Positions 1-64,000 of a DNA stretch of 64,000 bases are shown here, in pieces. Origin of the DNA: Owenia fusiformis (taxonomy: Eukaryota > Annelida > Polychaeta > Sabellida > Oweniidae). A program made the position numbers and the translations under genes. Every line of letters begins with the position of its first letter. Positions within the stretch are counted from its first letter, which is position 1. The stretch lies in assembly GCA_903813345.2 (NCBI GenBank), contig CAIIXF020000012.1:3389318-3453317 (forward strand), in the 5' to 3' direction. The notes under the pieces are model-generated. The model ran no database searches. It worked only from the letters and a program-made list of their open reading frames with translations, and was not told the DNA's origin.

Positions 1-997
1 GTCTATTGTTGGTAGGTATTAGAAAGTGTTAAGTACCGGTAAAATGTGCTTTTTTGTTCAGATTATTTCATCATTTCAAAAACCATTCAATTATATCTCA
101 TGAGTATTCTTCCTGAAATCATACTTACAAGAATAATCAACATGAATTAGATATGGAATTTTCACCAGAACTAAAGATGGTCAACCAAAGCTATACAACA
201 TTTGGAAGTTGGTACCATTTAACATTTTGCTCAATCTGTATAAAGTAACTAGCAATGACTGATTAAATAATAGCCATGGGCTGCAGCTTTATCTAAATTA
301 AACTTATTAATATTAATTTGGTACATGAAAGAAATCAAGTTTACAAACACCATGAGTTAATGACAAAACTGTCTATTAAGAAATGTGAGAAGACGTACAA
401 TCTGTTGACATGTTTCATATGTATTTCAGGGACACCTCTGGATTCTGAAACTTTGCTTAAATAACTCTATAACATGATAGGCTGGCAATACTACAATTAT
501 GAGTTGATGGGGGTGCATACATATAAAACACCCTATATACAGTTTAAGTAAACAATTAAGTACAGATGTATACAATGATATTATATAGCATTAAAGTGAT
601 ACAATGATATTAAATAACATTAGTGATACAATGATATTATATAACATTAGTGAGTCCCCATTCATCTGATTATCTTGGGGAAAAAATGGTAAATCTGACA
701 GGCGTACTGATGCCATACTCTGGCAAAATGGGCTAGATCCGCCTCTGGTATAGTTAGAAGCTCCTAACAAAAATTAGTCATTAGGAGTCTATACATTATT
801 GATAAATTTCATTTGGAACATTCATATTCTTAAGTATAGACATCGCCCCTACGCTTGACATTGAGTTCCAAGTTCCAATTACTATTCTTTTAAATAGAGT
901 CTAATAATTAGAAAAAAATATTTTGGTTGTAGAATTGTCCTAAAGCAGCTGTCTAATGCCTATGACAGGGTCATATACTTTACAAAATTAGGCTTAC
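1..997. other. No gene recognised
   Basis: I see no coding exon, RNA gene or complete mobile element here. The stretch is AT-rich, with a short run of near-repeats of an acaatgatatta motif around 571-645. It would be intron or flank of the zinc-finger exon at 998-1087. Confidence 0.5.
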
Positions 998-1087
998 CTC
1001 TTGGGTGTTCTTTCCTAACATGATGACCCATCATGCCCCTTTTGTTTGTTGTGAATTCACAATGCTTGCACTTCTGGTAAGCCCGGT
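998..1087 (-). CDS. C2H2 zinc-finger exon (partial gene)
   Basis: This is a 90-bp internal exon with clean splice signals: a pyrimidine-rich tract ending in ttttgcag before it and GTAAGC after it. It is phase 1 at both ends. It reads RAYQKCKHCEFTTNKRG, then MMGHHVRKEHPR. That is one zinc-finger-like unit with a CxxC pair and paired histidines, the second pair spaced H-x4-H rather than the usual H-x3-H. Such fingers usually bind DNA, RNA or protein in the nucleus. I could not find the neighbouring exons. The flanking sequence to 1776 is repeat-rich and the upstream exon may lie beyond the 1777-3047 insertion. It could be a single finger of a larger regulator or a relic copy; the intact splice sites favour a real exon. 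Confidence 0.6.
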
Positions 1088-1647
1088 CTGCAAAAGCATA
1101 AAGATACCTACTTTTTATTATGGCTTTGTATTGATATAGAAAGAATATGAGTAGTTTGATCACATGTTAATGTGCTTTCAATAAGTGAGATTTCATCAGG
1201 AAGAGTATCATCGAGAAAAGGTTCAGCACAAGAAGTCCTCATTGTCATGTAAGAAAATAACAAAAAATGGTTTCGATACCTTACCTTCAAACTGTTATGA
1301 AATGTGTATCCTGTCCCTTTTCCTTTTCTTTGTGTTCATAGTTTCTCTGAAAAAGTATAATATGGAAATGAGATATTTGCCAGACTTAGCTTTCATTGAT
1401 TATTCTGGAAAATGACACATCTAAGACTAAAAACCAGGAATCTAACACAGTAGCTTTACAAGGTTGTGATCAAAATTTGTTTAACACTATTTTGAGGCTA
1501 GCTATGGAAAACACTGACCAGTCTTTATTATAAACCTTCCAACCCCCATCCTCAAAAAAAAGTAGAACCAAAAATCTGCACATTGTAGAAATTTCAATTA
1601 ATAGAGGACCATGATTTTTTCCAAAGTTTAACCCTACATGGATCACT

Positions 1648-1772
1648 GTTCCACAACGAGTTACTTTTACGGAACATCAATGTAACAAGATGGATGAACT
1701 TCCTAGATATGAGTTTTTTGTTTTCTCGATTTAAACTTATGTATAAGTCATGTTGCGGATTATCATTTGACA
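1648..1772. repeat. Dispersed repeat, copy 1
   Basis: About 125 bp closely matches 33035-33165 in the same orientation, including the shared stretches ctgttccacaac, atggatgaactt and ttttttgttttctcga. This copy is cut short at the left end of the element at 1777, while copy 2 continues. The inserted element therefore appears to have landed inside an older repeat. Family unknown. Confidence 0.7.
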
Positions 1773-1776
1773 TTAT

Positions 1777-3047
1777 CACGGTGTGATAGCATGACGGTTA
1801 CGACACCTCTGAAAACGAGATTAGACGACTACGATCACTGATTTATCCAATAAAATGGCCGCGATGGAACAGAAAACTAAGGTTGGTGCAGTATTTTCTT
1901 CTACTGTGTATCAATGAAAGGATGAACGATTTTTGTAGACATCGCATTCAGTGATGCATTTAGTAATGTATAGTTTGAACGTATTTTTTGCAAATTGATG
2001 CCCGGGGATAACATGAAATAAGCGAAAAACTGTTGAGTTTGAAATTCAAAACTTCACAAAATTTAGTAATTTGTTTGTTTTTGTTGTCAGGGCATGGTCT
2101 ACATTGCCTAACGACCTCACGGTATTTAGATGTAACCAACATACGATCATAAAAAGCGAATTGAGCATTGGAAACCACCTAATATGTTCTACTAAAGCCA
2201 TAATATTGCATTTTCAATTTGCGGTTACGCCAAAAATTGATTGACGGTTACGCGAACCTCGTTCAAATATGTATCCCAGATTCATTGATATTGATTTTGT
2301 CATATTCATCAGTACTTGATGCTAATTCTTCTTTTGCCTCTTCATTGCTATCTTTTTTACTTAAATTGGTTTCATTAATAAAGCAAGACACAATTTTTTC
2401 CTTGCCCTATAGAGGCTCAAACAAGAGCGTCTCTTGCGAGTCCTGAAAACAAATATAAGCAATTCAATATTCCATTTCTTACCCATTATAACAATTACAT
2501 GGAAAGAGGCTATCAGAACTAGCAACCTTGACTTGAAAGATGTACATGCACGTCACCGTCAGCTAAACATCTAATGTACATCTAATACAATATGTTACCG
2601 TCCATAGAATTCATACGTAGTCGTCTAACGACATTGCGTTTGAAACCTTATTATTTACAATATGACCACGTTCCTGTTCTGGATTTGTCATTTTATGGCT
2701 TGTTTATACACAGTTTACTTACTGTTAATAGTTTGAGTGGCTCTGAGGCACATATACTGAGAAATCACGAGAATGGACTAAAAAAATATGAACTTGGACA
2801 TCTCAGTCGGTAAGTTTACAGCTTATATTCCGCTTCTAGTAAACCACCTGGCAGATTTGACCCAGTCTTTATAACCATCCATATATATGTCACCGAATGG
2901 AACTAGTTAAAAAGGAAATCTTATCTGTGAATCTTGCCTACAGGCGAGAAAGAGGACATGCTGTCTTTCCCATCCACCAATTTTTGTAATCATTACCGCA
3001 AAATTTTGCAAATCGCCTCGTCGTAACCGTCATGCTATAACACCGTG
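1777..3047. mobile_element. 1.27-kb DNA transposon with CACGGTG ends, Transib-like
   Basis: The ends are 28-bp inverted repeats (1777-1804 and 3020-3047) that differ at one base. They begin CACGGTGTGATAGC and contain gacggttacgac. The element is flanked by a perfect 5-bp direct repeat ATTAT (1772-1776 and 3048-3052). Transib/RAG-type transposons are known for 5-bp target duplications and termini resembling the RSS heptamer CACAGTG, and these ends fit that pattern. No complete transposase is present, so the element would be non-autonomous. The ggttacg motif of the ends recurs inside near 2222 and 2245. The superfamily assignment is inference from ends and duplication length only. Confidence 0.6.
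2263..2442 (-). pseudogene. Exon-like open segment with one internal stop
   Basis: After a good acceptor (tatttgttttcag), a frame of 60 codons ends in TGA and is interrupted only by TAG at codon 12. It begins DSQETLLFEPL, then continues GKEKIVSCFINETN, followed by a Glu/Lys/Ser-rich acidic tail. It lies inside the CACGGTG-ended element, so it could be a remnant of that element's gene, a captured host exon, or chance. I do not recognise the protein. Confidence 0.3.
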
Positions 3048-3052
3048 ATTAT

Positions 3053-4996
3053 TAGATAATAAATTTTACTACTTGTGAAATGTGAATATTTATTCTGCTA
3101 TATATGAGTCTTGTCATGATCACAAAATTTGAAACAAGGCATTAACACGTCAAAATGTCACCACCTAATTGCTCACAATATAATGAATCTTTTTTGACCT
3201 TGAGAAGGTCATTAAAGTTAATTAAATCAGATTTACATCAGATTTAAACACCTGAGAATTTGTAGTAGGGCAGGTATGAAATATTTCAGGCAAAATGCGT
3301 GACATATACCATATCCGCGTGAAAAGTCTGAACGAAATGCGTTCATTTTTTTTCGTCGTTCGGTTTTGTGGTGTATCACCGATCTTTTTTGAAAGTTTTT
3401 CTACAGGAATATTTTTGCTGGACAATAATCAGGTAAATTGCATATTTGCATGACAAACTCTGTCACGCAAAAAAAAAACTGTCGTGACTTCAAATTTTCC
3501 AGCAAATGTGTGACAAATACGCAAATTGCGGGACAGTTGGACGGCCTGGATGTACCATAAATCTTGCAATATTGGATAAAAAATTGTAAAAAAGTGTAGC
3601 TTGTAAAGATCGTAGTTTATTGATTTATTTTTAACTGTGAGTGATTCCGCCCCGTCGATTCCTACTATCAATAATAATTGAAGGTGATACTCTCAAATCA
3701 AATCAAAACTTGATTTCATCGCTTTTAATTATATTTATGCGACTAATACACTTGTATATTTGACACAGTTTGATTGAAAACATTACCAGATTACCAGGGA
3801 GGTGCAGGACTATAAGTCCTGGAATTGGATAAGACATGACCCTTGTTAGTCCATAGGGAACTATTTTCGACAATTGCCGATAATTAATATTTTCTGGGTC
3901 AGTCGTCTTGAATAAGATCTCGCCTGTTGGTGATTTCAATCTTCTTTTAAAAATTTTCAAAAACAAACATGGCGGACTTCGTTAAACGGAAATATAAGCC
4001 AATGTCAAAAAAGCCCCATGGTCAGGTCTAGTCTATATCCAAATTTCCAAAAATTTCAGACTAGAGGATATAATCTAGGTCAGGTCAATAGACTATGTAA
4101 CCGCATACATCGAAGTTCGACGGATCTCATCTCGTTTATAGCATGGGCTCTATCATGGTAGAGCCCATGTTTATAGCTATAGTTAACTAAAATGCTTTGG
4201 ATATGACCCCTGATGTGGATTAAAATACAATAAAGTTTAAATATAAGTGTAATTTGAATTTAATTTGAAATTTGGCCCACCATCTACAAAAAAGATCGTC
4301 CTGATCCTATAGGACTGCACATTCCGCCCCCCGAGAATTGCATACATACCCCCCCCCCTCCCCTGAGTTTATTTACGTGTACCCATGGCCGAGTATACCC
4401 CACACTCTTCCTCCCAACATAATAAGTTGAACAAATAGAAATAATAAAAAACGTGCCAACTTACTCAGAGTCCGCCATTTTTGTTGTAGATCAGGAGTGA
4501 ATATATGTGCCTGTCAGGAATCAGCATATCATTATTTGTCTTCAGAAAACCGCCTCCAAACATTATGCTTTTATTTATTATTTACTTTGAAAATAAATAC
4601 TTATTTTTTAACTCTCAAATTTAATAAATAATATTAGCACTAAATCTTACATCAATATTGCGGCATGAGCGCAACTGCTATCGTTGCGGCAATACCGCAA
4701 CCACTTTATGAGCATTGACTGCCTTCTAAGCTAGAATTTCTCTTTTTCAAAATTGATTAGATTAATTTAACTGCTTCATTAACTGTCATATGCATGTGTT
4801 ACAATTAGCAGAATTTTTCTGTCCATGTATTTGTATTAGAACATGTTGAATACTGTAGAGTTAATTGGCCTTATAAATGTTTATGTTTGCCAAAAACAAA
4901 ATATTGATATCCAAGTTATGCTGTTGAATTAAAAACAACAACAAAAACACAGTTTAGTTTTATGTACTTGGACCATATGATATTCCATGTTGATGT
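3053..4996. other. Repeat-rich stretch without a gene
   Basis: There is no supportable gene. At 3133-3180 lies a head sequence (caaggcattaacacg, then caaaatgtcaccacc) shared with 22595 and, less well, 33905, followed by a gaccttgagaaggtc motif of the same family at 3196-3212. A hairpin with 11-bp perfect arms, catgggctcta and its complement, lies at 4142-4169. A C-rich low-complexity tract lies at 4326-4366. Confidence 0.5.
4142..4169. repeat. Short perfect inverted repeat (hairpin)
   Basis: Arms catgggctcta (4142-4152) and tagagcccatg (4159-4169) enclose a 6-base loop. It stands in non-coding sequence with no adjacent gene, so it is probably the core of a small dispersed palindromic element rather than a regulatory structure. 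Confidence 0.6.
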
Positions 4997-5896
4997 CTAT
5001 TCGCTGCGATAGAGTTCACCGTTAATGTACAGTTTATCATATCTCAATACAACTCTATGTCCCTTTTTCTTGTTCTCCATCAAAACTGGTAATAGTGCTT
5101 TACGACGCTGTTGGATCTCTGGAGGGTATTGCTCATCCATTCTGTATCTTGTATTTGCTAGGTTCCTCACATGATTATACAGTACTTGTTTTCCATTATA
5201 TGGATTCAGATGACATATTATTGGCCTTTCTCGCTTATCATCTCTCTTTGGGCCGTTTCTATGTACTCTGTCCACTTTAACCGTCTCCTTTGGATTACTT
5301 ATCTTCATCACATTTTCGAGAAAGGTGTAGAGTTTTTCTTTGGTTTCTTCTTGCGTCTCATCTCTCTTTTCTGCAATTCCAAAGAAGAGCATGTTCTCAC
5401 GCATCTGCATGTGCTGTAGTTTGATCGTTGCATCTTTCTGAGTTTGAATGTCATTTTTCTGAGACAGTAGCTCCTGGCTTTGTTTATTGATTAGTTGTTT
5501 CATTTTCTGATTCTCTTCCTTCAAATCGTTAATTTCATCACTGGCGAATGTTAATGCCTTCGATAAGTCCTCAATAACAGAGTTCATTGCTTTAACGTCA
5601 GCTTTAGTTGCGAGTTCATTAAGGTCATCTTTTGTCGCCATTTTGTCCATCTTGACAAGTAACGCTTTTACCCATACTGGTTCAGAGTCATTTGAATTTT
5701 CAGGTGTTTCAGACATATTATATTTAGGAATTGGGGATGTTCTAAAGTCACTGTTGTCTGAGTTTATTGGAGTGTTTGGTTTTGTACGTTTTTCAATGTC
5801 AATGTTTTCAGGGGTATTTCTAGGCCTTTTCTTGTCAGAAGTAGATTTAGGAGTCTTATCTATTGGAAGAAACCATGAGTCAATAGTTTTGCTCAT
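4997..5896 (-). CDS. LINE-1-type ORF1 protein (RNA-binding chaperone)
   Basis: This is an uninterrupted 299-residue single-exon frame starting at ATG 5896. Residues 1-75 are Lys/Pro/Ser-rich and probably disordered. Residues 80-165 are heptad-rich coiled coil (ATKDDLNELATKADV, then LKEENQKMKQLINK). Residues 166-245 look like the RRM-like core (ENMLFFGIAEKRDE, VKVDRVHRNGP). The C-terminal domain ends in LYINGELYR. L1-type ORF1 proteins trimerise through the coiled coil and bind element RNA. No matching endonuclease/reverse transcriptase frame follows downstream (below 4997), so this is a truncated or ORF1-only copy. The intact frame suggests recent insertion or domestication. Its N-terminus, SKTIDSWF, resembles a degenerate PCNA-interacting box. 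Confidence 0.8.
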   Translation of the reverse strand: MSKTIDSWFLPIDKTPKSTSDKKRPRNTPENIDIEKRTKPNTPINSDNSDFRTSPIPKYNMSETPENSNDSEPVWVKALLVKMDKMATKDDLNELATKADVKAMNSVIEDLSKALTFASDEINDLKEENQKMKQLINKQSQELLSQKNDIQTQKDATIKLQHMQMRENMLFFGIAEKRDETQEETKEKLYTFLENVMKISNPKETVKVDRVHRNGPKRDDKRERPIICHLNPYNGKQVLYNHVRNLANTRYRMDEQYPPEIQQRRKALLPVLMENKKKGHRVVLRYDKLYINGELYRSE

Positions 5897-7877
5897 TTTA
5901 AATCACATTTTAAATGTACTTACAGTTTATTGATTGTGCATATCCATTACAATATGGCTGTTCAATATGAATTTTATCAAATTCAAAATTTACTCCCTGA
6001 TTGAGTCAGTAACACTATTTATATCCAATTATTTCCAGTAATGTTCTCTGAATGTATCCTAAGTGTGTTTGTTTACATTTTAAAACACTTATTTATGATT
6101 GATGGTCATTATATCCACCAAAATCTGACTTTTTTATCAGAGCCTTTGTTTGCAGCTTTTGCTTACTTGAGTGCTGCCATCTATCGAGTTTTCGAGTATA
6201 GCAACATATCTATTAGAACTGAGGCTGTATGTCAGAATTTCGGCAAAGTTCGGTCCTTTAGACTATAAGAAGAATGTATAAGCAACATAAAAGTGCAAAC
6301 AGATTCAAAATTGGATCAGTATTGCCAAAGTTATTAAACTTTCGAGGCAGCTACTGTGAATGTCATTATTTGACAATTATATTCAGACATCTTACCATGG
6401 ACGTTTAAAGTGTTTGTAGCTTTGTCATTATTTGGTCAATAGAAATGATATTGGTATCAAATTAAACCTTATATAATTTCCTGTACGATTACAATATTCA
6501 ATTATGCAAATTGCATAAATTGTGACGTCATCAATCTATTTTTGTTCAGAATATCCCAGTTTAGCAACATATATATTAGAACTTAGGCCGAATGACAGAA
6601 TGTGTGCATAGTTTTGACCTTTAATTGATGAGTGGAAGATAGAGGCAACATTCGAGAGACAATAGATTCAAAATTGGGTTCGAATTAGCAAAGTTATTCA
6701 GCTTTTGGGGCAGCTACTGTGAACGCCATTGTTTGACAATTATAAAAATATTACAATAACAAAAAAAGAAACAAACATAGTTGTTTCAATCTTATTGAGT
6801 AAAAATGTGCATGACTTGTTCATATTTTTCCATTGAACTGTACATGAAAGTATGTGGAAATGTTACATGTATTTTGACTATCATTCACAGGGGCCAAAAT
6901 CATGAGATCTTGATCTTGTATTTTAAAATCTAATGTTATAATTGACCATACACTGTCAATGATCCATATGAATACATAGTAATGCTTTAATTATGCTATT
7001 TTGACATATGTTGACTAATATACATATCAATATTTACAAAATTTATATGGAAGAGTATTCCTGGTTTCATTTGATTTCTAACATGTGAAAAAGCTGAAAA
7101 CAAAATTTTGTTGATATTTGGACATAAACTAGATAAATCTTAATTACCATTTTATATTTAAAATACAGATAGAGTGTCAACTTTAGAACTTAGATGTTAA
7201 CATTTCCAAAAATCGATGCCAAAAATAAGTCAATCGGTGGCAAATGGCGAGCCCACACAGCTAATGTGACAACTACTTTAGGGGAATTTTTTAACCTTCA
7301 AAATCCTTTGTGATTCAACCTTAGAATGATTTATGTTATAGCTTTTCTGAAAATGGACTATAAGCATAAAGTAGGTACTTAGTGAAGCAAAATGAAAAGT
7401 AGTTTTTATATAATTTTACATAATATAACCTCTTCGATATGCAATGAAAAATGATGACAAAATCCATACAAGAGCTCAGTAGTAGTACTAGTAATCCTAA
7501 AATTAAAGTATATTGATCAAAACAGCCACGAAGAAAAAATGCCCTTTAAAATATTTTTGAAAGAACTGATTTTTGTAGGACTTTAACTAACCCTTCCTCC
7601 ATCTGCATGTAGGTTTCCCCCATCTATCTCTTATGTCACAAAGTATGTGTGGTATAGGACTTATAATCTGAATTTGTTTTAAAAGGTTTACAAAATATGA
7701 AATACCAAAAATCTATGAAAAATTAATGAGTCTCAAATGGATGGATTTCAGGTATATCCCCATACACTATGGATACCATTCAAAACTGATACTGATTCAT
7801 ACTTTTTATATTGTTATAATTTTTTTACATTGCATGGATTTCAATAGAATTTTAGCAGAATATTTAGATGTAAATTT
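5897..7877. other. Non-coding stretch upstream of ORF1
   Basis: I see no gene. The left part may be the 5' region of the ORF1-bearing element. The stretch contains the imperfect direct repeat listed at 6150-6745; the remainder is AT-rich without recognisable structure. Confidence 0.5.
6150..6745. repeat. Imperfect direct repeat of about 200 bp
   Basis: Two copies, near 6198-6380 and 6552-6745, share stretches such as tagcaacatat, attcaaaattgg and ggcagctactgtgaa in the same order. The spacing is about 350-360 bp. They are diverged and have no coding potential that I can see. Confidence 0.6.
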
Positions 7878-8867
7878 AACAGGATCTTAAGAGGTTCTGG
7901 ACAAATCATTTGATTCTGGACTTGTCATATTTTTTTTTCAACGAAATCACATCCAATGGTTGAATTTTTATTAGCTATTTAGAGAGTGAGTCCTGCCTAG
8001 TATTAATTTCAATAAAAAAGTTAAAATAGAACCCTATTTGAGAGTCAATCTAATACTTACATTACATTGATAAATTAAGGCAAATCCTGAAATATTTTTA
8101 AAGTGCGTTTTTTAATGAAATATTATCCAGCAAGTATTTAAATGAAACGGTCTTATTTAAATACAAATCATAACATGATATTTTTCATGAAACATTTTTC
8201 AATGAAATTCAATTGAAGGGTCAAGATAAAACGAGCTAATTTAGGTGAAAACCCTTACATGATGATGTGTTTTCATAACTTCTTTCATAAAATTCCATCA
8301 AGGGGTGAAGATAAAATGATCGAATTTAAGTGATTTAAGGATCACGAGAATATGTTTTCTTTGATATTTTCTATGAAATATCATCCAATGGTCAAGGTAA
8401 AATTTTGATTTTGATTTGGTCACGTGTTCGAAAGATCCATATAAGGCCCATAGAACCATATAGGAACGTCATTTTGAATGTCACGTGATAGATCCATATA
8501 AGGCTTTTAGAACCATTTATGGAAAGATGAGGGAAGCCCCTGACACCTTGTTTCACGATTTTTATGCACTTCATTATTGTACCGAAGTTTGCCGATTCGA
8601 TTCGTCGTATTTCGGAATCCTGGTGACAATTTTATACTCCATTGGAGTATTTTTGACCTACTTCTTATGACGGAAATTCCCGAACCTTGTTCGGATTAAT
8701 CCGGATTTTCTGACCTACCTTATCTACCGAGATTTCACGAGTTAACATTCGTCTCATTCCGGAATCCTGGTGACAATTTTATACTCCATTGGAGTATTTT
8801 TGATCTACTTTTTCTGGATTTTGCCCTACTTATTATATCTTGACAACAAGCAAATCAAAAAGTTCGA

Positions 8868-8941
8868 CATGAACGGGTCTCGATCAACTAACCTAGACTA
8901 TGGAAGCCATGCACGCTAACCATTAGGCCAACGAGCTACCG
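8868..8941 (-). repeat. tRNA-like segment in left arm
   Basis: Read on the minus strand this begins ggtagctcgttggcc, continues with an A-box-like stretch (aatggttagcg) and ends with a B-box-like gatcgagaccc. It is the mirror copy of 13408-13480. It looks like a tRNA-derived SINE head or decayed tRNA. I could not draw a complete cloverleaf, so I do not call it a tRNA gene. Confidence 0.45.
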
Positions 8942-9048
8942 ATATGAAAGAACAAAAGTATTATATATTTATACCGAGCGTCAATTCAAAATGATCCTCA
9001 CTTTTGTCTCCACTTAAATACGACTCGTCAGTTGTATCCAGAATAGTA

Positions 9049-9110
9049 GAACGCCTATGGCGCTAGTGAATAACCAAGTCCCAGGTGAGTGGTTCGTATC
9101 CCTCCGTGAT
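9049..9110 (+). repeat. Second tRNA-like segment in left arm
   Basis: A tatggcgctagtgaa stretch is followed about 30 bases on by ggttcgtatccc, a close match to the Pol III B box GGTTCGANNCC. It runs opposite to the tRNA-like segment at 8868-8941. The mirror copy is at 13238-13300. Confidence 0.4.
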
Positions 9111-10059
9111 ATACTATTTTTGTTTTATTAAATACGACAGAAAGGAGCAAGGTGTAGGTTGAGAACAAGACGTTAGTTTGTTTCAAAACAGTTTGGAAAC
9201 ATTAATCTCTGGAACATTATTTTTTCAACACTGATACAAATTTCCCTGACATTTCCCTGACATGTCTACCGTTTCAAAATTCCCGGTCATCTTTGGCCCT
9301 TTTGACCTAATTTTAAAATTACCTGACATTTCAAGCACTTGGAAAATCAAGTCAATTTCCCTGACATTTCCAGGTGTGTACGAACCCTGGAAATATCCCA
9401 CTGGCTCGCCCTATGAATTGCTAGCACAGATTGGATTGATTAGTGTTTCAAAATGGTGGACGAAGTGTTTGATTAGATAATTTACATATTAAGCTTCTTA
9501 AAGGGGCAACAAGGCCTGTTCATAGAAAATTCGAAATTTTTCACATTTTCTGAATTTTTAGGGCAACATTTGGCTTTAACATCTTTTTTTATACATTTTT
9601 TCTTAAAATGTATGGATAAACAATAAAATTTCAGCATTAAGCAGTGCAAATTCAGTTCAAAGCTTCTAAAAAGGGAGTCCAACTTATAGATTTTGAAAAT
9701 CCGACTCGTTTAAAGAAGAATATCAGCAGCTTAAATCACGCCTTGTGATCATACAAAATGGATGGAGGGGGGGGGGGGTAGGCGATTTCTGCAAGAAAAC
9801 TCAACAAATTTGGAAGATTTATTTTTTTCAAGATAAAATTTACAACTGAATTGCCAAATGAATAGGCGCAGTGCATGGCAAAATATGTAACGTCTTCTAG
9901 TATTTTTTGAACTGATACGCTTCTAAGATATGAGATCTATTATAAAAGGCGCATCATCATCATCATCATATCATCAACATGCAAAAGTCAATGTTTTTGC
10001 TATAAATCAGGCAACAATGGTCTACTCGACCTGTAATAAATAGGTATGAGGGGCGTTAT

Positions 10060-10858
10060 TAGAGAATTTTCGTTATAAGTTTTTTAAAAACTTATACGTA
10101 TACTTATACTTATAAACCCAATAAACAAGGTGTTTCATAATTTCCTAATTCGTCGGGAAATATCTCATAGGACGGTAATAAAAAGGGCCAATGGCATACC
10201 ATCCGTACCCCCTCGATGTAAAGCATGTTTAGTTGTGTCATATGTGTTTTCTAGAATCAAATAGGCTGATATAGCACACGGGTTTTACAGATTTATCTAC
10301 TCTCAAATATATTTTTTGTAGATGATCGTTTTGAATCACCTTGTAGAAATAACGAAGGGAGAATTAGTTCAGCTAATGAATGAGTCGAGCTATTTGATTG
10401 GATACTATGCCTATTCAGCCGATTAATTTAATAAGCCATTCTGGTCAGTAGGTCCACACATATACTATGCGGAGATCCAACTCTGTAAGTTTATAATCTG
10501 CGTATAAAGGCCCTTTTATACGTAAAAACTTAAAAATTGACCTTATAATTTCATGAGAACTATGAAATGATCGACTCGTTCGTGTAGTGATTCACTTTAA
10601 AGGGTCTTGTTTATCGTACACTACAAGGACCCGTCAACTAGAATTAAGTTTATCGTGTTCATAATTGACACTAGCAAAGGACATTGTATTCGCAGTCCCT
10701 AGTTGATGATGAAGCTTGACTATATCGGGAATAGTTATGCCCCACTTGGTACAGATTATGAAAATCAATTTGAATTGATTTTAGTTCGACAAGACCCTTT
10801 AAACTATAAGTATACGTATAAGTTTTTGAAACAACTTATAACGAAAATTCTCTATTAT
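10060..10858. repeat. Nested inverted repeat inside the 6.6-kb element
   Basis: An arm at about 10060-10112 (agagaattttcgttataag, then acttatacgtatac) is repeated inverted at about 10803-10858. This is probably a small fold-back element inserted in the larger one, or an internal palindrome of it. No coding content was seen between the arms. Confidence 0.55.
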
Positions 10859-11325
10859 CACAACACTGACATTGCTCACTTTTTAAAGTTGTTTCAAAGC
10901 GTTATATGTAAATGGGCGTGTGGAAGGCCCGTGGGTGGCAATAAAATAACTCGAACTTCAAATTAAAATATATATAAAATAGTATATTTCAAACTTCAAT
11001 GTTTAAAATACAATGCTCTGTAATGTACAACATGAACTCTTACAGCAACTACTGACAAGCCAACACCCAATGCAAACTCAGCTACATGTGATTGAGAAAG
11101 ACCATATAGGGGAACAATAGATATATAAAACTGACACAGTTTGCATAGTTGAATAACTCAAGGTGAAAAGTGAACATGGTATTGAAAGAGTAAAACTGCA
11201 AACAACCTACTTAGGGACCTGTTATATTGAGATGAATAGGGATTGATTAATATGAACAGTAATAATATAAAATGTGAAAATGACCATGTTACATATACAA
11301 AAAATAACACCATTGTTACAAAATC

Positions 11326-11556
11326 ACAAAAAGTGAAATATCTATTCTTGTATTGCATTTTCGTTCACTGGACATATTTTAATTGCATTGCTATTAGATA
11401 CATTTTAAGGGTGATATGAAAATTGAACCACGAAAACAGATGTACTTTAAGTTAAAGGGAACTTTCTACCATACCCGCCATGCTATCTGACCCGAACGAG
11501 CCACCTTGTGGTGAGATTGGTAACTACCTGCTCGCATCTGCGTTATTACGCAGAGA
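11326..11556. repeat. Dispersed repeat, SINE-size, copy 1
   Basis: About 230 bp matches 32338-32573 in the same orientation, sharing caaaaagtgaa, tatgaaaattgaaccac, gttaaagggaactttcta and gagccacct. The copies are diverged. No Pol III boxes or tail are clear, so the class is open. Confidence 0.65.
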
Positions 11557-12431
11557 CATAAACGTATACACAAGGAAACGATAGGAGATAACCTATTTTA
11601 TCTCTGTATACATTTTAACTTTAATACATCGTTGAATCGAATTTGTCCAAAGGTCTTGAAACGTAAAATACCTAAATATTTATCTTAGACCTTGGGATGA
11701 CCTTGTACAAGAAACATTAATGTTGACCTCGGTTCATCTAATCATAATTCGCCAAGGGCCATAGTATCATCAAACGCCAAATACCTAGACATTGATCGTT
11801 TACTTGGATTTAAATAAGGAGTATGATTTTAAAATTGGCTAGGTCGTGGTTAAGCAACAATAGTATGTTCGAAATACCGCTGTGTAATGCCTGGATCACA
11901 TTTGCTGCGAGTATTTTGTTCAAAATTGAATACATTTCTGAACACAATACTCAATCGGCCGGGCGCCGTAGTGAAAATCGGAGCAAATGTGACCAAGACA
12001 TAAAACAATTGAATAATACTGTATCAGTTTCACATTTACAGCGGTCAAAAGCATTTACAAAAAAACCGCCAGAGTTGGCAATCATATAAAATGAAACCAA
12101 TCCCGCTGTGATTCATAGAAATAACTAATTTACTGCATTGAGTTCAATGTTATAACCATGTCGATTTACATGAGTGTCCGATTCATTGTACCAAATTTAA
12201 ACCTTGACTGTTCTCCAGAAAGCAATAAGCTGACATATATCATATTTTACATTTTAATACAACTGAAAAGATAATAAATGTTTTAATATAAAGTTGACGT
12301 AGTTATAAATGTTTTCAGCGTAAAATCAAAGCACAACCATATAATTAAAAACATTACGCTGGGATTCCAACTGGATACAACTGACGAGTTGTATTTAGGT
12401 TGCCTAAAGTGCTGCTTATTTTTTCGTGAAG

Positions 12432-12566
12432 CCACTCAGTAAAATTACGATTTCTCTCAACCCTGATGTTCAATCAACATCATTCGAGTATCTATATGTT
12501 CCTGACACGTTCGGGCATCCGGTTATGACAACGTCAACCCAATGTTTGCACGAGAAATTGACGTAA
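12432..12566 (+). pseudogene. Coding-like fragment, forward copy
   Basis: The frame reads PLSKITISLNPDVQ, then SFEYLYVPDTFGHP, and ends at TAA. It matches the minus-strand fragment at 12896-13096 at protein level, so both descend from one coding sequence in opposite orientations. I do not recognise the family. Confidence 0.4.
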
Positions 12567-12895
12567 TTCATGACTGAAATCGGGAAGACAAAAATATGTG
12601 ATATTCTTTCAGAATTGTTTATAATAACTATTTACAAAAACGTTCCCGAGACACAATCCATTTAGGTAGGGTTTGTTTTAAAGTCGAAAAGCCCACATAA
12701 GACAATACAAACCCAGATTAAACCCAGAAGAATGCAGATTTCATGTAATGATTTACGTTCATGTAAACAAGGAAAGTACATATAATCCCCATATAAAACA
12801 CTGGCCTACGTGACATGTAAACACAGGTTCAAATTGAAATATAGAAAATTTTCAACATAGCATTTGCTTCTGTGTTCTGTATGCCCCTCTACCTG

Positions 12896-13096
12896 CTAAT
12901 AAGGCAATGTATCTTCAAATAAAACCTTAGCCAAGTAGATAAGGGTCTCTGGAACACTTTTGTAAATAGTTTTCACAAGCAATTTTATTCCCGGACGCCC
13001 AAACGTGTCAGGAACACATATATATTTGAATGATCTTGATTGGACATCAGGTTGCAGAGAAATCGTATTTTTACTGAGTGGATTATTGAATTTCAT
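12896..13096 (-). pseudogene. Coding-like fragment, reverse copy
   Basis: An open frame of 66 codons starts MKFNNPLSKNTISLQPDVQ and contains VPDTFGRPGIK and a longer C-terminal part (TIYKSVPETLIYLAK). Similarity to 12432-12566 is visible in both protein and DNA, and continues into the DNA after the forward copy's stop (ctatttacaaaa). It ends just inside the right arm of the 6.6-kb element. It may be a remnant of the element's own gene; function unknown. Confidence 0.4.
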
Positions 13097-13237
13097 AGAT
13101 CTAGAGGCCCTTCAGGAGTGGAAAACCTTAAATTATCAGAGATTAATGTTTCCAAACTGTTTTGAAACAAACTAACGTCTTGTTTTCAACCTACACCTTG
13201 CTCCTTTCTGTCGTATTTAATAAAACAAAAATAGTAT

Positions 13238-13300
13238 ATCACGGAGGGATACGAACCACTCACCTGGGACTTGGTTATTCACTAGCGCCATAGGCGTTCT
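13238..13300 (-). repeat. Second tRNA-like segment in right arm
   Basis: This is the inverted copy of 9049-9110 and carries the same B-box-like sequence (ggttcgtatccc on the minus strand). The match between arms is almost exact. Confidence 0.4.
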
Positions 13301-13407
13301 ACTATTCTGGATACAACTGACGAGTCGTATTTAAGTGGAGACAAAAGTGAGGATCATTTTGAATTGACGCTCGGTATAAATATATAATGCTTTTGTTCTT
13401 TCATATC

Positions 13408-13480
13408 GGTAGCTCGTTGGCCAAATGGTTAGCGTGCCTGGCTTCCATAGTCTAGGTTAGTTGATCGAGACCCGTTCATG
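13408..13480 (+). repeat. tRNA-like segment in right arm
   Basis: It reads ggtagctcgttggcc, then aatggttagcgtgcc as an A-box-like region, and gatcgagaccc as a B-box-like region. It differs from the left-arm copy at one obvious base (gtgcctgg against gtgcatgg). It is probably a captured tRNA or SINE head. Confidence 0.45.
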
Positions 13481-14473
13481 TCGAACTTTTTGATTTGCTT
13501 GTTGTCAAGATATAATAAGTAGGGCAAAATCCAGAAAAAGTAGATCAAAAATACTCCAATGGAGTATAAAATTGTCACCAGGATTCCGGAATGAGACGAA
13601 TGTTAACTCGTGAAATCTCGGTAGATAAGGTAGGTCAGAAAATCCGGATTAATCCGAACAAGGTTCGGGAATTTCCGTCATAAGAAGTAGGTCAAAAATA
13701 CTCCAATGGAGTATAAAATTGTCACCAGGATTCCGAAATACGACGAATCGAATCGGCAAACTTCGGTACAATAATGAAGTGCATAAAAATCGTGAAACAG
13801 GTGTCAGGGGCTTCCCTCATCTTTCCATAAATGGTTCTAAAAACCTTATATGGATCTATCATGTGACATTCAAAATGACGTTCCTATATGGTTCTATGGG
13901 CCTTATATGGATCTTTCGAACACGTGACCAAATCAAAATCAAAATTTTACCTTGACCATTGGATGGGATTTCATAGAAAATATCAAAGAAAACATATTCT
14001 CGTGATCCTTAAATCACTTAAATTCGATCATTTTATCTTCACCCCTTGATGGAATTTTATGAAAGAAGTTATGAAAACACATCATCATGTAAGGGTTTTC
14101 ACCTAAATTAGCTCGTTTTATCTTGACCCTTCAATTGAATTTCATTGAAAAATGTTTCATGAAAAATATCATGTTATGATTTGTATTTAAATAAGACCGT
14201 TTCATTTAAATACTTGCTGGATAATATTTCATTAAAAAACGCACTTTAAAAATATTTCAGGATTTGCCTTAATTTATCAATGTAATGTAAGTATTAGATT
14301 GACTCTCAAATAGGGTTCTATTTTAACTTTTTTATTGAAATTAATACTAGGCAGGACTCACTCTCTAAATAGCTAATAAAAATTCAACCATTGGATGTGA
14401 TTTCGTTGAAAAAAAAATATGACAAGTCCAGAATCAAATGATTTGTCCAGAACCTCTTAAGATCCTGTTATTT

Positions 14474-15230
14474 ACCAACTGTTCCTGAAGTGGGATACAT
14501 AAATCTCATGTAGTTCTTGAATAATAAGGGTAAACACACATAAGGGGTCAATTTGAAAAAATTCAGGTTGAAATTCAAAAGAACGATTTACACTGATATT
14601 AGACATGTCTCAAATTAAAGTACAAGATCTTCATATTATTCTGACTGTTAGAGAAACACATGGAGTTGGGTGTTAATTGTATTGTGAAATGATTTACAGA
14701 CTAAAATGGAATATATTGGAAGTGTAATGCAAAAATAAGTAAGATGAGGGACAACTGATTCAGAATCAAGAAAAAGGTGATTTGGGAAAATCTGCCTGCT
14801 CTGGAAAAGCTATTCTAAGATTTTATTATTTGCAAAGAAGATCAGTATAGTGCTAACTTAAGCCCACATGCTAAAGAATTTCTTTCTCATTGTCATTTTG
14901 TCATAATTTTTCATCCAGAATTTTGCCTACCAGTTCCGATTATCTTGATGTTGAAACAAACCATCTAATAAATCCTCATTGGTCTCAACACACCCCAATG
15001 CTTTAATTTCTATCGGAAATATGAATTGCAATAATGTTTACATAATATTTAACTTGACTCTCTGAATGAATGTAAAAAATGTCAAACTGATACCAATGTT
15101 TCAGGCATGACTATTATCATTACCATTGTAACTCGTCATTTTGAATTTTATCCTGAAATTTGGAATTTTCCAAAGATAAATGTATTATATAGATATTCCA
15201 AAATAAAGGCTAGTGTGTCCCTTAAAATTG
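14474..15230. other. Intergenic stretch
   Basis: I see no gene or repeat structure between the 6.6-kb element and the polyadenylation signal of the first protease gene. Confidence 0.5.
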
Positions 15231-15236
15231 TTTATT
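15231..15236 (-). promoter_or_regulatory. Candidate polyadenylation signal
   Basis: AATAAA on the minus strand lies 206 bases past the stop codon of the terminal protease exon (15442). It is the first such hexamer seen downstream and would give a short 3' UTR. Confidence 0.5.
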
Positions 15237-15441
15237 AGCATCTACTTGTTTAGAATGTAATGTATTGATGACACCATATCCGTTTATCCGTATCTATGGA
15301 AACGTATCATTTCAAATACTCCTGGTTATATGCAACTAAAATCTGGATAAAATAGTTCCAATTGGACAAGACCAGCACCCTAAGGTACGATATATGTTTG
15401 TTGTGTACGGATCACCATCCTTTACACCAATGGTGCCTTGT

Positions 15442-16231
15442 CTAGCGCTGACACGTTCTGTCTTGATTACAAGGTGTACTTATAACATGTGATTCTTCTT
15501 CATAATAAAAAAAGCCATCATAGTCAAAATCTCCAGTGCAGCCGTCTTTTGGTTCAAAACAAATTCTTTTTCGCAATATCTCACAGTTATCTCCATCTCT
15601 GTCAACACATCTATATCTAGAATCAGTCCACTTGTTGCATGACTCAACAATACATGTAATTGTTTCCACATCAACCAATAACCAATTGGCTTCGTGCACT
15701 GTCCCTCTAGCGTGTGGACAAACACCATTACCCAAAGGTTTTGGGCTGTTGCAATACCTCTGGCGACGTTTTGTTCCATTGCCACAACTTACTGAACATT
15801 GTGTAAACTCGGAAAAATCACTCCAACCTCCTTCAACATCTTTGCAGGGAACTGATTCACATTCTTCTTTGTGTATATCGACTATATATCCAGTAGCTTC
15901 GTCTTTTTGTTTTATCCCAAGAGCCCCATTACAAGTGCCCTTTCCTATTGGCGCAGGATTGTTACACACACGGACTCGCGATCTTGTTCCATTTCCGATA
16001 TTGCCACAGCTTAACGAACATTCTGTAAAGTCACTAAACTCACCCCAACCACCAGGTGTCGTGATTTTATCTTGGATCCAGTCAATGTAGTTCGAAACAT
16101 TAGTATACACACCAGATTGTTCACCACAGGACATTGCAGGGCCCCAACTTGTAATGCCATACTGAACCCAAACGTTGCTATTTTCTTTCCTGCACATATA
16201 TGGCCCACCAGAATCTCCAAAACAAGTGTCT
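15442..16231 (-). CDS. Protease gene 1, terminal exon: trypsin C-terminus plus TSP1 repeats
   Basis: After the acceptor (cttatag) the exon continues the previous one in phase 2 and opens with DTCFGDSGGPYMC. This includes the catalytic Ser in GDSGGP and the Asp six residues earlier that gives trypsin-like S1 specificity. The S1 domain ends at GVYTNVSNYIDWIQDKI. It is followed directly by two thrombospondin type 1 repeats (GGWGEFSDFTECSLSCG and GGWSDFSEFTQCSVSCG) and a cysteine-rich tail, probably a degenerate third repeat, to the stop. TSP1 repeats bind glycans and matrix proteins, so the tail probably localises the enzyme. TSP1 modules placed after the catalytic domain are unusual. Confidence 0.88.
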
Positions 16232-17367
16232 CTATAAGTATATCGATTATTATGTTAGAATTAGAAATTAATATAATTTCCTCATTTCCCCCTCCCCTTT
16301 TATTGTTTCATTTGAATAAAATAAAAACCGTAGCTCTATACCTTTAACAGTTTGCCATCCATTCATTCGTCCATCGGTTCAGGAAATTAACAGAGTTCTT
16401 GTACAAATGGACAAATTGTCTTCATATTTTGTGAAAATGATGGTATTTCCTTCAAAATCTGCTATTATATTTCTATTGTACATGTTATCCCGTACCCAAA
16501 GTGCTTAACAGTGCACAATGCAGTTGTATAAAATAGCGTGTTCTGATTGACTGAAATTGGACACAAATTGCCTAGCTATGTGTGAAAACTGTTTAGTTAC
16601 TACATTAGGTACCTATACAACAAAATTAGATACAATTACAGGCATGGTCAACAAGAATCAATTAAAAACATGATTTTGTCATCTTGCTTCATCAAGCTTC
16701 GGACCTGCCTTCACAAATGGACTTCATCATTTGAGAAATCCAATATTCAACAATGTCTGGACAATATCTAGAAAAATATATGATTTTATGACATCTTGCA
16801 ACTTTTCATGGAAGAGAGTCGGTCGCACATAAGGGAGGTGAATGTTAACGTTTTTAAAGAGCCTGTACGTGAGCATGTAATATTTCGACCCCGAGGATTA
16901 CTGTCCCGCTTTGAGCTCACTTTTCCAGAAATCGAATTCCAGTTATTTTCACTATACTGTTATAATCAACCTGCCAATTTTACAGGGACGTAATTACAAT
17001 CATTTTCCGTATTCCTTTATACTCAATCGGGAAAGTAAACAGTACAAATGGGATAACTAATCCACAAAAGACCATAATTCTACACGTCCACGTATTAGTT
17101 TTTAAAAAACGTGTAAAAAGCTCATGTTGTAATAAGCTGTTTACAGGGAGTTCAAAAAAGAATTATCTTCGTACAATTCTTGAAATACACAGCCACTCCC
17201 AGTAAATAAACACATGTCGTATAGCGTCCACCTCCAGGTCTCTGATAGAGCCTATATAGCTAACTACTGAATATAGGAGTCAAGAAGTACGTTACCTTAG
17301 CAACGCATCCCAACAAAAATGATATAATAAATGCGACAAACTAATGAGATTCTCAAATTTGTCTTAC
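16232..17367 (-). other. Intron of protease gene 1
   Basis: The boundaries are GTAAGA at 17367 and an AG ending at 16232. The intron interrupts the protease between the Met-Ile-Cys-Ala segment and the catalytic-serine loop. No repeat or gene was seen inside. Confidence 0.7.
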
Positions 17368-18100
17368 TTGTCATTGTCATGTGCACATATCATGTTATCC
17401 GTAATCTTTTTCCTATCAGCGTCGAGATCAAACTCACATGTTTGCCGATAAGGAATCTTGACTTCTCGTAAAATATTTGATCCATTAATATAGAATACCG
17501 CCTGGTGCTTTATAGATTTCTTCGATGCTATACCCCATCCGATGGCGTAGCACTGTTCTTTTGCAGGCGGAGGTGCTCTTTTTGTCGGTAAAACAATTGG
17601 TGTGATTATGTCGTTATAATCTAGTCTACGATATAAAACCAGTATGGCAATGTCATTATCTAAACTAATGGGGTCGAATTCATCATGTCTTATCACTTCC
17701 CTTACATGACGCGTTTGATCTCCTTTGTCCCTAAGATCATGTATCCCAGCTCTGACTTGGCAGCTCTGACAGCTTCCTCCATGACTCCTAACAAAACAAT
17801 GCGCTGCAGTTAAAATGTGTGACGGAGATAAAACTGTCCCGCCACAGTGACCTTCAATACTATCGATGGAGACCATCCATCTCCAATTATAGGGAGGCTT
17901 AACCTTAAGTCCCCCGATGATTATTGGTACATCTTCTTTTATCCGTATGCCTGGATGTGGACACGAATCTGGTCTACACGTATTATATTCTAACTCGTGC
18001 AGCATACATGTAGCATTGTGTTCGTCAACATCAATACATTGACGCACGCTGGCCTGTACACTGCATCCTCCAGAACATGATGATACGGCACTAAGGTCCC
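17368..18100 (-). CDS. Protease gene 1, exon: partial TSP1 and trypsin domain with His and Asp
   Basis: The exon starts in phase 1 after tcatttgtag and ends before GTAAGA in phase 2, joining in frame to DTCFGDSGGP. The N-terminal part is the cysteine half of a TSP1 module (SAVSSCSGGCSVQ, then YNTCRPDSCP). The S1 peptidase domain begins at IIIGG and holds the catalytic His (ILTAAHC) and Asp (SLDNDIAIL), the CYAIGWG loop and MICAHDNDK. With the next exon the full triad is present, so the enzyme should be active and trypsin-like. The residues before IIGG are KEDVPI, with no Arg or Lys directly at the expected activation site, which is atypical for a trypsin zymogen. Confidence 0.9.
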
Positions 18101-18157
18101 CTACAAATGACAATCGTTACAGGATTAAAAATATGAAAGTATATGTTGCAGTTATTA

Positions 18158-18927
18158 CAGGGTGTCCAAAAAACAGGACCGTAAGAAAGTTAAATAACTC
18201 GGACAATTTTGCATGTTTTGCCTTGAAATTTCAGAATTATTTAGTTCTTTCGATGTGAATTTCGTTGTAAAAGTTTGATAATAATCTCCCAGTTGAGTCA
18301 AAATCTACAGTTCCTTACAAAGCATGCCCAAAATGTGCACCTCTCCTCTCTATGCACAATTCAATCCGACGAACAAAGTTGTTGATGATCTTCCTCCACA
18401 CATATTTTTCTGAATGGAGAAGTTTATTCCAAGAACAATTGAAACTGGGGCTTACATCCTCCTGATGAAATGTTACAGCATTCATTGCATTCTGAACAAT
18501 GCATTGCCTGGGTGGCAATGACGAAAAATGGAATCATCGGTCTTTTTGATTCAAAGGTGACTGGGGACGTTCTTTCACCATGAACAAGGACCAGTAAGTT
18601 CTCGCTAAGTTTTGGAGTTCACTAAGCCCCAGAAGGGACATCTAAGGAGATAAACAGTGGTTTCGACAAGCCAATACCACATTGATACATTGATATGTAT
18701 AGGATAGGGTCATTAACAACTTTGTTCACAGTATTCGTTCGCGTATAGAGAGGAAAAGTCCCACTTTGGGCTTATTTTGTAAAGTACTGTAGCTTTTGAC
18801 ACAATTGACAGATTATCATCAAACTTCCACAACAAAATTCACAGAATAAACTAAATAATTCTAAAATTTCGAGGCAAAATATGCAAAATTGACCGATTTC
18901 TTACGGTCCTGTTTTTAGGACACCCTG
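18158..18927. mobile_element. Deleted Tc1/mariner element in an intron
   Basis: Inverted ends cagggtgtccaaaaaac (left) and the complement with one or two changes (right) extend to gaccgtaagaaa. A TA precedes the left end; the right flank has lost it. The element lies in the intron between exons 19348-19482 and 17368-18100 of protease gene 1. It keeps only the C-terminus of a transposase (see 18315-18518), so it is an internal-deletion derivative. Confidence 0.75.
18315..18518 (-). pseudogene. Mariner transposase C-terminal remnant
   Basis: The frame ends SEKYVWRKIINNFVRR, then IELCIERRGAHFGHAL. This matches the typical end of Tc1/mariner DDE/D transposases, where a helix with an Arg-x-x-x-Cys-Ile segment leads into Gly-x-His-Phe-x-His. 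The catalytic core is absent, so it cannot be active. Confidence 0.6.
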
Positions 18928-19347
18928 CTCGCTTTACTTAATACCAATTGACATATGTATGCTCAAAAAGTGTCATTTTGGAACTAAAAAATTATTTTGA
19001 AAAAATTGACAATTTATCCCAAAATGTAAAATGTACACCCTTTGGGTCACGTTGACCTCGATTTGACCTTTGTTGACCTACTTTTAAAATTTTTCTCTGA
19101 AGAGGTAATTACATAAGACATACGATTTGCGACAATACTAGCATTATTGAAATCACACATGTAATAAAAAATAACAGAGGGGAACCAAATGATCACAATC
19201 CCCTTTGCGACTTAGGGTTATAAAACGTTGCAGACATTAAGGTTAAAGAACATAACCACTCTAGAAAACATTAGACGTCAGTGTCAACAAATTGGAACAA
19301 AAATCGTGCATTTCCTGACGATTTCCAGTAAATAATATCATTGTTAC

Positions 19348-19482
19348 CTCTATGGCCTCTATCACATGGACTAGTACAGATTCGTTTATTTGGTGATATA
19401 CATATACATTGCCAGCATCCATTCCAGTATCCAAAACCTCTTTTTTGTAGACCGTATCCTTCAAGATTACACTCTCTGCATT
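19348..19482 (-). CDS. Protease gene 1, exon: VWC-like cysteine module
   Basis: This is a 135-bp exon, phase 1 at both ends, between tattatgtag and GTAACA. It reads CRECNLEGYGLQKRGFGYW, then NGCWQCICISP and ICTSPCDRGHR. The C-x-C pair after a Trp/Gly-rich segment resembles a von Willebrand C or pacifastin-like module. It joins in frame to the Cys-rich exon before it and to the partial TSP1 of the catalytic exon after it. The domain call is tentative; the exon itself is well supported. Confidence 0.78.
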
Positions 19483-19694
19483 CTACATAATAAACGTAAA
19501 CAATGTATACGATTAGATTAAAAGCCATCTTGAATAGCCATACAATTGGGCATATATTTAATGAGTTGTTAACGTTTGCTAAAATCACTTGATTCAACTA
19601 TCTCATTTACTCCGTCCCTCCCCTCCGCCAAGACTAGTACTAAAATCGTCTTTCCCTTCTGATCACAGTAAGTCGTATATTGGTAGACACTTAC

Positions 19695-20093
19695 CTTTTT
19701 TATCGGTACACACCGTTTGGCCATTCTTTTCACACGTACACATATTGCATTTGTCATATAAGCTGCGCCATGGCTTAAAACCATAGTCGTGGATTCCCTC
19801 TTTGCTATCAACACATGTGATATTCAAACAGCATATCGAATATGTATTGTCAGATGCAATATGGCATCTGTAGCCTTTGGGACACGTTACGCTTCTTCCA
19901 CCTCTGCATTTTTCTGGTTCGATACCATTCGGTTTCATAAGTGGTGAACACTGCGGTATGTCTACTTGGCAACAACTGAATTCCTTTTTGTTACAGGCAA
20001 ATGTATTTGGACATTCCAATTCATATTTTTTGTTACATGTTTTATTAGGAAATTTAGTTGCCTTGTTATTACACGTCTCTCTGTTAATATCAG
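19695..20093 (-). CDS. Protease gene 1, exon: two lustrin-like repeats and a VWC-like unit
   Basis: This 399-bp exon is phase 1-1, between gatctgttgcag and GTAAGT. It holds two lustrin-type cysteine repeats, the first through CNKKEFSCC and the second containing VTCPKGYRCHIASDNTYSICC-like spacing. After these comes a module of the form C-x-C-x-x-NG-x-x-x-C (NMCTCEKNGQTVC). Lustrin-type repeats are known from molluscan shell matrix proteins and many secreted invertebrate proteins, where they act in protein-protein contact or protease inhibition. Here they form part of the non-catalytic stalk of a protease. Confidence 0.85.
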
Positions 20094-20595
20094 CTGCAAC
20101 AGATCGTATACAAAGTGAATGAACATCGATTAATACTTTTATTGTGAAATATTAAAACACTTTTCACGCATCACACATAATCCAAACCAGAATACCACGA
20201 TACAAGTTATTCGTACAGCGCCATCAAAAGAAATGTACGTGGACCCATCCTTGCGACTTTTCAATTCAACTTGATTTTGTCTCTAGCATTTATATTTTAA
20301 GATGTACTACAAATATCAATCAGTGATTCAGTAAGGCAATAGCAAAATGAGTTAGGAGTATTTCAATATCATTTCGATCCATGATTTTGCCTTGTAACCA
20401 CCTTGCAACGGCAAATAAATCGAATTAGTGTGATTGGAAAATATGGGAGGGTAGAATTTTTATCTAAATATTGGAAATGGTAATCATCATATTTCTGTTG
20501 TTTGATTTGCACAAATATTCAGGAACTTGAATGAAATCAAAGGTATCAAGTAGTTTTTTTAAGAAACCTGTGAAGAGAATGTGACTCGTACATAC

Positions 20596-20769
20596 CACAA
20601 ACAGGACTGTCTAGTGAGGACCATGTGCCATCCGACAAACATTCCTTTTCACTTTTCCCGTTGATGAGTTCATAGCCAGCTTTACATGAAATGGTCATAA
20701 TTGATTTGTACGTACGTTTACCTTCGATGCGGCCATTCATAGGAGGTTCAATATACGGACACTCCTTGA
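20596..20769 (-). CDS. Protease gene 1, exon: sushi (CCP) domain 2
   Basis: The 174-bp exon is phase 1-1 and encodes a complete complement-control module: KECPYIEPPMNGRIEG, ISCKAGYELINGKSEKEC, then GTWSSLDSPVC. The four cysteines and the Trp of the sushi fold are in place. Sushi domains mediate recognition and complex assembly in complement and clotting proteases. Flanked by tttttaattgtag and GTATGT. Confidence 0.9.
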
Positions 20770-20992
20770 CTACAATTAAAAACAAAGTGATTAAGGCGTT
20801 TCCACACCGATTACTATTTTTGGGTGAATTTTTGGTGGCTTTTAATAACTTTTAAATAAGACGTGGACTCTGAAGAGAATTTGAATTTTCTTGTAGAACT
20901 AGCTGTAGTCTAGGGTGATATCAATACATTTTAGCGAAATTGATTTTTATGAACAATAACAATTTGTCGAGATGTAGAACAAAAATACATAC

Positions 20993-21172
20993 TTGTACAC
21001 TCTGGAACTCTCGCTGACCATTGACCATTGTCTTGACATTGGATTTGATTCCGCGAACCAACAATTTCATAACCTTCCCTACATGTCACCACTATTACTG
21101 ACGAATCATTAGTAGATCGTCTTAACCATCCGTGTGTTGGCGAATATATAACTGGACACCCAGTATCAGTAA
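20993..21172 (-). CDS. Protease gene 1, exon: sushi (CCP) domain 1
   Basis: The 180-bp exon is phase 1-1 and encodes TGCPVIYSPTHGWLRR, VVTCREGYEIVGSRNQIQC and GQWSARVPECT, a complete four-cysteine sushi fold. It joins in frame to the second sushi exon 223 bases on, so the pair probably arose by exon duplication, though they are now well diverged. Confidence 0.9.
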
Positions 21173-22232
21173 CTGTTGACAAACGTAAACGATGTGAACA
21201 CGATTTGTCTAGCTGATTTATTTATTATATATTCCATCTCGTTTTACTGCCATTTACCAGTCGTGCCGTGATAACAAAATTCAAAACTGATAGCGGCCAT
21301 TTTTACTCTTCCGAATTTGAATCGCGAGTTTTGGTCCTATAACCAATCAGAAAAAATTCACAACATACTAAAGGTGATCAAGATATAAGTTCAAATGTTT
21401 TGAATTGCTATAATGAATTTAAGACCAGTCAAAATGTCAGACATTAACAACATCTTCGTCCTCGTCCTCATTAAAGGTTAATGTCGTCGCTATTGCTATA
21501 GTATATCAATCATTCCAGTGGTACAGAATTGCCGTGTGCGCGCAACACATCAAAGATTCCAATATTTAAGCGAGTCTAAGCATGCGCCGAGAGTCTGAAG
21601 ACGAAGAAGCAAAGTCAAATGAATGCAAAGGGTGAGTCGATTCGATGAAAACATTTTTCAAGACATGATGGGCAGTATGATAGTATTATTTTTATTTTTA
21701 TTTTATTATAATTAATTAGATAGATTAATTAATTAATTATGATTATCTTATTATTACTATGTTTTATTTTATTCTTCTTTATTCAATATTTAGTACATAC
21801 AAAATACACAAATGGTATGGTCATAGAGATGTGTGATGACTTGATAGCATATACTTTGATCAGGCATTGGTCTGGTTTTGAAATCGTTTTATCCCACAGC
21901 GAAAATTATTACCATGAGCTGGGATAACTCACGTTCCAAATTACCAAATCATTTTATCCCATCGTTTTTGAAAGCAGAATGACGGGATACTGTGTTTTGA
22001 AAAGTGAGCCCCTGCGACCAAGTGCTCGACAAAGAGCTAATACGGGATGAAAAATTTCTACATGCAACTATCCCGAACACCCCTATAAAATTACGTAACA
22101 AAATATTTGAGGTCTCTTTATCACGTACTGTGTCTGAAAGTTAGTGGAATCGGGACTGATAATCAGATCCTTTTTATTTGCCCACTCTGCATATAAATAT
22201 TATCCCCCTACAATCCAACTTAACGTACTTAC

Positions 22233-22436
22233 TGTTACAACTGCATGGTATTTTTTCTCTAAATATACAAACATCCTTAAATCTCTGATACAGAACTGCG
22301 GCTGTCCTAAAATGGCCATGGTATCCGAAGTTACAGCCCGTACTTCTTGATATTCTACCGACAAGACAATTTCCCCCTGACAAACATTCTGAGCAAACGA
22401 CAGGACAATCGCTCCAGTCGCTCCATTCATTTCTAT
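22233..22436 (-). CDS. Protease gene 1, exon: N-terminal TSP1 module
   Basis: The 204-bp exon is phase 1-1, with GTAAGT as donor. It reads NEWSDWSDCPVVCSEC, then GGNCLVGRISRSTGC and ends IPCSCN. The WSxW signature and Cys pattern mark a TSP1-like module. Two AGs precede it; I chose the upstream one because it keeps phase 1. It is the most 5' exon of gene 1 that I can support. The signal-peptide exon was not found in the repeats up to 24836. Confidence 0.82.
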
Positions 22437-22594
22437 CTAAAAGTTGATAATTATGAATGATAATTAAAGAGTAAACATCGATTTCAGATTATTTTCGGAA
22501 TACGAATAAGGTTGTCTCACGTAATATAAAACTCTACATTGCAAATATTCGCTTTTCAAATGCCTTGCTTGTTTCATCTCTGCTGTAGGATAGC

Positions 22595-23815
22595 ACAAAA
22601 CAAGGCATTAACATGACAAAATGGCACCACCTTGTTGCTCACAATAGTATCAATTTTAGTCAGATTTGAATTTCTTAGAACTTTTAGATGATTTTGAAAA
22701 AATTGAAGCAAGTTTTGAAATGACCCTTTTTGACCTTGAGAAGGTCATTGAAGGTGGAATCTCAAATCTAAAGTCAGATTTGAACTTCTGAGAACTTGAA
22801 GATGACTTTGGAAAAAATTGGTCAATTTGAAGCAAGATGAAAAAAGACTTTTTTGACCTTCTTAACCTTGAGAATGTCATTGAAGTTCAAATCTCAAATC
22901 TAAAGTCAAATTCAAACTTCTGATAACTTGTAGATGGTTTTAGAAAAAGAATTGGTCAATTTGAAGCAAGTTGAGAAATAACCTTTTTGACCTTTTTTGG
23001 CCTTGAGAAGGTCATTGAAGGTCAGATCTCAAATCTAAAGTCAGATTTGAACTTCTTATAACTTGTAGATGGTTTTTCAAAAGTAAGGTCAATTTGAAGC
23101 AAGTTGAAAAAATACCTTTTTGACTTTTTTGACCTTGAGAAGGTCATTAAAGGTCAAATCTCAAATCTAAAGTCAGATTTGAACTTCTGATAACTTGTAG
23201 ATGAGTTTTTCAAAAAAGGGTCAATTTGAAACAATTTGAAAAATACCTTTTTGATCATTGTTGACCTTGAGAAGGTCATTGAAGGTCAAATCTCAAATCT
23301 TAAGTCAGATTTGAACTTCTGATAACTTTTACATGATTTTGAAAGTCATATTTGAACTTCTGATAACTTGTAGATGATTTGAAAAAAATGGTCAATTTGA
23401 AGCAAGTTGAAAAAATACCCTTTTGACCTTTTTTAACCTTAAAACAGTCTTTAAAAGTCAAATCTCAAATCTAAAGTCATATTTGAACTTCTGATAACTT
23501 GTAGATGATTTGAAAAAAAGGTCAATTTGAAGCAAGTTGAAAAAAATATCCTTTTGACCTTTGACCTTTTTCGACCCATTAAAGGTCAAAACTTAAATAT
23601 AAAGTCAGATTTGAACTTCTGGGAACATGTAGATTTTGAAAAAATTGAAGTCAGTCTAAACAGTATTTGTTAAGTTATTTGAAGTTGTAAAAATTTGTTA
23701 CAGAAAGTTACAGAATTTGTTATAGCCGATCACCAACCGCCGATCGCCGATCGCCAACCGCCGTCAAAAAAGGGAGACTATAACAATATGTCACCACTTT
23801 TTTGTGGTGGCATAA
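22595..23815. repeat. Minisatellite-bearing dispersed element
   Basis: A unique head (caaggcattaacatgac, then caccaccttgttgctc) is followed by about eight diverged tandem units of roughly 100-130 bp. Each unit has gaccttgagaaggtcatt, caaatctcaaatcta, agtcagatttgaacttct and gataacttgtagatg. A unique tail then holds gccgatcgccgatcgcc and a hairpin, caccac-tttttt-gtggtg. The head recurs at 3133 and, loosely, 33905. Head, tandem core and hairpin tail resemble pearl-type or non-autonomous Helitron elements of bivalves, but the class is inference. Confidence 0.65.
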
Positions 23816-23911
23816 AAACAGAAAACCCTAAAGTGAAATCTTGTATCAAATATCTGTTGAATTAACTTCACTCAATTTCATTTAATAAGATACATGTCTA
23901 AACTATAATCG

Positions 23912-24787
23912 AAAAAAGTTAAGGACCAGTGGTTTTCCTAATGGGTTTCCATGTTAACCCCAATATTTGTTTGAACAACTATTTTCTAAGCGGGGAACAA
24001 AAGAAATCCAAATAAAGTAAATAAATCTGTATCTTGATTCTATTCCCTATAAAGTCTGCAACGTTTCAATTTTATATCTCCATTACATTGGGTCAAAATT
24101 TGATGTCAAAATTGATGAGTTTCATGAAAAACAAAAATGACAGATCCCATGTTAAACAAATAGGGAATTGTGGCTTAGGGGCAACTCAGATTTTGGAATA
24201 TCTATTCAGTAAAACATTTGTTAAAAATACTTTCTAAGTAGAAAATTGAATGATTTTACATGCTAAATGTCTCGCTTATGTTATTAAAATTAGCGATATG
24301 GAGCGTTAGAGTAATTTCGACCACCTCACTGAACCACCTGTGTTATTTCAATAAGAGGATCATGAAAAAAATATTTAATTTGAAACCATTAACTTTTGTA
24401 AAGCCTGGACAATTAAATCATATGTTTGTCGAGTGGACAATTTAGCAAATTTAATTATATCTTACAATTTCAATTTTGAGAGCAATCGGATGGATCGTTC
24501 CTCATATGACTTATGGTAACCCAACCATTCCCCATTTGTTTAACATGGGATCTGCCATTTTTGTTAAATCTCATGAAATTCATCAATTTTGTCATCAGAT
24601 TTTGAACCAATGTAATGGAGATATAACATTGAAATGTTGCTGATTTTATAGGGAATAGAAGTAAGATACAGATTTATTTTCTTTATTTGGATTTATTTTG
24701 TTCCACGCTTAGAAAATAGTCATTCAAACAAATATGGGGGTTAACATGTAAACCTATGAGGAAAACCACTGGTCCTTAACTTCTTTT
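23912..24787. mobile_element. Fold-back element with about 260-bp inverted arms
   Basis: The left arm (about 23912-24168) begins agttaaggaccagtggtt and is repeated inverted at about 24530-24787. Shared internal stretches include atctccattacattgg and cagatcccatgttaaac. The central 360 bp is not inverted. No transposase is present. It lies just downstream of the stop codon of protease gene 2. Confidence 0.75.
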
Positions 24788-24836
24788 GAGGAGTATATTA
24801 TAAAAATTATGAAAGTGCAGCTCCAAAATGAAAAAG

Positions 24837-25007
24837 TCAACCTAGCATGTTGCTGAAGATCCATCGCAGGTAATCTGGTACTGGTGTATGGACTGTTTCA
24901 CTCGTTGATCCTCTAGAACAGTGTCTATCGTTTACATAACTCATTATTCCAAGAATAATACGCTTTTCGTTTTTACTATCGCAAACTAAAGGTCCTCCAC
25001 TGTCACC
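24837..25007 (-). CDS. Protease gene 2, terminal exon with catalytic Ser
   Basis: After the acceptor attag the exon reads GDSGGPLVCDSKNEKR, IILGIMSYVNDRHCSRG, VHTPVPDYLRWIFSN, then ends MLG and TGA. This is the C-terminal part of an S1 peptidase: catalytic Ser, the Cys of the 220 loop and the final helix ending in W-I/F. Unlike gene 1, the protein stops right after the domain. The exon starts in phase 0, whereas the preceding catalytic exon (33406-33755) ends in phase 1, so at least one exon lies between. Confidence 0.82.
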   Translation of the reverse strand, partial: GDSGGPLVCDSKNEKRIILGIMSYVNDRHCSRGSTSETVHTPVPDYLRWIFSNMLG

Positions 25008-25537
25008 CTAATACAAATCAATAATGCACCATTCAAAAGTTTGCGAGAGACCCCCATATTTTTGACTGGATTTGTTTCGTCCGCTACACTTGAAGAACTC
25101 ATGATTTGCAAATGATCTGTAAATTCAGTGACTTAAAAATCTCTCAAGTCGAGAACGGTACAATACACCCACCTACATGTCGGACACAGTTTCAGGAGGT
25201 GATATTGCTGAGTAAAACCCCATGGAGAGAGGAATTTAAGAATGATACTGAGCGGTGTTTGCTTGTCGAGATTGTTTTCACCCTCCCTCCGAAAAAAGTC
25301 GCACCCCCGCGCTGTACTTGTATTCATAGCCTTGTCATAATTTAAAGTAGTTGGTAGACTATGAATAAAAGTGAACGATGTAACGAATTAAAGTTAAAAG
25401 CAAATATGGTCTGCCTTATATAGGGGCGTAAAATACGTCATTGCATAAATTATAATACAGAGCACTTTCGACGCTTACTATGTGATTTGTTTCCGTCAAA
25501 CTCAACAATTTATAAGCGCGCTCATTCCGTTAAAGAT

Positions 25538-27083
25538 GGTCGTACATACAGCTTTATTCCATGATGGAGAAATTCCATGCAACCTGATTGGTCCATGTGA
25601 CTTAAATATGTATTGTATTTAATCGCACATTCCACTTAGCGTGGGATACAGAGTGAAAATGACGTCACCGTTGGGATACGGTTCAATATCCCAACGCCCC
25701 GGATTTCCATCCAGGATATGACTGTTACTGAAAAAATCAATGGCGATTACTTTACACCAACGCATGCTTATCTTTGAATTTTGCTATAAATATCTGATTC
25801 AAACATCAGAAACTTACACTGTGATCACCACAATCAATAATTTTAGGATAAAAACGCAATTTTGTAAATATAAGAAATCAATTTAAAACATACACATTGT
25901 TTTCATGAACTAATTAAAATCCAATATGGCAGACGAAAGTCGAAAAAAACGTTTCGCTTCACTGCACTTCCAGCTGATGAAATTGAAGAAAAAAGAAAGA
26001 AATTCAAACGCCTCGTATAATACAATTAAAAGCAAACAACAAGGCCATAAAGATTTTGAAGGAATATGGATGTAAAATATCTCTGAGGTGAGAAGGTTGA
26101 TCTGTTTCTCCGGCCCCAAGCCAAGAGACTTGATTTGGGCGAGTTTTGTATGATTTCTCGTGAAATACAGAAAATATTCTTCCCTTGAACGTCTGTATTT
26201 CACTCTGCTAGCACATCGTGAAATACAACCTTCTCGGGAAGAATATTTTCTGTATTTCACTCGAATCATTGAATAACTTATATAATATTCCAACTTTTAT
26301 TGCACAGATACAAGGTCGTACATACAGCTTTATTCCATGATGGAGAAATTCCCTGCAACATAATTGGTCCATGTGACTTAAATATGTATTGTATTTAATC
26401 GCACTTTCCACTTAGCGTGCGATACAGAGTGAAAATGACGTCACCGTTGGGATACGGTTCAATATCCCAACGCCCCAGATTTCCATCCAGGATATGACTG
26501 TTACTGAAAAAATCAATGGCGATTACTTTACACCAACGCATGCTTATCTTTGAATTTTGCTATAAATATCTGATTCAAACATCAGAAACTTACACTGTGA
26601 TCACCACAATCAATAATTTTAGGATAAAAACGCAATTTTGTAAATATAAGAAATCAATTTAAAAGATACACATTGTTTTCATGAACTAATTACATCCAAT
26701 ATGGCAGACGAAAGTCGAAAAAACGTTTCACTTCACTGCACTTCCAGCTGATGAAATTGAAGAAAAAAGAAAGAAATTCAAACGTCTCGTATAATACAAT
26801 TAAAAGCAAACAACAAGGCCATAAAGATTTGGAGGAATATCGATGTGAAATATCTCTGAGGTGAGAAGGTAGATCTGTTTCTCCGGCCCCAAGCCAAGGG
26901 ACTTGATTTGGGCGAGTTTTGTATGATTTCCCGTGAAATACAGAAAATATTCTTCCCTTGAGCGTCTGTATTTCACTCTGCTAGCGCATCGTGAAATACA
27001 ACCTTCTCGGGAAGAATATTTTCTGTATTTCACTCGAATCATTGAATAACTTATATAATATTCCAACTTTTATTGCACAGATA
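25538..27083. repeat. 776-bp tandem duplication with internal palindrome
   Basis: Copy 1 (about 25538-26313) and copy 2 (about 26314-27083) are direct tandem copies differing at scattered bases only. Each holds a palindrome near its right end (gtgaaatacagaaaatattc and its complement around 26160-26265 and 26933-27034). Each also has a tgacgtca site in non-coding context. It lies in an intron of protease gene 2. Confidence 0.8.
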
Positions 27084-28639
27084 CGAACCAATAGTACAAC
27101 CGTGCCCCTTCACGGCTCATTTTTGTCAAAACTATCAGGGAATTGATACTTTGCCAAGCGGCCCTTGCAAAAAGTTTCCTTGAAAATATATGTTGTGATT
27201 TTGTATATTTTAACTCACATGGTAGAAATATTTTGCAATGTGTGAAAGGAATTTAAGCCCAAGACTCAGTGCATTTTGACTGCTTCATTCAGCTCAATAA
27301 ATAAGCGGTAATGCAAAGATTTGGAAACAATATCTTCATGATGGTTCAGCACACAGTGCACTGGGTCCAAGGCTAAAATCCTCAATTCTACTAGATCACA
27401 TCTTATGACCATATATGGCATCCCTAATTAAAAAAGATATTGACAAACAAATTACGGCATGTGTATCACTCAACATTCATGAGCATTAGCCTGCCTGGTA
27501 ACAAGGAATGGATACGGGGGGAGGGCCCAGGAGTCGGGAATATCTGACCAGATTTATTGCCCCTGGGGTGGGGAAATTGACACGTTCATTTGGCCTCAGT
27601 GTAAGGAATTTTACAGGCCCAACATTTTTTCGCAAATTCCCTATCCATGCCCGCGTGGGGGCATCTCACACAAACGTTTTAATGGTGCATAACAAATATT
27701 ATAACATACCTATGATGATGTTTGGCATAAAGTGTTCACAAGGGCAAAATATAAGTTTGGAAAAGCCCGCGCCCGCTAACTTTCTGATTGGTCAAGGCGC
27801 TGGTGCTATTACACGTGTACATACCGATCAACTGAAGATAAAACTACGCGAGCAATTTTTCTAAACTCATTTCAGTAACCATCTCCAATTACTTTATATA
27901 AGTTTATTTATTAATCGTGTTTATTGATAAGTTCGTTTCCTTAAAGTTGTTTAGAAAATTGCTCGCGTAGTTTTATCTTCAGTTGATCGGGCGTAGCAAT
28001 GCATGTTAAACGCAGAGACGGGAACAGACCATCAATTTTAGTTTTTTAAACCCTTTGTTGGTCAATTAGATAAAAAAAAACGATTCTCTCAATAAATCGT
28101 TTATATCACTATCGTGGCACATATTTCCTCGGTTCTCGGAGATCGATTTCCCTCCCAAGGTCGGACAATATATCACTGAAAACCTCGGCCATATATGCTT
28201 AAATAGTGACATAACATCTAAATACTGATTAATCGTTAATGGTTCTGTTGGACGTTTTAACTGACTAACAGCAACGCCAAAGCGTAGGAAATCCCAAACA
28301 AAAATGGCGGCCATTCTGTAGTCTAAGTGCAAAAATCGTAAAATAACATGCAGAGGCCGCCATTTTTCAAGATAGCTGCCATGTGTATCTTAAATATCTA
28401 CATTTTTAACTTTATTGACGTGCTATATAACTTTTTACAAATAAAACATATTGCTATGGAAGTTGAATGATGGTGGAGGAAGGTGTAAAGCTAGCCGCAC
28501 ACCAGTGGGATATTGTCTGACTTTGTCCCTTTGTCCGTTTTGTCTCAGCAGACTTCAGAAGAGTTTCCCATAGGCGACCATTAAAGCGTTTTACCCTGTA
28601 TCTTAGTAACGGACAATATTTACGCTTAGTACAACATAC
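27084..28639. other. Intronic stretch without a gene
   Basis: I see no supportable exon. A 118-codon open frame at 27508-27864 has no recognisable motif. The only structure is the inverted repeat listed at 27824-27990. Confidence 0.5.
27824..27990. repeat. Inverted repeat with 42-bp arms
   Basis: Arms 27824-27865 (ccgatcaactgaagataaa, then cgcgagcaatttt) and 27948-27990 are near-perfect complements around an 82-bp centre. This is probably a miniature inverted-repeat element. Confidence 0.7.
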
Positions 28640-28732
28640 CACTTTGATCGGGAGAGACTTGTCTAGCTTGCTGTTGCAATATTACAATGTGTTGTCCACC
28701 GAAATTTTGAAGACAATCACCCCTTGAATCTG
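28640..28732 (-). CDS. Candidate exon of protease gene 2 (loop after GWG)
   Basis: A 93-bp open segment, phase 1-1, is bounded by tttgttttcaatatcaag and GTATGT. It joins in frame to the preceding exon as GWGVTPG-ADSRGDCLQNF, followed by GGQHIVILQQQARQV. The Leu-Gln plus hydrophobic strand is what S1 domains have after the GWG loop. It cannot join the terminal exon in frame (phase 1 to phase 0), so another exon with the Met-x-Cys-Ala segment is still missing, or this is a chance open segment. Confidence 0.4.
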
Positions 28733-31700
28733 CTTGATATTGAAAACAAATGAAAATTAGCCTGCTATAAGTAGTCTCCTTAAAGATTCTCGCAATCTTT
28801 ATCCAATCAGCGTTTGCGAGTGTGTCGGCTCACGTATAAAAGGCGAATCCAACTCAAATCCATGCAGGGGTGTATGAGGTACTCGAATAGGAAAGAGCTC
28901 GTGAAATCTGATTTTATATGCACATGCTCAATGTTTACACATGTTTGGAGTTATTGAAGAAAATGTGATATGGGTGTGGTTCCGAATTTGAAGTCATTGC
29001 TGGAAAATATGATTTTAATACGTGAAATTATATCTATAAATACAGCACTAAAAATAACAGTACACATGAAGTACATGTATGATTGTGTTCAGAAATGTTT
29101 GAAACCCTTACGGAAAATTCTGTCCGCATTTTGTCACCATTGCTCTTTCTTCCCGCATTCTAGTGCTGTTTGAATGAATATATTAATTAATGTATTTCTA
29201 ACTAAAATATATCACTTTTTTTATAAACCACAAACATTTAGATCATAAAAAATTATTCAATACTTGAGTGAGCACGATATGCAAGGGTTACTAAGTTGAC
29301 ACAGTAAATGACCACTGATATTGTGTTAGTCCATGCACACAGCGTATTCTGCTAATACACATTCGCTAACACCCCCACTTTCATAGTGAAGTGACTAATT
29401 GGTTTATGTTTACGTTTTAATGTGTTTTGGGTTCCTTGTTACAGCAAGGGGGGCCAGTAAAGTAGACCAACATGTTTGCATGGCAAATTTTGATCGAATA
29501 TGTGAGACACTTTAAATCACTCTGCTGTCATTAGAAAATATATCATTTATTCATCCTGAAAATGTTTTCAGATAGACCAGTACCTCTCCTATACAACTAA
29601 TCCTAATATCATTCACTAAACGTAAAATGGCATTTTGCCCGGGGTCCGCCATTGCAGCAAACGTTGTCCCAATTTGTCCGATGATGTCTGGAGTACAGTG
29701 CCATTTTGTCGAAAAATGATCATATGATCGTCAAGTGATAATATACCTTGAAAAGAATTAACATATTTCATTCTTTCACGGGACATAAAGGGACACAAGG
29801 AGACCGGACAAAGTCGGACAACATGAGACAAACGGACAACGACGGACAATGTCCCTTATTACCCGATGGAAATGCCCGAGCTTGTCCACTCTATAGCTCC
29901 CTTGATGTTCGATCACGCCCCTTTGGTATATGGCTAGCTTAAGACATTGCTGATTTTCACGTTCGATTATGGTTTGGGATAGTTGGAGTTTGTACAAATA
30001 GATATCTTATCTTTCTTCCTGTGTTCTGTTTTGAGACATACCGTTACACTTTTGAAAAAGCTGGGGTCAGTTAAGCAGTATGTCATCCAAGGAGATATAT
30101 CTTGCTTATCCAGGAGATGACTACATTATGTTTTGATTGATGAAAATTGTGTTCAGACCATTTGAAGGGTTTATATAAAGAAGTTATTCACTAGGAGGGA
30201 TTTGATATGTAAAATATAATCATCCAACAGGTGAATAACGACCTTATATCATGATCGAAAGTAATATGTAGCTTTTAAAGTCCTCTGTTGAATGAGATAA
30301 ACAATTGGTTGACTCTTAGGAATATAAGGGCCTATCATCCCATCCTGATGTACATGAGAATTTAAGGAAAAGGAAAAACATAATGCTCATAAAAATAATA
30401 CTAATTTAGATTATTTTAAATCAAAAAATTGAAAGTATGAAATCTTCGGGAAAAAATGAAAAAAATTTAAAAGAATTAATTCTAAAAATGAAAAGATTTT
30501 GAAAAATGAAAATGCTTTGAAAAAATGTAAAATTTATGAATTTACCCGGATAATATCAATATCATCCCTGATATCATCCCTCTAATCATGATATCATCCC
30601 TGATATCGCCACTGTCTCGAATATGTGATTTATCACTTGCTATTATATACCTGATATTGCTCTGACCATTGTTTAATGTATGGTATGAAAGAAATTGTAT
30701 TTTCAGCAGTGATGTACCAACTACCAAGCAAAGAAAATTTGGACATTTTTCATGACACACGTGGTAAAACAGAGCCTGACCATGACATGCCAAAAATAGT
30801 ATCCATACATTTTTATCTTTCACATTTTTACAAATAACTATTTTACCATTATCTGACTTTTTGTGGATATGTAACTTAAGTAATAAAATTCCAAACCGAA
30901 CATGCGATTCCTCCGCCCTCGCCAGTAGTTTCAAGCTTGTCGCTTTTAATTTCGACTAGAACGTTAAGTGCTCGTAGCTTTGATGAGGCTTCCCCATTAG
31001 AACCTAAAATCAGCCAATCACTAGCAATTAGCGTTTCTCTCTAACTATTTCTATTATTTCGCTCTAAGGGGATCTTGAAGCTCATCAGAGTCTGAAAATG
31101 AGCTTTACAGGGAGAGTGAAAGTCAGATTTCAGGGGTTATATATCATTAGTTCAGTAGCACTAAAACTTTATTATACGTATAATTGATAAATCAATAGTT
31201 TCAAATTTAAAAAACACAAATGTGAACTCTTTAGAGAATAGCAACATTAAAACATATTATCTAAACACAATTTTACCAAAATAATTTCAAGATACTTTTA
31301 TTTGTGTGGATCACATTTAACAAGAACTATGACACAAAGTCTTGAAATGTATATCATTAATACAACAGTTGATTGACCAGATTAAATAGTCCCGAAGAGA
31401 TTAATCCTAAGACAGGTGTAAAAGGGTAGGTGGTCCTATCGAACTTTGGTCCTACTCTCTTTTGATTCATATGGTGACCCAATAACAATTATTTTCCTTA
31501 TTATGTATACACAGTCAGGGGCAGTAAGGTCCACAAGGAAAGGGGACCTTAATCCCCAGGGGACCATAATTTCTTTTACACCGGCATACACTTTTGTTGA
31601 CTTTGCCAGATATTGTAGTGGGTGGTGAAATAGTGTACCTATAGCCTTTAAAACATTGATGTAACCGACCAGATGCTCTACATAACTCGACCAAGAGTAA

Positions 31701-33034
31701 CATTTTAAATGTTTGGAAGTACTTTGAATTGAAAAATAAACAAACAAATTACTATATTGCAACAGTATATAAAAATAGAAACATATATAATAGTCCTAAC
31801 TTTTGTTTATTTCAGACAGTTATGTATAATGTGCAGCAAAGCTGTGGCCTTTTGGGCTCTTATATAATTTAGGGAGTTTAAGCCATGTTAACTTTTTCAA
31901 AGATAACATGGCAGGGAAGCATCAAAATATAAGAAGCCACAGATATGATAACTTAACTACAAAACAAACTAAAATTATACAAAATCTGGGATATGTATAA
32001 GTGTTTCTATTTTTACATATACTATTTCAATATGGTCCTTTGATTGCTTATTTTTTAAATTCAAAGTACTCATTAACATTTAAAATTTTACTGTATTCCA
32101 AGTTTTTCTGTTTAGCCGCTTACATTTGTTACATAATAGACTAGATGCGAGTAGAAATGATCTTGATTTACGTCATTTAATATTCAAAATTCAGTCAAAG
32201 GGATGTCATATTTGAAATCTACATGTAAATACATCAAAAAATATGGTTTCGAAAATTGTTTATCAATTTTGAAAATTTAATATTTTTTGAAAATGTTACT
32301 TCTAGTTCGGGTTGATTCCCCATAGACCCCATATTACAAAATAACAAAAAGTGAATTATCTTTTCTTGTATTGGACATAACTTTTTTTACTGGACATACT
32401 TTCATTTGCAAGACTATTCGATATATTATGGCTATATGAAAATTGAACCACTAAAACAGATGTAAATTCAGTTAAAGGGAACTTTCTACTGTACCCAACA
32501 TGCTACATCATCTAACCCGAGCGAGCCACCTGGTGGTCAAACAGGTAACTACATACTCGCATTTGCATTATTAATTTGTGGGTTTTCTCCCTATTTCAGA
32601 AGTTTTACACTTCCTCCTGGAGTGGGTATGACATGGCTATACTTTATCTAATAAAACAATTTGGCTTTTGTTGTATAAAAAAGTCAGAAAGAAAATTTAA
32701 ACAATTTTAGTATTATTTTGTGGAATCAGCCAGAAAGTTTAATCATGAAAATATAAATACAACGCACGCAAATGTTAAAAAATATAGCCTCTTAGTGAAC
32801 GTGAACCACGCCTAAAAATAAAGCATAGTACCATAGTCCCACCTTACTTTTCGCCTAAAAATTGTAAAATTTGGATTAAGTAGAAGGGATAAAAAACATA
32901 TTTTCATCAATGGACTGATTGAAGTTTTGCTTATAATGGCACATAGAATTGGACTGGTCCTTTATGTTTTTATTTACCTCTCATATAGTACAGTAAAGTA
33001 CTGAGTATATTGACCTTGAATTAATTAAGCTTAA
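28733..33034. other. Intronic stretch, low-complexity and repeat fragments
   Basis: No exon is supportable. Short repeats of tgatatcatccc lie at 30546-30605. A 231-bp dispersed repeat lies at 32338-32573. Several open frames of 60-130 codons lack motifs. Confidence 0.45.
32338..32573. repeat. Dispersed repeat, SINE-size, copy 2
   Basis: Second copy of the repeat at 11326-11556, in the same orientation, with shared blocks tatgaaaattgaaccac, gttaaagggaactttcta and gagcgagccacct-like sequence. It has small insertions relative to copy 1. Confidence 0.65.
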
Positions 33035-33165
33035 CTGTTCCACAACTAGTTACTTTGATGGGACGTCAATGTAACAAAATGGATGAACTTCTTTGATACG
33101 AGTTTTTTGTTTTCTCGATTTAAACCTACTTGTATGTCAAATTGCGGATTATCATTTGGCATAAA
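33035..33165. repeat. Dispersed repeat, copy 2
   Basis: Same orientation as 1648-1772, with ctgttccacaac, atggatgaacttc, ttttttgttttctcga and ttgcggattatcattt in common. This copy continues where copy 1 is cut by the CACGGTG-ended element. Confidence 0.7.
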
Positions 33166-33405
33166 GTTAGACAATGAGAAATGCTCTCGGTTTGGAATCT
33201 GATTTTTAGATAAAGCTGCAATGCATGTATTTAGACCATCGCTTTTGTTACATTGACTTGAGTCGTTATTTTCGTTATTTTCGTTTAAGTTATTTTCGTT
33301 ATTAAACAGATTCTTGGAGTTAATCCTTTAAATCCCACGGATAACGGAACTATGTAATAATATACCTCAGTATTGAACTTCGGTTCATTGTCAAAATAGA
33401 CTTAC

Positions 33406-33755
33406 CTGGAGTCACTCCCCAGCCAACTAACTGGCAATTTTGGTGAATAGCAATGTCTAAATGAGTGACACACTTTCGTCCATAGTCTCCAATTAAATTA
33501 AGTTCTGTTTTCGATGAATTACAAATGCTTGTTGGTAACCATGCTGGTTGAATATCAGGCGATAACGAAAAATCGATTGGCTCGTTAAGTTCAATTAATG
33601 CAATGTCATTGGCAGAATTTGTAGTACCAGGTTTATATTCTTTGTGAACCACTACTCTTTTTATTGTCATTTGTCTTTGGTGCAGTCGGATGTTGGTATT
33701 TATATTCTCCCCACCAAGTAAAACGGTCCAGTCACTCAAATTGCATCGAGAATAC
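33406..33755 (-). CDS. Protease gene 2, exon: trypsin domain with catalytic Asp
   Basis: The 350-bp exon lies between ctggaatttttag and GTAAGT; it begins in phase 2 and ends in phase 1. It reads YSRCNLSDWTVLLGGEN, then VVVHKEYKPGTT, and NSANDIALIELNEPIDF with the catalytic Asp. The segment CQLVGWGVTPG closes it. It continues the His-bearing exon as AF-R-YSRC, the Arg codon being split by the intron. Two extra cysteines (SICNSS and GRKC) suggest an additional disulfide. Confidence 0.88.
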
Positions 33756-33904
33756 CTAAAAATTCCAGAAAAAAGCAAACATCATATTAATGCCAAAGTT
33801 AGTTCTATAACCTTGCAGCAATGCTTGCTATGTGACTTTGTATTGTCACGGGGACAGTGTCTTATCGTTACTCTGAAAGTGTGTGAAGAATCTCTTTAAA
33901 TATT

Positions 33905-34500
33905 AGATTATACATTAACATAACAAAATGTCACTACCAAGTTAGTGTTTACAAATGGTTACGAAGGTGTAATAATAGTTACAGAACCAAACGCTGGGAA
34001 CCTCCAACAGTAACAAAATAGCATGTTTCCATGGTAACATATATTCATTGGCATAGTAACTGATACTGCCAAAAATATGTTTAAAGTCGTAACATGTCTA
34101 TATGTGTTGACGATAAAATTTCAGGTCCATGTCAACAATACTTCTTAAATTATTGCAAATGGTTACAAAATGTAACAAGTTCACTTTGTTGCCATGGTAA
34201 AATATACTGTATTTGCAGAAATGTCCTAGAACCCATAACATTATGTTCATAGTTAAATTTTGAAGCCAATTTGAAGAACAGTAAATGTTATGTAATTGGA
34301 AGTTGTAAAAATTTGTTACAGTCGACGAATGCCGCAAAGGATGTTAAGTTAACTTTTTTGTTGCCATGGTAACAGATAGTGGCAGAAATGTGTTTGAACT
34401 CATATTTATAGAAATGGTCTCAGTAAAATTTTGAAGTCAGTCTTAACAGTACTTGTTGTTTGCAATTGAAGTTTTAAGCCCGTCCACAAAAAAAGTTGGA
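33905..34500. repeat. Tandem repeat, about 170-bp unit
   Basis: Three diverged units centred on gccatggtaac at about 34029, 34192 and 34366 each carry an agaaatgt-like stretch and a tgttaca motif. The head (cattaacataacaaaatgtcac) loosely matches those at 3133 and 22595, and the tail resembles 23640-23700, so it belongs to the same superfamily of minisatellite-bearing elements. Confidence 0.55.
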
Positions 34501-34667
34501 GACCACGTCTAACACTAAGGCAATTGCACTTACGTGAAGCTATTGGTTTGCTTAGAAAACATTTTCCGGATAATTTTGAAAGTAACATTGCTCATGGGTA
34601 ATAGAATACTCTATCCTATTGTTTGACCATATATGTAATTCATCATTATTTCATGAAGAATAACCAC

Positions 34668-34872
34668 CTGAATGCATAATTGTTCTTCTCATCACAGCAA
34701 TGGTCATATTGTTGGCAAACACAATGAGCTGCGGTTAGTATCCACGTATTTGTTATAATTATCCCACCACAGAAATGACCTGTTTTCTCCGTATTGTAAG
34801 CGACAGATTTGTACAATGACACCATGAAGGCAAATTCTGTCATATTTCTTATTTTTTGTCCAGTATTTCTAC
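34668..34872 (-). CDS. Protease gene 2, exon: trypsin domain with catalytic His
   Basis: The 205-bp exon lies between tgttatttag and GTGGTT. It reads RNTGQKIRNMTEFAFMVSLY, then GHFCGGIIITN and TWILTAAHCVCQQYDHCC. His of TAAHC is the catalytic base. The segment that should precede it (R-IVGG) is not in this exon. Joined to the TSP1 exon at 42337-42501 it would read CPCDG-RNTGQK, leaving no canonical activation site. Either an intervening exon was missed or this is a non-canonical zymogen. Confidence 0.85.
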
Positions 34873-36915
34873 CTAAATAACAGAAAAAACTCATTTATAA
34901 TGGCAGAAGGGAATATCACATAAAAGTTAAACTTTTGATGCCGAATGTGTCCAGAATCTTCAGGATTAAACATGTGCAAGCACATGGGTCACGATAGACC
35001 AAAGAAAATACAAATCACTGCTAGAGAAAATATTCGGTTGTACACCAGTTTGAAAATGACTGTCCCCTCATCCAAAGCCAATCCTTGATCAGATGGCGCT
35101 TAACGCATGTTCTATTTTTAGACTTACGTGTCAAATATGGGCAAGAAATAACTAAAGATAATCAATCAACCGAAATGATTAATGTAATGGCACTGTGGAT
35201 ACCATATAAAAACCCATTATAAATTGAGCCCACAACTATAAACTGAACTGAGGCCTGATTATCAGTTAGTTGCAACGCAGAATCGCATGCGTTACGCCAC
35301 GCAACGCATCGCATCGCATATATTTCCTAATAAACATATTACCACTATGACGCAACGCAGTTCTGACGCAAGATTATAGATTTTTTGAACGCAAGTGAAC
35401 ACATACTTGCATATCTTTTACCCTGCCGCAAATCAAAACGCAAATATAGTGCATCTTTGTGTGCCGTTTTATATATTTTAGCGGTTGTTTTGTAGTGTTT
35501 TTGGAAATCATCGCATTACCTGATTACGTCTCCATCAATATCATCAAAAGTTTTGTTGAATCGTATGTATATAATATCATTAAAACATACTTTTTGTTAA
35601 GCTTGTAAATCTTTCAAAAATCGTGTTTATTCTTACTTTTAATGCGAATATGACGTACACAAGTCTGCAAGTGATACTCGAAGAGAACTAAAATGTTTCA
35701 TACTTTTAAATCGCCAAATCCCTTGGGATTTTGAGTACTTAGGGGGGTGAGAACATTGAGTTGATTAGACATACGACATATCAGTCGTATTTGAGACATA
35801 TCTTAAATGGTTGTCCGCCAAGAATATTTAAAAACGAGCAATCCGTACTAGGTCATCTTAGGATTTTATAGCAATAAGATTTCCCGTAACTGGCATGGGA
35901 ACCTCCAGATATGAACAGGCGACATTTTGTCCCATTATTTCCACATTGTTACAATATTGCATTTTCGCTGATATTGAGAAATCAGAGGTCTTCATAACTT
36001 TTGAATAGTAGTTCTTAAAAACTTATTTTTTCGTATAGGTAATCATGTGTTTACTGTATGTAGGCCTTGCAGAGCAAAACTCACTGATTAACAATAAATA
36101 GAACACATCTTTTTTATGGTTTTAGTCCATTTGTCATTTTCTTAACGTATGAATATTTAAAAACATGCAGTAGGACGGCACATTGAAAAAACCCATTGTT
36201 GTTTACCAAACTTTATATCAAAGTGGTGTAGCGATATATGACGTCATCGCACAACTTGTTTCTGGTCCGTTGGCTACCATCTTTATGAGGTCCATTGAAA
36301 TGGTAATCATTTAAATATTTGAAAATGAAAGTGACGGATAGAATTCTACTGATCTCTTCTTTCGAACTATCTCATTTTAATGTTAGAAAAATACACATGA
36401 ATGGGAGTAAAATGCAATCAAACACGTGAGACTTTCACTGATTTTGTACCCTATATTCGTGCGAAATTAACATTGATTAAACATCATTTTTTTAAATGTC
36501 TGAATCGCTTAAAAGTTAAAGTAAATACGATATTTTATAAGTACCAAATATTAATCAGTTCCGATAAAATGCCTTCATTTGTTACATTTTCTGCGAAAAC
36601 GGTTGGGCATAATTTCGGTAGAAATGTGTATTTTACGACGTTATATGCATGGTTGAATCCAAAAAGTAGCGTCATTCAGAAAATTATCATGTGTGCGTAA
36701 AAGCATGTGGATATTTCATTTTGAGTAACTGAATTATCAAATTGACATATACAGGGTGTCTCAAAAAATGTACCCAAAAGTATATCAAGAGCACAGATAA
36801 ACCAATCAATATTTTCAGACATTTTTTGCATGGTCATGTAGCCAAAACATGAAAGTTTTCTCCCCAATACACCATTTTTATTTCAGTCTTGTCTTTTTGA
36901 TGCTTTAACCCTTTA

Positions 36916-37069
36916 CCTTTAACACTACATAATCGATGTAACCTCATATTTCGATGACAGCCTGTATCCTTACTGCTACATTGTTCATCACATTTGATAA
37001 TAATTCCGGTGGAATGTTTTGGATTTCTCTTTGGATGTTGCACTTATGTTGTTCTAGGTCTTTTTGCCA
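36916..37069 (-). pseudogene. Mariner transposase C-terminal fragment, left arm
   Basis: It reads WQKDLEQHKCNIQREIQN, IPPELLSNVMNNVAVR, IQAVIEI, stop, GYIDYVVLK. This has the layout of a Tc1/mariner transposase C-terminus. The TGA sits where a codon before the conserved Gly is expected. Confidence 0.55.
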
Positions 37070-37093
37070 GCATCCGAACAGATATAAAAAAAT

Positions 37094-37183
37094 CCACCAG
37101 AAATATCAAATATGATGAACAATGTAGTAGTAAGGATGCAGACCGTCATCGAAATATGAGGTTACATTGAATATGTGGTGTAA
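37094..37183 (+). pseudogene. Mariner transposase C-terminal fragment, right arm
   Basis: It reads PPEISNMMNNVVVR, MQTVIEI, stop, GYIEYVV. The fragment and its TGA match the left arm exactly in position, so the stop predates the inverted duplication. Confidence 0.55.
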
Positions 37184-37499
37184 AAGGTAATTGGTTAAAG
37201 TATCAAAAAGGCAAAACTGAATTAAAAACTGTGTAAATTGGAAAAAACTTTCATCTTTTGGCTACAAGACCATGCAAAAAATGTCTGAAAATATTGATTG
37301 GTTTGTCTATGGTGTTGATATACTTTTGGGTACATTTTTTGAGACACCCTATATATTGTTTTTGGAACATCACCTTTTTCATAATGATTGCTCGTTTTGT
37401 TCCGTGATAAAATGCAATTTTAGACCTGCAGCTGACTCATATCAAAAATTATTTAGCAATGAGTTCAGGCTCACTGATTTTTAAGAGAGATGAAATGGA

Positions 37500-38760
37500 A
37501 AAAAGGGGAAAGGGTTATGTGTGCGGTAAAGCATGTGGATATTAAACGTTCATTAAATGAATTACAATTTTGATGTTTATATGATTTGAAGAACATCACC
37601 TTTACACAAAATTATTTTTATAATAATTGTTCGATTTCTTTCATGATAAACTGCAATTTTAGACCCGAGACGTATTAAAGAAGTATCGGACAATGTATTA
37701 AGGCTCACTGATTTTTAGGATAAATAAAATGAGCAAAAGGAGAAAAGGTCACGTGTGCGTAAAAGCGTGTCAGTATTTGGATTTGAAGAAATGAATTAAA
37801 GTTTTGACATTAATATTATTTGTGAAGCATCACCTTAACATAGAATTATTTTCATAATTTTTGCTTGGTTCCTTCCATGAGAAAATGCAATTATAGACCT
37901 GGCACGCGTATCAAAGAAGTATTTGGCAATTGCGTCCAGTCTCTTTGGTTTTCAAGGTAAATGAAATAAGCAAAACTAGAAAAGGTCATGTGTGCGTAAA
38001 TGCATGTCAGTATTTAATTTTGAAGAAATGAATTAATTTTTTGACATTCATATTATTTGTGAAGCATCACCTCTACGCAGAATTATTTTTATAATTTTTG
38101 CTTGGTTCCTTCCATGAGAAAATGCAATTATAGACTTGGTACACGTATCAAGGTTGTATATAGCAATTACATTCTGTCTCCTTGGTTTTCAAGGTAAATG
38201 AAATGAGCAAAACTGGAAAAGGTCAGTGTGCTTATAAGCGTGTGAGTATTTAATTTTTGATATTTTTGACATTTTTGACATTTATTATATCTATGGGGAA
38301 TCATCTTTACACAGAATTATTTTTTGATTCAAATTTAGTTCCTTCTATTAGAAAGGCATGGCTAAGATTGGTTCATATGTATAACTGTAATGAGATTTTT
38401 ATGCTTGAATCGCACAAAAAGAGATAATGTCACATGTGCGTGAATGCATGTCAATATCTTATTTTAAAAACTGAATTATGATTTTGACATTTTCATAAGC
38501 TTTAAACCATTGCCTTTCCACATATTTATTTTCTTAACATGAGAACTTTAAACACGTTCTAAATAAGAAAGGTCAATGTGAGTTGAATTAAAATTAAGGA
38601 AAATATCAATTATCTGCGCATTTAGTTATATTACGTCATACGGGATTTCGTGCTTTAATGGGGCTGAAGGTGAAGAATGGCATGTGTACGAAAACGTTTG
38701 TTACCAATTCATCTTTCAAAACACATTTTTATTTTTTACTTATCTATGATCTATGATATA
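37500..38760. repeat. Tandem array, 236-bp unit
   Basis: Units begin near 37508, 37745, 37981 and 38218, with weaker ones near 38431 and 38670, at about 236-bp spacing. Each has an aaaggtcatgtgtgcgtaaa-like start, attttgacatt, gaagcatcacct, tgcttggttcctt and aaaatgcaatt. An earlier unit near 36690 is split by the mariner fold-back. Non-coding. Confidence 0.75.
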
Positions 38761-40219
38761 TAACCTATATAAAGAATTATTTTCAAATTAATTGCTAGGT
38801 TAATTCAATAAGCAATTCTGAGGTATATTTGAACTTTAATTCCATAGTAGATGTAATTCGGAAAAAAATGTTTTAAAATACAAGAAGAGGTTAAATCAAT
38901 CAAAATAAAACTTATGATTCAACCGAGTCGACAATACTTGGTTCAGTTCTTTCATTTTCAATCATACCATGGTCATAGATTAACATAAGTGACTCTTCGA
39001 AAACATACCATTTTTGTAGAAAATGAAAGAAAATCGCGTTATAACAGGTATCGAGTAATTGCCAAGTTTACATTTTAAGTTTGATGTGGTAAACAGCATT
39101 CTTCATTAAGTCACACGCATAAGTTAAGGGAAGCAAAAGATCATTTTAAAAATGAAACATATCAATAGATATTTTTAACATTGAAATACTTTTAGAAAGT
39201 AAGCTTATACTAGTAGATTTGCTAGAACTAGCTGTTTGGAATTCATCAACTTTTCTCCACAGAATCATTTCGTAGTACAAATGCAGGTCATTCAAAGGAA
39301 ATATAGGTTTCAACATCCCCGTCTATGAATATTGATCTTTTTCAGACAGCAAAGGTAAGTTTAAAACAGAAATACTTCTTACGAATCCAAATTACATTTA
39401 AACTTAGAATTGTGATCTACGATTTTATGGGTATGTCACAAATTTGATAAGATACATTCACTCAGCACGCCGTTAAACATATAATTAACTTTACAAGCGT
39501 AACCATAGGTAACTTCGATTTTAGTATGTTCAAGTTCTGTAGTCTCGAGAGTCAAACGCTTATCATAGTTTATTTGGCCTGCTTTTAGAATTGGGAAAAC
39601 AAAAGCAAGGTTTATGTTTTATGAACATTCTGATTTGATAGCAAACTTTATTTTTGAGTGTATTAAATCAAATAAAGCTTATTGCGTCGGGACCTGTACG
39701 TTCGCCCAATTAAAGGCAAATGTGCCGTCAATTAAAGAAACATGCACAGTGGTACACCGCTTTTGGAAAACATAACACTGATAATAAAAATTCATCAATT
39801 GTTATGAAATTTGCACCATCATTAAAAGGAATCTCGAATTTCACGATGACAAAATATCGGATAAATATGACAAGAAATAAAAATTTGTTACATTTTTTCC
39901 CAAAAAGTTGTAAAATAAAAATAAACTAAAAAATAATATTTTCACGACAAAAAATAAATAGTTAAACTGTTTTGATTCTACATGACGTTTTCAAAGAGTA
40001 GAGAGCTAGATTCAAAGCACCGTTCCTGCAAGTTTAAAATGAAAATATTAAAAACTGTGCGAGTAAGAGGACCGCAACTTTTTATGTCTACACTGACAAA
40101 AACTTGAAAATCCCGTTGTAAAGATATAGTCCCACGCGGAAGTGCACGTCTTAAAGCTGATGGGTTAAGGCAATGTGCCGTCCAACTGATGATGTTTTTC
40201 TGTGCAAATACTATCATTA

Positions 40220-40436
40220 GGGTTTATTGAAGTGATTTAGCTGGGTTGCCAAAAAATGTTGGGGAAAATTTTTGTATCTATCACCATGGTAACATACCAG
40301 GTACATGATGGTATCCCGACGCTAAGTCAATAGTCAACGCCATGTTAAGCCAATGCACCCCTCCCTAATTAGCCGATATACCTTTTTCCCCAAACTAACT
40401 TTTTGTCCAACCCAGTTAAATCACTTCAGAAAACCC
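40220..40436. mobile_element. 217-bp MITE-like element
   Basis: The ends gggtttattgaagtgattt and the inverted copy (gggttttctgaagtgattt when read from the right) pair over about 50 bp, including agctgggttg/caacccagtt. There is no coding content. The target duplication is unclear. Confidence 0.7.
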
Positions 40437-41029
40437 TTGTTATTATAAATTAACCATAAAACATCGTGTTTTTAACAATTCATAGGTTCACTATAGTATG
40501 TATAGGGGTGACAAATGGACTATTTATTGTTATTGAAATATCAAAATAACCCTGAAAACTGAATTTTTATTCACTTCCATTTTGTTATTGTCTCGTATAC
40601 CATTATTCTGCCCATCTATGACTCGTTTTTTTATTTTGACTTATAAGGTACTGGATGAGCTTGGTCCATGTTTTTGCTTACAGGATTGCATTTTTCTAAT
40701 TATGTTAATCATTTTGAATATATCATTTCTCGTTGATTTTGAAAATAATAGGGTCTAGTTTTCAAGGATCTGCGAATTATTGCCATTTCTACCCCCCCCC
40801 CCCCCTTGGCTAATTTTATGAGGGGGGTACTATGATAATCATCAATAATTTCTGTTATATACCTTCAATCACATTGAGTATAATGATTCCAGTTGACACC
40901 AAATATAACATTTCCTGTTCTAAACACATACGGATGTACACGTATGTACACGTACGCACACGTAGATTACAAATTAATCGATAATTGATCATGAATATGT
41001 CCATGGTATATTAAACCTGCAAGGTGTCC

Positions 41030-41310
41030 CATTTTTCTAAACTGATTCACTTCTAAGAGTATGAAAATCTATTTAAAAAGGCGCAACGTTTTTTAAATAC
41101 ACTAATAAAAGAGTACAAGAAATAATCAAAGGGGGAGTGAAAGGAATGGAGGGGGGAGGGGTGATTGTGAAAAATCATGATAGTAATGATTTCTCCATCT
41201 AAATGCATTTATTAACAACAAAAATGTTGAGTTTTGCACCATGGTGACGTTGCGCCTTTCTAAAAAATCTCAAACCCTTGAAGCGTATCAGTTAAGAAAA
41301 AATCATAGAA
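41030..41310. repeat. Inverted repeat, copy of a dispersed element
   Basis: The segment tttttctaaactgattc...aaaggcgcaac (41030-41092) pairs with gttgcgcctttct...tatcagttaagaaaa (41250-41305). A related single arm occurs near 9898-9950, also next to a poly-G tract. Confidence 0.55.
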
Positions 41311-42336
41311 GCCCTTAATGATTATCATACCATGTACTATTCATTTTGTGATTTATTCGATTTAACTTTTTCGTGAAAAATAAAACTTGCAGATTTGTTG
41401 CATTTTCTAGCATAAATCAAATACGACCCCCCCCCCCCCCGTTCCCTTTTTCCGACCTCCAGGCGTGATGATGATGATAAAAAGAAATACTTGATATTTG
41501 AATCAGTAGTATTAATTGAATTATATAATGGACGGATGGACGGACAGACGAACGTGTGGCTTCTCCTGATATGAGTAATTCAACATGCAGGGATAAATCC
41601 CGGAATTCAGAAAAATTAGCCAGGAAGACACGGAAATGACAAATACTATTAATAACAAGACTATTTCGAAATCCGTGCAAACATATTTGTAAAGACCCTT
41701 TTTGAATTTTACATTATACATGTACATCGAGAAAGGTAACTTTGTAAACTACTATTTTGAAGCATTTTTGTTCTAGCAGTCTGTAACCATGAAACCAGAC
41801 ATGTCTTCCTCTGGTCATTATCAACGAACAACACGTTCGTTTGGAATACGTCTTAGTTGAATCAACGATACAAGAATGGAAAAACCGAACAGACAATCAC
41901 ATATATATTTGGTGATAGTATGTGTATTTATAATTGGACGATTTCTTCCCGCCAGAGTACACTTTAAACTTGTGTTCGCTACTTTGCGTTTCCATTGTTT
42001 TGCGTTTGCTTTGCGTCTGCGATTGCCCTCAACTGAAAATAACACGCAACTCAAGCGTTGCGTTCTGCGATCGCTGTCGCAACACAGACGCAACGCACGT
42101 AGTTTGCGACTAACTGATAATGAGGCCTCCGAACTGTGCAAAGATTTCAAACTCCCGTGAAAGAAACTCTTTTTAGTGATTTCCCCTTGGAACGTGCGTA
42201 TGTACATATTCATTGTAAACATATTTGCATAATCGTTAGTACCGTAGTAACTGTACCCCGTCAAATTCATTCTAGGGCATTAGAAAATCAACAACTAGAA
42301 ATGTAAAAACATAGACGTGCATATGTGCTATCATAC

Positions 42337-42501
42337 CATCACATGGACACCACTCTTGTTCGATTGGTAATCCCACACACTTTGCATCTTCCGCTACCAC
42401 CACGCCATCTTTTAAGCACATTCTGTCGCGAATTTGCAATCCACACTTTCCACTTGCTGGACATGGACTCCACTTTCCCCATTTGCTCCAATGATAGACA
42501 C
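42337..42501 (-). CDS. Protease gene 2, exon: TSP1 module
   Basis: The 165-bp exon is phase 1-1, with donor GTATGA. It reads VYHWSKWGKWSPCPASGKC, then GLQIRDRMCLKDG and CVGLPIEQEWCPCD, giving the WxxW signature and six cysteines of a TSP1-like repeat. It joins in frame to the Thr-rich linker exon upstream and to the His-bearing protease exon downstream. Its layout resembles the N-terminal TSP1 of gene 1, supporting common ancestry of the two genes. Confidence 0.8.
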
Positions 42502-42544
42502 CTTATAGTTAGAATAATATCATGTAAGCTATTCTTTATACACT

Positions 42545-42690
42545 GTGGCTACGCCACGCCATCTTTTAAGCATATTCTGTCGCGAATTTGCAATTCACAC
42601 GTTCCACTTGCTGGACATGGACTCCACTTTCCCCATTTGCTCCAATGATAGACACCTTACAGTTAGAATTATCATGTAAGCTATTCATTA
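42545..42690 (-). pseudogene. Truncated tandem copy of the TSP1 exon
   Basis: About 140 bp duplicates the 5' part of the 42337-42501 exon and its upstream intron. It reads HWSKWGKWSPCPASGTC, then ELQIRDRICLKDGVA and a stop, and lacks the donor half. Including it would truncate the protein, so it is probably a dead exon. Confidence 0.7.
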
Positions 42691-43520
42691 AAGTTCAGTT
42701 AATTAAGGTAAATTATCAGACGTATTTGTTAATACATAATCGTTAGTACCGCCAGAGTATTGGATAGTTTTATTTAGTAACAGCATTGTTATGAAATATC
42801 TAAATACCAAAAATGTGGTTTAATCAACGTACATGTATGAATGGCAGATGAATACATCGATATATGTGTCAAATTTCGAGGCAATAATTTTTACATTCAA
42901 GGTTAATACTATACAAATATTGAATGATGTTTATTGCAATTCCTGTATATATTTCTGAGGGTGTATTCACGCTACCCTACCACGTGACAACGTTTAAAAG
43001 GAAAGGGTGTAGTTAAGTTGAAATTGTGTTACATGTAGACACGTTTTCTAGTATGTTATTCAACTGTTTTTTAATTAATTGTTTTTCTGAAATCTTGAGA
43101 TGAATAAAAAGTCAAAGAAATGTATCTTTACTTTGCCGTAGGGCAGAACATATTGCAAAACAATTTTCATCTTCTCACAAAGAGGATATTGTTTGTTCTG
43201 AGGTGTCTTATGATGAGCGTTTCATTATTAAATGTAAAATCACTTGAGCAGATATCATCCAAAAACATCTGACATTCAACATGTCATGTAAGACTACGTC
43301 GATCTGGTAATAGTTTTCAGAGTTAAAAGTATGGGTTAAGCATAGTTAAACTTTTATGAATGCACTTTCTACAATAATTATTCAGCAATAGTCTAGTCAA
43401 CATTCAAAATGGCAGCAATAATCATGTGCTAATTTTTTTTATTTAAAATCAGTGTTGCAATGACCCATACCATGTGTTACGTGTTAAACACGATACAAAT
43501 ATAGGTCATAATCCGAAACG
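42691..43520. other. Intronic stretch without recognised features
   Basis: No exon or repeat structure was seen. Confidence 0.45.
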
Positions 43521-43733
43521 AATACTGTATAAGTGGTAATTTTGCCTAATCATTTAATTTGCCTATTTCCTAATTTTTGCTAGGTTCGGAAAACTAAATG
43601 TCGGAAATATTGTCTTTATAATGTTATCCAATGGGAGGTTTTTTGTCATTAGGAAAATTAAAATTAGGAAAATGATGAAATTTGACCATTCGGAAAATTA
43701 CCAACTCGGATTAAATACCACTTATACAGTATT
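43521..43733. mobile_element. 213-bp MITE-like element
   Basis: The ends aatactgtataagtggtaa and the inverted copy match at 20 of 21 positions. The interior is AT-rich and includes a weaker inverted pair (cctaattttt/aaaattagg). It lies just left of the decayed LINE. Confidence 0.7.
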
Positions 43734-43871
43734 GCATATCACTTGCGGGTGCACATGACTCACACAGAGTGAATAATTTTGGGAATATAAACTGATACTG
43801 TGTAAAGCAAATAATTTATTTATTGCTAATGGGAGATTTGGAAAGAATAGTGAAAATATTACATGTTTTAA

Positions 43872-44699
43872 ATGAAAAGTTCTGTAACAGACTATATTAT
43901 ATTATTAACAGGTCTAATATGCTCACCAGATCTGAAAGTTGTTGAGATAGAACAATTTAACCAAGATTATTCTGACGTTCATTGCTTCATTAACTTGTCT
44001 ATGGCATGTAAGAATCAAACTTTAATCTGTAATGATCAGAATATCTCATTTGTGGCTAATGACAATCATTATAAATATAATCTAATTTAACGATAAGGCT
44101 GATGATTTTCAAACAAATTTAGATACCGAAGTTATAAAGTAACTAAATGTACTGTTAGATGATCCATCAACATCTGTTGAAGATTTCAATGTAAAGCTAA
44201 ATGGATGTATTTTGTCTGCTGCTGATAAATCAGGGTTATCAGTAAAAACATGTAAAATGGCGGTTTTAAAAATGGTAAAAATGTTAATAAATGGTATGAT
44301 AAAACATGTCATCTAAAAAGGAGATCATATCATAATGCTAAAAATAGGTATCTTAGGACCAAAAATGAACTATATAAGCAAGACATGGTACGTAAAAACA
44401 AACAATACAAAAAGCAACGCATCAAAGCTCAGAAAGAGTACAAGAGGCACTTTAACAAAAAAATATTGAATCTTAAAAAGAATGATAGTAAAAGGTATTG
44501 GAAGATTTTAAATCGAAAGTCAAAAAAAAGAATTCAATGAAGTCAACCTTGATCTCTTAAGGGACCATTTTGAAAGCTTGTACTCATCTGATGCATCACA
44601 TGAGATACCAGAAGACATGCCTTCTCAGTATGAGACAGGCTTTGCTTATGACTTGAATATTAAATTTCTTAATTGTGGCATCACAGCTGATGAAAGGAC
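43872..44699 (+). pseudogene. Decayed LINE, endonuclease end and RT N-terminus
   Basis: It starts with the C-terminal part of an apurinic endonuclease (SVTDYIILL, then NQDYSDVHCFINLSM), matching the SVVDY and DLTDHC region of the intact LINE to the right. It then continues through the linker (KWYDKTCHLKRRSYHNAKN, KKNDSKRYWKILN) into the start of the reverse transcriptase (GITADE). Several frameshifts and stops are present. The copy is cut here by the insertion at 44700-46938. Confidence 0.75.
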
Positions 44700-46938
44700 G
44701 GGTGTCATTAAGGGCCCTTTTTAGCCCCCAAAGATATCTGATAATAATGCATATCATATTGAAGAAAAATCATTGTGCTTTATAAAAATACAATTTCAGC
44801 GAATTTTGACCTTTGATGTTCACACAACAGTCATTTAAAGATCATATACCATTTTTGGTGTTTTTACAAAAAATTCTTTATTTATTGTTGTCTAAGTAAA
44901 TAGTATATAAATATTAACCAATTTAAATATATTAAAATGTAATATATGAAATACTGAAGAAAAGATACGATTAAAATTATTTTCATGGAAAAGCACAAAG
45001 GGCAATATTGACAAAATGCAAATTCTATTTTGGTAGGTTCTGGGCTAGCAATGGGTACATTTCAACTGTGACTGTAATGGATTACTATTGACTTTTATCA
45101 ACATCACAGGGCAACATTTAAGCAACTTAAATACAAGGAAAATCAAAGATTTCCTCTCATTTCTAAAACGAGGAACAAAAGCATGAATTCAAGGAAAATA
45201 AATGATGGCCTGTGCCAAAATATATAACATATGAGAAAGTTGTGGCACAGTAAAGGATATGTATAGGATATTATATGATTTTAAATGATTTTATCTTTAT
45301 CTCCGAGTTGATATCAATATCTTGCCAAGTTAGAATAGCGAATTAGCGCAGATATTGATATCAATGAGTTGGATTAACACAATATCACGAAAATTCATAG
45401 GATGTTCTATTTTTCCCATAGTTCACCTCTAAAACGAAACAAAGCATATCAAAACAACATCCATTCATCCCCGTGATGTCATGAAATCACTATGTAACAA
45501 AACACATCATATTGGTGGTAGTTTTCAAACCCCTGCAAAAAGGTGATATCTGTGAAATATTTTTCGTATTCCACAGATATCACTTTTTCCACGCATTTGC
45601 AAAATATCACAAATATGTTTTCATGTTACCTAACAGAGCGGAACAGAGTTCAACTATGGGATAAAGAATAAAAAATAGGTACATAATTGAATTACCACTC
45701 CAAAAATATTAAATATGAGGGTTTAAAGAAATAATATTGAATATGAGATTCAAAAAGACAAGTGGACTCATGTCTCACATTACCCAAACCCCAGATCCTC
45801 GATGTCATATATACTTGTATACTGTATATCAATGTTATTTACTGGGAGGATTAAATATGGAGTGTATAGCAATGGTCAATACGATATTTCCAGATAGATA
45901 TTTTTCCCTAGAAGCGGAACCCAAACTCAGTCAGAACATAGAAGCTAACTTTTGCAATTAATAGAAACTTGTTTTTTATTATATTTTTGTGTTCTATATT
46001 TGAGATGAAATAATATGAGATTCATTTCTACAAGGATGGAACGAATGTGAACTTGTATATTGAACTTTACTCCTTTTCTGAATAAACAGAACAAAAGCCA
46101 ATTAAGAAAACCAAGGCCAATGAGTGTAATTTATGCCCAGTTAAACTAACACAATAACAACTTTTTATCTGGACTCACTTATTATGTAAGAATGAATTGT
46201 ATTACTGTTTACTGCATTAAATGTCAAGTATACTATCTGTATTTAATTTCAAATGCCTATCTCACTTATCGAAGGTATACAAGAAATGTTATTTTGAAAC
46301 AAATTCAGCACAACCAAAACCATGTCCACATATATGACAAATCCAAGATGGCTGCCACAATTTTAGATCCATGCAGATGTGAAGAAGTTAGAAATACACA
46401 TGGTCCACAAGTTCCATCCCCAATAAAATGGGAAGTTTAAGGTTTTCACACATATCAACTCTATTCCTATATACTTTATATTTGTGGTAAGGCTTGTGAT
46501 CTAGGTAAACTTAGCATGTTCATGTACCTCATATCCTCTGAAGCTAAAAACAGAAATAGTGACTTCAATTGAGAAAAATGAATCTTATGGGCTCCATATA
46601 CATTTTGAGTGGCTGTCCGGCTTAAGTTAGATACTACTGATAATCTGAGATTGAAAATTATGTCAAGTTTAGTCCTCAGCCTCTCATAATGGATAACTTC
46701 GAGGTAATTGTGTTGTCACTGCAAAAACCTCTATTTCTTCATCACAAATCTACCATCTTTTGCATCTGTCAAAACCCTTCATTTCATGTTAATTTTCAGA
46801 CTTTTGCTTGTGCCATCATTAAATATATATATTCAACTTGTTATTCAGAATATTTCAAGAACTTTTCATGAATTTTTTTATTTTCACACTTTTGAAAAAA
46901 TGACTAAGTCAGAGAATGGCCTCTTAATGGCATGTCCC
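44700..46938. mobile_element. 2.2-kb insertion splitting the decayed LINE
   Basis: The LINE reading frame breaks after GITADE at about 44692 and resumes with YSAIKSLKNGKSSD at about 46940, as expected for an insertion between adjacent codons. The edges carry partly matching inverted ends containing cattaag-ggcc. Hairpins lie at 45312-45387 (gttgatatcaatat) and 45545-45593 (gtgatatctgtgaaat). No transposase was seen. Confidence 0.55.
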
Positions 46939-48945
46939 CTTTATTCAGCTATCAAATCCTTGAAGAATGGCAAGTCTTCAGATATGGATAAAATATTAAA
47001 TGAGTATATTAAGTACAGTTAATCATTATTGATTGACATATGGGTGTAATTGTTTAATACAGTGTTAACATGTCGAGTTATGCCTGGTGACTGGTTGAAA
47101 GGAATTATTAAACCAATTTTCAATAAAGGGTTATCTGAACGATCCCAAAAAATATAGAGGTATAACATTGTGAAGCCGGTGTGCTAAATTATTCACTCAT
47201 GTGTTAAATGTAAGACTGACTGACTTCGTAAATTCAATGGAATTGTTAAATATTAATCAGTGTGGATTTCGGAAGTTTCATTCCACAACTGATCAGATCT
47301 TCGTTTTGAAATGCTTGATTGATATTCTTTTGACTAAGAAGCAAAAACTTTATTGTGGATTCGTAGATTATTCGGTTGCGTTTGACTCTGTCTGGAGAGC
47401 TGGTCTATGGCACAAGCTAATTAAATGTTATGGAATCGAAGGAAGGTTTTTAACTGTAGTCCAGAATTTGTATAATAATATTAAGAGTTGTGTATCTCAT
47501 GATAATGTTAAAAAGTCTGATTTTTTAGCTCATCTTCAGGACTATGTCAGGGAGAAAATCTCTCCCCTTTGCTCTATGCTTTGTTTATAAATGATGTAGA
47601 AGCCTTTTTACTTGACAATAGTTGTGAACCTATTCCACTAATGGCTGATGCACAACTAAATGTACTTTTAAAGTTGCTTGTTTTATTGTACGCAGATGAT
47701 ACTGAGATATTTGCTAATTCTATGACCAATTTGCAAAATGCCTTTTCTGAATTATCACGATATTGTAAAAAATGGAAAATCCACATCAACTTAGATAAAA
47801 CCAAGGTTATTGTTTTTAGTAATAGTAAAACAAGTAGAAAGGGTATTAAAAATGTAGTTTTGGATGGAATTAAAATTGGAAAATGTGTCTGTTTTTGAAT
47901 ATCTTGGAGTTATTATTGATCAAAAGGGTGGATTCAATCAAAATATCAAAAATGTATATAGCCAGGCGGAAAAGACCATGTTTGCTATACTTAGCCAGGG
48001 TAATAGATATTCGTTACCAATTAAGACACAGTTACATCTTTTTGATACGCTTGTTGCCCTCATTTTGTTATATGGGGCTGAGGTATGGGGCTTTATCAAC
48101 AATACAAAAATAACATTTGAAGTTTTTAAAGTATATCCTTAAAGTCAAAGCATCAACACCAACCTTTATGGTTTATGGTGAGTGAGGGAGAATGCCATTA
48201 AGGGTAAAATTTGATTTATGTATATTAAAATATTGGTATAGGTTAAGCTCTAACAATGAAAAAATGCTCTCAGCAAAGATGTACAAAATATATAGAAGTT
48301 ATTTTGATAAAAATCTTGTGAAGTCTAACTGGCTGAATTATGTCAAGAAGTCATTAGATAATCTTCGTATGACAAACATTTGGTTAAATCCTAGTAGTTC
48401 GCATTTTTCAAAATTTGAAGACCAGTTCAGGTAATCGTGGGAAAATGATGTTAGTAATAGTAACATAGGTTTTAATTATAGAATTTTTAAAACAGAATTC
48501 AAGTTTGAAGACTACTTATTTTCACTGCCTAAAAATATAGTCATTTTATCAAAATACAGAATGTCCAACACAAAATTACCTATTGAGAGGGGTAGGTATA
48601 GAAATGTAGAAAGAAATAGAAGATTTTGTGAACTATGTAATAACAATTCATTAGGAGATGAATTTCATTTTATGTTAGAATGTAAGTCTGTTAAAAGCAT
48701 TAGAAAACAATATTTACCCCAATGTTTTTGTAAAAACATTAGTACTTTTAAATATGCCAAGCTGTTACAATCTGATAGTAAAATATTGTTAGCATTATGT
48801 AAGTTTTTAAATGAGGCTGGGAAGCAATTGTAAATATGTTTGTTATGAAATACTTAATTGTTATATACTTATTTACTGTATGTACTTTTGCCTAATACCC
48901 TTTATTTGGGTGATGGTATAATAAATAAAATTGAATTGAAAATTG
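46939..48945 (+). pseudogene. Decayed LINE, reverse transcriptase and 3' end
   Basis: Frame-shifted reverse transcriptase: QCGFRKFHSTTDQIF, GFVDYSVAFDSVWRAGL with the first catalytic Asp, LLYADDTEIF with the YADD box, then YLGVIIDQKGG and LLYGAEVWGF. It ends with a zinc knuckle, CELCNNNSLGDEFHFMLEC. The 3' end has a short stem (ccctttatttggg) and a tail rich in ttgaa. At least five frame breaks make it inactive. It is related to, but clearly diverged from, the LINE at 49634-55616. Confidence 0.8.
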
Positions 48946-49633
48946 TATGCCAGATTCACCTGCGGTATATGGCATACACACTAACCAACGAGAACGCGAT
49001 ATGGAGGTACGCACTTGACAATAACATCGATTCAACGAACATGTTAAAGTCTATAAATTTTTATTATGATTACTGAAACAACATCTTAGTGCATTGAATA
49101 TATCAACTAATACAATTGAATAACATAAATCCATACGGTACCTGTATTGTTTGATGTTGTTTTGTGTGTTTCAGGCAAAAACACACTTCAAGTGAAATAT
49201 CATGACGCATAAATAAACGAACCTACGTTCGTGAAGCTTATACGTGACTTTTATAACCAAATCAAAAGTTCTGTATAATCAGCTTACTTTCTCGCTCCCT
49301 GTACTAATGAACAATTTACATTCCTGGCGCCCTATTGATCAATTTTTGAAACTATGTACCCTGTATTATGACATATCAAATATCTTAACATTTTAAACGA
49401 TATTATTTCACCATTGAAGTACAGCGAATAACAATAGTGGAGAGGTTAAGCTACCGTATAAAATCCAAAACGCAACTTAAACGTATCAATCGCCCCTATA
49501 CAAATACATGTAGAGTTCACACATAAATAGCCGTTCAGCTCTAGTGTTTGTTTAGACTACACCATAGCTTGAAATGATTACATAGTATGCCATTGATGAA
49601 GTTCAATAGCTGGTTTTCTAATACATATTTTAA
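48946..49633. other. Stretch between the two LINEs
   Basis: No gene is supportable. The left copy of an inverted motif (tggagaggttaagc) that also flanks the right side of the next LINE starts at 49438. Confidence 0.45.
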
Positions 49634-49813
49634 ACGAGCTCGTTTCGTAAGATTATTGGAGTTAAATCATGCGTAACATACATCATCTTCTTCAGAAAGA
49701 ATTATACTCTGCATCGAAATCAAAATTGCAAGGATAGTATTCAACAGACTGGGACAATCCAAGTGCAAGGAAACAACATCACGTCATTCAACGATGACTT
49801 TGATAACCTTAAA

Positions 49814-51022
49814 ATGTGTACTGATACAATCAATCTATCAACTGATGAAGAAAGTGATGATGATACTAGACTCATAGACCTTGATGATAATACGGTCATT
49901 GATATTGAAGTAGAAGTTGAGGGAGAAAAAATTGTGGTAGAGGCAATCAAACAAGCTGACATTAACATTAGAAAAATAAATGGTGTGGAAACAGTGGACA
50001 TGAAGAACATAACACCAACAGAAACAATGGACAAAAACGCTACAAAACTCAAAGAGGTTTTTGATAATGAAAATACACCTACAAAACTCAAAGAGGTTAT
50101 AGCTATACAGCCACAAAACACATCAAATGAAAAGCAAAGTCAAAACAAGTCTACGAAAATGATGAAATTACAAAATGAAAGTTTAGAAGAGTACAATCAG
50201 GTCACTCGTGAAGATATATCAAAACTGAACAACAAATTGAACAAACTAGAGACAACAATATGTGATCTTATGGACAAGATAAAAGAAAACAACAACATCA
50301 ATACATCAGGAAATGAGAACAATCTCTGTGAAAACGAGGTGCGAAAATTAAGAGCAGAAAAGAAAGAAAGGATAGCCTTTGTTCTAGAACAAGGAAATAA
50401 AATCAAAACATTACAATGTGAAATTGAACACCAAAGGACACTATTAAGCTCCAAAAATAGAGAAATAGAAGAGCTAAATGAAACAATGAGCACTAAAAGT
50501 AACAGTATACTAGAATCAGAAAGAGAAATCAAAAGCATGAAAAATAAAGTTAAAGACCAAGAAATGATAGAAAAAAAGTTAACCTGCAAAAATGAAGAAA
50601 TAGAAGCTCTAACTGAAAAGCTATCAGAAAAGACAATGCTGTTATTGAAAAAGGAAGATGACATTTTTGACCTGACTGTACAATGTAAAAAGTTGTCAGA
50701 TAGTGACACCGCGCCATTCACTCAAGTTAAAGGGAAGAAACAAAATACAGATTCTGGTAATGGTGAAACTAAACCGAATGAAATATCCATTGAAAGCAGA
50801 AGTTCTGATACTAAGGATGATAGACCCAAGGTTAAGATTTTGGGTTCATCTATCCTAGCCCACGTTGACCCATCTAGAATGTATGGTTTCAACACCACCA
50901 TGGAGCAAGCATATACAATCCAGCAAGCTAAAGGCAAATTGGAGAACATGAAAGATAAACCAGACGTCATAATTTACCAAGTGTTGAGTAATGATGTAAA
51001 ATCAGATCAGATGATAATATAA
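49814..51022 (+). CDS. LINE ORF1, N-terminal part: coiled coil and start of SGNH domain
   Basis: The frame is open from 49634; the first ATG is at 49814 (MCTDTINLST). The first 100 residues are acidic, with a duplicated TKLKEV segment. A long coiled coil follows (about residues 130-300: ISKLNNKLNKLETTI, EIEELNETMSTKSN). The last 66 residues begin an SGNH esterase-like fold (KVKILGSSILAHVD in place of the GDS block, then QVLSND as the Asn-Asp block). The frame ends at TAA 51020-51022, in the middle of that domain. ORF1 proteins bind element RNA; the esterase role in LINEs is not settled. Confidence 0.7.
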   Translation: MCTDTINLSTDEESDDDTRLIDLDDNTVIDIEVEVEGEKIVVEAIKQADINIRKINGVETVDMKNITPTETMDKNATKLKEVFDNENTPTKLKEVIAIQPQNTSNEKQSQNKSTKMMKLQNESLEEYNQVTREDISKLNNKLNKLETTICDLMDKIKENNNINTSGNENNLCENEVRKLRAEKKERIAFVLEQGNKIKTLQCEIEHQRTLLSSKNREIEELNETMSTKSNSILESEREIKSMKNKVKDQEMIEKKLTCKNEEIEALTEKLSEKTMLLLKKEDDIFDLTVQCKKLSDSDTAPFTQVKGKKQNTDSGNGETKPNEISIESRSSDTKDDRPKVKILGSSILAHVDPSRMYGFNTTMEQAYTIQQAKGKLENMKDKPDVIIYQVLSNDVKSDQMII

Positions 51023-51465
51023 TGGAATCTATGGAAGAACTTGTCCAACTTACTGAAACACTGAAAGAAGATAGTAAAATTATATTATCCCTACCACCCC
51101 CAAGAAAAGATGATGCTAAATGGAACGTACGTCAGAGAGCACTCAATGCAAGATTGGAAGCCAGATATCATGATAAGAGTAATGTGGTTTGTAGCTCTAA
51201 TGAAAATCTTGGCTACAATGGTCATCCAAATGCGAAATTCTACCGAGATGACGTACACATTAATATGCAAGGCACGAAAATTCTTTGTGCAAATATATTG
51301 AATACTTTAAGAAATATGTTTGGTCTTCCCCACCCCAGGCGTAACAGCAATGATAGGCCAAACAATTGGCCAAACCGATATGATCAACCAAGATTCAATG
51401 GTCGTCCAACTAACTATGAACAAACAAGATCTAGGAATAACTCCTTTAGGTCCAGAAAATATTAA
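51022..51465 (+). CDS. LINE ORF1, C-terminal part: rest of SGNH domain
   Basis: It begins at an ATG overlapping the previous stop (TAATG) in another frame. It reads ESMEELVQLTETLKED, IILSLPPPRKDDAKW, YNGHPNAKFYRDDVHIN, MQGTKIL; the Asp-x-x-His of DDVH is the expected catalytic pair of the SGNH fold. An Asn/Arg-rich basic tail follows, plausibly RNA-binding. Since the two halves make one domain, the overlap is most simply a frameshift mutation in an ATA-rich run. Stop-start coupling at TAATG, known between ORFs of some LINEs, is the alternative. Confidence 0.65.
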   Translation: MESMEELVQLTETLKEDSKIILSLPPPRKDDAKWNVRQRALNARLEARYHDKSNVVCSSNENLGYNGHPNAKFYRDDVHINMQGTKILCANILNTLRNMFGLPHPRRNSNDRPNNWPNRYDQPRFNGRPTNYEQTRSRNNSFRSRKY

Positions 51466-51929
51466 GACTGCTAGGTCTACTAGTTATTGTTACATTAGTT
51501 ATAGACTGTTGTAATGTGAATACCCACTGGGTATTTATTTATATTAAAATGCACCCTCTGGGACTTTATGCTAAACACTTAGAATATGGCACCTTACAGG
51601 GAAGGACTCATATCAAAACTATAATGGGTATACAATATATATCTTTGTAAAATTAATATTATAACTTTTCTAAATATGTGATACGTGTCTCTTATTGATA
51701 CAATAGGCATAGTATAGTGTGATACAAAATATGATGTGACATAAAATACTATAAACACAGAGTATGCGCTCTTCCCTGTATTGAATCTTGTGCCCTTAAG
51801 TATAAGAATCGATTAGATAAGGATATTTGAATTAGATTAAGAATCTTTAAAGGTTGGATCTATCGTAGTAGATATATGGATTTCATATGTATATAATCCT
51901 GTGTATTAGAAGTGTTAATCGTAGGCTAT

Positions 51930-52931
51930 ATGACAGGTTTACAAGTAGTTGATCACATATCTGTTGCCTGCTGGAATGTTCAAGGGTTAAAGAGTCGCGC
52001 ACGCGATAAAATAATTGATAAAGATTTCATCTCACAAATACAAGATCATGATATTGTATGCTTAACAGAGACACATGGGTCAAAGGACGAGCCAAACGAT
52101 TTCAGTAGTCTAAAGAATTTCACATCATGTGAAGTAACTCGGTCCAAAACAGGTAATAAACGACACGGAGGAATCGCGATATTGGTTAAAAAACATATAT
52201 TTAAAGGTGTAGCGTTCATTAAAACTAAAAACCCCAATATATTATGGGCAAAACTATCACGAGAATATTTTGATAACAAGCGAGATATATTTATATGTGT
52301 TGTGTACATGTCCCCGAGTAATTACAAAGGCAAATCTGATGACGGTTCGGATATGTATGACACCTTAACAAGCGAAGTAAGTAAATATATAACGAAAGGT
52401 GAGGTAATAATACTTGGGGATTTGAACTCCCGCACTGGTAATATGAAAGATTACATTGAGAATGATGAAATACATGATTATATCCCTCATGACATTCCGT
52501 ACCAAATAGATACACCAATCCATGAGCGTTCCAGCAGTGATAATAAGATAGATGCTGATGGGAAAAAATTGATTGAACTATGTAAAGCCTCTAACTTAAG
52601 AATTGTTAATGGCAGAGTTATAGGCGATTCGCAAGGCAACTACACTTGTCATAAATGGAACGGAAGTAGTGTAGTTGATTACTGTATAGTTGAGCAGAAA
52701 ATGCTCAAAAATATAATGTACTTTAGAATAAGTGAATATCTGACAGATTTGACTGATCATTGCATGATATCACTGCTTTTGAGGGTAAATAAGGTAACAA
52801 AGTTGAAGCAGGAAATTAGTGGTAGTGATGACAGAGTTATCAAACGGATTTCTGCTAGTAAATTTAAATGGGACCCATCACAAACTAAAAATTTCGCAGA
52901 TGCATTAACAAGTCAAACTAATATTGGGTAA
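51930..52931 (+). CDS. LINE ORF2, endonuclease half
   Basis: I chose ATG 51930 (MTGLQVVDH); the frame is open slightly upstream without another ATG. The endonuclease motifs are in order: ACWNVQGLKS, CLTETHGS with the catalytic Glu, HGGIAILV, IILGDLNSRTG with Asp and Asn, SVVDYCIV, and LTDHCMI with the final Asp-His. This domain nicks target DNA to prime reverse transcription. The frame ends at TAA 52929-52931 (TNIG, stop), but the same frame stays open beyond it, so this is a single nonsense mutation in a longer ORF2. Confidence 0.82.
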   Translation: MTGLQVVDHISVACWNVQGLKSRARDKIIDKDFISQIQDHDIVCLTETHGSKDEPNDFSSLKNFTSCEVTRSKTGNKRHGGIAILVKKHIFKGVAFIKTKNPNILWAKLSREYFDNKRDIFICVVYMSPSNYKGKSDDGSDMYDTLTSEVSKYITKGEVIILGDLNSRTGNMKDYIENDEIHDYIPHDIPYQIDTPIHERSSSDNKIDADGKKLIELCKASNLRIVNGRVIGDSQGNYTCHKWNGSSVVDYCIVEQKMLKNIMYFRISEYLTDLTDHCMISLLLRVNKVTKLKQEISGSDDRVIKRISASKFKWDPSQTKNFADALTSQTNIG

Positions 52932-55223
52932 GTTGAAAGTATATTTATAAATGCAGCCAAACTTACACTGAAAAAGAAAAAGATGTCAGGTAAGAGGAAA
53001 CAAATAAAATCAAATAAATGGTATGACAATGACTGTGTTAAATTAAGAAAGAAAGTTAAATCCCTTGGTCAGATACTGACGAAAAATCCCAATGATAGCT
53101 GTGTTAGACACAATTATTTCAAATATTTAAAGCATTATAGAAAGTGTTGTAAAGGTAAACAGAAAGAATATAAAAAAGAACTGCTAAATAGGTTAGAAAA
53201 TCTGTATGAAACAGACCCTAAAGAATATTGGGAACTATTGGACAAAATGAGAAATAATGAAAAAGGTAGTGACGGAAATGATATATCACCTCGGGGCTGG
53301 TATGATCACTATTCCAAGCTTTTTACAGATAAATCAAATGACACGACTATGGATGAGAAAATAAAGGCTTTGGAAAATGATAAAACATTTGATAATTTAG
53401 ATTATAAAATAACGGATGAAGAGCTTTGGCAAGCAGTGAAAGGCCTGAAAAATAAAAAGGCGACTGGCCATAATGGTGTCAGTTATGAAATGATAAAAAC
53501 ATCATACCCTGTGATAGGGAATATTATTTTAAAGATGTTTAATACTATGTTTTCAAATACACTCTTCCCAAAAGAGTGGAATGTATCATCAACAATAACT
53601 GTTTTCAAGAAGGGTAATTCAAGTGATCCTGGAAATTATCGTGGACTATTTATATCAGACTGCTTGGCAAAATTGTTCTCCATAATAATGAATAATCTTT
53701 TATATAACTATGTCCAAGAAAATCAAATGTTACAGGAAAACCAAATTGGCTTCAAGAAAAAGTCACGAACCACAGACCATATGTTTATTATTCGTACGCT
53801 AATTGACAGATTTATACACTTTGAGAAAAAGAAAATGTATATTTGCTTTGTAGATCTAAGAAAAGCATTCGACACGATATGGCATAAGGGACTGTATCTC
53901 AAACTTCTCCAAGCAGGAATTCGAGGTCATTTTTATCACATGGTAAAACACATGTATACTAATTCAATGGCATCAGTTAGAATTAACAGTAACGGTGACC
54001 ATACTGATATCTTTAAATGTGAGAGGGGGGTTAAACAGGGGGACCCACTCAGTCCATTAATGTTTAATATTTACATCAATGATGTTGTTGAAGAATTAAC
54101 ACTTGAATCAGACTTAAAATTACAAAAACAAAAAATAAGTTGCCTGCTATTTGCAGATGATTTAGCCATAATTACTGCAAATAAAACTGATATGGACATA
54201 ACATTGAAAAAATTAAACAATTATTGTAAACAATGGAACTTAGATATCAATACTGATAAAACTAAAATTGTAATGTTTAATAAAAGTGGTAAACGATGTA
54301 ATGATATATTCTACATTGGGGACCAGGTAATTGAAAACGTATCAAAGTATACTTATTTGGGTATGGAATTCCATGCCAACGGATCGATGAAACAAGCTGC
54401 AATCTTTATTAAAGAAAAAGCAGAAAAGGCGGAATTCAAATTGATAAGTATGCTTACACATGGTGATATTAACCTCACTTTGTGCCTGAAATTATTTGAC
54501 ATATTAGTAATACCAATTTTATTATATGGATGTGAAATCTGGGGTGCTGGTCTAATAACTAATAAAGATCTTCTGAAAAATAAAGATTTTGGCCTTGAAA
54601 TGAAATATGACAAGTCACTTCCACCGGAATTACTACATCTATCTTTTTTGAAGTTTCTATTAGGGGTGCATAGAAAAACGAGTAATTTAGCTACGATGGG
54701 TGAGTTAGGTAGATTCCCTCTGTTTATCAATATATTTTACCAACAAGTTAAATACTTAGATCATATAGAAAATGAAGGAACGAGTTCATTACTAATTAAT
54801 GCATATGCAGATAGTATTGAACTATCAAAAGTTCATAATCAACCATCATGGTACTATGACATTGATAAAATAATGGCATATGTTCAACTACAAGATAAAA
54901 ATTACATTAAAAGTAAACCGCTTGATATTAAGAAAATCCTTGAAAAAAGATATATAAAATATTGGGAAAAAACTGTCAATGATAATAAAGGGAAATTAGA
55001 ATTTTTGAATAATATCAAACAACGATGGGGAAAAGAACCATATTTGAATTTAATAAAGAACGCTGAACATAGGAAATCTATGACGCGATTAAGAATAAGT
55101 GCACACAATTTAGAAATAGAGCGAGGAAGGTATACAAGACCAATAGTTCCGAGAGATCAAAGAAAATGCAAATTATGTAAAATCAACACTGGTACGGAAA
55201 CTCATTTTATTTTTGAGTGCTAA
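52932..55223 (+). CDS. LINE ORF2, reverse transcriptase half
   Basis: It continues in the endonuclease frame after the TAA; the first ATG is at 52983 (MSGKRKQIKSN). The reverse transcriptase blocks are intact: FKKGNSSDPGNYRG, ICFVDLRKAFDTIWHKGL with the first catalytic Asp, GVKQGDPLSPLMFNIYIND, LLFADDLAIIT with the catalytic Asp pair, then YLGMEFHANG and ILLYGCEIWGAG. The C-terminus has the zinc knuckle CKLCKINTGTETHFIFEC (C-x2-C-x8-H-x4-C). It ends at a TAA created by a one-base frameshift, and the lost tail is at 55224-55410. Confidence 0.85.
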   Translation, partial: VESIFINAAKLTLKKKKMSGKRKQIKSNKWYDNDCVKLRKKVKSLGQILTKNPNDSCVRHNYFKYLKHYRKCCKGKQKEYKKELLNRLENLYETDPKEYWELLDKMRNNEKGSDGNDISPRGWYDHYSKLFTDKSNDTTMDEKIKALENDKTFDNLDYKITDEELWQAVKGLKNKKATGHNGVSYEMIKTSYPVIGNIILKMFNTMFSNTLFPKEWNVSSTITVFKKGNSSDPGNYRGLFISDCLAKLFSIIMNNLLYNYVQENQMLQENQIGFKKKSRTTDHMFIIRTLIDRFIHFEKKKMYICFVDLRKAFDTIWHKGLYLKLLQAGIRGHFYHMVKHMYTNSMASVRINSNGDHTDIFKCERGVKQGDPLSPLMFNIYINDVVEELTLESDLKLQKQKISCLLFADDLAIITANKTDMDITLKKLNNYCKQWNLDINTDKTKIVMFNKSGKRCNDIFYIGDQVIENVSKYTYLGMEFHANGSMKQAAIFIKEKAEKAEFKLISMLTHGDINLTLCLKLFDILVIPILLYGCEIWGAGLITNKDLLKNKDFGLEMKYDKSLPPELLHLSFLKFLLGVHRKTSNLATMGELGRFPLFINIFYQQVKYLDHIENEGTSSLLINAYADSIELSKVHNQPSWYYDIDKIMAYVQLQDKNYIKSKPLDIKKILEKRYIKYWEKTVNDNKGKLEFLNNIKQRWGKEPYLNLIKNAEHRKSMTRLRISAHNLEIERGRYTRPIVPRDQRKCKLCKINTGTETHFIFEC

Positions 55224-55410
55224 AAATTGGAAAAAAATGAGATATGAATACTTTGATACGTTTAACTCGATTTGCCCAAATCTAACTGTATTGACTACCG
55301 AAGAAAACGCTAATTATATGTTTAATGCTGAGGGTAACATGTGTATCACCTTTGCAAAATACCTTTATGAAATAATTGAAAAGAGATCAACAACTATATT
55401 ATCAATATAA
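55224..55410 (+). pseudogene. LINE ORF2 C-terminal tail out of frame
   Basis: One frame over, the protein continues as NWKKMRYEYFDTFNSICP, FAKYLYEIIEKRSTTI and a stop. The decayed LINE has the equivalent tail in frame after its knuckle (KSIRKQYLPQCF, LLALCKFLNEAG). This supports a recent frameshift in the T/A run at about 55220. Confidence 0.7.
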
Positions 55411-56294
55411 ATATATACATGTTGGTGTAGGCTAATAGTAGTTGTTGGTATATATCTAATGATCAGTCAATCACATTATATTGTCATTATATGCCATGTA
55501 AAATTTGCATTGTATGTTATTGTAATTGTATGTATAGTTTTAGTTTTATTTTATCATGTTTATTTGCTGTACACTCACCCGAAAGGGATTTTTAGTACAA
55601 TAAAGCATTGAATAATGATTCCCGTTGATAGCAACGTGAAATTTAAAATCTCCCGTTCTAAACACGCAACTTTGAAGTTGAACGGGTATCTGATGTAGAC
55701 TAAAGCGATACAATCCTATGTTGATTCAATGTACTTTGCGTTTACGTATACGTTTTGAAAAACCGTATTTGCTTAACCTCTCCAGTGACTCAACCCGAGT
55801 ACCAAACGTATTAACCTGTTGACTAAGCAGTCGATATACTTCTGGCGACCTGGTTGAAAGCCGAAAATTTCGCGCATGCGCAATCGAGGTAGGGTAGTGT
55901 GTTGGAGCCAGAATAACTTGGCACACTCGGTTAGTCTAAACTGTCATGGTCACATGAAAATAACAAAGAAATCCGCGAAAATAACATTTCAGAGATAGAA
56001 AGTTTTACCTTAATAAATCGTGTATTGGGGAAATATCACAAGCTTTGTAGTCAAAATAACAAAAAGATGTTATTTGAGCTGAGTACAAGATAAGATATTC
56101 TGACATTGGTTTTAGTACAACTTTTAATTATATCAAGAATAAATGACAATTGTCTTATTATATATATCAAATGCACTTGTTCTTTCATCCAGAGGAAGTG
56201 ATGGTATTTGCCCTGTAACTTTGCATTAAAACACTTCTACTATGGACCTCGCTCCCAAAATTACAGATAAGGAGAGGATTTTTAGTTGCATTAC

Positions 56295-56345
56295 CTTGTT
56301 TGTTTTTATCTGTTGTTGCTGTCGTTGTCATCACTGGCTTAGTTG
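56295..56345 (-). CDS. Protease gene 2, exon: Thr-rich linker
   Basis: A 51-bp open segment, phase 1-1, lies between gcgtctattgtag and GTAATG. It encodes TKPVMTTTATTDKNKQ. Short Thr-rich exons are common O-glycosylated spacers between extracellular modules. It joins in frame to the cysteine exon before it (CCK-A-TKPV) and to the TSP1 exon after it (KNKQ-G-VYHW). Its short length makes it less certain than the other exons. Confidence 0.6.
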
Positions 56346-56569
56346 CTACAATAGACGCAAACAGATGCACTTGTATTTCAGTTAAGTTTATAAAATAATT
56401 CAGAGTTATACAGAGGGCTCTCCAAAAAACGTCCACATTTTTTACTATATCTTTTTTATATAATAAATGAAAAAATTTTTTGTTTTTTTATTTAAGCAAT
56501 TTTTTCCTTGAAAATGAAAGTTTAAATGACTCCCTAAAAGGGCGTTTACTAAATATTAAGTAATTTTAC

Positions 56570-56794
56570 CTTTACAGCATACGGATGCCAATGTGTCATC
56601 ATCGCGAACACATGTGAAATTCTTCTTACATTTTTTGTCTTCACAATTGAAAACTTTTCCCTTTCTATTCCAAGGTATTCCAGAATGACATATTGTCGTG
56701 AGGCAGCACTTTTCATTCGTGCAACCATATCCGAAAGGGCAATCTGAACTCTGGACACAGGTTGTTGATCCCTTCTTTGGAGTTCTACATTTCG
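56570..56794 (-). CDS. Protease gene 2, exon: WAP/lustrin-like cysteine module, second copy
   Basis: The 225-bp exon is phase 1-1, between ttatttcaag and GTAAAA. It has two parts: a WAP-like half (CRTPKKGSTTCVQSSDC, then YGCTNEKCC) and a lustrin-type half (GIPWNRKGKVFNCEDKKC, ending LASVCCK). It differs from the exon at 57839-58063 at about a dozen residues. Modules of this type often inhibit proteases or bind matrix, so it may control the attached protease domain. Confidence 0.82.
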
Positions 56795-57838
56795 CTTGAA
56801 ATAATAAAAAACACAACCAGATCTGAATTGCATAGGATTGCATCCTCTCTTGAGAAATATAAATTGTAAACTACACTTAAATTCGATACACTAAATCTAA
56901 TGAAATAAGTGAGATTCAGTATGTAAATGAATTAATCCATAGACATATGCTTTGAAGCAAGGTAATGTGAGGTAAAGTAAAGTAACACGGTGAAATGTGT
57001 TCTTTCCCTTTTTGAGGGGACAATAATGTGTAAAGGTTCATGTGCAGTATTGCAAGTGATTTTAGACGGTCAGGTCATACCTTTCACCATTGGTTCTTTA
57101 TGACCATGACTACAGTCAGTGGTATTTATTATAACAATATGTATTCTTTCAAGTGAAGTACCCATAATAGTAAAATATCAATCCAACGCTCTAAAAAATA
57201 ATGGATTGGTGCCCCACCTTTACCCTTTTTTTAATTTTAGGCTCATTTTCTAAAAAGAGGATCTTGTTTTTCTAAATTTAAACATGTCAAAAGTTTTTTA
57301 TACACTATATTAACAATTTTTGTAAAAGGGATGTATTTTGAAATGTGTTAAAGATAAAAACACATACACTGTATCCCCTGTTCTTTTCCCATGCGAAAAT
57401 TCGTTACATGCATTGTTTTCAGCATAATTTTGGTCACCAGACGTATTAACCTGTTGACTAAGCAGTCGATATACTCCAACGCGACCTAGTTGAAAGCCAA
57501 AAATTTTGCGCATACGCGATCGATGTAGGGTAGTGAGTTAGAGCCAGAATAACTTGGCACACCTGGTTAGTCAAAACTGTCATGGTCACATGAAAATAAC
57601 AAAAGGATCCGCGAAAATAACATTTCAGAGATTGAAAATTTTATCTTAATAATTCGTGCTTTGAGGAAATATCGCAAGCTTTGTAGTCAAAATAACAAAA
57701 GAGATGTTATTTGAGCTGAGTACAAGATAAGATATTCGGACATTGGTTTTAGTACAACCTAAAAATTTCTGATATAATAAATGAAAGTTTGCAGTGACTA
57801 CCTGAAAGGGCGTTTACTAAATAACTAAGTAATCTTAC

Positions 57839-58063
57839 CTTTACAGCATACGGATGCCAATGCTTCATTATCTCGAACGCATGTGAATTTCTTCTTACAT
57901 TTTTTATCTTCACAATTGAAAACTTTTCCCTTTTCATTCCATGGTATTCCAGATCGACATATTGTCGTGAGGCAGCACTTTTCATTCGTACAACCATATC
58001 CGAAAGGGCAATCTGAACTCTGGACACAGGTTCTTGATCCCTTCTTGGGAATTCTACATTTCG
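57839..58063 (-). CDS. Protease gene 2, exon: WAP/lustrin-like cysteine module, first copy
   Basis: The 225-bp exon is phase 1-1, with donor GTAAGA. It reads CRIPKKGSRTCVQSSDC, YGCTNEKCCLTTICRSG, then FTCVRDNEALASVCCK. It joins the signal-peptide exon as PLYC-T-KCRIP. Its stronger donor (GTAAGA against GTAAAA) and identical frame show that both copies can be used. Confidence 0.82.
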
Positions 58064-58789
58064 CTTGAAATAATGAAAAACACAACAAGATCTGAATTGC
58101 ATAATAAATGATTGGTCCTCTCTTGAAAAAAATAAATTGTAAACTACATTCAAATTCGATACACTAAATCTAATAAACTAAATGAGATTCAGTATGTAAA
58201 TGAATCAATCCATACACATATGTTATAAAGCAAGGTAATGTGAGGTAAAGTAAAGTAACAAGGTAAAGTGTGTTCTTTCCCTTTTTGAGGGGACAATAAT
58301 GTGTAAAGGTTCATGTGCAGTATTGCAAGTGATTTTAGACGGTCAGGTCATACCTTTCAGCATGGGTACTTTATGACCATGACTACAGTGGTATTTACTA
58401 TAACAATATGTATTCTTTCAAGTGAAGTACCCATAATAGTAAAATATCAATCCAACTCTGTGAAAAATTATGGATAAGGGCCTCACCTTTGCACTTTTTT
58501 TAAATTGTATGATCATTTTCTAAAAAGAAGATCTTGCTTTTCTCAATTTAAACATATCGAACGTTTCTTTTACACTATATTAACAATTTCTGTAAAGGGG
58601 ATGTATATTGAAATGTGTTAAAGATAAAAAAAAACTCATACACTGTATCCCATGTTCTTTTCCCATGGCGAAAATTCGTGCCATCCATTGTTTTCAGCAT
58701 AATTTTGGTCATCTAAAAGTGATATCTTCATAACTAAACTTTCAATATCATTCTACTGTTGAAAATGTGTTAGACCCCTTGTTATCCCA

Positions 58790-58960
58790 ACGGACGAAGT
58801 TCAGTAGGGATATAGTGAAGCCCTCCGTCCGTCCGTCAGTCAGTCAGTCAGTCAGTCACTCAGTCTGTCCGGAAGATAACTCGAATACTAGTCAACACAT
58901 TTTCTTCATATTCGATGGAAAGATGTATATTGGTGAATAGTTTCACGCAAAAAAAGATGG
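58790..58960. repeat. Dispersed repeat with tccg/gtca microsatellite
   Basis: The text cccaacggacgaagttcag, then gaagccctccgtccgtcc, runs into about six gtca units and a unique tail. It looks like a SINE or microsatellite-nucleating repeat; only one copy lies in the window. Confidence 0.45.
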
Positions 58961-59109
58961 CCGCCAGTTTGAAAATTGGGGGAATTATTCGCAAAAATCT
59001 TATGTTTTTCATTTTAAACCAAAATAATTAACATTTTTATTTGAAATTTTAGTAGAATATACCAACATCTATCTATTTCACATATTCCAGGATTTCCACC
59101 CTGACCTCC

Positions 59110-59470
59110 AGGGGCCGTAAATGGGGGGTTGGGAAAACACGAACTTGCGTTAATTTTGAGATGTTTTTGAAGTATAGCTTTATTTTACTCAAATGAAAGG
59201 CAATTTAGAGTAGATTGCAAATATTGATGCGTTTTTTCTGATTCGAGCCTCAAAAAATTCAAAATGGCCGCCTAATGCGGGATTTCGCAATTATTTTCTG
59301 ATCTCTTAAAAGTATGGCTATATTATACTCAAATTGAAGGAATTTCAGAGTAGATCACAATTATGGCATTGTTTTTCTGATTTGTGCCTCTGAAAATTCG
59401 AAATGGTTGACTAGAGCAGAAATTCGTCATTACTTAGAGTTATCTTGAAAGTATGGTTACATTAAACTAC
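59110..59470. repeat. Tandem repeat, about 140-bp unit, three copies
   Basis: Units start near 59158, 59302 and 59437, each with a gaagtatag/aaagtatgg, tactcaaatt and agagtagat sequence. The first two share a cctcaaaaaattc/cctctgaaaattc and aaaatgg stretch. The copies are diverged and non-coding. Confidence 0.6.
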
Positions 59471-60672
59471 AATGATCTTGAATTTTATTAAAGGGAAGAG
59501 TAGATGGTAAATATTACATTTTAACTGTACAGATTGACGATTTATATAGTGTTCGTTGGGATTTGCTACTCTGTGGAGTTGCCGTTTTCTAGTTGAATAA
59601 TCTTTGCATGCAATTAACATCGGAAGAAGAAATTCCTCTTTTGAATAAATAGGTTCAACATTTTGAAACAATGTTGACATATTCATAATTTTTCGAATTG
59701 TTCGACTGATAGTTTTATCATCAAGGCTATTTGAAATGAAGTTGAAAAACTTGAAAGAAAACGTATTGTTTGAATAAAAACCACTGTATTCATGCCCAAA
59801 AAGTACTCATGGTGAAATATATGACTCTCTAAAACCACTTGCCATACTTAACTGCACATAGACCTAGCTTTGAGTATAGTTCCCGATTGCACCCTGTCTC
59901 AGTACCATCTTGAGTGAAAAGGTAGCAATAGATAAGCGCAAATGCCAAAGGGAAGGGTGACTTGAAACTTTAAAGAAACCAAACAAGAAAAGCAAACTGT
60001 AAGTGTAAATCTGTCATAAGAAGAGTAGACCCTATATATCCCAAAACCACGATCTATCGTGAAAAGAAACAATGTCTAACATCCCCCTCCCCCACCCAAT
60101 CGAGAACCAATATCACAATTCAGGACCAGAACACCAAGGGACATTTCATTCATACCGAAGTCATTACAATACATGTTGAAGAAAAATTGAAAAGATTGAT
60201 ACCCAATACTCATAACATCAAAAATAGTTGTAAATACTAGTACTCATAAAAGATAGAATATCCAGTCTCAAATGATGTGGGATGGATACAATCCAGTCTC
60301 GAAGTCCAAAGGCAATTCAAAGGGTCAACATCCGTTCGCAAAGCCGTCGTCATAATACATAAAACCCAACAATTCACAATCATATGGTCATCAGGAGAAA
60401 ACTATGGCTGGTTTCGATCCCTATTTCTCAACCATTAATGCCATAGGCGGGATCAACCTCAAAAGGTGCCAAGTGAATAATTGTGATTTGCAACTATACA
60501 TAGAGCAAAAATATTTGCACTAGTAGACACGTGATGCTTGATCAAAGAAATTTCAATTGATGGTTTTAAAATGATAGAGTCTGTTTGTATCGGCCTACGT
60601 AATTTTATCAATATTAGTATTACGTTTTAATTTATGAGTTGCAATTTATTGCTAACAAACTCATATACTTAC

Positions 60673-60739
60673 TACAGTAAAGTGGAAAAAATGAGATACA
60701 ACCAACCACGATATGAAGCAGCAACACTCTACTTTCCAT
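60673..60739 (-). CDS. Protease gene 2, first coding exon: signal peptide
   Basis: From ATG 60739 (A at -3, G at +4) it reads MESRVLLLHIVVGC, then ISFFPLYC, and ends in phase 1 at GTAAGT. A short N-terminal segment, a hydrophobic core and small residues near the end give a typical secretory signal. The phase matches the first cysteine-module exon (58063), so the protein enters the secretory route and the modules follow at once. The promoter and 5' UTR were not identified. Confidence 0.72.
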
Positions 60740-60860
60740 CTTATGTAGGTATATGAACACGGTGCAGTAATAACAACCTAAAAATAAATCGTTGGATAAT
60801 CAGCAAATAGAAAATATTCACAATAATACAAATACTATACTAATATGTAATGCTAATGAG

Positions 60861-60952
60861 GTGAATGCCTTTGCTTCTTTCACGAGTGATATTCTAGCAA
60901 GCCCGAGGGGCTAGTGAAATATCATCTTGTGAAAGTGCCGCGGGTATTCACC
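60861..60952. repeat. Imperfect hairpin
   Basis: Arms ctttcacgagtgatattc and the inverted ctttcacaagatgatatt are extended outward by gtgaatgcct/gggtattcac, with cccgaggggcta at the centre. It resembles a small palindromic dispersed element. It lies about 120 bp upstream of the first coding exon of gene 2. Confidence 0.55.
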
Positions 60953-61621
60953 GAACATAGACAATTGTTTTATAATCTATCCTTGTGTTTATTCATACAG
61001 ATATCTTATTCATCATTAACTCCATTACAATCAAAATTTTACTAGACTACACGTACGTGAATAATTCATTCTATTTGTTTATTGGAATCGTTTATGATAC
61101 AGCGGATCACAAGTACAATGTACATGGTTACAGACATTTGATTAAACAATACATTTACATAACTGCAAGTAAAATTCGGGTTGCAAATCGGTTTTTACTA
61201 GAAAATCAGAAAAGGTCGAGGTTATCAAAACTAAATCAACAATTTGAAAGAATCGGAAAATATTACACCCTTGCTGAACTTCATGACCTCAACCTCAGCC
61301 CATGTGGGTGCAAATGCTGAAATATTTTCCAAAGTATTATTTGACATTGTATTCTTCATGTTACACCTAAAAATGATTCAGTTTGTTCATGGGGAAATTA
61401 TAATGGAGAGTGCACTAGATCCTTTCTTTTACACATGCAAGCTAAGAGCACACTAATGCCAACATAAGAATACGTTTTTGGTCATGTTTGGTACAATAAA
61501 GATAACATATGTTAAAGCAAGGGTTTGTTTAATACCCGGGGCTAAGTGTATATGTACTGAATGAAACAGATTTGGTCTCAATATGAGGTAGGAAGAAGGG
61601 AAATTTAATTGGCGAATATAA

Positions 61622-61813
61622 CTGTCATGGTTGACTGAATATGGATTTTGTTCAATATGCATTTTAAAGTTCGGGGTTTTATGAAGTGATGTGTACATTT
61701 CTGCTCAAATCCCCACAGCACTTTTTATTTTATAGGGTTCTCTTGACCCCTGGGGTCATTATATTTTGTGACAGTTCATTCCAAACTAAATGTAGTTATT
61801 TTGTCATTATAAT
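61622..61813. repeat. Direct repeat, copy 1
   Basis: About 190 bp from tgtcatggttgactgaata to tagttattttgtcattat, repeated at 62925-63097 in the same orientation with a small internal length difference. Confidence 0.8.
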
Positions 61814-62924
61814 AACTTATTAGAGAAAAGTTCGGGAAAAGTTGCGCTATCCAAAAGACTTCTTGTCACTGTATTGATAAATGTAGCAAAATAGGCAAAA
61901 TAATTCAGCCTTGAGCATGCAAAATTTGATTTTTTGGACAAATTTTGGGCTATTTTGCGGGATTTTTGACCATTACGATACTAATTTACTTAAAAGAGCT
62001 GTTTAAAGTTGTACAAATTGCACAAGTGATTTATATATTCTCTCTTGAGATTATTTGTTAATTTACTAAACTAAACATCATTGATTTTTTCGTTTTTCAT
62101 GAAGTTCTGATGGCTAGTTTAGTAGCTTTGTCTTTTGTGCAGGTTTACTGAATATGTCCCTTTAAAATTTGGTCTTTTGTGGGTTTAAAAGGTCAAAATG
62201 TTGGAACGTCGCACATTGTGGAACATTTGGGGTATGTTTCCTTTAATTTGGCAAGAACTGCATCAAATGTCTTGATAAAAGAGCAGAAATGGAGCAATTT
62301 AAGCTGAAAAGTATTGTTTTCAATGAAAAAACGAAAATTTGTGACTCTGCAAAATCAAGATCGTCGTCTCCAGAATTTAGGGGTTAATTTGCAAAACTTT
62401 AACAGGTTCCACAAAAAGATATGCGAAATATGGCTTAATTCGCCATATTTTTCGAAATTCACTGATAAATGTGGTTGATACTTTTTCACCCATTGAAATA
62501 CGTGTAAAATTGACAAAGTTCAAATCCCAGCCCATAGAATCCTCGCATCTTTTCAGATCATGTAGTCCTATTCAAAAACTTCCCGTTCGGTTATATGGTA
62601 AGAAAAATATCCCACGAACGAAAAATGATTTTGCTTCATTTATTAGCGAGCATTGATTTTTTGGTCTGTAAAAAGCATGGAGGACCTGATTATCCCATTG
62701 ATTTTCTGAGACCGCCAAAAATATAATTCAATTTTTGGGTTCAAAATTATAATCTGTCAGCGGTCCCTGATACTCCCACTAGCTATTACCAAACATTAAT
62801 TGTCAATATATACACACATATACGTGCCGTACATCTACAAAGTAGCAAACTAGTGTTTTAAGTACTACTTTTCCTATTCCATGGTCAAAACAAATGTCAA
62901 GTAGGTTTTATTGACCCACATTTG

Positions 62925-63097
62925 TGTCATGGTTGACTGAATATGCATTTTAAAGTTCGGTGTTTTATGAAGTGATGTGCACATTTTGCTTAAATTCCCT
63001 CAGCACTTTTGATTTTATAGGGTTCTCTTGACCCCTGGGGTCATTATATTTTGAGACAGTTTATTCCAAACTAAATGTAGTTATTTTGTCATTATTA
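62925..63097. repeat. Direct repeat, copy 2
   Basis: Matches 61622-61813, including ggttctcttgacccctgg. It lacks about 19 bp near the start. Repeat class unknown. Confidence 0.8.
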
Positions 63098-63339
63098 TGT
63101 GTCCTAAGTGACATCAGGTGAATGAGCTAATCAGTCCATTGAGTGATTTTGACCAGAGCAGACGTGCGAGCTGAAAGAGTTTGTTTTGTTTTGCCAATAT
63201 TGCTGTACAATTTACAAGTAACACTCCATCACATTGTTTGCACTTACAATTTGGAAGCTAGAGTTTGTCGAAGTTGTTGGAATTTGACTGAGGATGGAGA
63301 AAGTGTTATTTTGAACTGCTTGGTTGCATTAGAGTGAGT

Positions 63340-63780
63340 ATTGACCTTTATTTTGAAACTACATTAGATGGAGTTAGGGGGTATAGTGCCCATTATTCAA
63401 CAACTGCATGTGATACAGTTAGGGGGTGTATTTCCCATTATTTTGAACCTGCATACAATGCAGTTAGGGGGTGTATTGCCAATTTAAGTTGAACTGCGTG
63501 GAGCAGTTAGGGGATGTATTGACCATTATTTTGAAACTTCATGCGATGCAGTTAGGGGGTGTATTGCCCATTACATTGAAACTGCATTGAACAGTTAGGG
63601 GGTGTATTGCCCGTCATTTTAAAATTCCTGTGATGTGTTAGGGGGTGTATTGCCCATTATTTTCAAACTACATGCGATGCAGATACGGGGTATAATAACC
63701 ATGATTTGAAACTGCATGCTTGGCAGGTAGGGAGTGTATTGCTCATTATTGTAAACTGCATGTGATGTGTTGTATTGACC
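63340..63780. repeat. Minisatellite, about 46-bp unit, about ten copies
   Basis: Units share gttagggggtgtattgccc and cattattttgaaactgcatg, with substitutions and small indels increasing toward the right. Non-coding. Confidence 0.85.
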
Positions 63781-64000
63781 ATTGCTTTGCAAAATCACAT
63801 GGGGTTTATTCACTGTGGCTATTCGATCTATGTGGATGCAGTCATTTATATGTAATGTATCGTGGGTACTCGCGTACATTATAGGGAATGGGATCATTCA
63901 AAAATATGACCGCAAATCGAGGTAAGTGATCTCAGAGTTTCTACTTAACATTGTGACTTGAAATCTTGCACACATATTCAATATACATAGTATGACAATG
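63781..64000. other. Right end without recognised features
   Basis: No gene or repeat structure was seen to the edge of the window. Confidence 0.4.

Follow-up and report, generated by a model that had tools for sequence, protein, structure and literature searches.

We lean, with modest conviction, towards the view that the 64,000-nucleotide stretch of Owenia fusiformis DNA analysed here (the window) carries a single gene on the minus strand, with no fewer than 15 exons (60739-15442), which would encode a secreted double protease of about 1,374 amino acids and which, judged from its sequence, looks like a fusion of members of two protein families. The N-terminal half of the predicted product would run signal peptide, two lustrin repeats, TSP1, a first protease domain (S1(I)), a TSP1-like module and two sushi modules; the C-terminal half would run two lustrin repeats, a VWC-like stretch, a Cys-rich segment, a TSP1-like stretch, a second protease domain (S1(II)), two TSP1 repeats and a Cys-rich tail. 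The putative fusion point lies where exon C meets exon D, both with phase-1 borders; a family 2 part precedes it and a family 1 part follows. Both families have copies elsewhere in the same genome.

Results

The original prediction described seven minus-strand exons that join in frame, and these (A to G) are real exons. There is an AG at every acceptor and a GT at all six internal donors, every junction is in phase 1 except F/G, which is in phase 2, and the joined exons form 870 open codons with no internal stop; the chance of such an open run at the local base composition is about 1e-29, an approximate indication at best, since the exons had been picked as open frames. Exon A (22436-22233) is TSP1-like, with phase 1 at both ends, and exons B (21172-20993) and C (20769-20596) each encode a sushi module recognised by Pfam. 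Exon D (20093-19695) encodes a pair of lustrin-like repeats together with a stretch resembling VWC or pacifastin domains, and has no Met from the preceding stop up to the repeats; the Cys-rich exon E (19482-19348) is matched in all eight intron-bearing loci L017-L024. Exon F (18100-17368) combines a weakly TSP1-like stretch with the N-terminal part of S1(II), including His57 and Asp102. Exon G (16231-15442) holds the C-terminal part with Asp189 and Ser195, two TSP1 copies (approximately 16053-15844 and 15831-15637) and the Cys-rich tail, bearing out the claim that TSP1 repeats share an exon with the end of the S1 domain. Its stop codon is at 15444-15442, and a candidate poly(A) signal, AATAAA, lies about 205 bases further on (15231-15236, minus strand).

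Searching Pfam, as had been proposed, matched the A-G protein to Trypsin (5e-49), two Sushi (2.6e-15) and two TSP_1 (6.6e-12) stretches, the two Sushi stretches (PF00084) totalling 57.0 bits against a cut-off of 20.7. The catalytic triad of S1(II) is intact (LTAAHC, DNDIA, GDSGGP) and places the domain in S1A; as predicted, its specificity is trypsin-type, with Asp189 from DTCFGDSGG and SWG for Gly216. The activation site, EDVPIIIGG, lacks the canonical Arg or Lys before I/V-x-x-G. Other parts of the proposed module order fared less well. One Lustrin_cystein match exceeded its cut-off (28.1 versus 27 bits) only when the Cys-rich segment was searched alone, the VWC stretch had no Pfam match in the A-G protein, with Pacifastin below threshold, and exon A had none either, its relative in L027 reaching 20.0 bits with TSP_1 (cut-off 21.6). 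Against a TSP1 family profile made from 29 paralog rows, with the window sequence excluded, the C-terminal copies scored 94.6 and 74.6 bits and are TSP1 repeats. The first and partial TSP1 modules of the prediction are weaker: exon A scored 7.4 bits (shuffle maximum 5.7), making it a borderline TSP1, and the start of exon F scored 7.7 bits, where 500 shuffles gave a 95% point of 3.8 and a maximum of 14.0. The Cys spacing of the tail had hinted at a third TSP1 repeat, which we rejected on a family-profile score of 0.2 bits (95% of 500 shuffles, 3.1); the tail matched no Pfam family.

The region 15442-22436 probably covers only part of the gene. Upstream and in frame lie a second S1 domain and a candidate signal peptide, so that coding probably does not begin with exon A. 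The upstream exons, all on the minus strand, begin with a candidate signal-peptide exon found by scanning (60673-60739; MESRVLLLHIVVGCISFFPLYC), which has the phase-1 donor TA|GTAAGT. There follow a lustrin-like exon at 57839-58063 (phase 1-1; Lustrin_cystein 19.9 bits, under the cut-off of 27), another at 56570-56794 whose protein is 89% identical to the first, and a TSP1 exon at 42337-42501 (phase 1-1; TSP_1 21.2 bits, cut-off 21.6). S1(I) is divided among four exons, carrying His57 (LTAAHC; 34668-34872, phase 1 in and 2 out), Asp102 (NDIAL; 33406-33755, phase 2 in and 1 out, donor GTAAGT), a segment ending GGGIACS with Ile at residue 189 (30897-31003, phase 1 in and 0 out, weak donor GTTTGG) and Ser195 (GDSGGP; 24842-25007, phase 0 in and 1 out, weak donor GTTGAC). 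The third of these was found from the reading frames of relatives, similar stretches in L035 and L038 being matched by eye; scans requiring Cys gave no convincing candidate. Once joined, S1(I) matches Pfam Trypsin (1.4e-31), has an intact triad and belongs to S1A. Its specificity is not trypsin-type, GGGIACSGDSGG giving Ile189 and SYV giving Val216 (by eye).

The 14 window exons from 58063 make up 4,058 nt in frame, with a sole, terminal stop at 15442. Together with the signal-peptide candidate at 60739, the 15 exons translate in frame into 1,374 amino acids in which Pfam finds two Trypsin, two Sushi and two TSP_1 stretches, and frame and phases would allow both S1 domains to stand in one translated chain; further exons may be missing from it. 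The scan for upstream lustrin and TSP1 exons required phase 1-1, and their phase match is therefore by construction. Three of its five candidates were used, together with the Met-led part of a fourth; the fifth, at 52577-52326, has a transposon-like ORF opposite it and was left out. Transposon-like ORFs occur inside an intron. The signal-peptide scan gave two candidates in each of 58064-64000, 43000-56500 and 25008-34600, and none with a phase-1 donor in 22437-24836 or 20094-20595. Its background is high, about one per 5 kb (six candidates in approximately 29 kb), so the signal peptide at 60739 may be due to chance and the lack of one in the 2.9 kb of both gaps means little.

Most of exon A is matched at no fewer than three other places in the same genome (L025, L026 and L027); 150 of 327 candidates were scored in this search, so that the counts are lower bounds, and rows are exons rather than genes. 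Each of the three listed relatives is closely preceded by an S1 C-terminal exon whose donor is in phase 1 (G|GTAAGT, G|GTAATT and G|GTAAAT), and the acceptor of the exon-A relative is in phase 1. The equivalent in the window is the S1 C-terminal exon at 25007-24842, upstream of exon A. On this ground we rejected exon A as a first coding exon, the lack of a signal-peptide exon in 22437-24836 being weak by itself. Sushi follows the exon-A relative in L025 and L027. Pfam places VWA after it in L025 and L026, and there is a weaker VWA match after it in L027. Exon A and the sushi exons find their matches in a second family (S1, TSP1-like, sushi, VWA), whose fuller order is lustrin, TSP1, S1, TSP1-like, sushi and then, in the copies examined, VWA. 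Except for VWA, whose profile was built from L026 and L027, the module profiles contain the window sequence, and matches to the sequences from which a profile was built are no independent evidence; Pfam, the exon-A genome search and the 29-row TSP1 profile are free of this circularity. Some copies of family 2 lack the catalytic Ser.

The order S1 then TSP1 is common to a large paralogous family, family 1, and is not a one-off. At least 32 matches in the same genome cross the S1/TSP1 boundary (32 of the 50 non-window matches listed); here 52 of 691 candidates were scored, and again the counts are lower bounds and rows are exons, not genes. We aligned 32 paralog rows with the window, leaving out one L023 copy and L033 (G piece starting too late). 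Across these 33 rows, collected through their similarity to the window protein, which somewhat favours conservation, His57, Ser195 and the TSP1 Trp are present in all 33, Asp102 in 32 and Asp189 in 31 of the 31 that have a letter there. Two of the TSP1 Cys are less constant (column 683 in 24/33, column 737 in 20/33, the remainder nearly all gaps). Just before the activation Ile/Val, column 423 has Arg or Lys in only 4 of 30 lettered rows and Ile in 24 (three rows are gapped), and column 422 has a basic residue in 0 of 31. L026 has no F piece.

The usual order in family 1 is signal peptide, lustrin, TSP1-like, S1, TSP1, and 27 of 32 rows have a signal peptide on the lustrin exon. The window copy differs in that its lustrin exon, D, has no signal peptide and is preceded by sushi and TSP1-like exons. 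Sushi, exon-A and VWA profiles had no match in the 31 family-1 loci fetched, within their upstream reach, and we therefore ruled out sushi as a family-1 feature. In the tree, no starred small group includes the window row.

Discussion

Whether the two halves belong to one transcript turns on the predicted splices from S1(I) to A and from C to D. Because a TGA comes after the weak donor GTTGAC and the background of the signal-peptide scan is high, we also give some weight, though distinctly less, to two neighbouring genes. The upstream gene (signal peptide, two lustrin repeats, TSP1, S1(I)) would end at the TGA past 24842, and the downstream gene (A-G or D-G) would be driven by a separate promoter and begin with a first exon not seen here; the pair may derive from a longer gene that has since decayed. 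Reading through the donor of the Ser195 exon reaches the TGA after one more codon, and AATAAA/ATTAAA signals lie behind it at 24697, 24687 and 24678, so that the transcript might end with this exon; in exon C, too, the open frame may run on past the donor to a stop (ORF 20546-20851), with a signal of this type at 20143. Family-1 paralogs, moreover, mostly carry their own signal peptide. None of the loci fetched shows a counterpart of the C to D junction, whose phases have a one-in-three chance of matching. Against two genes, however, the homologous donor is good in three of three relatives, exons A-C are open and spliceable and would need a carrier transcript, and the scan found no signal-peptide exon with a phase-1 donor in either gap, a weak point given the background rate.

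It is unlikely that the gene consists of A-G plus a separate signal-peptide exon and promoter within an intron of an upstream gene. The intact exons A-G and the two candidates in 25008-34600 would suit such an arrangement, but both candidates (CTGTAACT and ATGTACTT) have weaker donors than the 60673 exon, and exon A comes after an S1 exon in its three relatives. We consider it very improbable that the locus is decayed or misassembled, with pieces of two families adjoining and no single expressed product: the two weak donors, a broken duplicate of the TSP1 exon (42647-42558) and the transposon-like ORFs would fit, but they are set against 14 exons totalling 4,058 nt whose only stop is the terminal one, and against intact triads in both S1 domains.

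If the fused gene is real, its product may be a secreted zymogen held to matrix, mucus or a cell-surface glycan through its lustrin, sushi and TSP1 modules. S1(II) has no Cys at the usual residue-122 tether and is followed by TSP1 repeats, and activation would therefore free an S1(II) fragment with its own targeting domain. Targeting modules placed after the catalytic domain would remain part of the activated protease with no need of a disulfide tether; complement and clotting factors are localised in a different way. More speculatively, and we regard this as doubtful, the chain might be a self-contained two-step protease switch in which S1(I) and S1(II) each cut the other's activation site as predicted substrate. 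S1(II) is trypsin-like (Asp189, Gly216) and could cut the S1(I) site, which would be K|IRN; the pocket of S1(I) looks elastase-like (Ile189, Val216) and might cut the S1(II) site VP-I-IIGG, where P1 is aliphatic or proline only. The fusion of families would then pair each enzyme with a site suited to the other, and the TSP1-type repeats behind each S1 would hold the freed enzymes at the surface. The genome has tens of S1-TSP1 genes, of which the majority lack the usual basic residue at the activation site, and if the fusion is true the locus is an example of two families joined at phase-1 borders that could be dated through related genomes.

Sushi modules accompany S1 in C1r, C1s and the MASPs (CUB-EGF-CUB-CCP-CCP-S1), in factor B and C2 (CCP(3)-VWA-S1) and in Limulus factor C (with LCCL and C-type lectin), and in all of these S1 comes last. 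In the window protein S1 is not last, and neither the A-G nor the joined protein has a Pfam match to CUB, LCCL or lectin or an EGF match over the cut-off. VWA likewise had no match, whether the window was searched with a profile of two sequences or the joined protein with Pfam. Whereas VWA precedes S1 in factor B, family 2 has such complement-like parts in another order, S1, TSP1-like, sushi and then VWA. In ADAMTS proteins it is a zinc metalloprotease domain that precedes the TSP1 repeats; Pfam finds no metalloprotease in the A-G or joined protein.

Trypsin with TSP1, with lustrin and with sushi are each already in print for other animals. The architecture, which the original prediction did not know from elsewhere, is therefore new in its order and combination, while S1-TSP1 itself is common to a large family within this genome. 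Human polyserases have tandem S1 domains in one chain, as the predicted fused product would, and the portions of that account dealing with them do not mention TSP1, sushi or lustrin (PMC1435904). The Tenebrio Sushi(2)-SP-Sushi(2)-SPH polypeptidases have more than one S1 domain, sushi between them and non-basic (Leu) activation sites, and a trypsin with TSP, SerP11, is described there as well; however, the relevant passages place regulatory domains in the propeptide, do not mention lustrin and treat the later S1 domains as inactive homologs, whereas both triads are intact here (PMC11172050). Cnidarian Trypsin-TSP_1-ShK and ShK-TSR-trypsin proteins join S1 to TSP1 repeats, but in the Aiptasia example the TSRs come first and trypsin is C-terminal, the opposite order, and lustrin and sushi are not mentioned with them in the sections describing them (PMC6767649, PMC5446238). 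Nematostella has a Trypsin-Lustrin_cystein protein, an association reported there only from Edwardsiidae among the sampled taxa, which included Capitella and Branchiostoma; the Owenia genome, in contrast, has lustrin with S1 in tens of genes, with TSP1 after S1 (PMC6767649).

Domain content and the order of S1 and TSP1

We find all seven exons of the original prediction (A to G) on the minus strand at 22436-15442, with AG/GT at every internal border, junction phases of 1,1,1,1,1,2 and 870 stop-free codons. The encoded protein contains, by Pfam, a trypsin domain (5e-49), two Sushi and two TSP_1 domains; the catalytic triad and Asp189 that had been read in the protease domain, S1(II), are also present. 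The lustrin repeats fared less well, with Lustrin_cystein rising just above the cut-off and only when the Cys-rich segment was searched alone. Exon G, as predicted, holds both the end of S1 and the TSP1 repeats, so that their order is independent of any splice. With exon G and the family of related genes described below taken together, it is nearly certain that the gene encodes an S1 protease in which TSP1 comes behind the catalytic domain.

A family of proteases with TSP1 after S1

We searched the genome itself (498 Mb, 525 contigs) with the window protein. Scoring covered 52 of 691 candidates, so the numbers that follow, with boundary crossings counted by hand, are lower bounds and refer to exons rather than genes. 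Among the 56 matches listed, 6 are the window's own exons, and at least 32 of the other 50 cross the S1/TSP1 boundary, running from residue 660 or lower to residue 700 or higher. Proteins with this predicted order are a family in this genome (family 1). We fetched 31 of its loci and aligned 33 rows (32 paralogs and the window). His57 and Ser195 are present in every row, Asp102 in 32 of 33 and Asp189 in all 31 rows with a letter at that column. The TSP1 Trp is likewise conserved in 33/33, Cys 679, 697, 708 and 732 each in 30 to 32 rows, Cys 683 in 24 and Cys 737 in 20. In the L014 row Asn replaces Asp194 (SNSGG) and the I-x-x-G-G stretch is gone. Most members carry one C-terminal TSP1 repeat and the first gene of L017 carries two. 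In L015 (G000:C4:26456800-26461000) five TSP1 repeats stand behind S1.

The whole S1 domain lies in a single exon at sixteen loci (L001-L016), which are clustered on the tree, yet four changes are needed, not one. The window row is placed among the intron-bearing rows, without strong support (82/69), and its best identity is 51%, to L031. The usual family-1 plan is signal peptide - lustrin x2 - VWC-like - (Cys-rich) - TSP1-like - S1 - TSP1, and of 32 lustrin rows, 27 have the signal peptide within the lustrin-repeat exon by a simple hydrophobicity rule. The five exceptions are L024, a single downstream row of L034, two L011 rows (that locus begins within an open frame) and L032, whose plausible signal peptide scores just below threshold. 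Sushi, exon-A and VWA profiles gave no match in the 31 loci, fetched with a few hundred bases to about 6 kb of upstream sequence. Separately, L023 (G000:C5:25196500-25204800) holds two closely similar family-1 genes in divergent orientation, which probably arose by a recent inverted duplication; of the two, the one retained in the alignment has the activation site K|VIYG.

A second family with sushi and VWA domains

Most of exon A is matched at at least three other places (L025, L026 and L027; 35-40% identity, E 9e-8 to 5e-6) in a search that scored 150 of 327 candidates. Each of these places has an S1 C-terminal exon 0.4-1 kb upstream on the same strand; that exon ends in Trp-Ile, four or five residues and a Gly codon interrupted by a phase-1 donor, and the acceptor of exon A is likewise phase 1. 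Sushi exons follow the exon-A relative in L025 and L027. Two VWA domains follow S1 - TSP1-like in L026 (8253-8104 and 6577-6425; Pfam 8e-21 and 5e-21), and two VWA pieces follow S1 - TSP1-like - sushi in L025 (VWA at 6348-6482; Pfam about 3e-6 and 2e-6). In Pfam the VWA of L027 (6001-6129) is sub-threshold (VWA_2, 13.8 bits), and its case rests on likeness to L025. Nothing was found downstream of VWA within these fetched stretches. Upstream of L026, L038 has a lustrin match and a weak TSP1 match ahead of its S1. Together these exons and matches would give family 2 the plan lustrin - TSP1 - S1 - TSP1-like - sushi (0 to 6 seen) - VWA. Complement factor B has like parts (VWA, S1, sushi) but in a different order, since in family 2 VWA comes after S1 - TSP1-like (- sushi).

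Because the catalytic Ser is Ala in L025 (GDAGSP, 1757-1927) and L027 (EDAGSP, 455-607), with DAGSP for DSGGP, these S1 domains are presumably inactive; in both of these likely pseudoproteases the exons that come next encode TSP1-like, sushi and VWA modules. L035 with L027 has two tandem S1 domains, and L036 and L037 each have one S1 and the first exons of another, although these could be neighbouring genes.

Related combinations have been published: trypsin-TSP_1-ShK proteins in four cnidarians, with Lustrin_cystein plus trypsin only in Edwardsiidae among the taxa sampled, Capitella included (PMC6767649); a ShK-TSR-trypsin protein (PMC5446238); and sushi polypeptidases and a TSP trypsin (PMC11172050). 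Complement parts are covered in PMC11312191, and the insertion of class 1-1 modules such as TSP1 in phase-1 introns in PMC3927616. Neither the listings nor the passages found in the open literature, those of PMC11797021 and PMC1435904 included, describe the module order of the window protein.

The window gene as a proposed fusion of the two families

The family-2 arrangement lustrin - TSP1 - S1 is also found in the window upstream of exon A. It comprises lustrin exons at 58063-57839 and 56794-56570, a TSP1 exon at 42501-42337, and a domain, S1(I), split among four exons (34872-34668, 33755-33406, 31003-30897 and 25007-24842) whose phases were read from splice sites. S1(I) has His57, Asp102 and Ser195 (Pfam Trypsin 1.4e-31). 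The phase of the lustrin and TSP1 exons is no evidence, as the scan itself demanded phase 1-1. At 60739-60673 there is a candidate signal-peptide exon whose phase-1 donor is good. The same scan found none in the S1(I)-A and C-D intervals; both results are weak, because it yields six candidates over about 29 kb of other sequence. The 14 exons from 58063 total 4,058 nt with the sole stop at 15442, and the predicted product including the candidate signal peptide is 1,374 aa, although the chain may miss exons.

The simplest account, and one we consider slightly better than an even bet, is that the window gene is a fusion of a family-2 gene and a family-1 gene. The family-2 gene would have lost its VWA part and the family-1 gene its signal peptide, the two being joined between exons C and D, with phase 1 on both sides. 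Each half seems incomplete alone at the C/D point: a profile search for VWA gave no match anywhere in the window, and exon D, unlike the family-1 signal-peptide exons, has no Met ahead of its lustrin repeats and begins at a splice acceptor. Against fusion, the last S1(I) exon has a weak donor (GTTGAC) followed by TGA, the 30897 donor is also weak (GTTTGG), and poly(A)-like signals occur at 24697-24678 and 20143, although A+T-rich DNA has many hexamers of this kind.

Several other features lie in the window. Just ahead of the intact TSP1 exon sits a partial, broken, stop-bearing duplicate of it (42647-42558, minus strand). Between S1(I) and exon A there is a tandem direct repeat of ~132 bases (22655-23644), in which a 137-base stretch occurs six times; five of the copies are 72-84% identical to the sixth, the reference copy. 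Reverse-transcriptase and endonuclease-like ORFs on the plus strand at 47174-55223 (for example 52932-55223 and 51897-52931; ORF list, by eye) resemble a LINE-type element that separates the second lustrin exon from the TSP1 exon. At 4997-5902 (minus) and 49634-51022 (plus) there are long ORFs that by eye appear low-complexity or coiled-coil and are perhaps first ORFs of retrotransposons.

Activation, specificity and role

As to role, our tentative guess is a protease for defence or matrix, bound to a surface or to mucus, over gut, gland or adhesive roles. Cys is absent in all 33 rows at the two columns before LP, which we take to be where residue 122, the usual partner of the propeptide tether, would stand; cleavage ahead of S1 should for this reason release S1 together with its TSP1 repeats. 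The activation site is unusual: three of the 33 rows have a gap in column 423, the remaining 30 show Ile in 24 and Arg or Lys in only four (L023, L028, L029 and L030), and column 422 is basic in none of 31. Leu at the activation site has been published for insect modular proteases (PMC11172050). The cut could possibly fall in either of two registers, before the first or the second Ile. By eye, the S1(I) pocket has Ile189 and Val216, residues that by general rules would point to a pocket of the elastase-like type. Such a pocket, set beside the unusual, mostly non-basic activation site of the S1(II) family, raises the idea that S1(I) and S1(II) would activate each other, which we think improbable.
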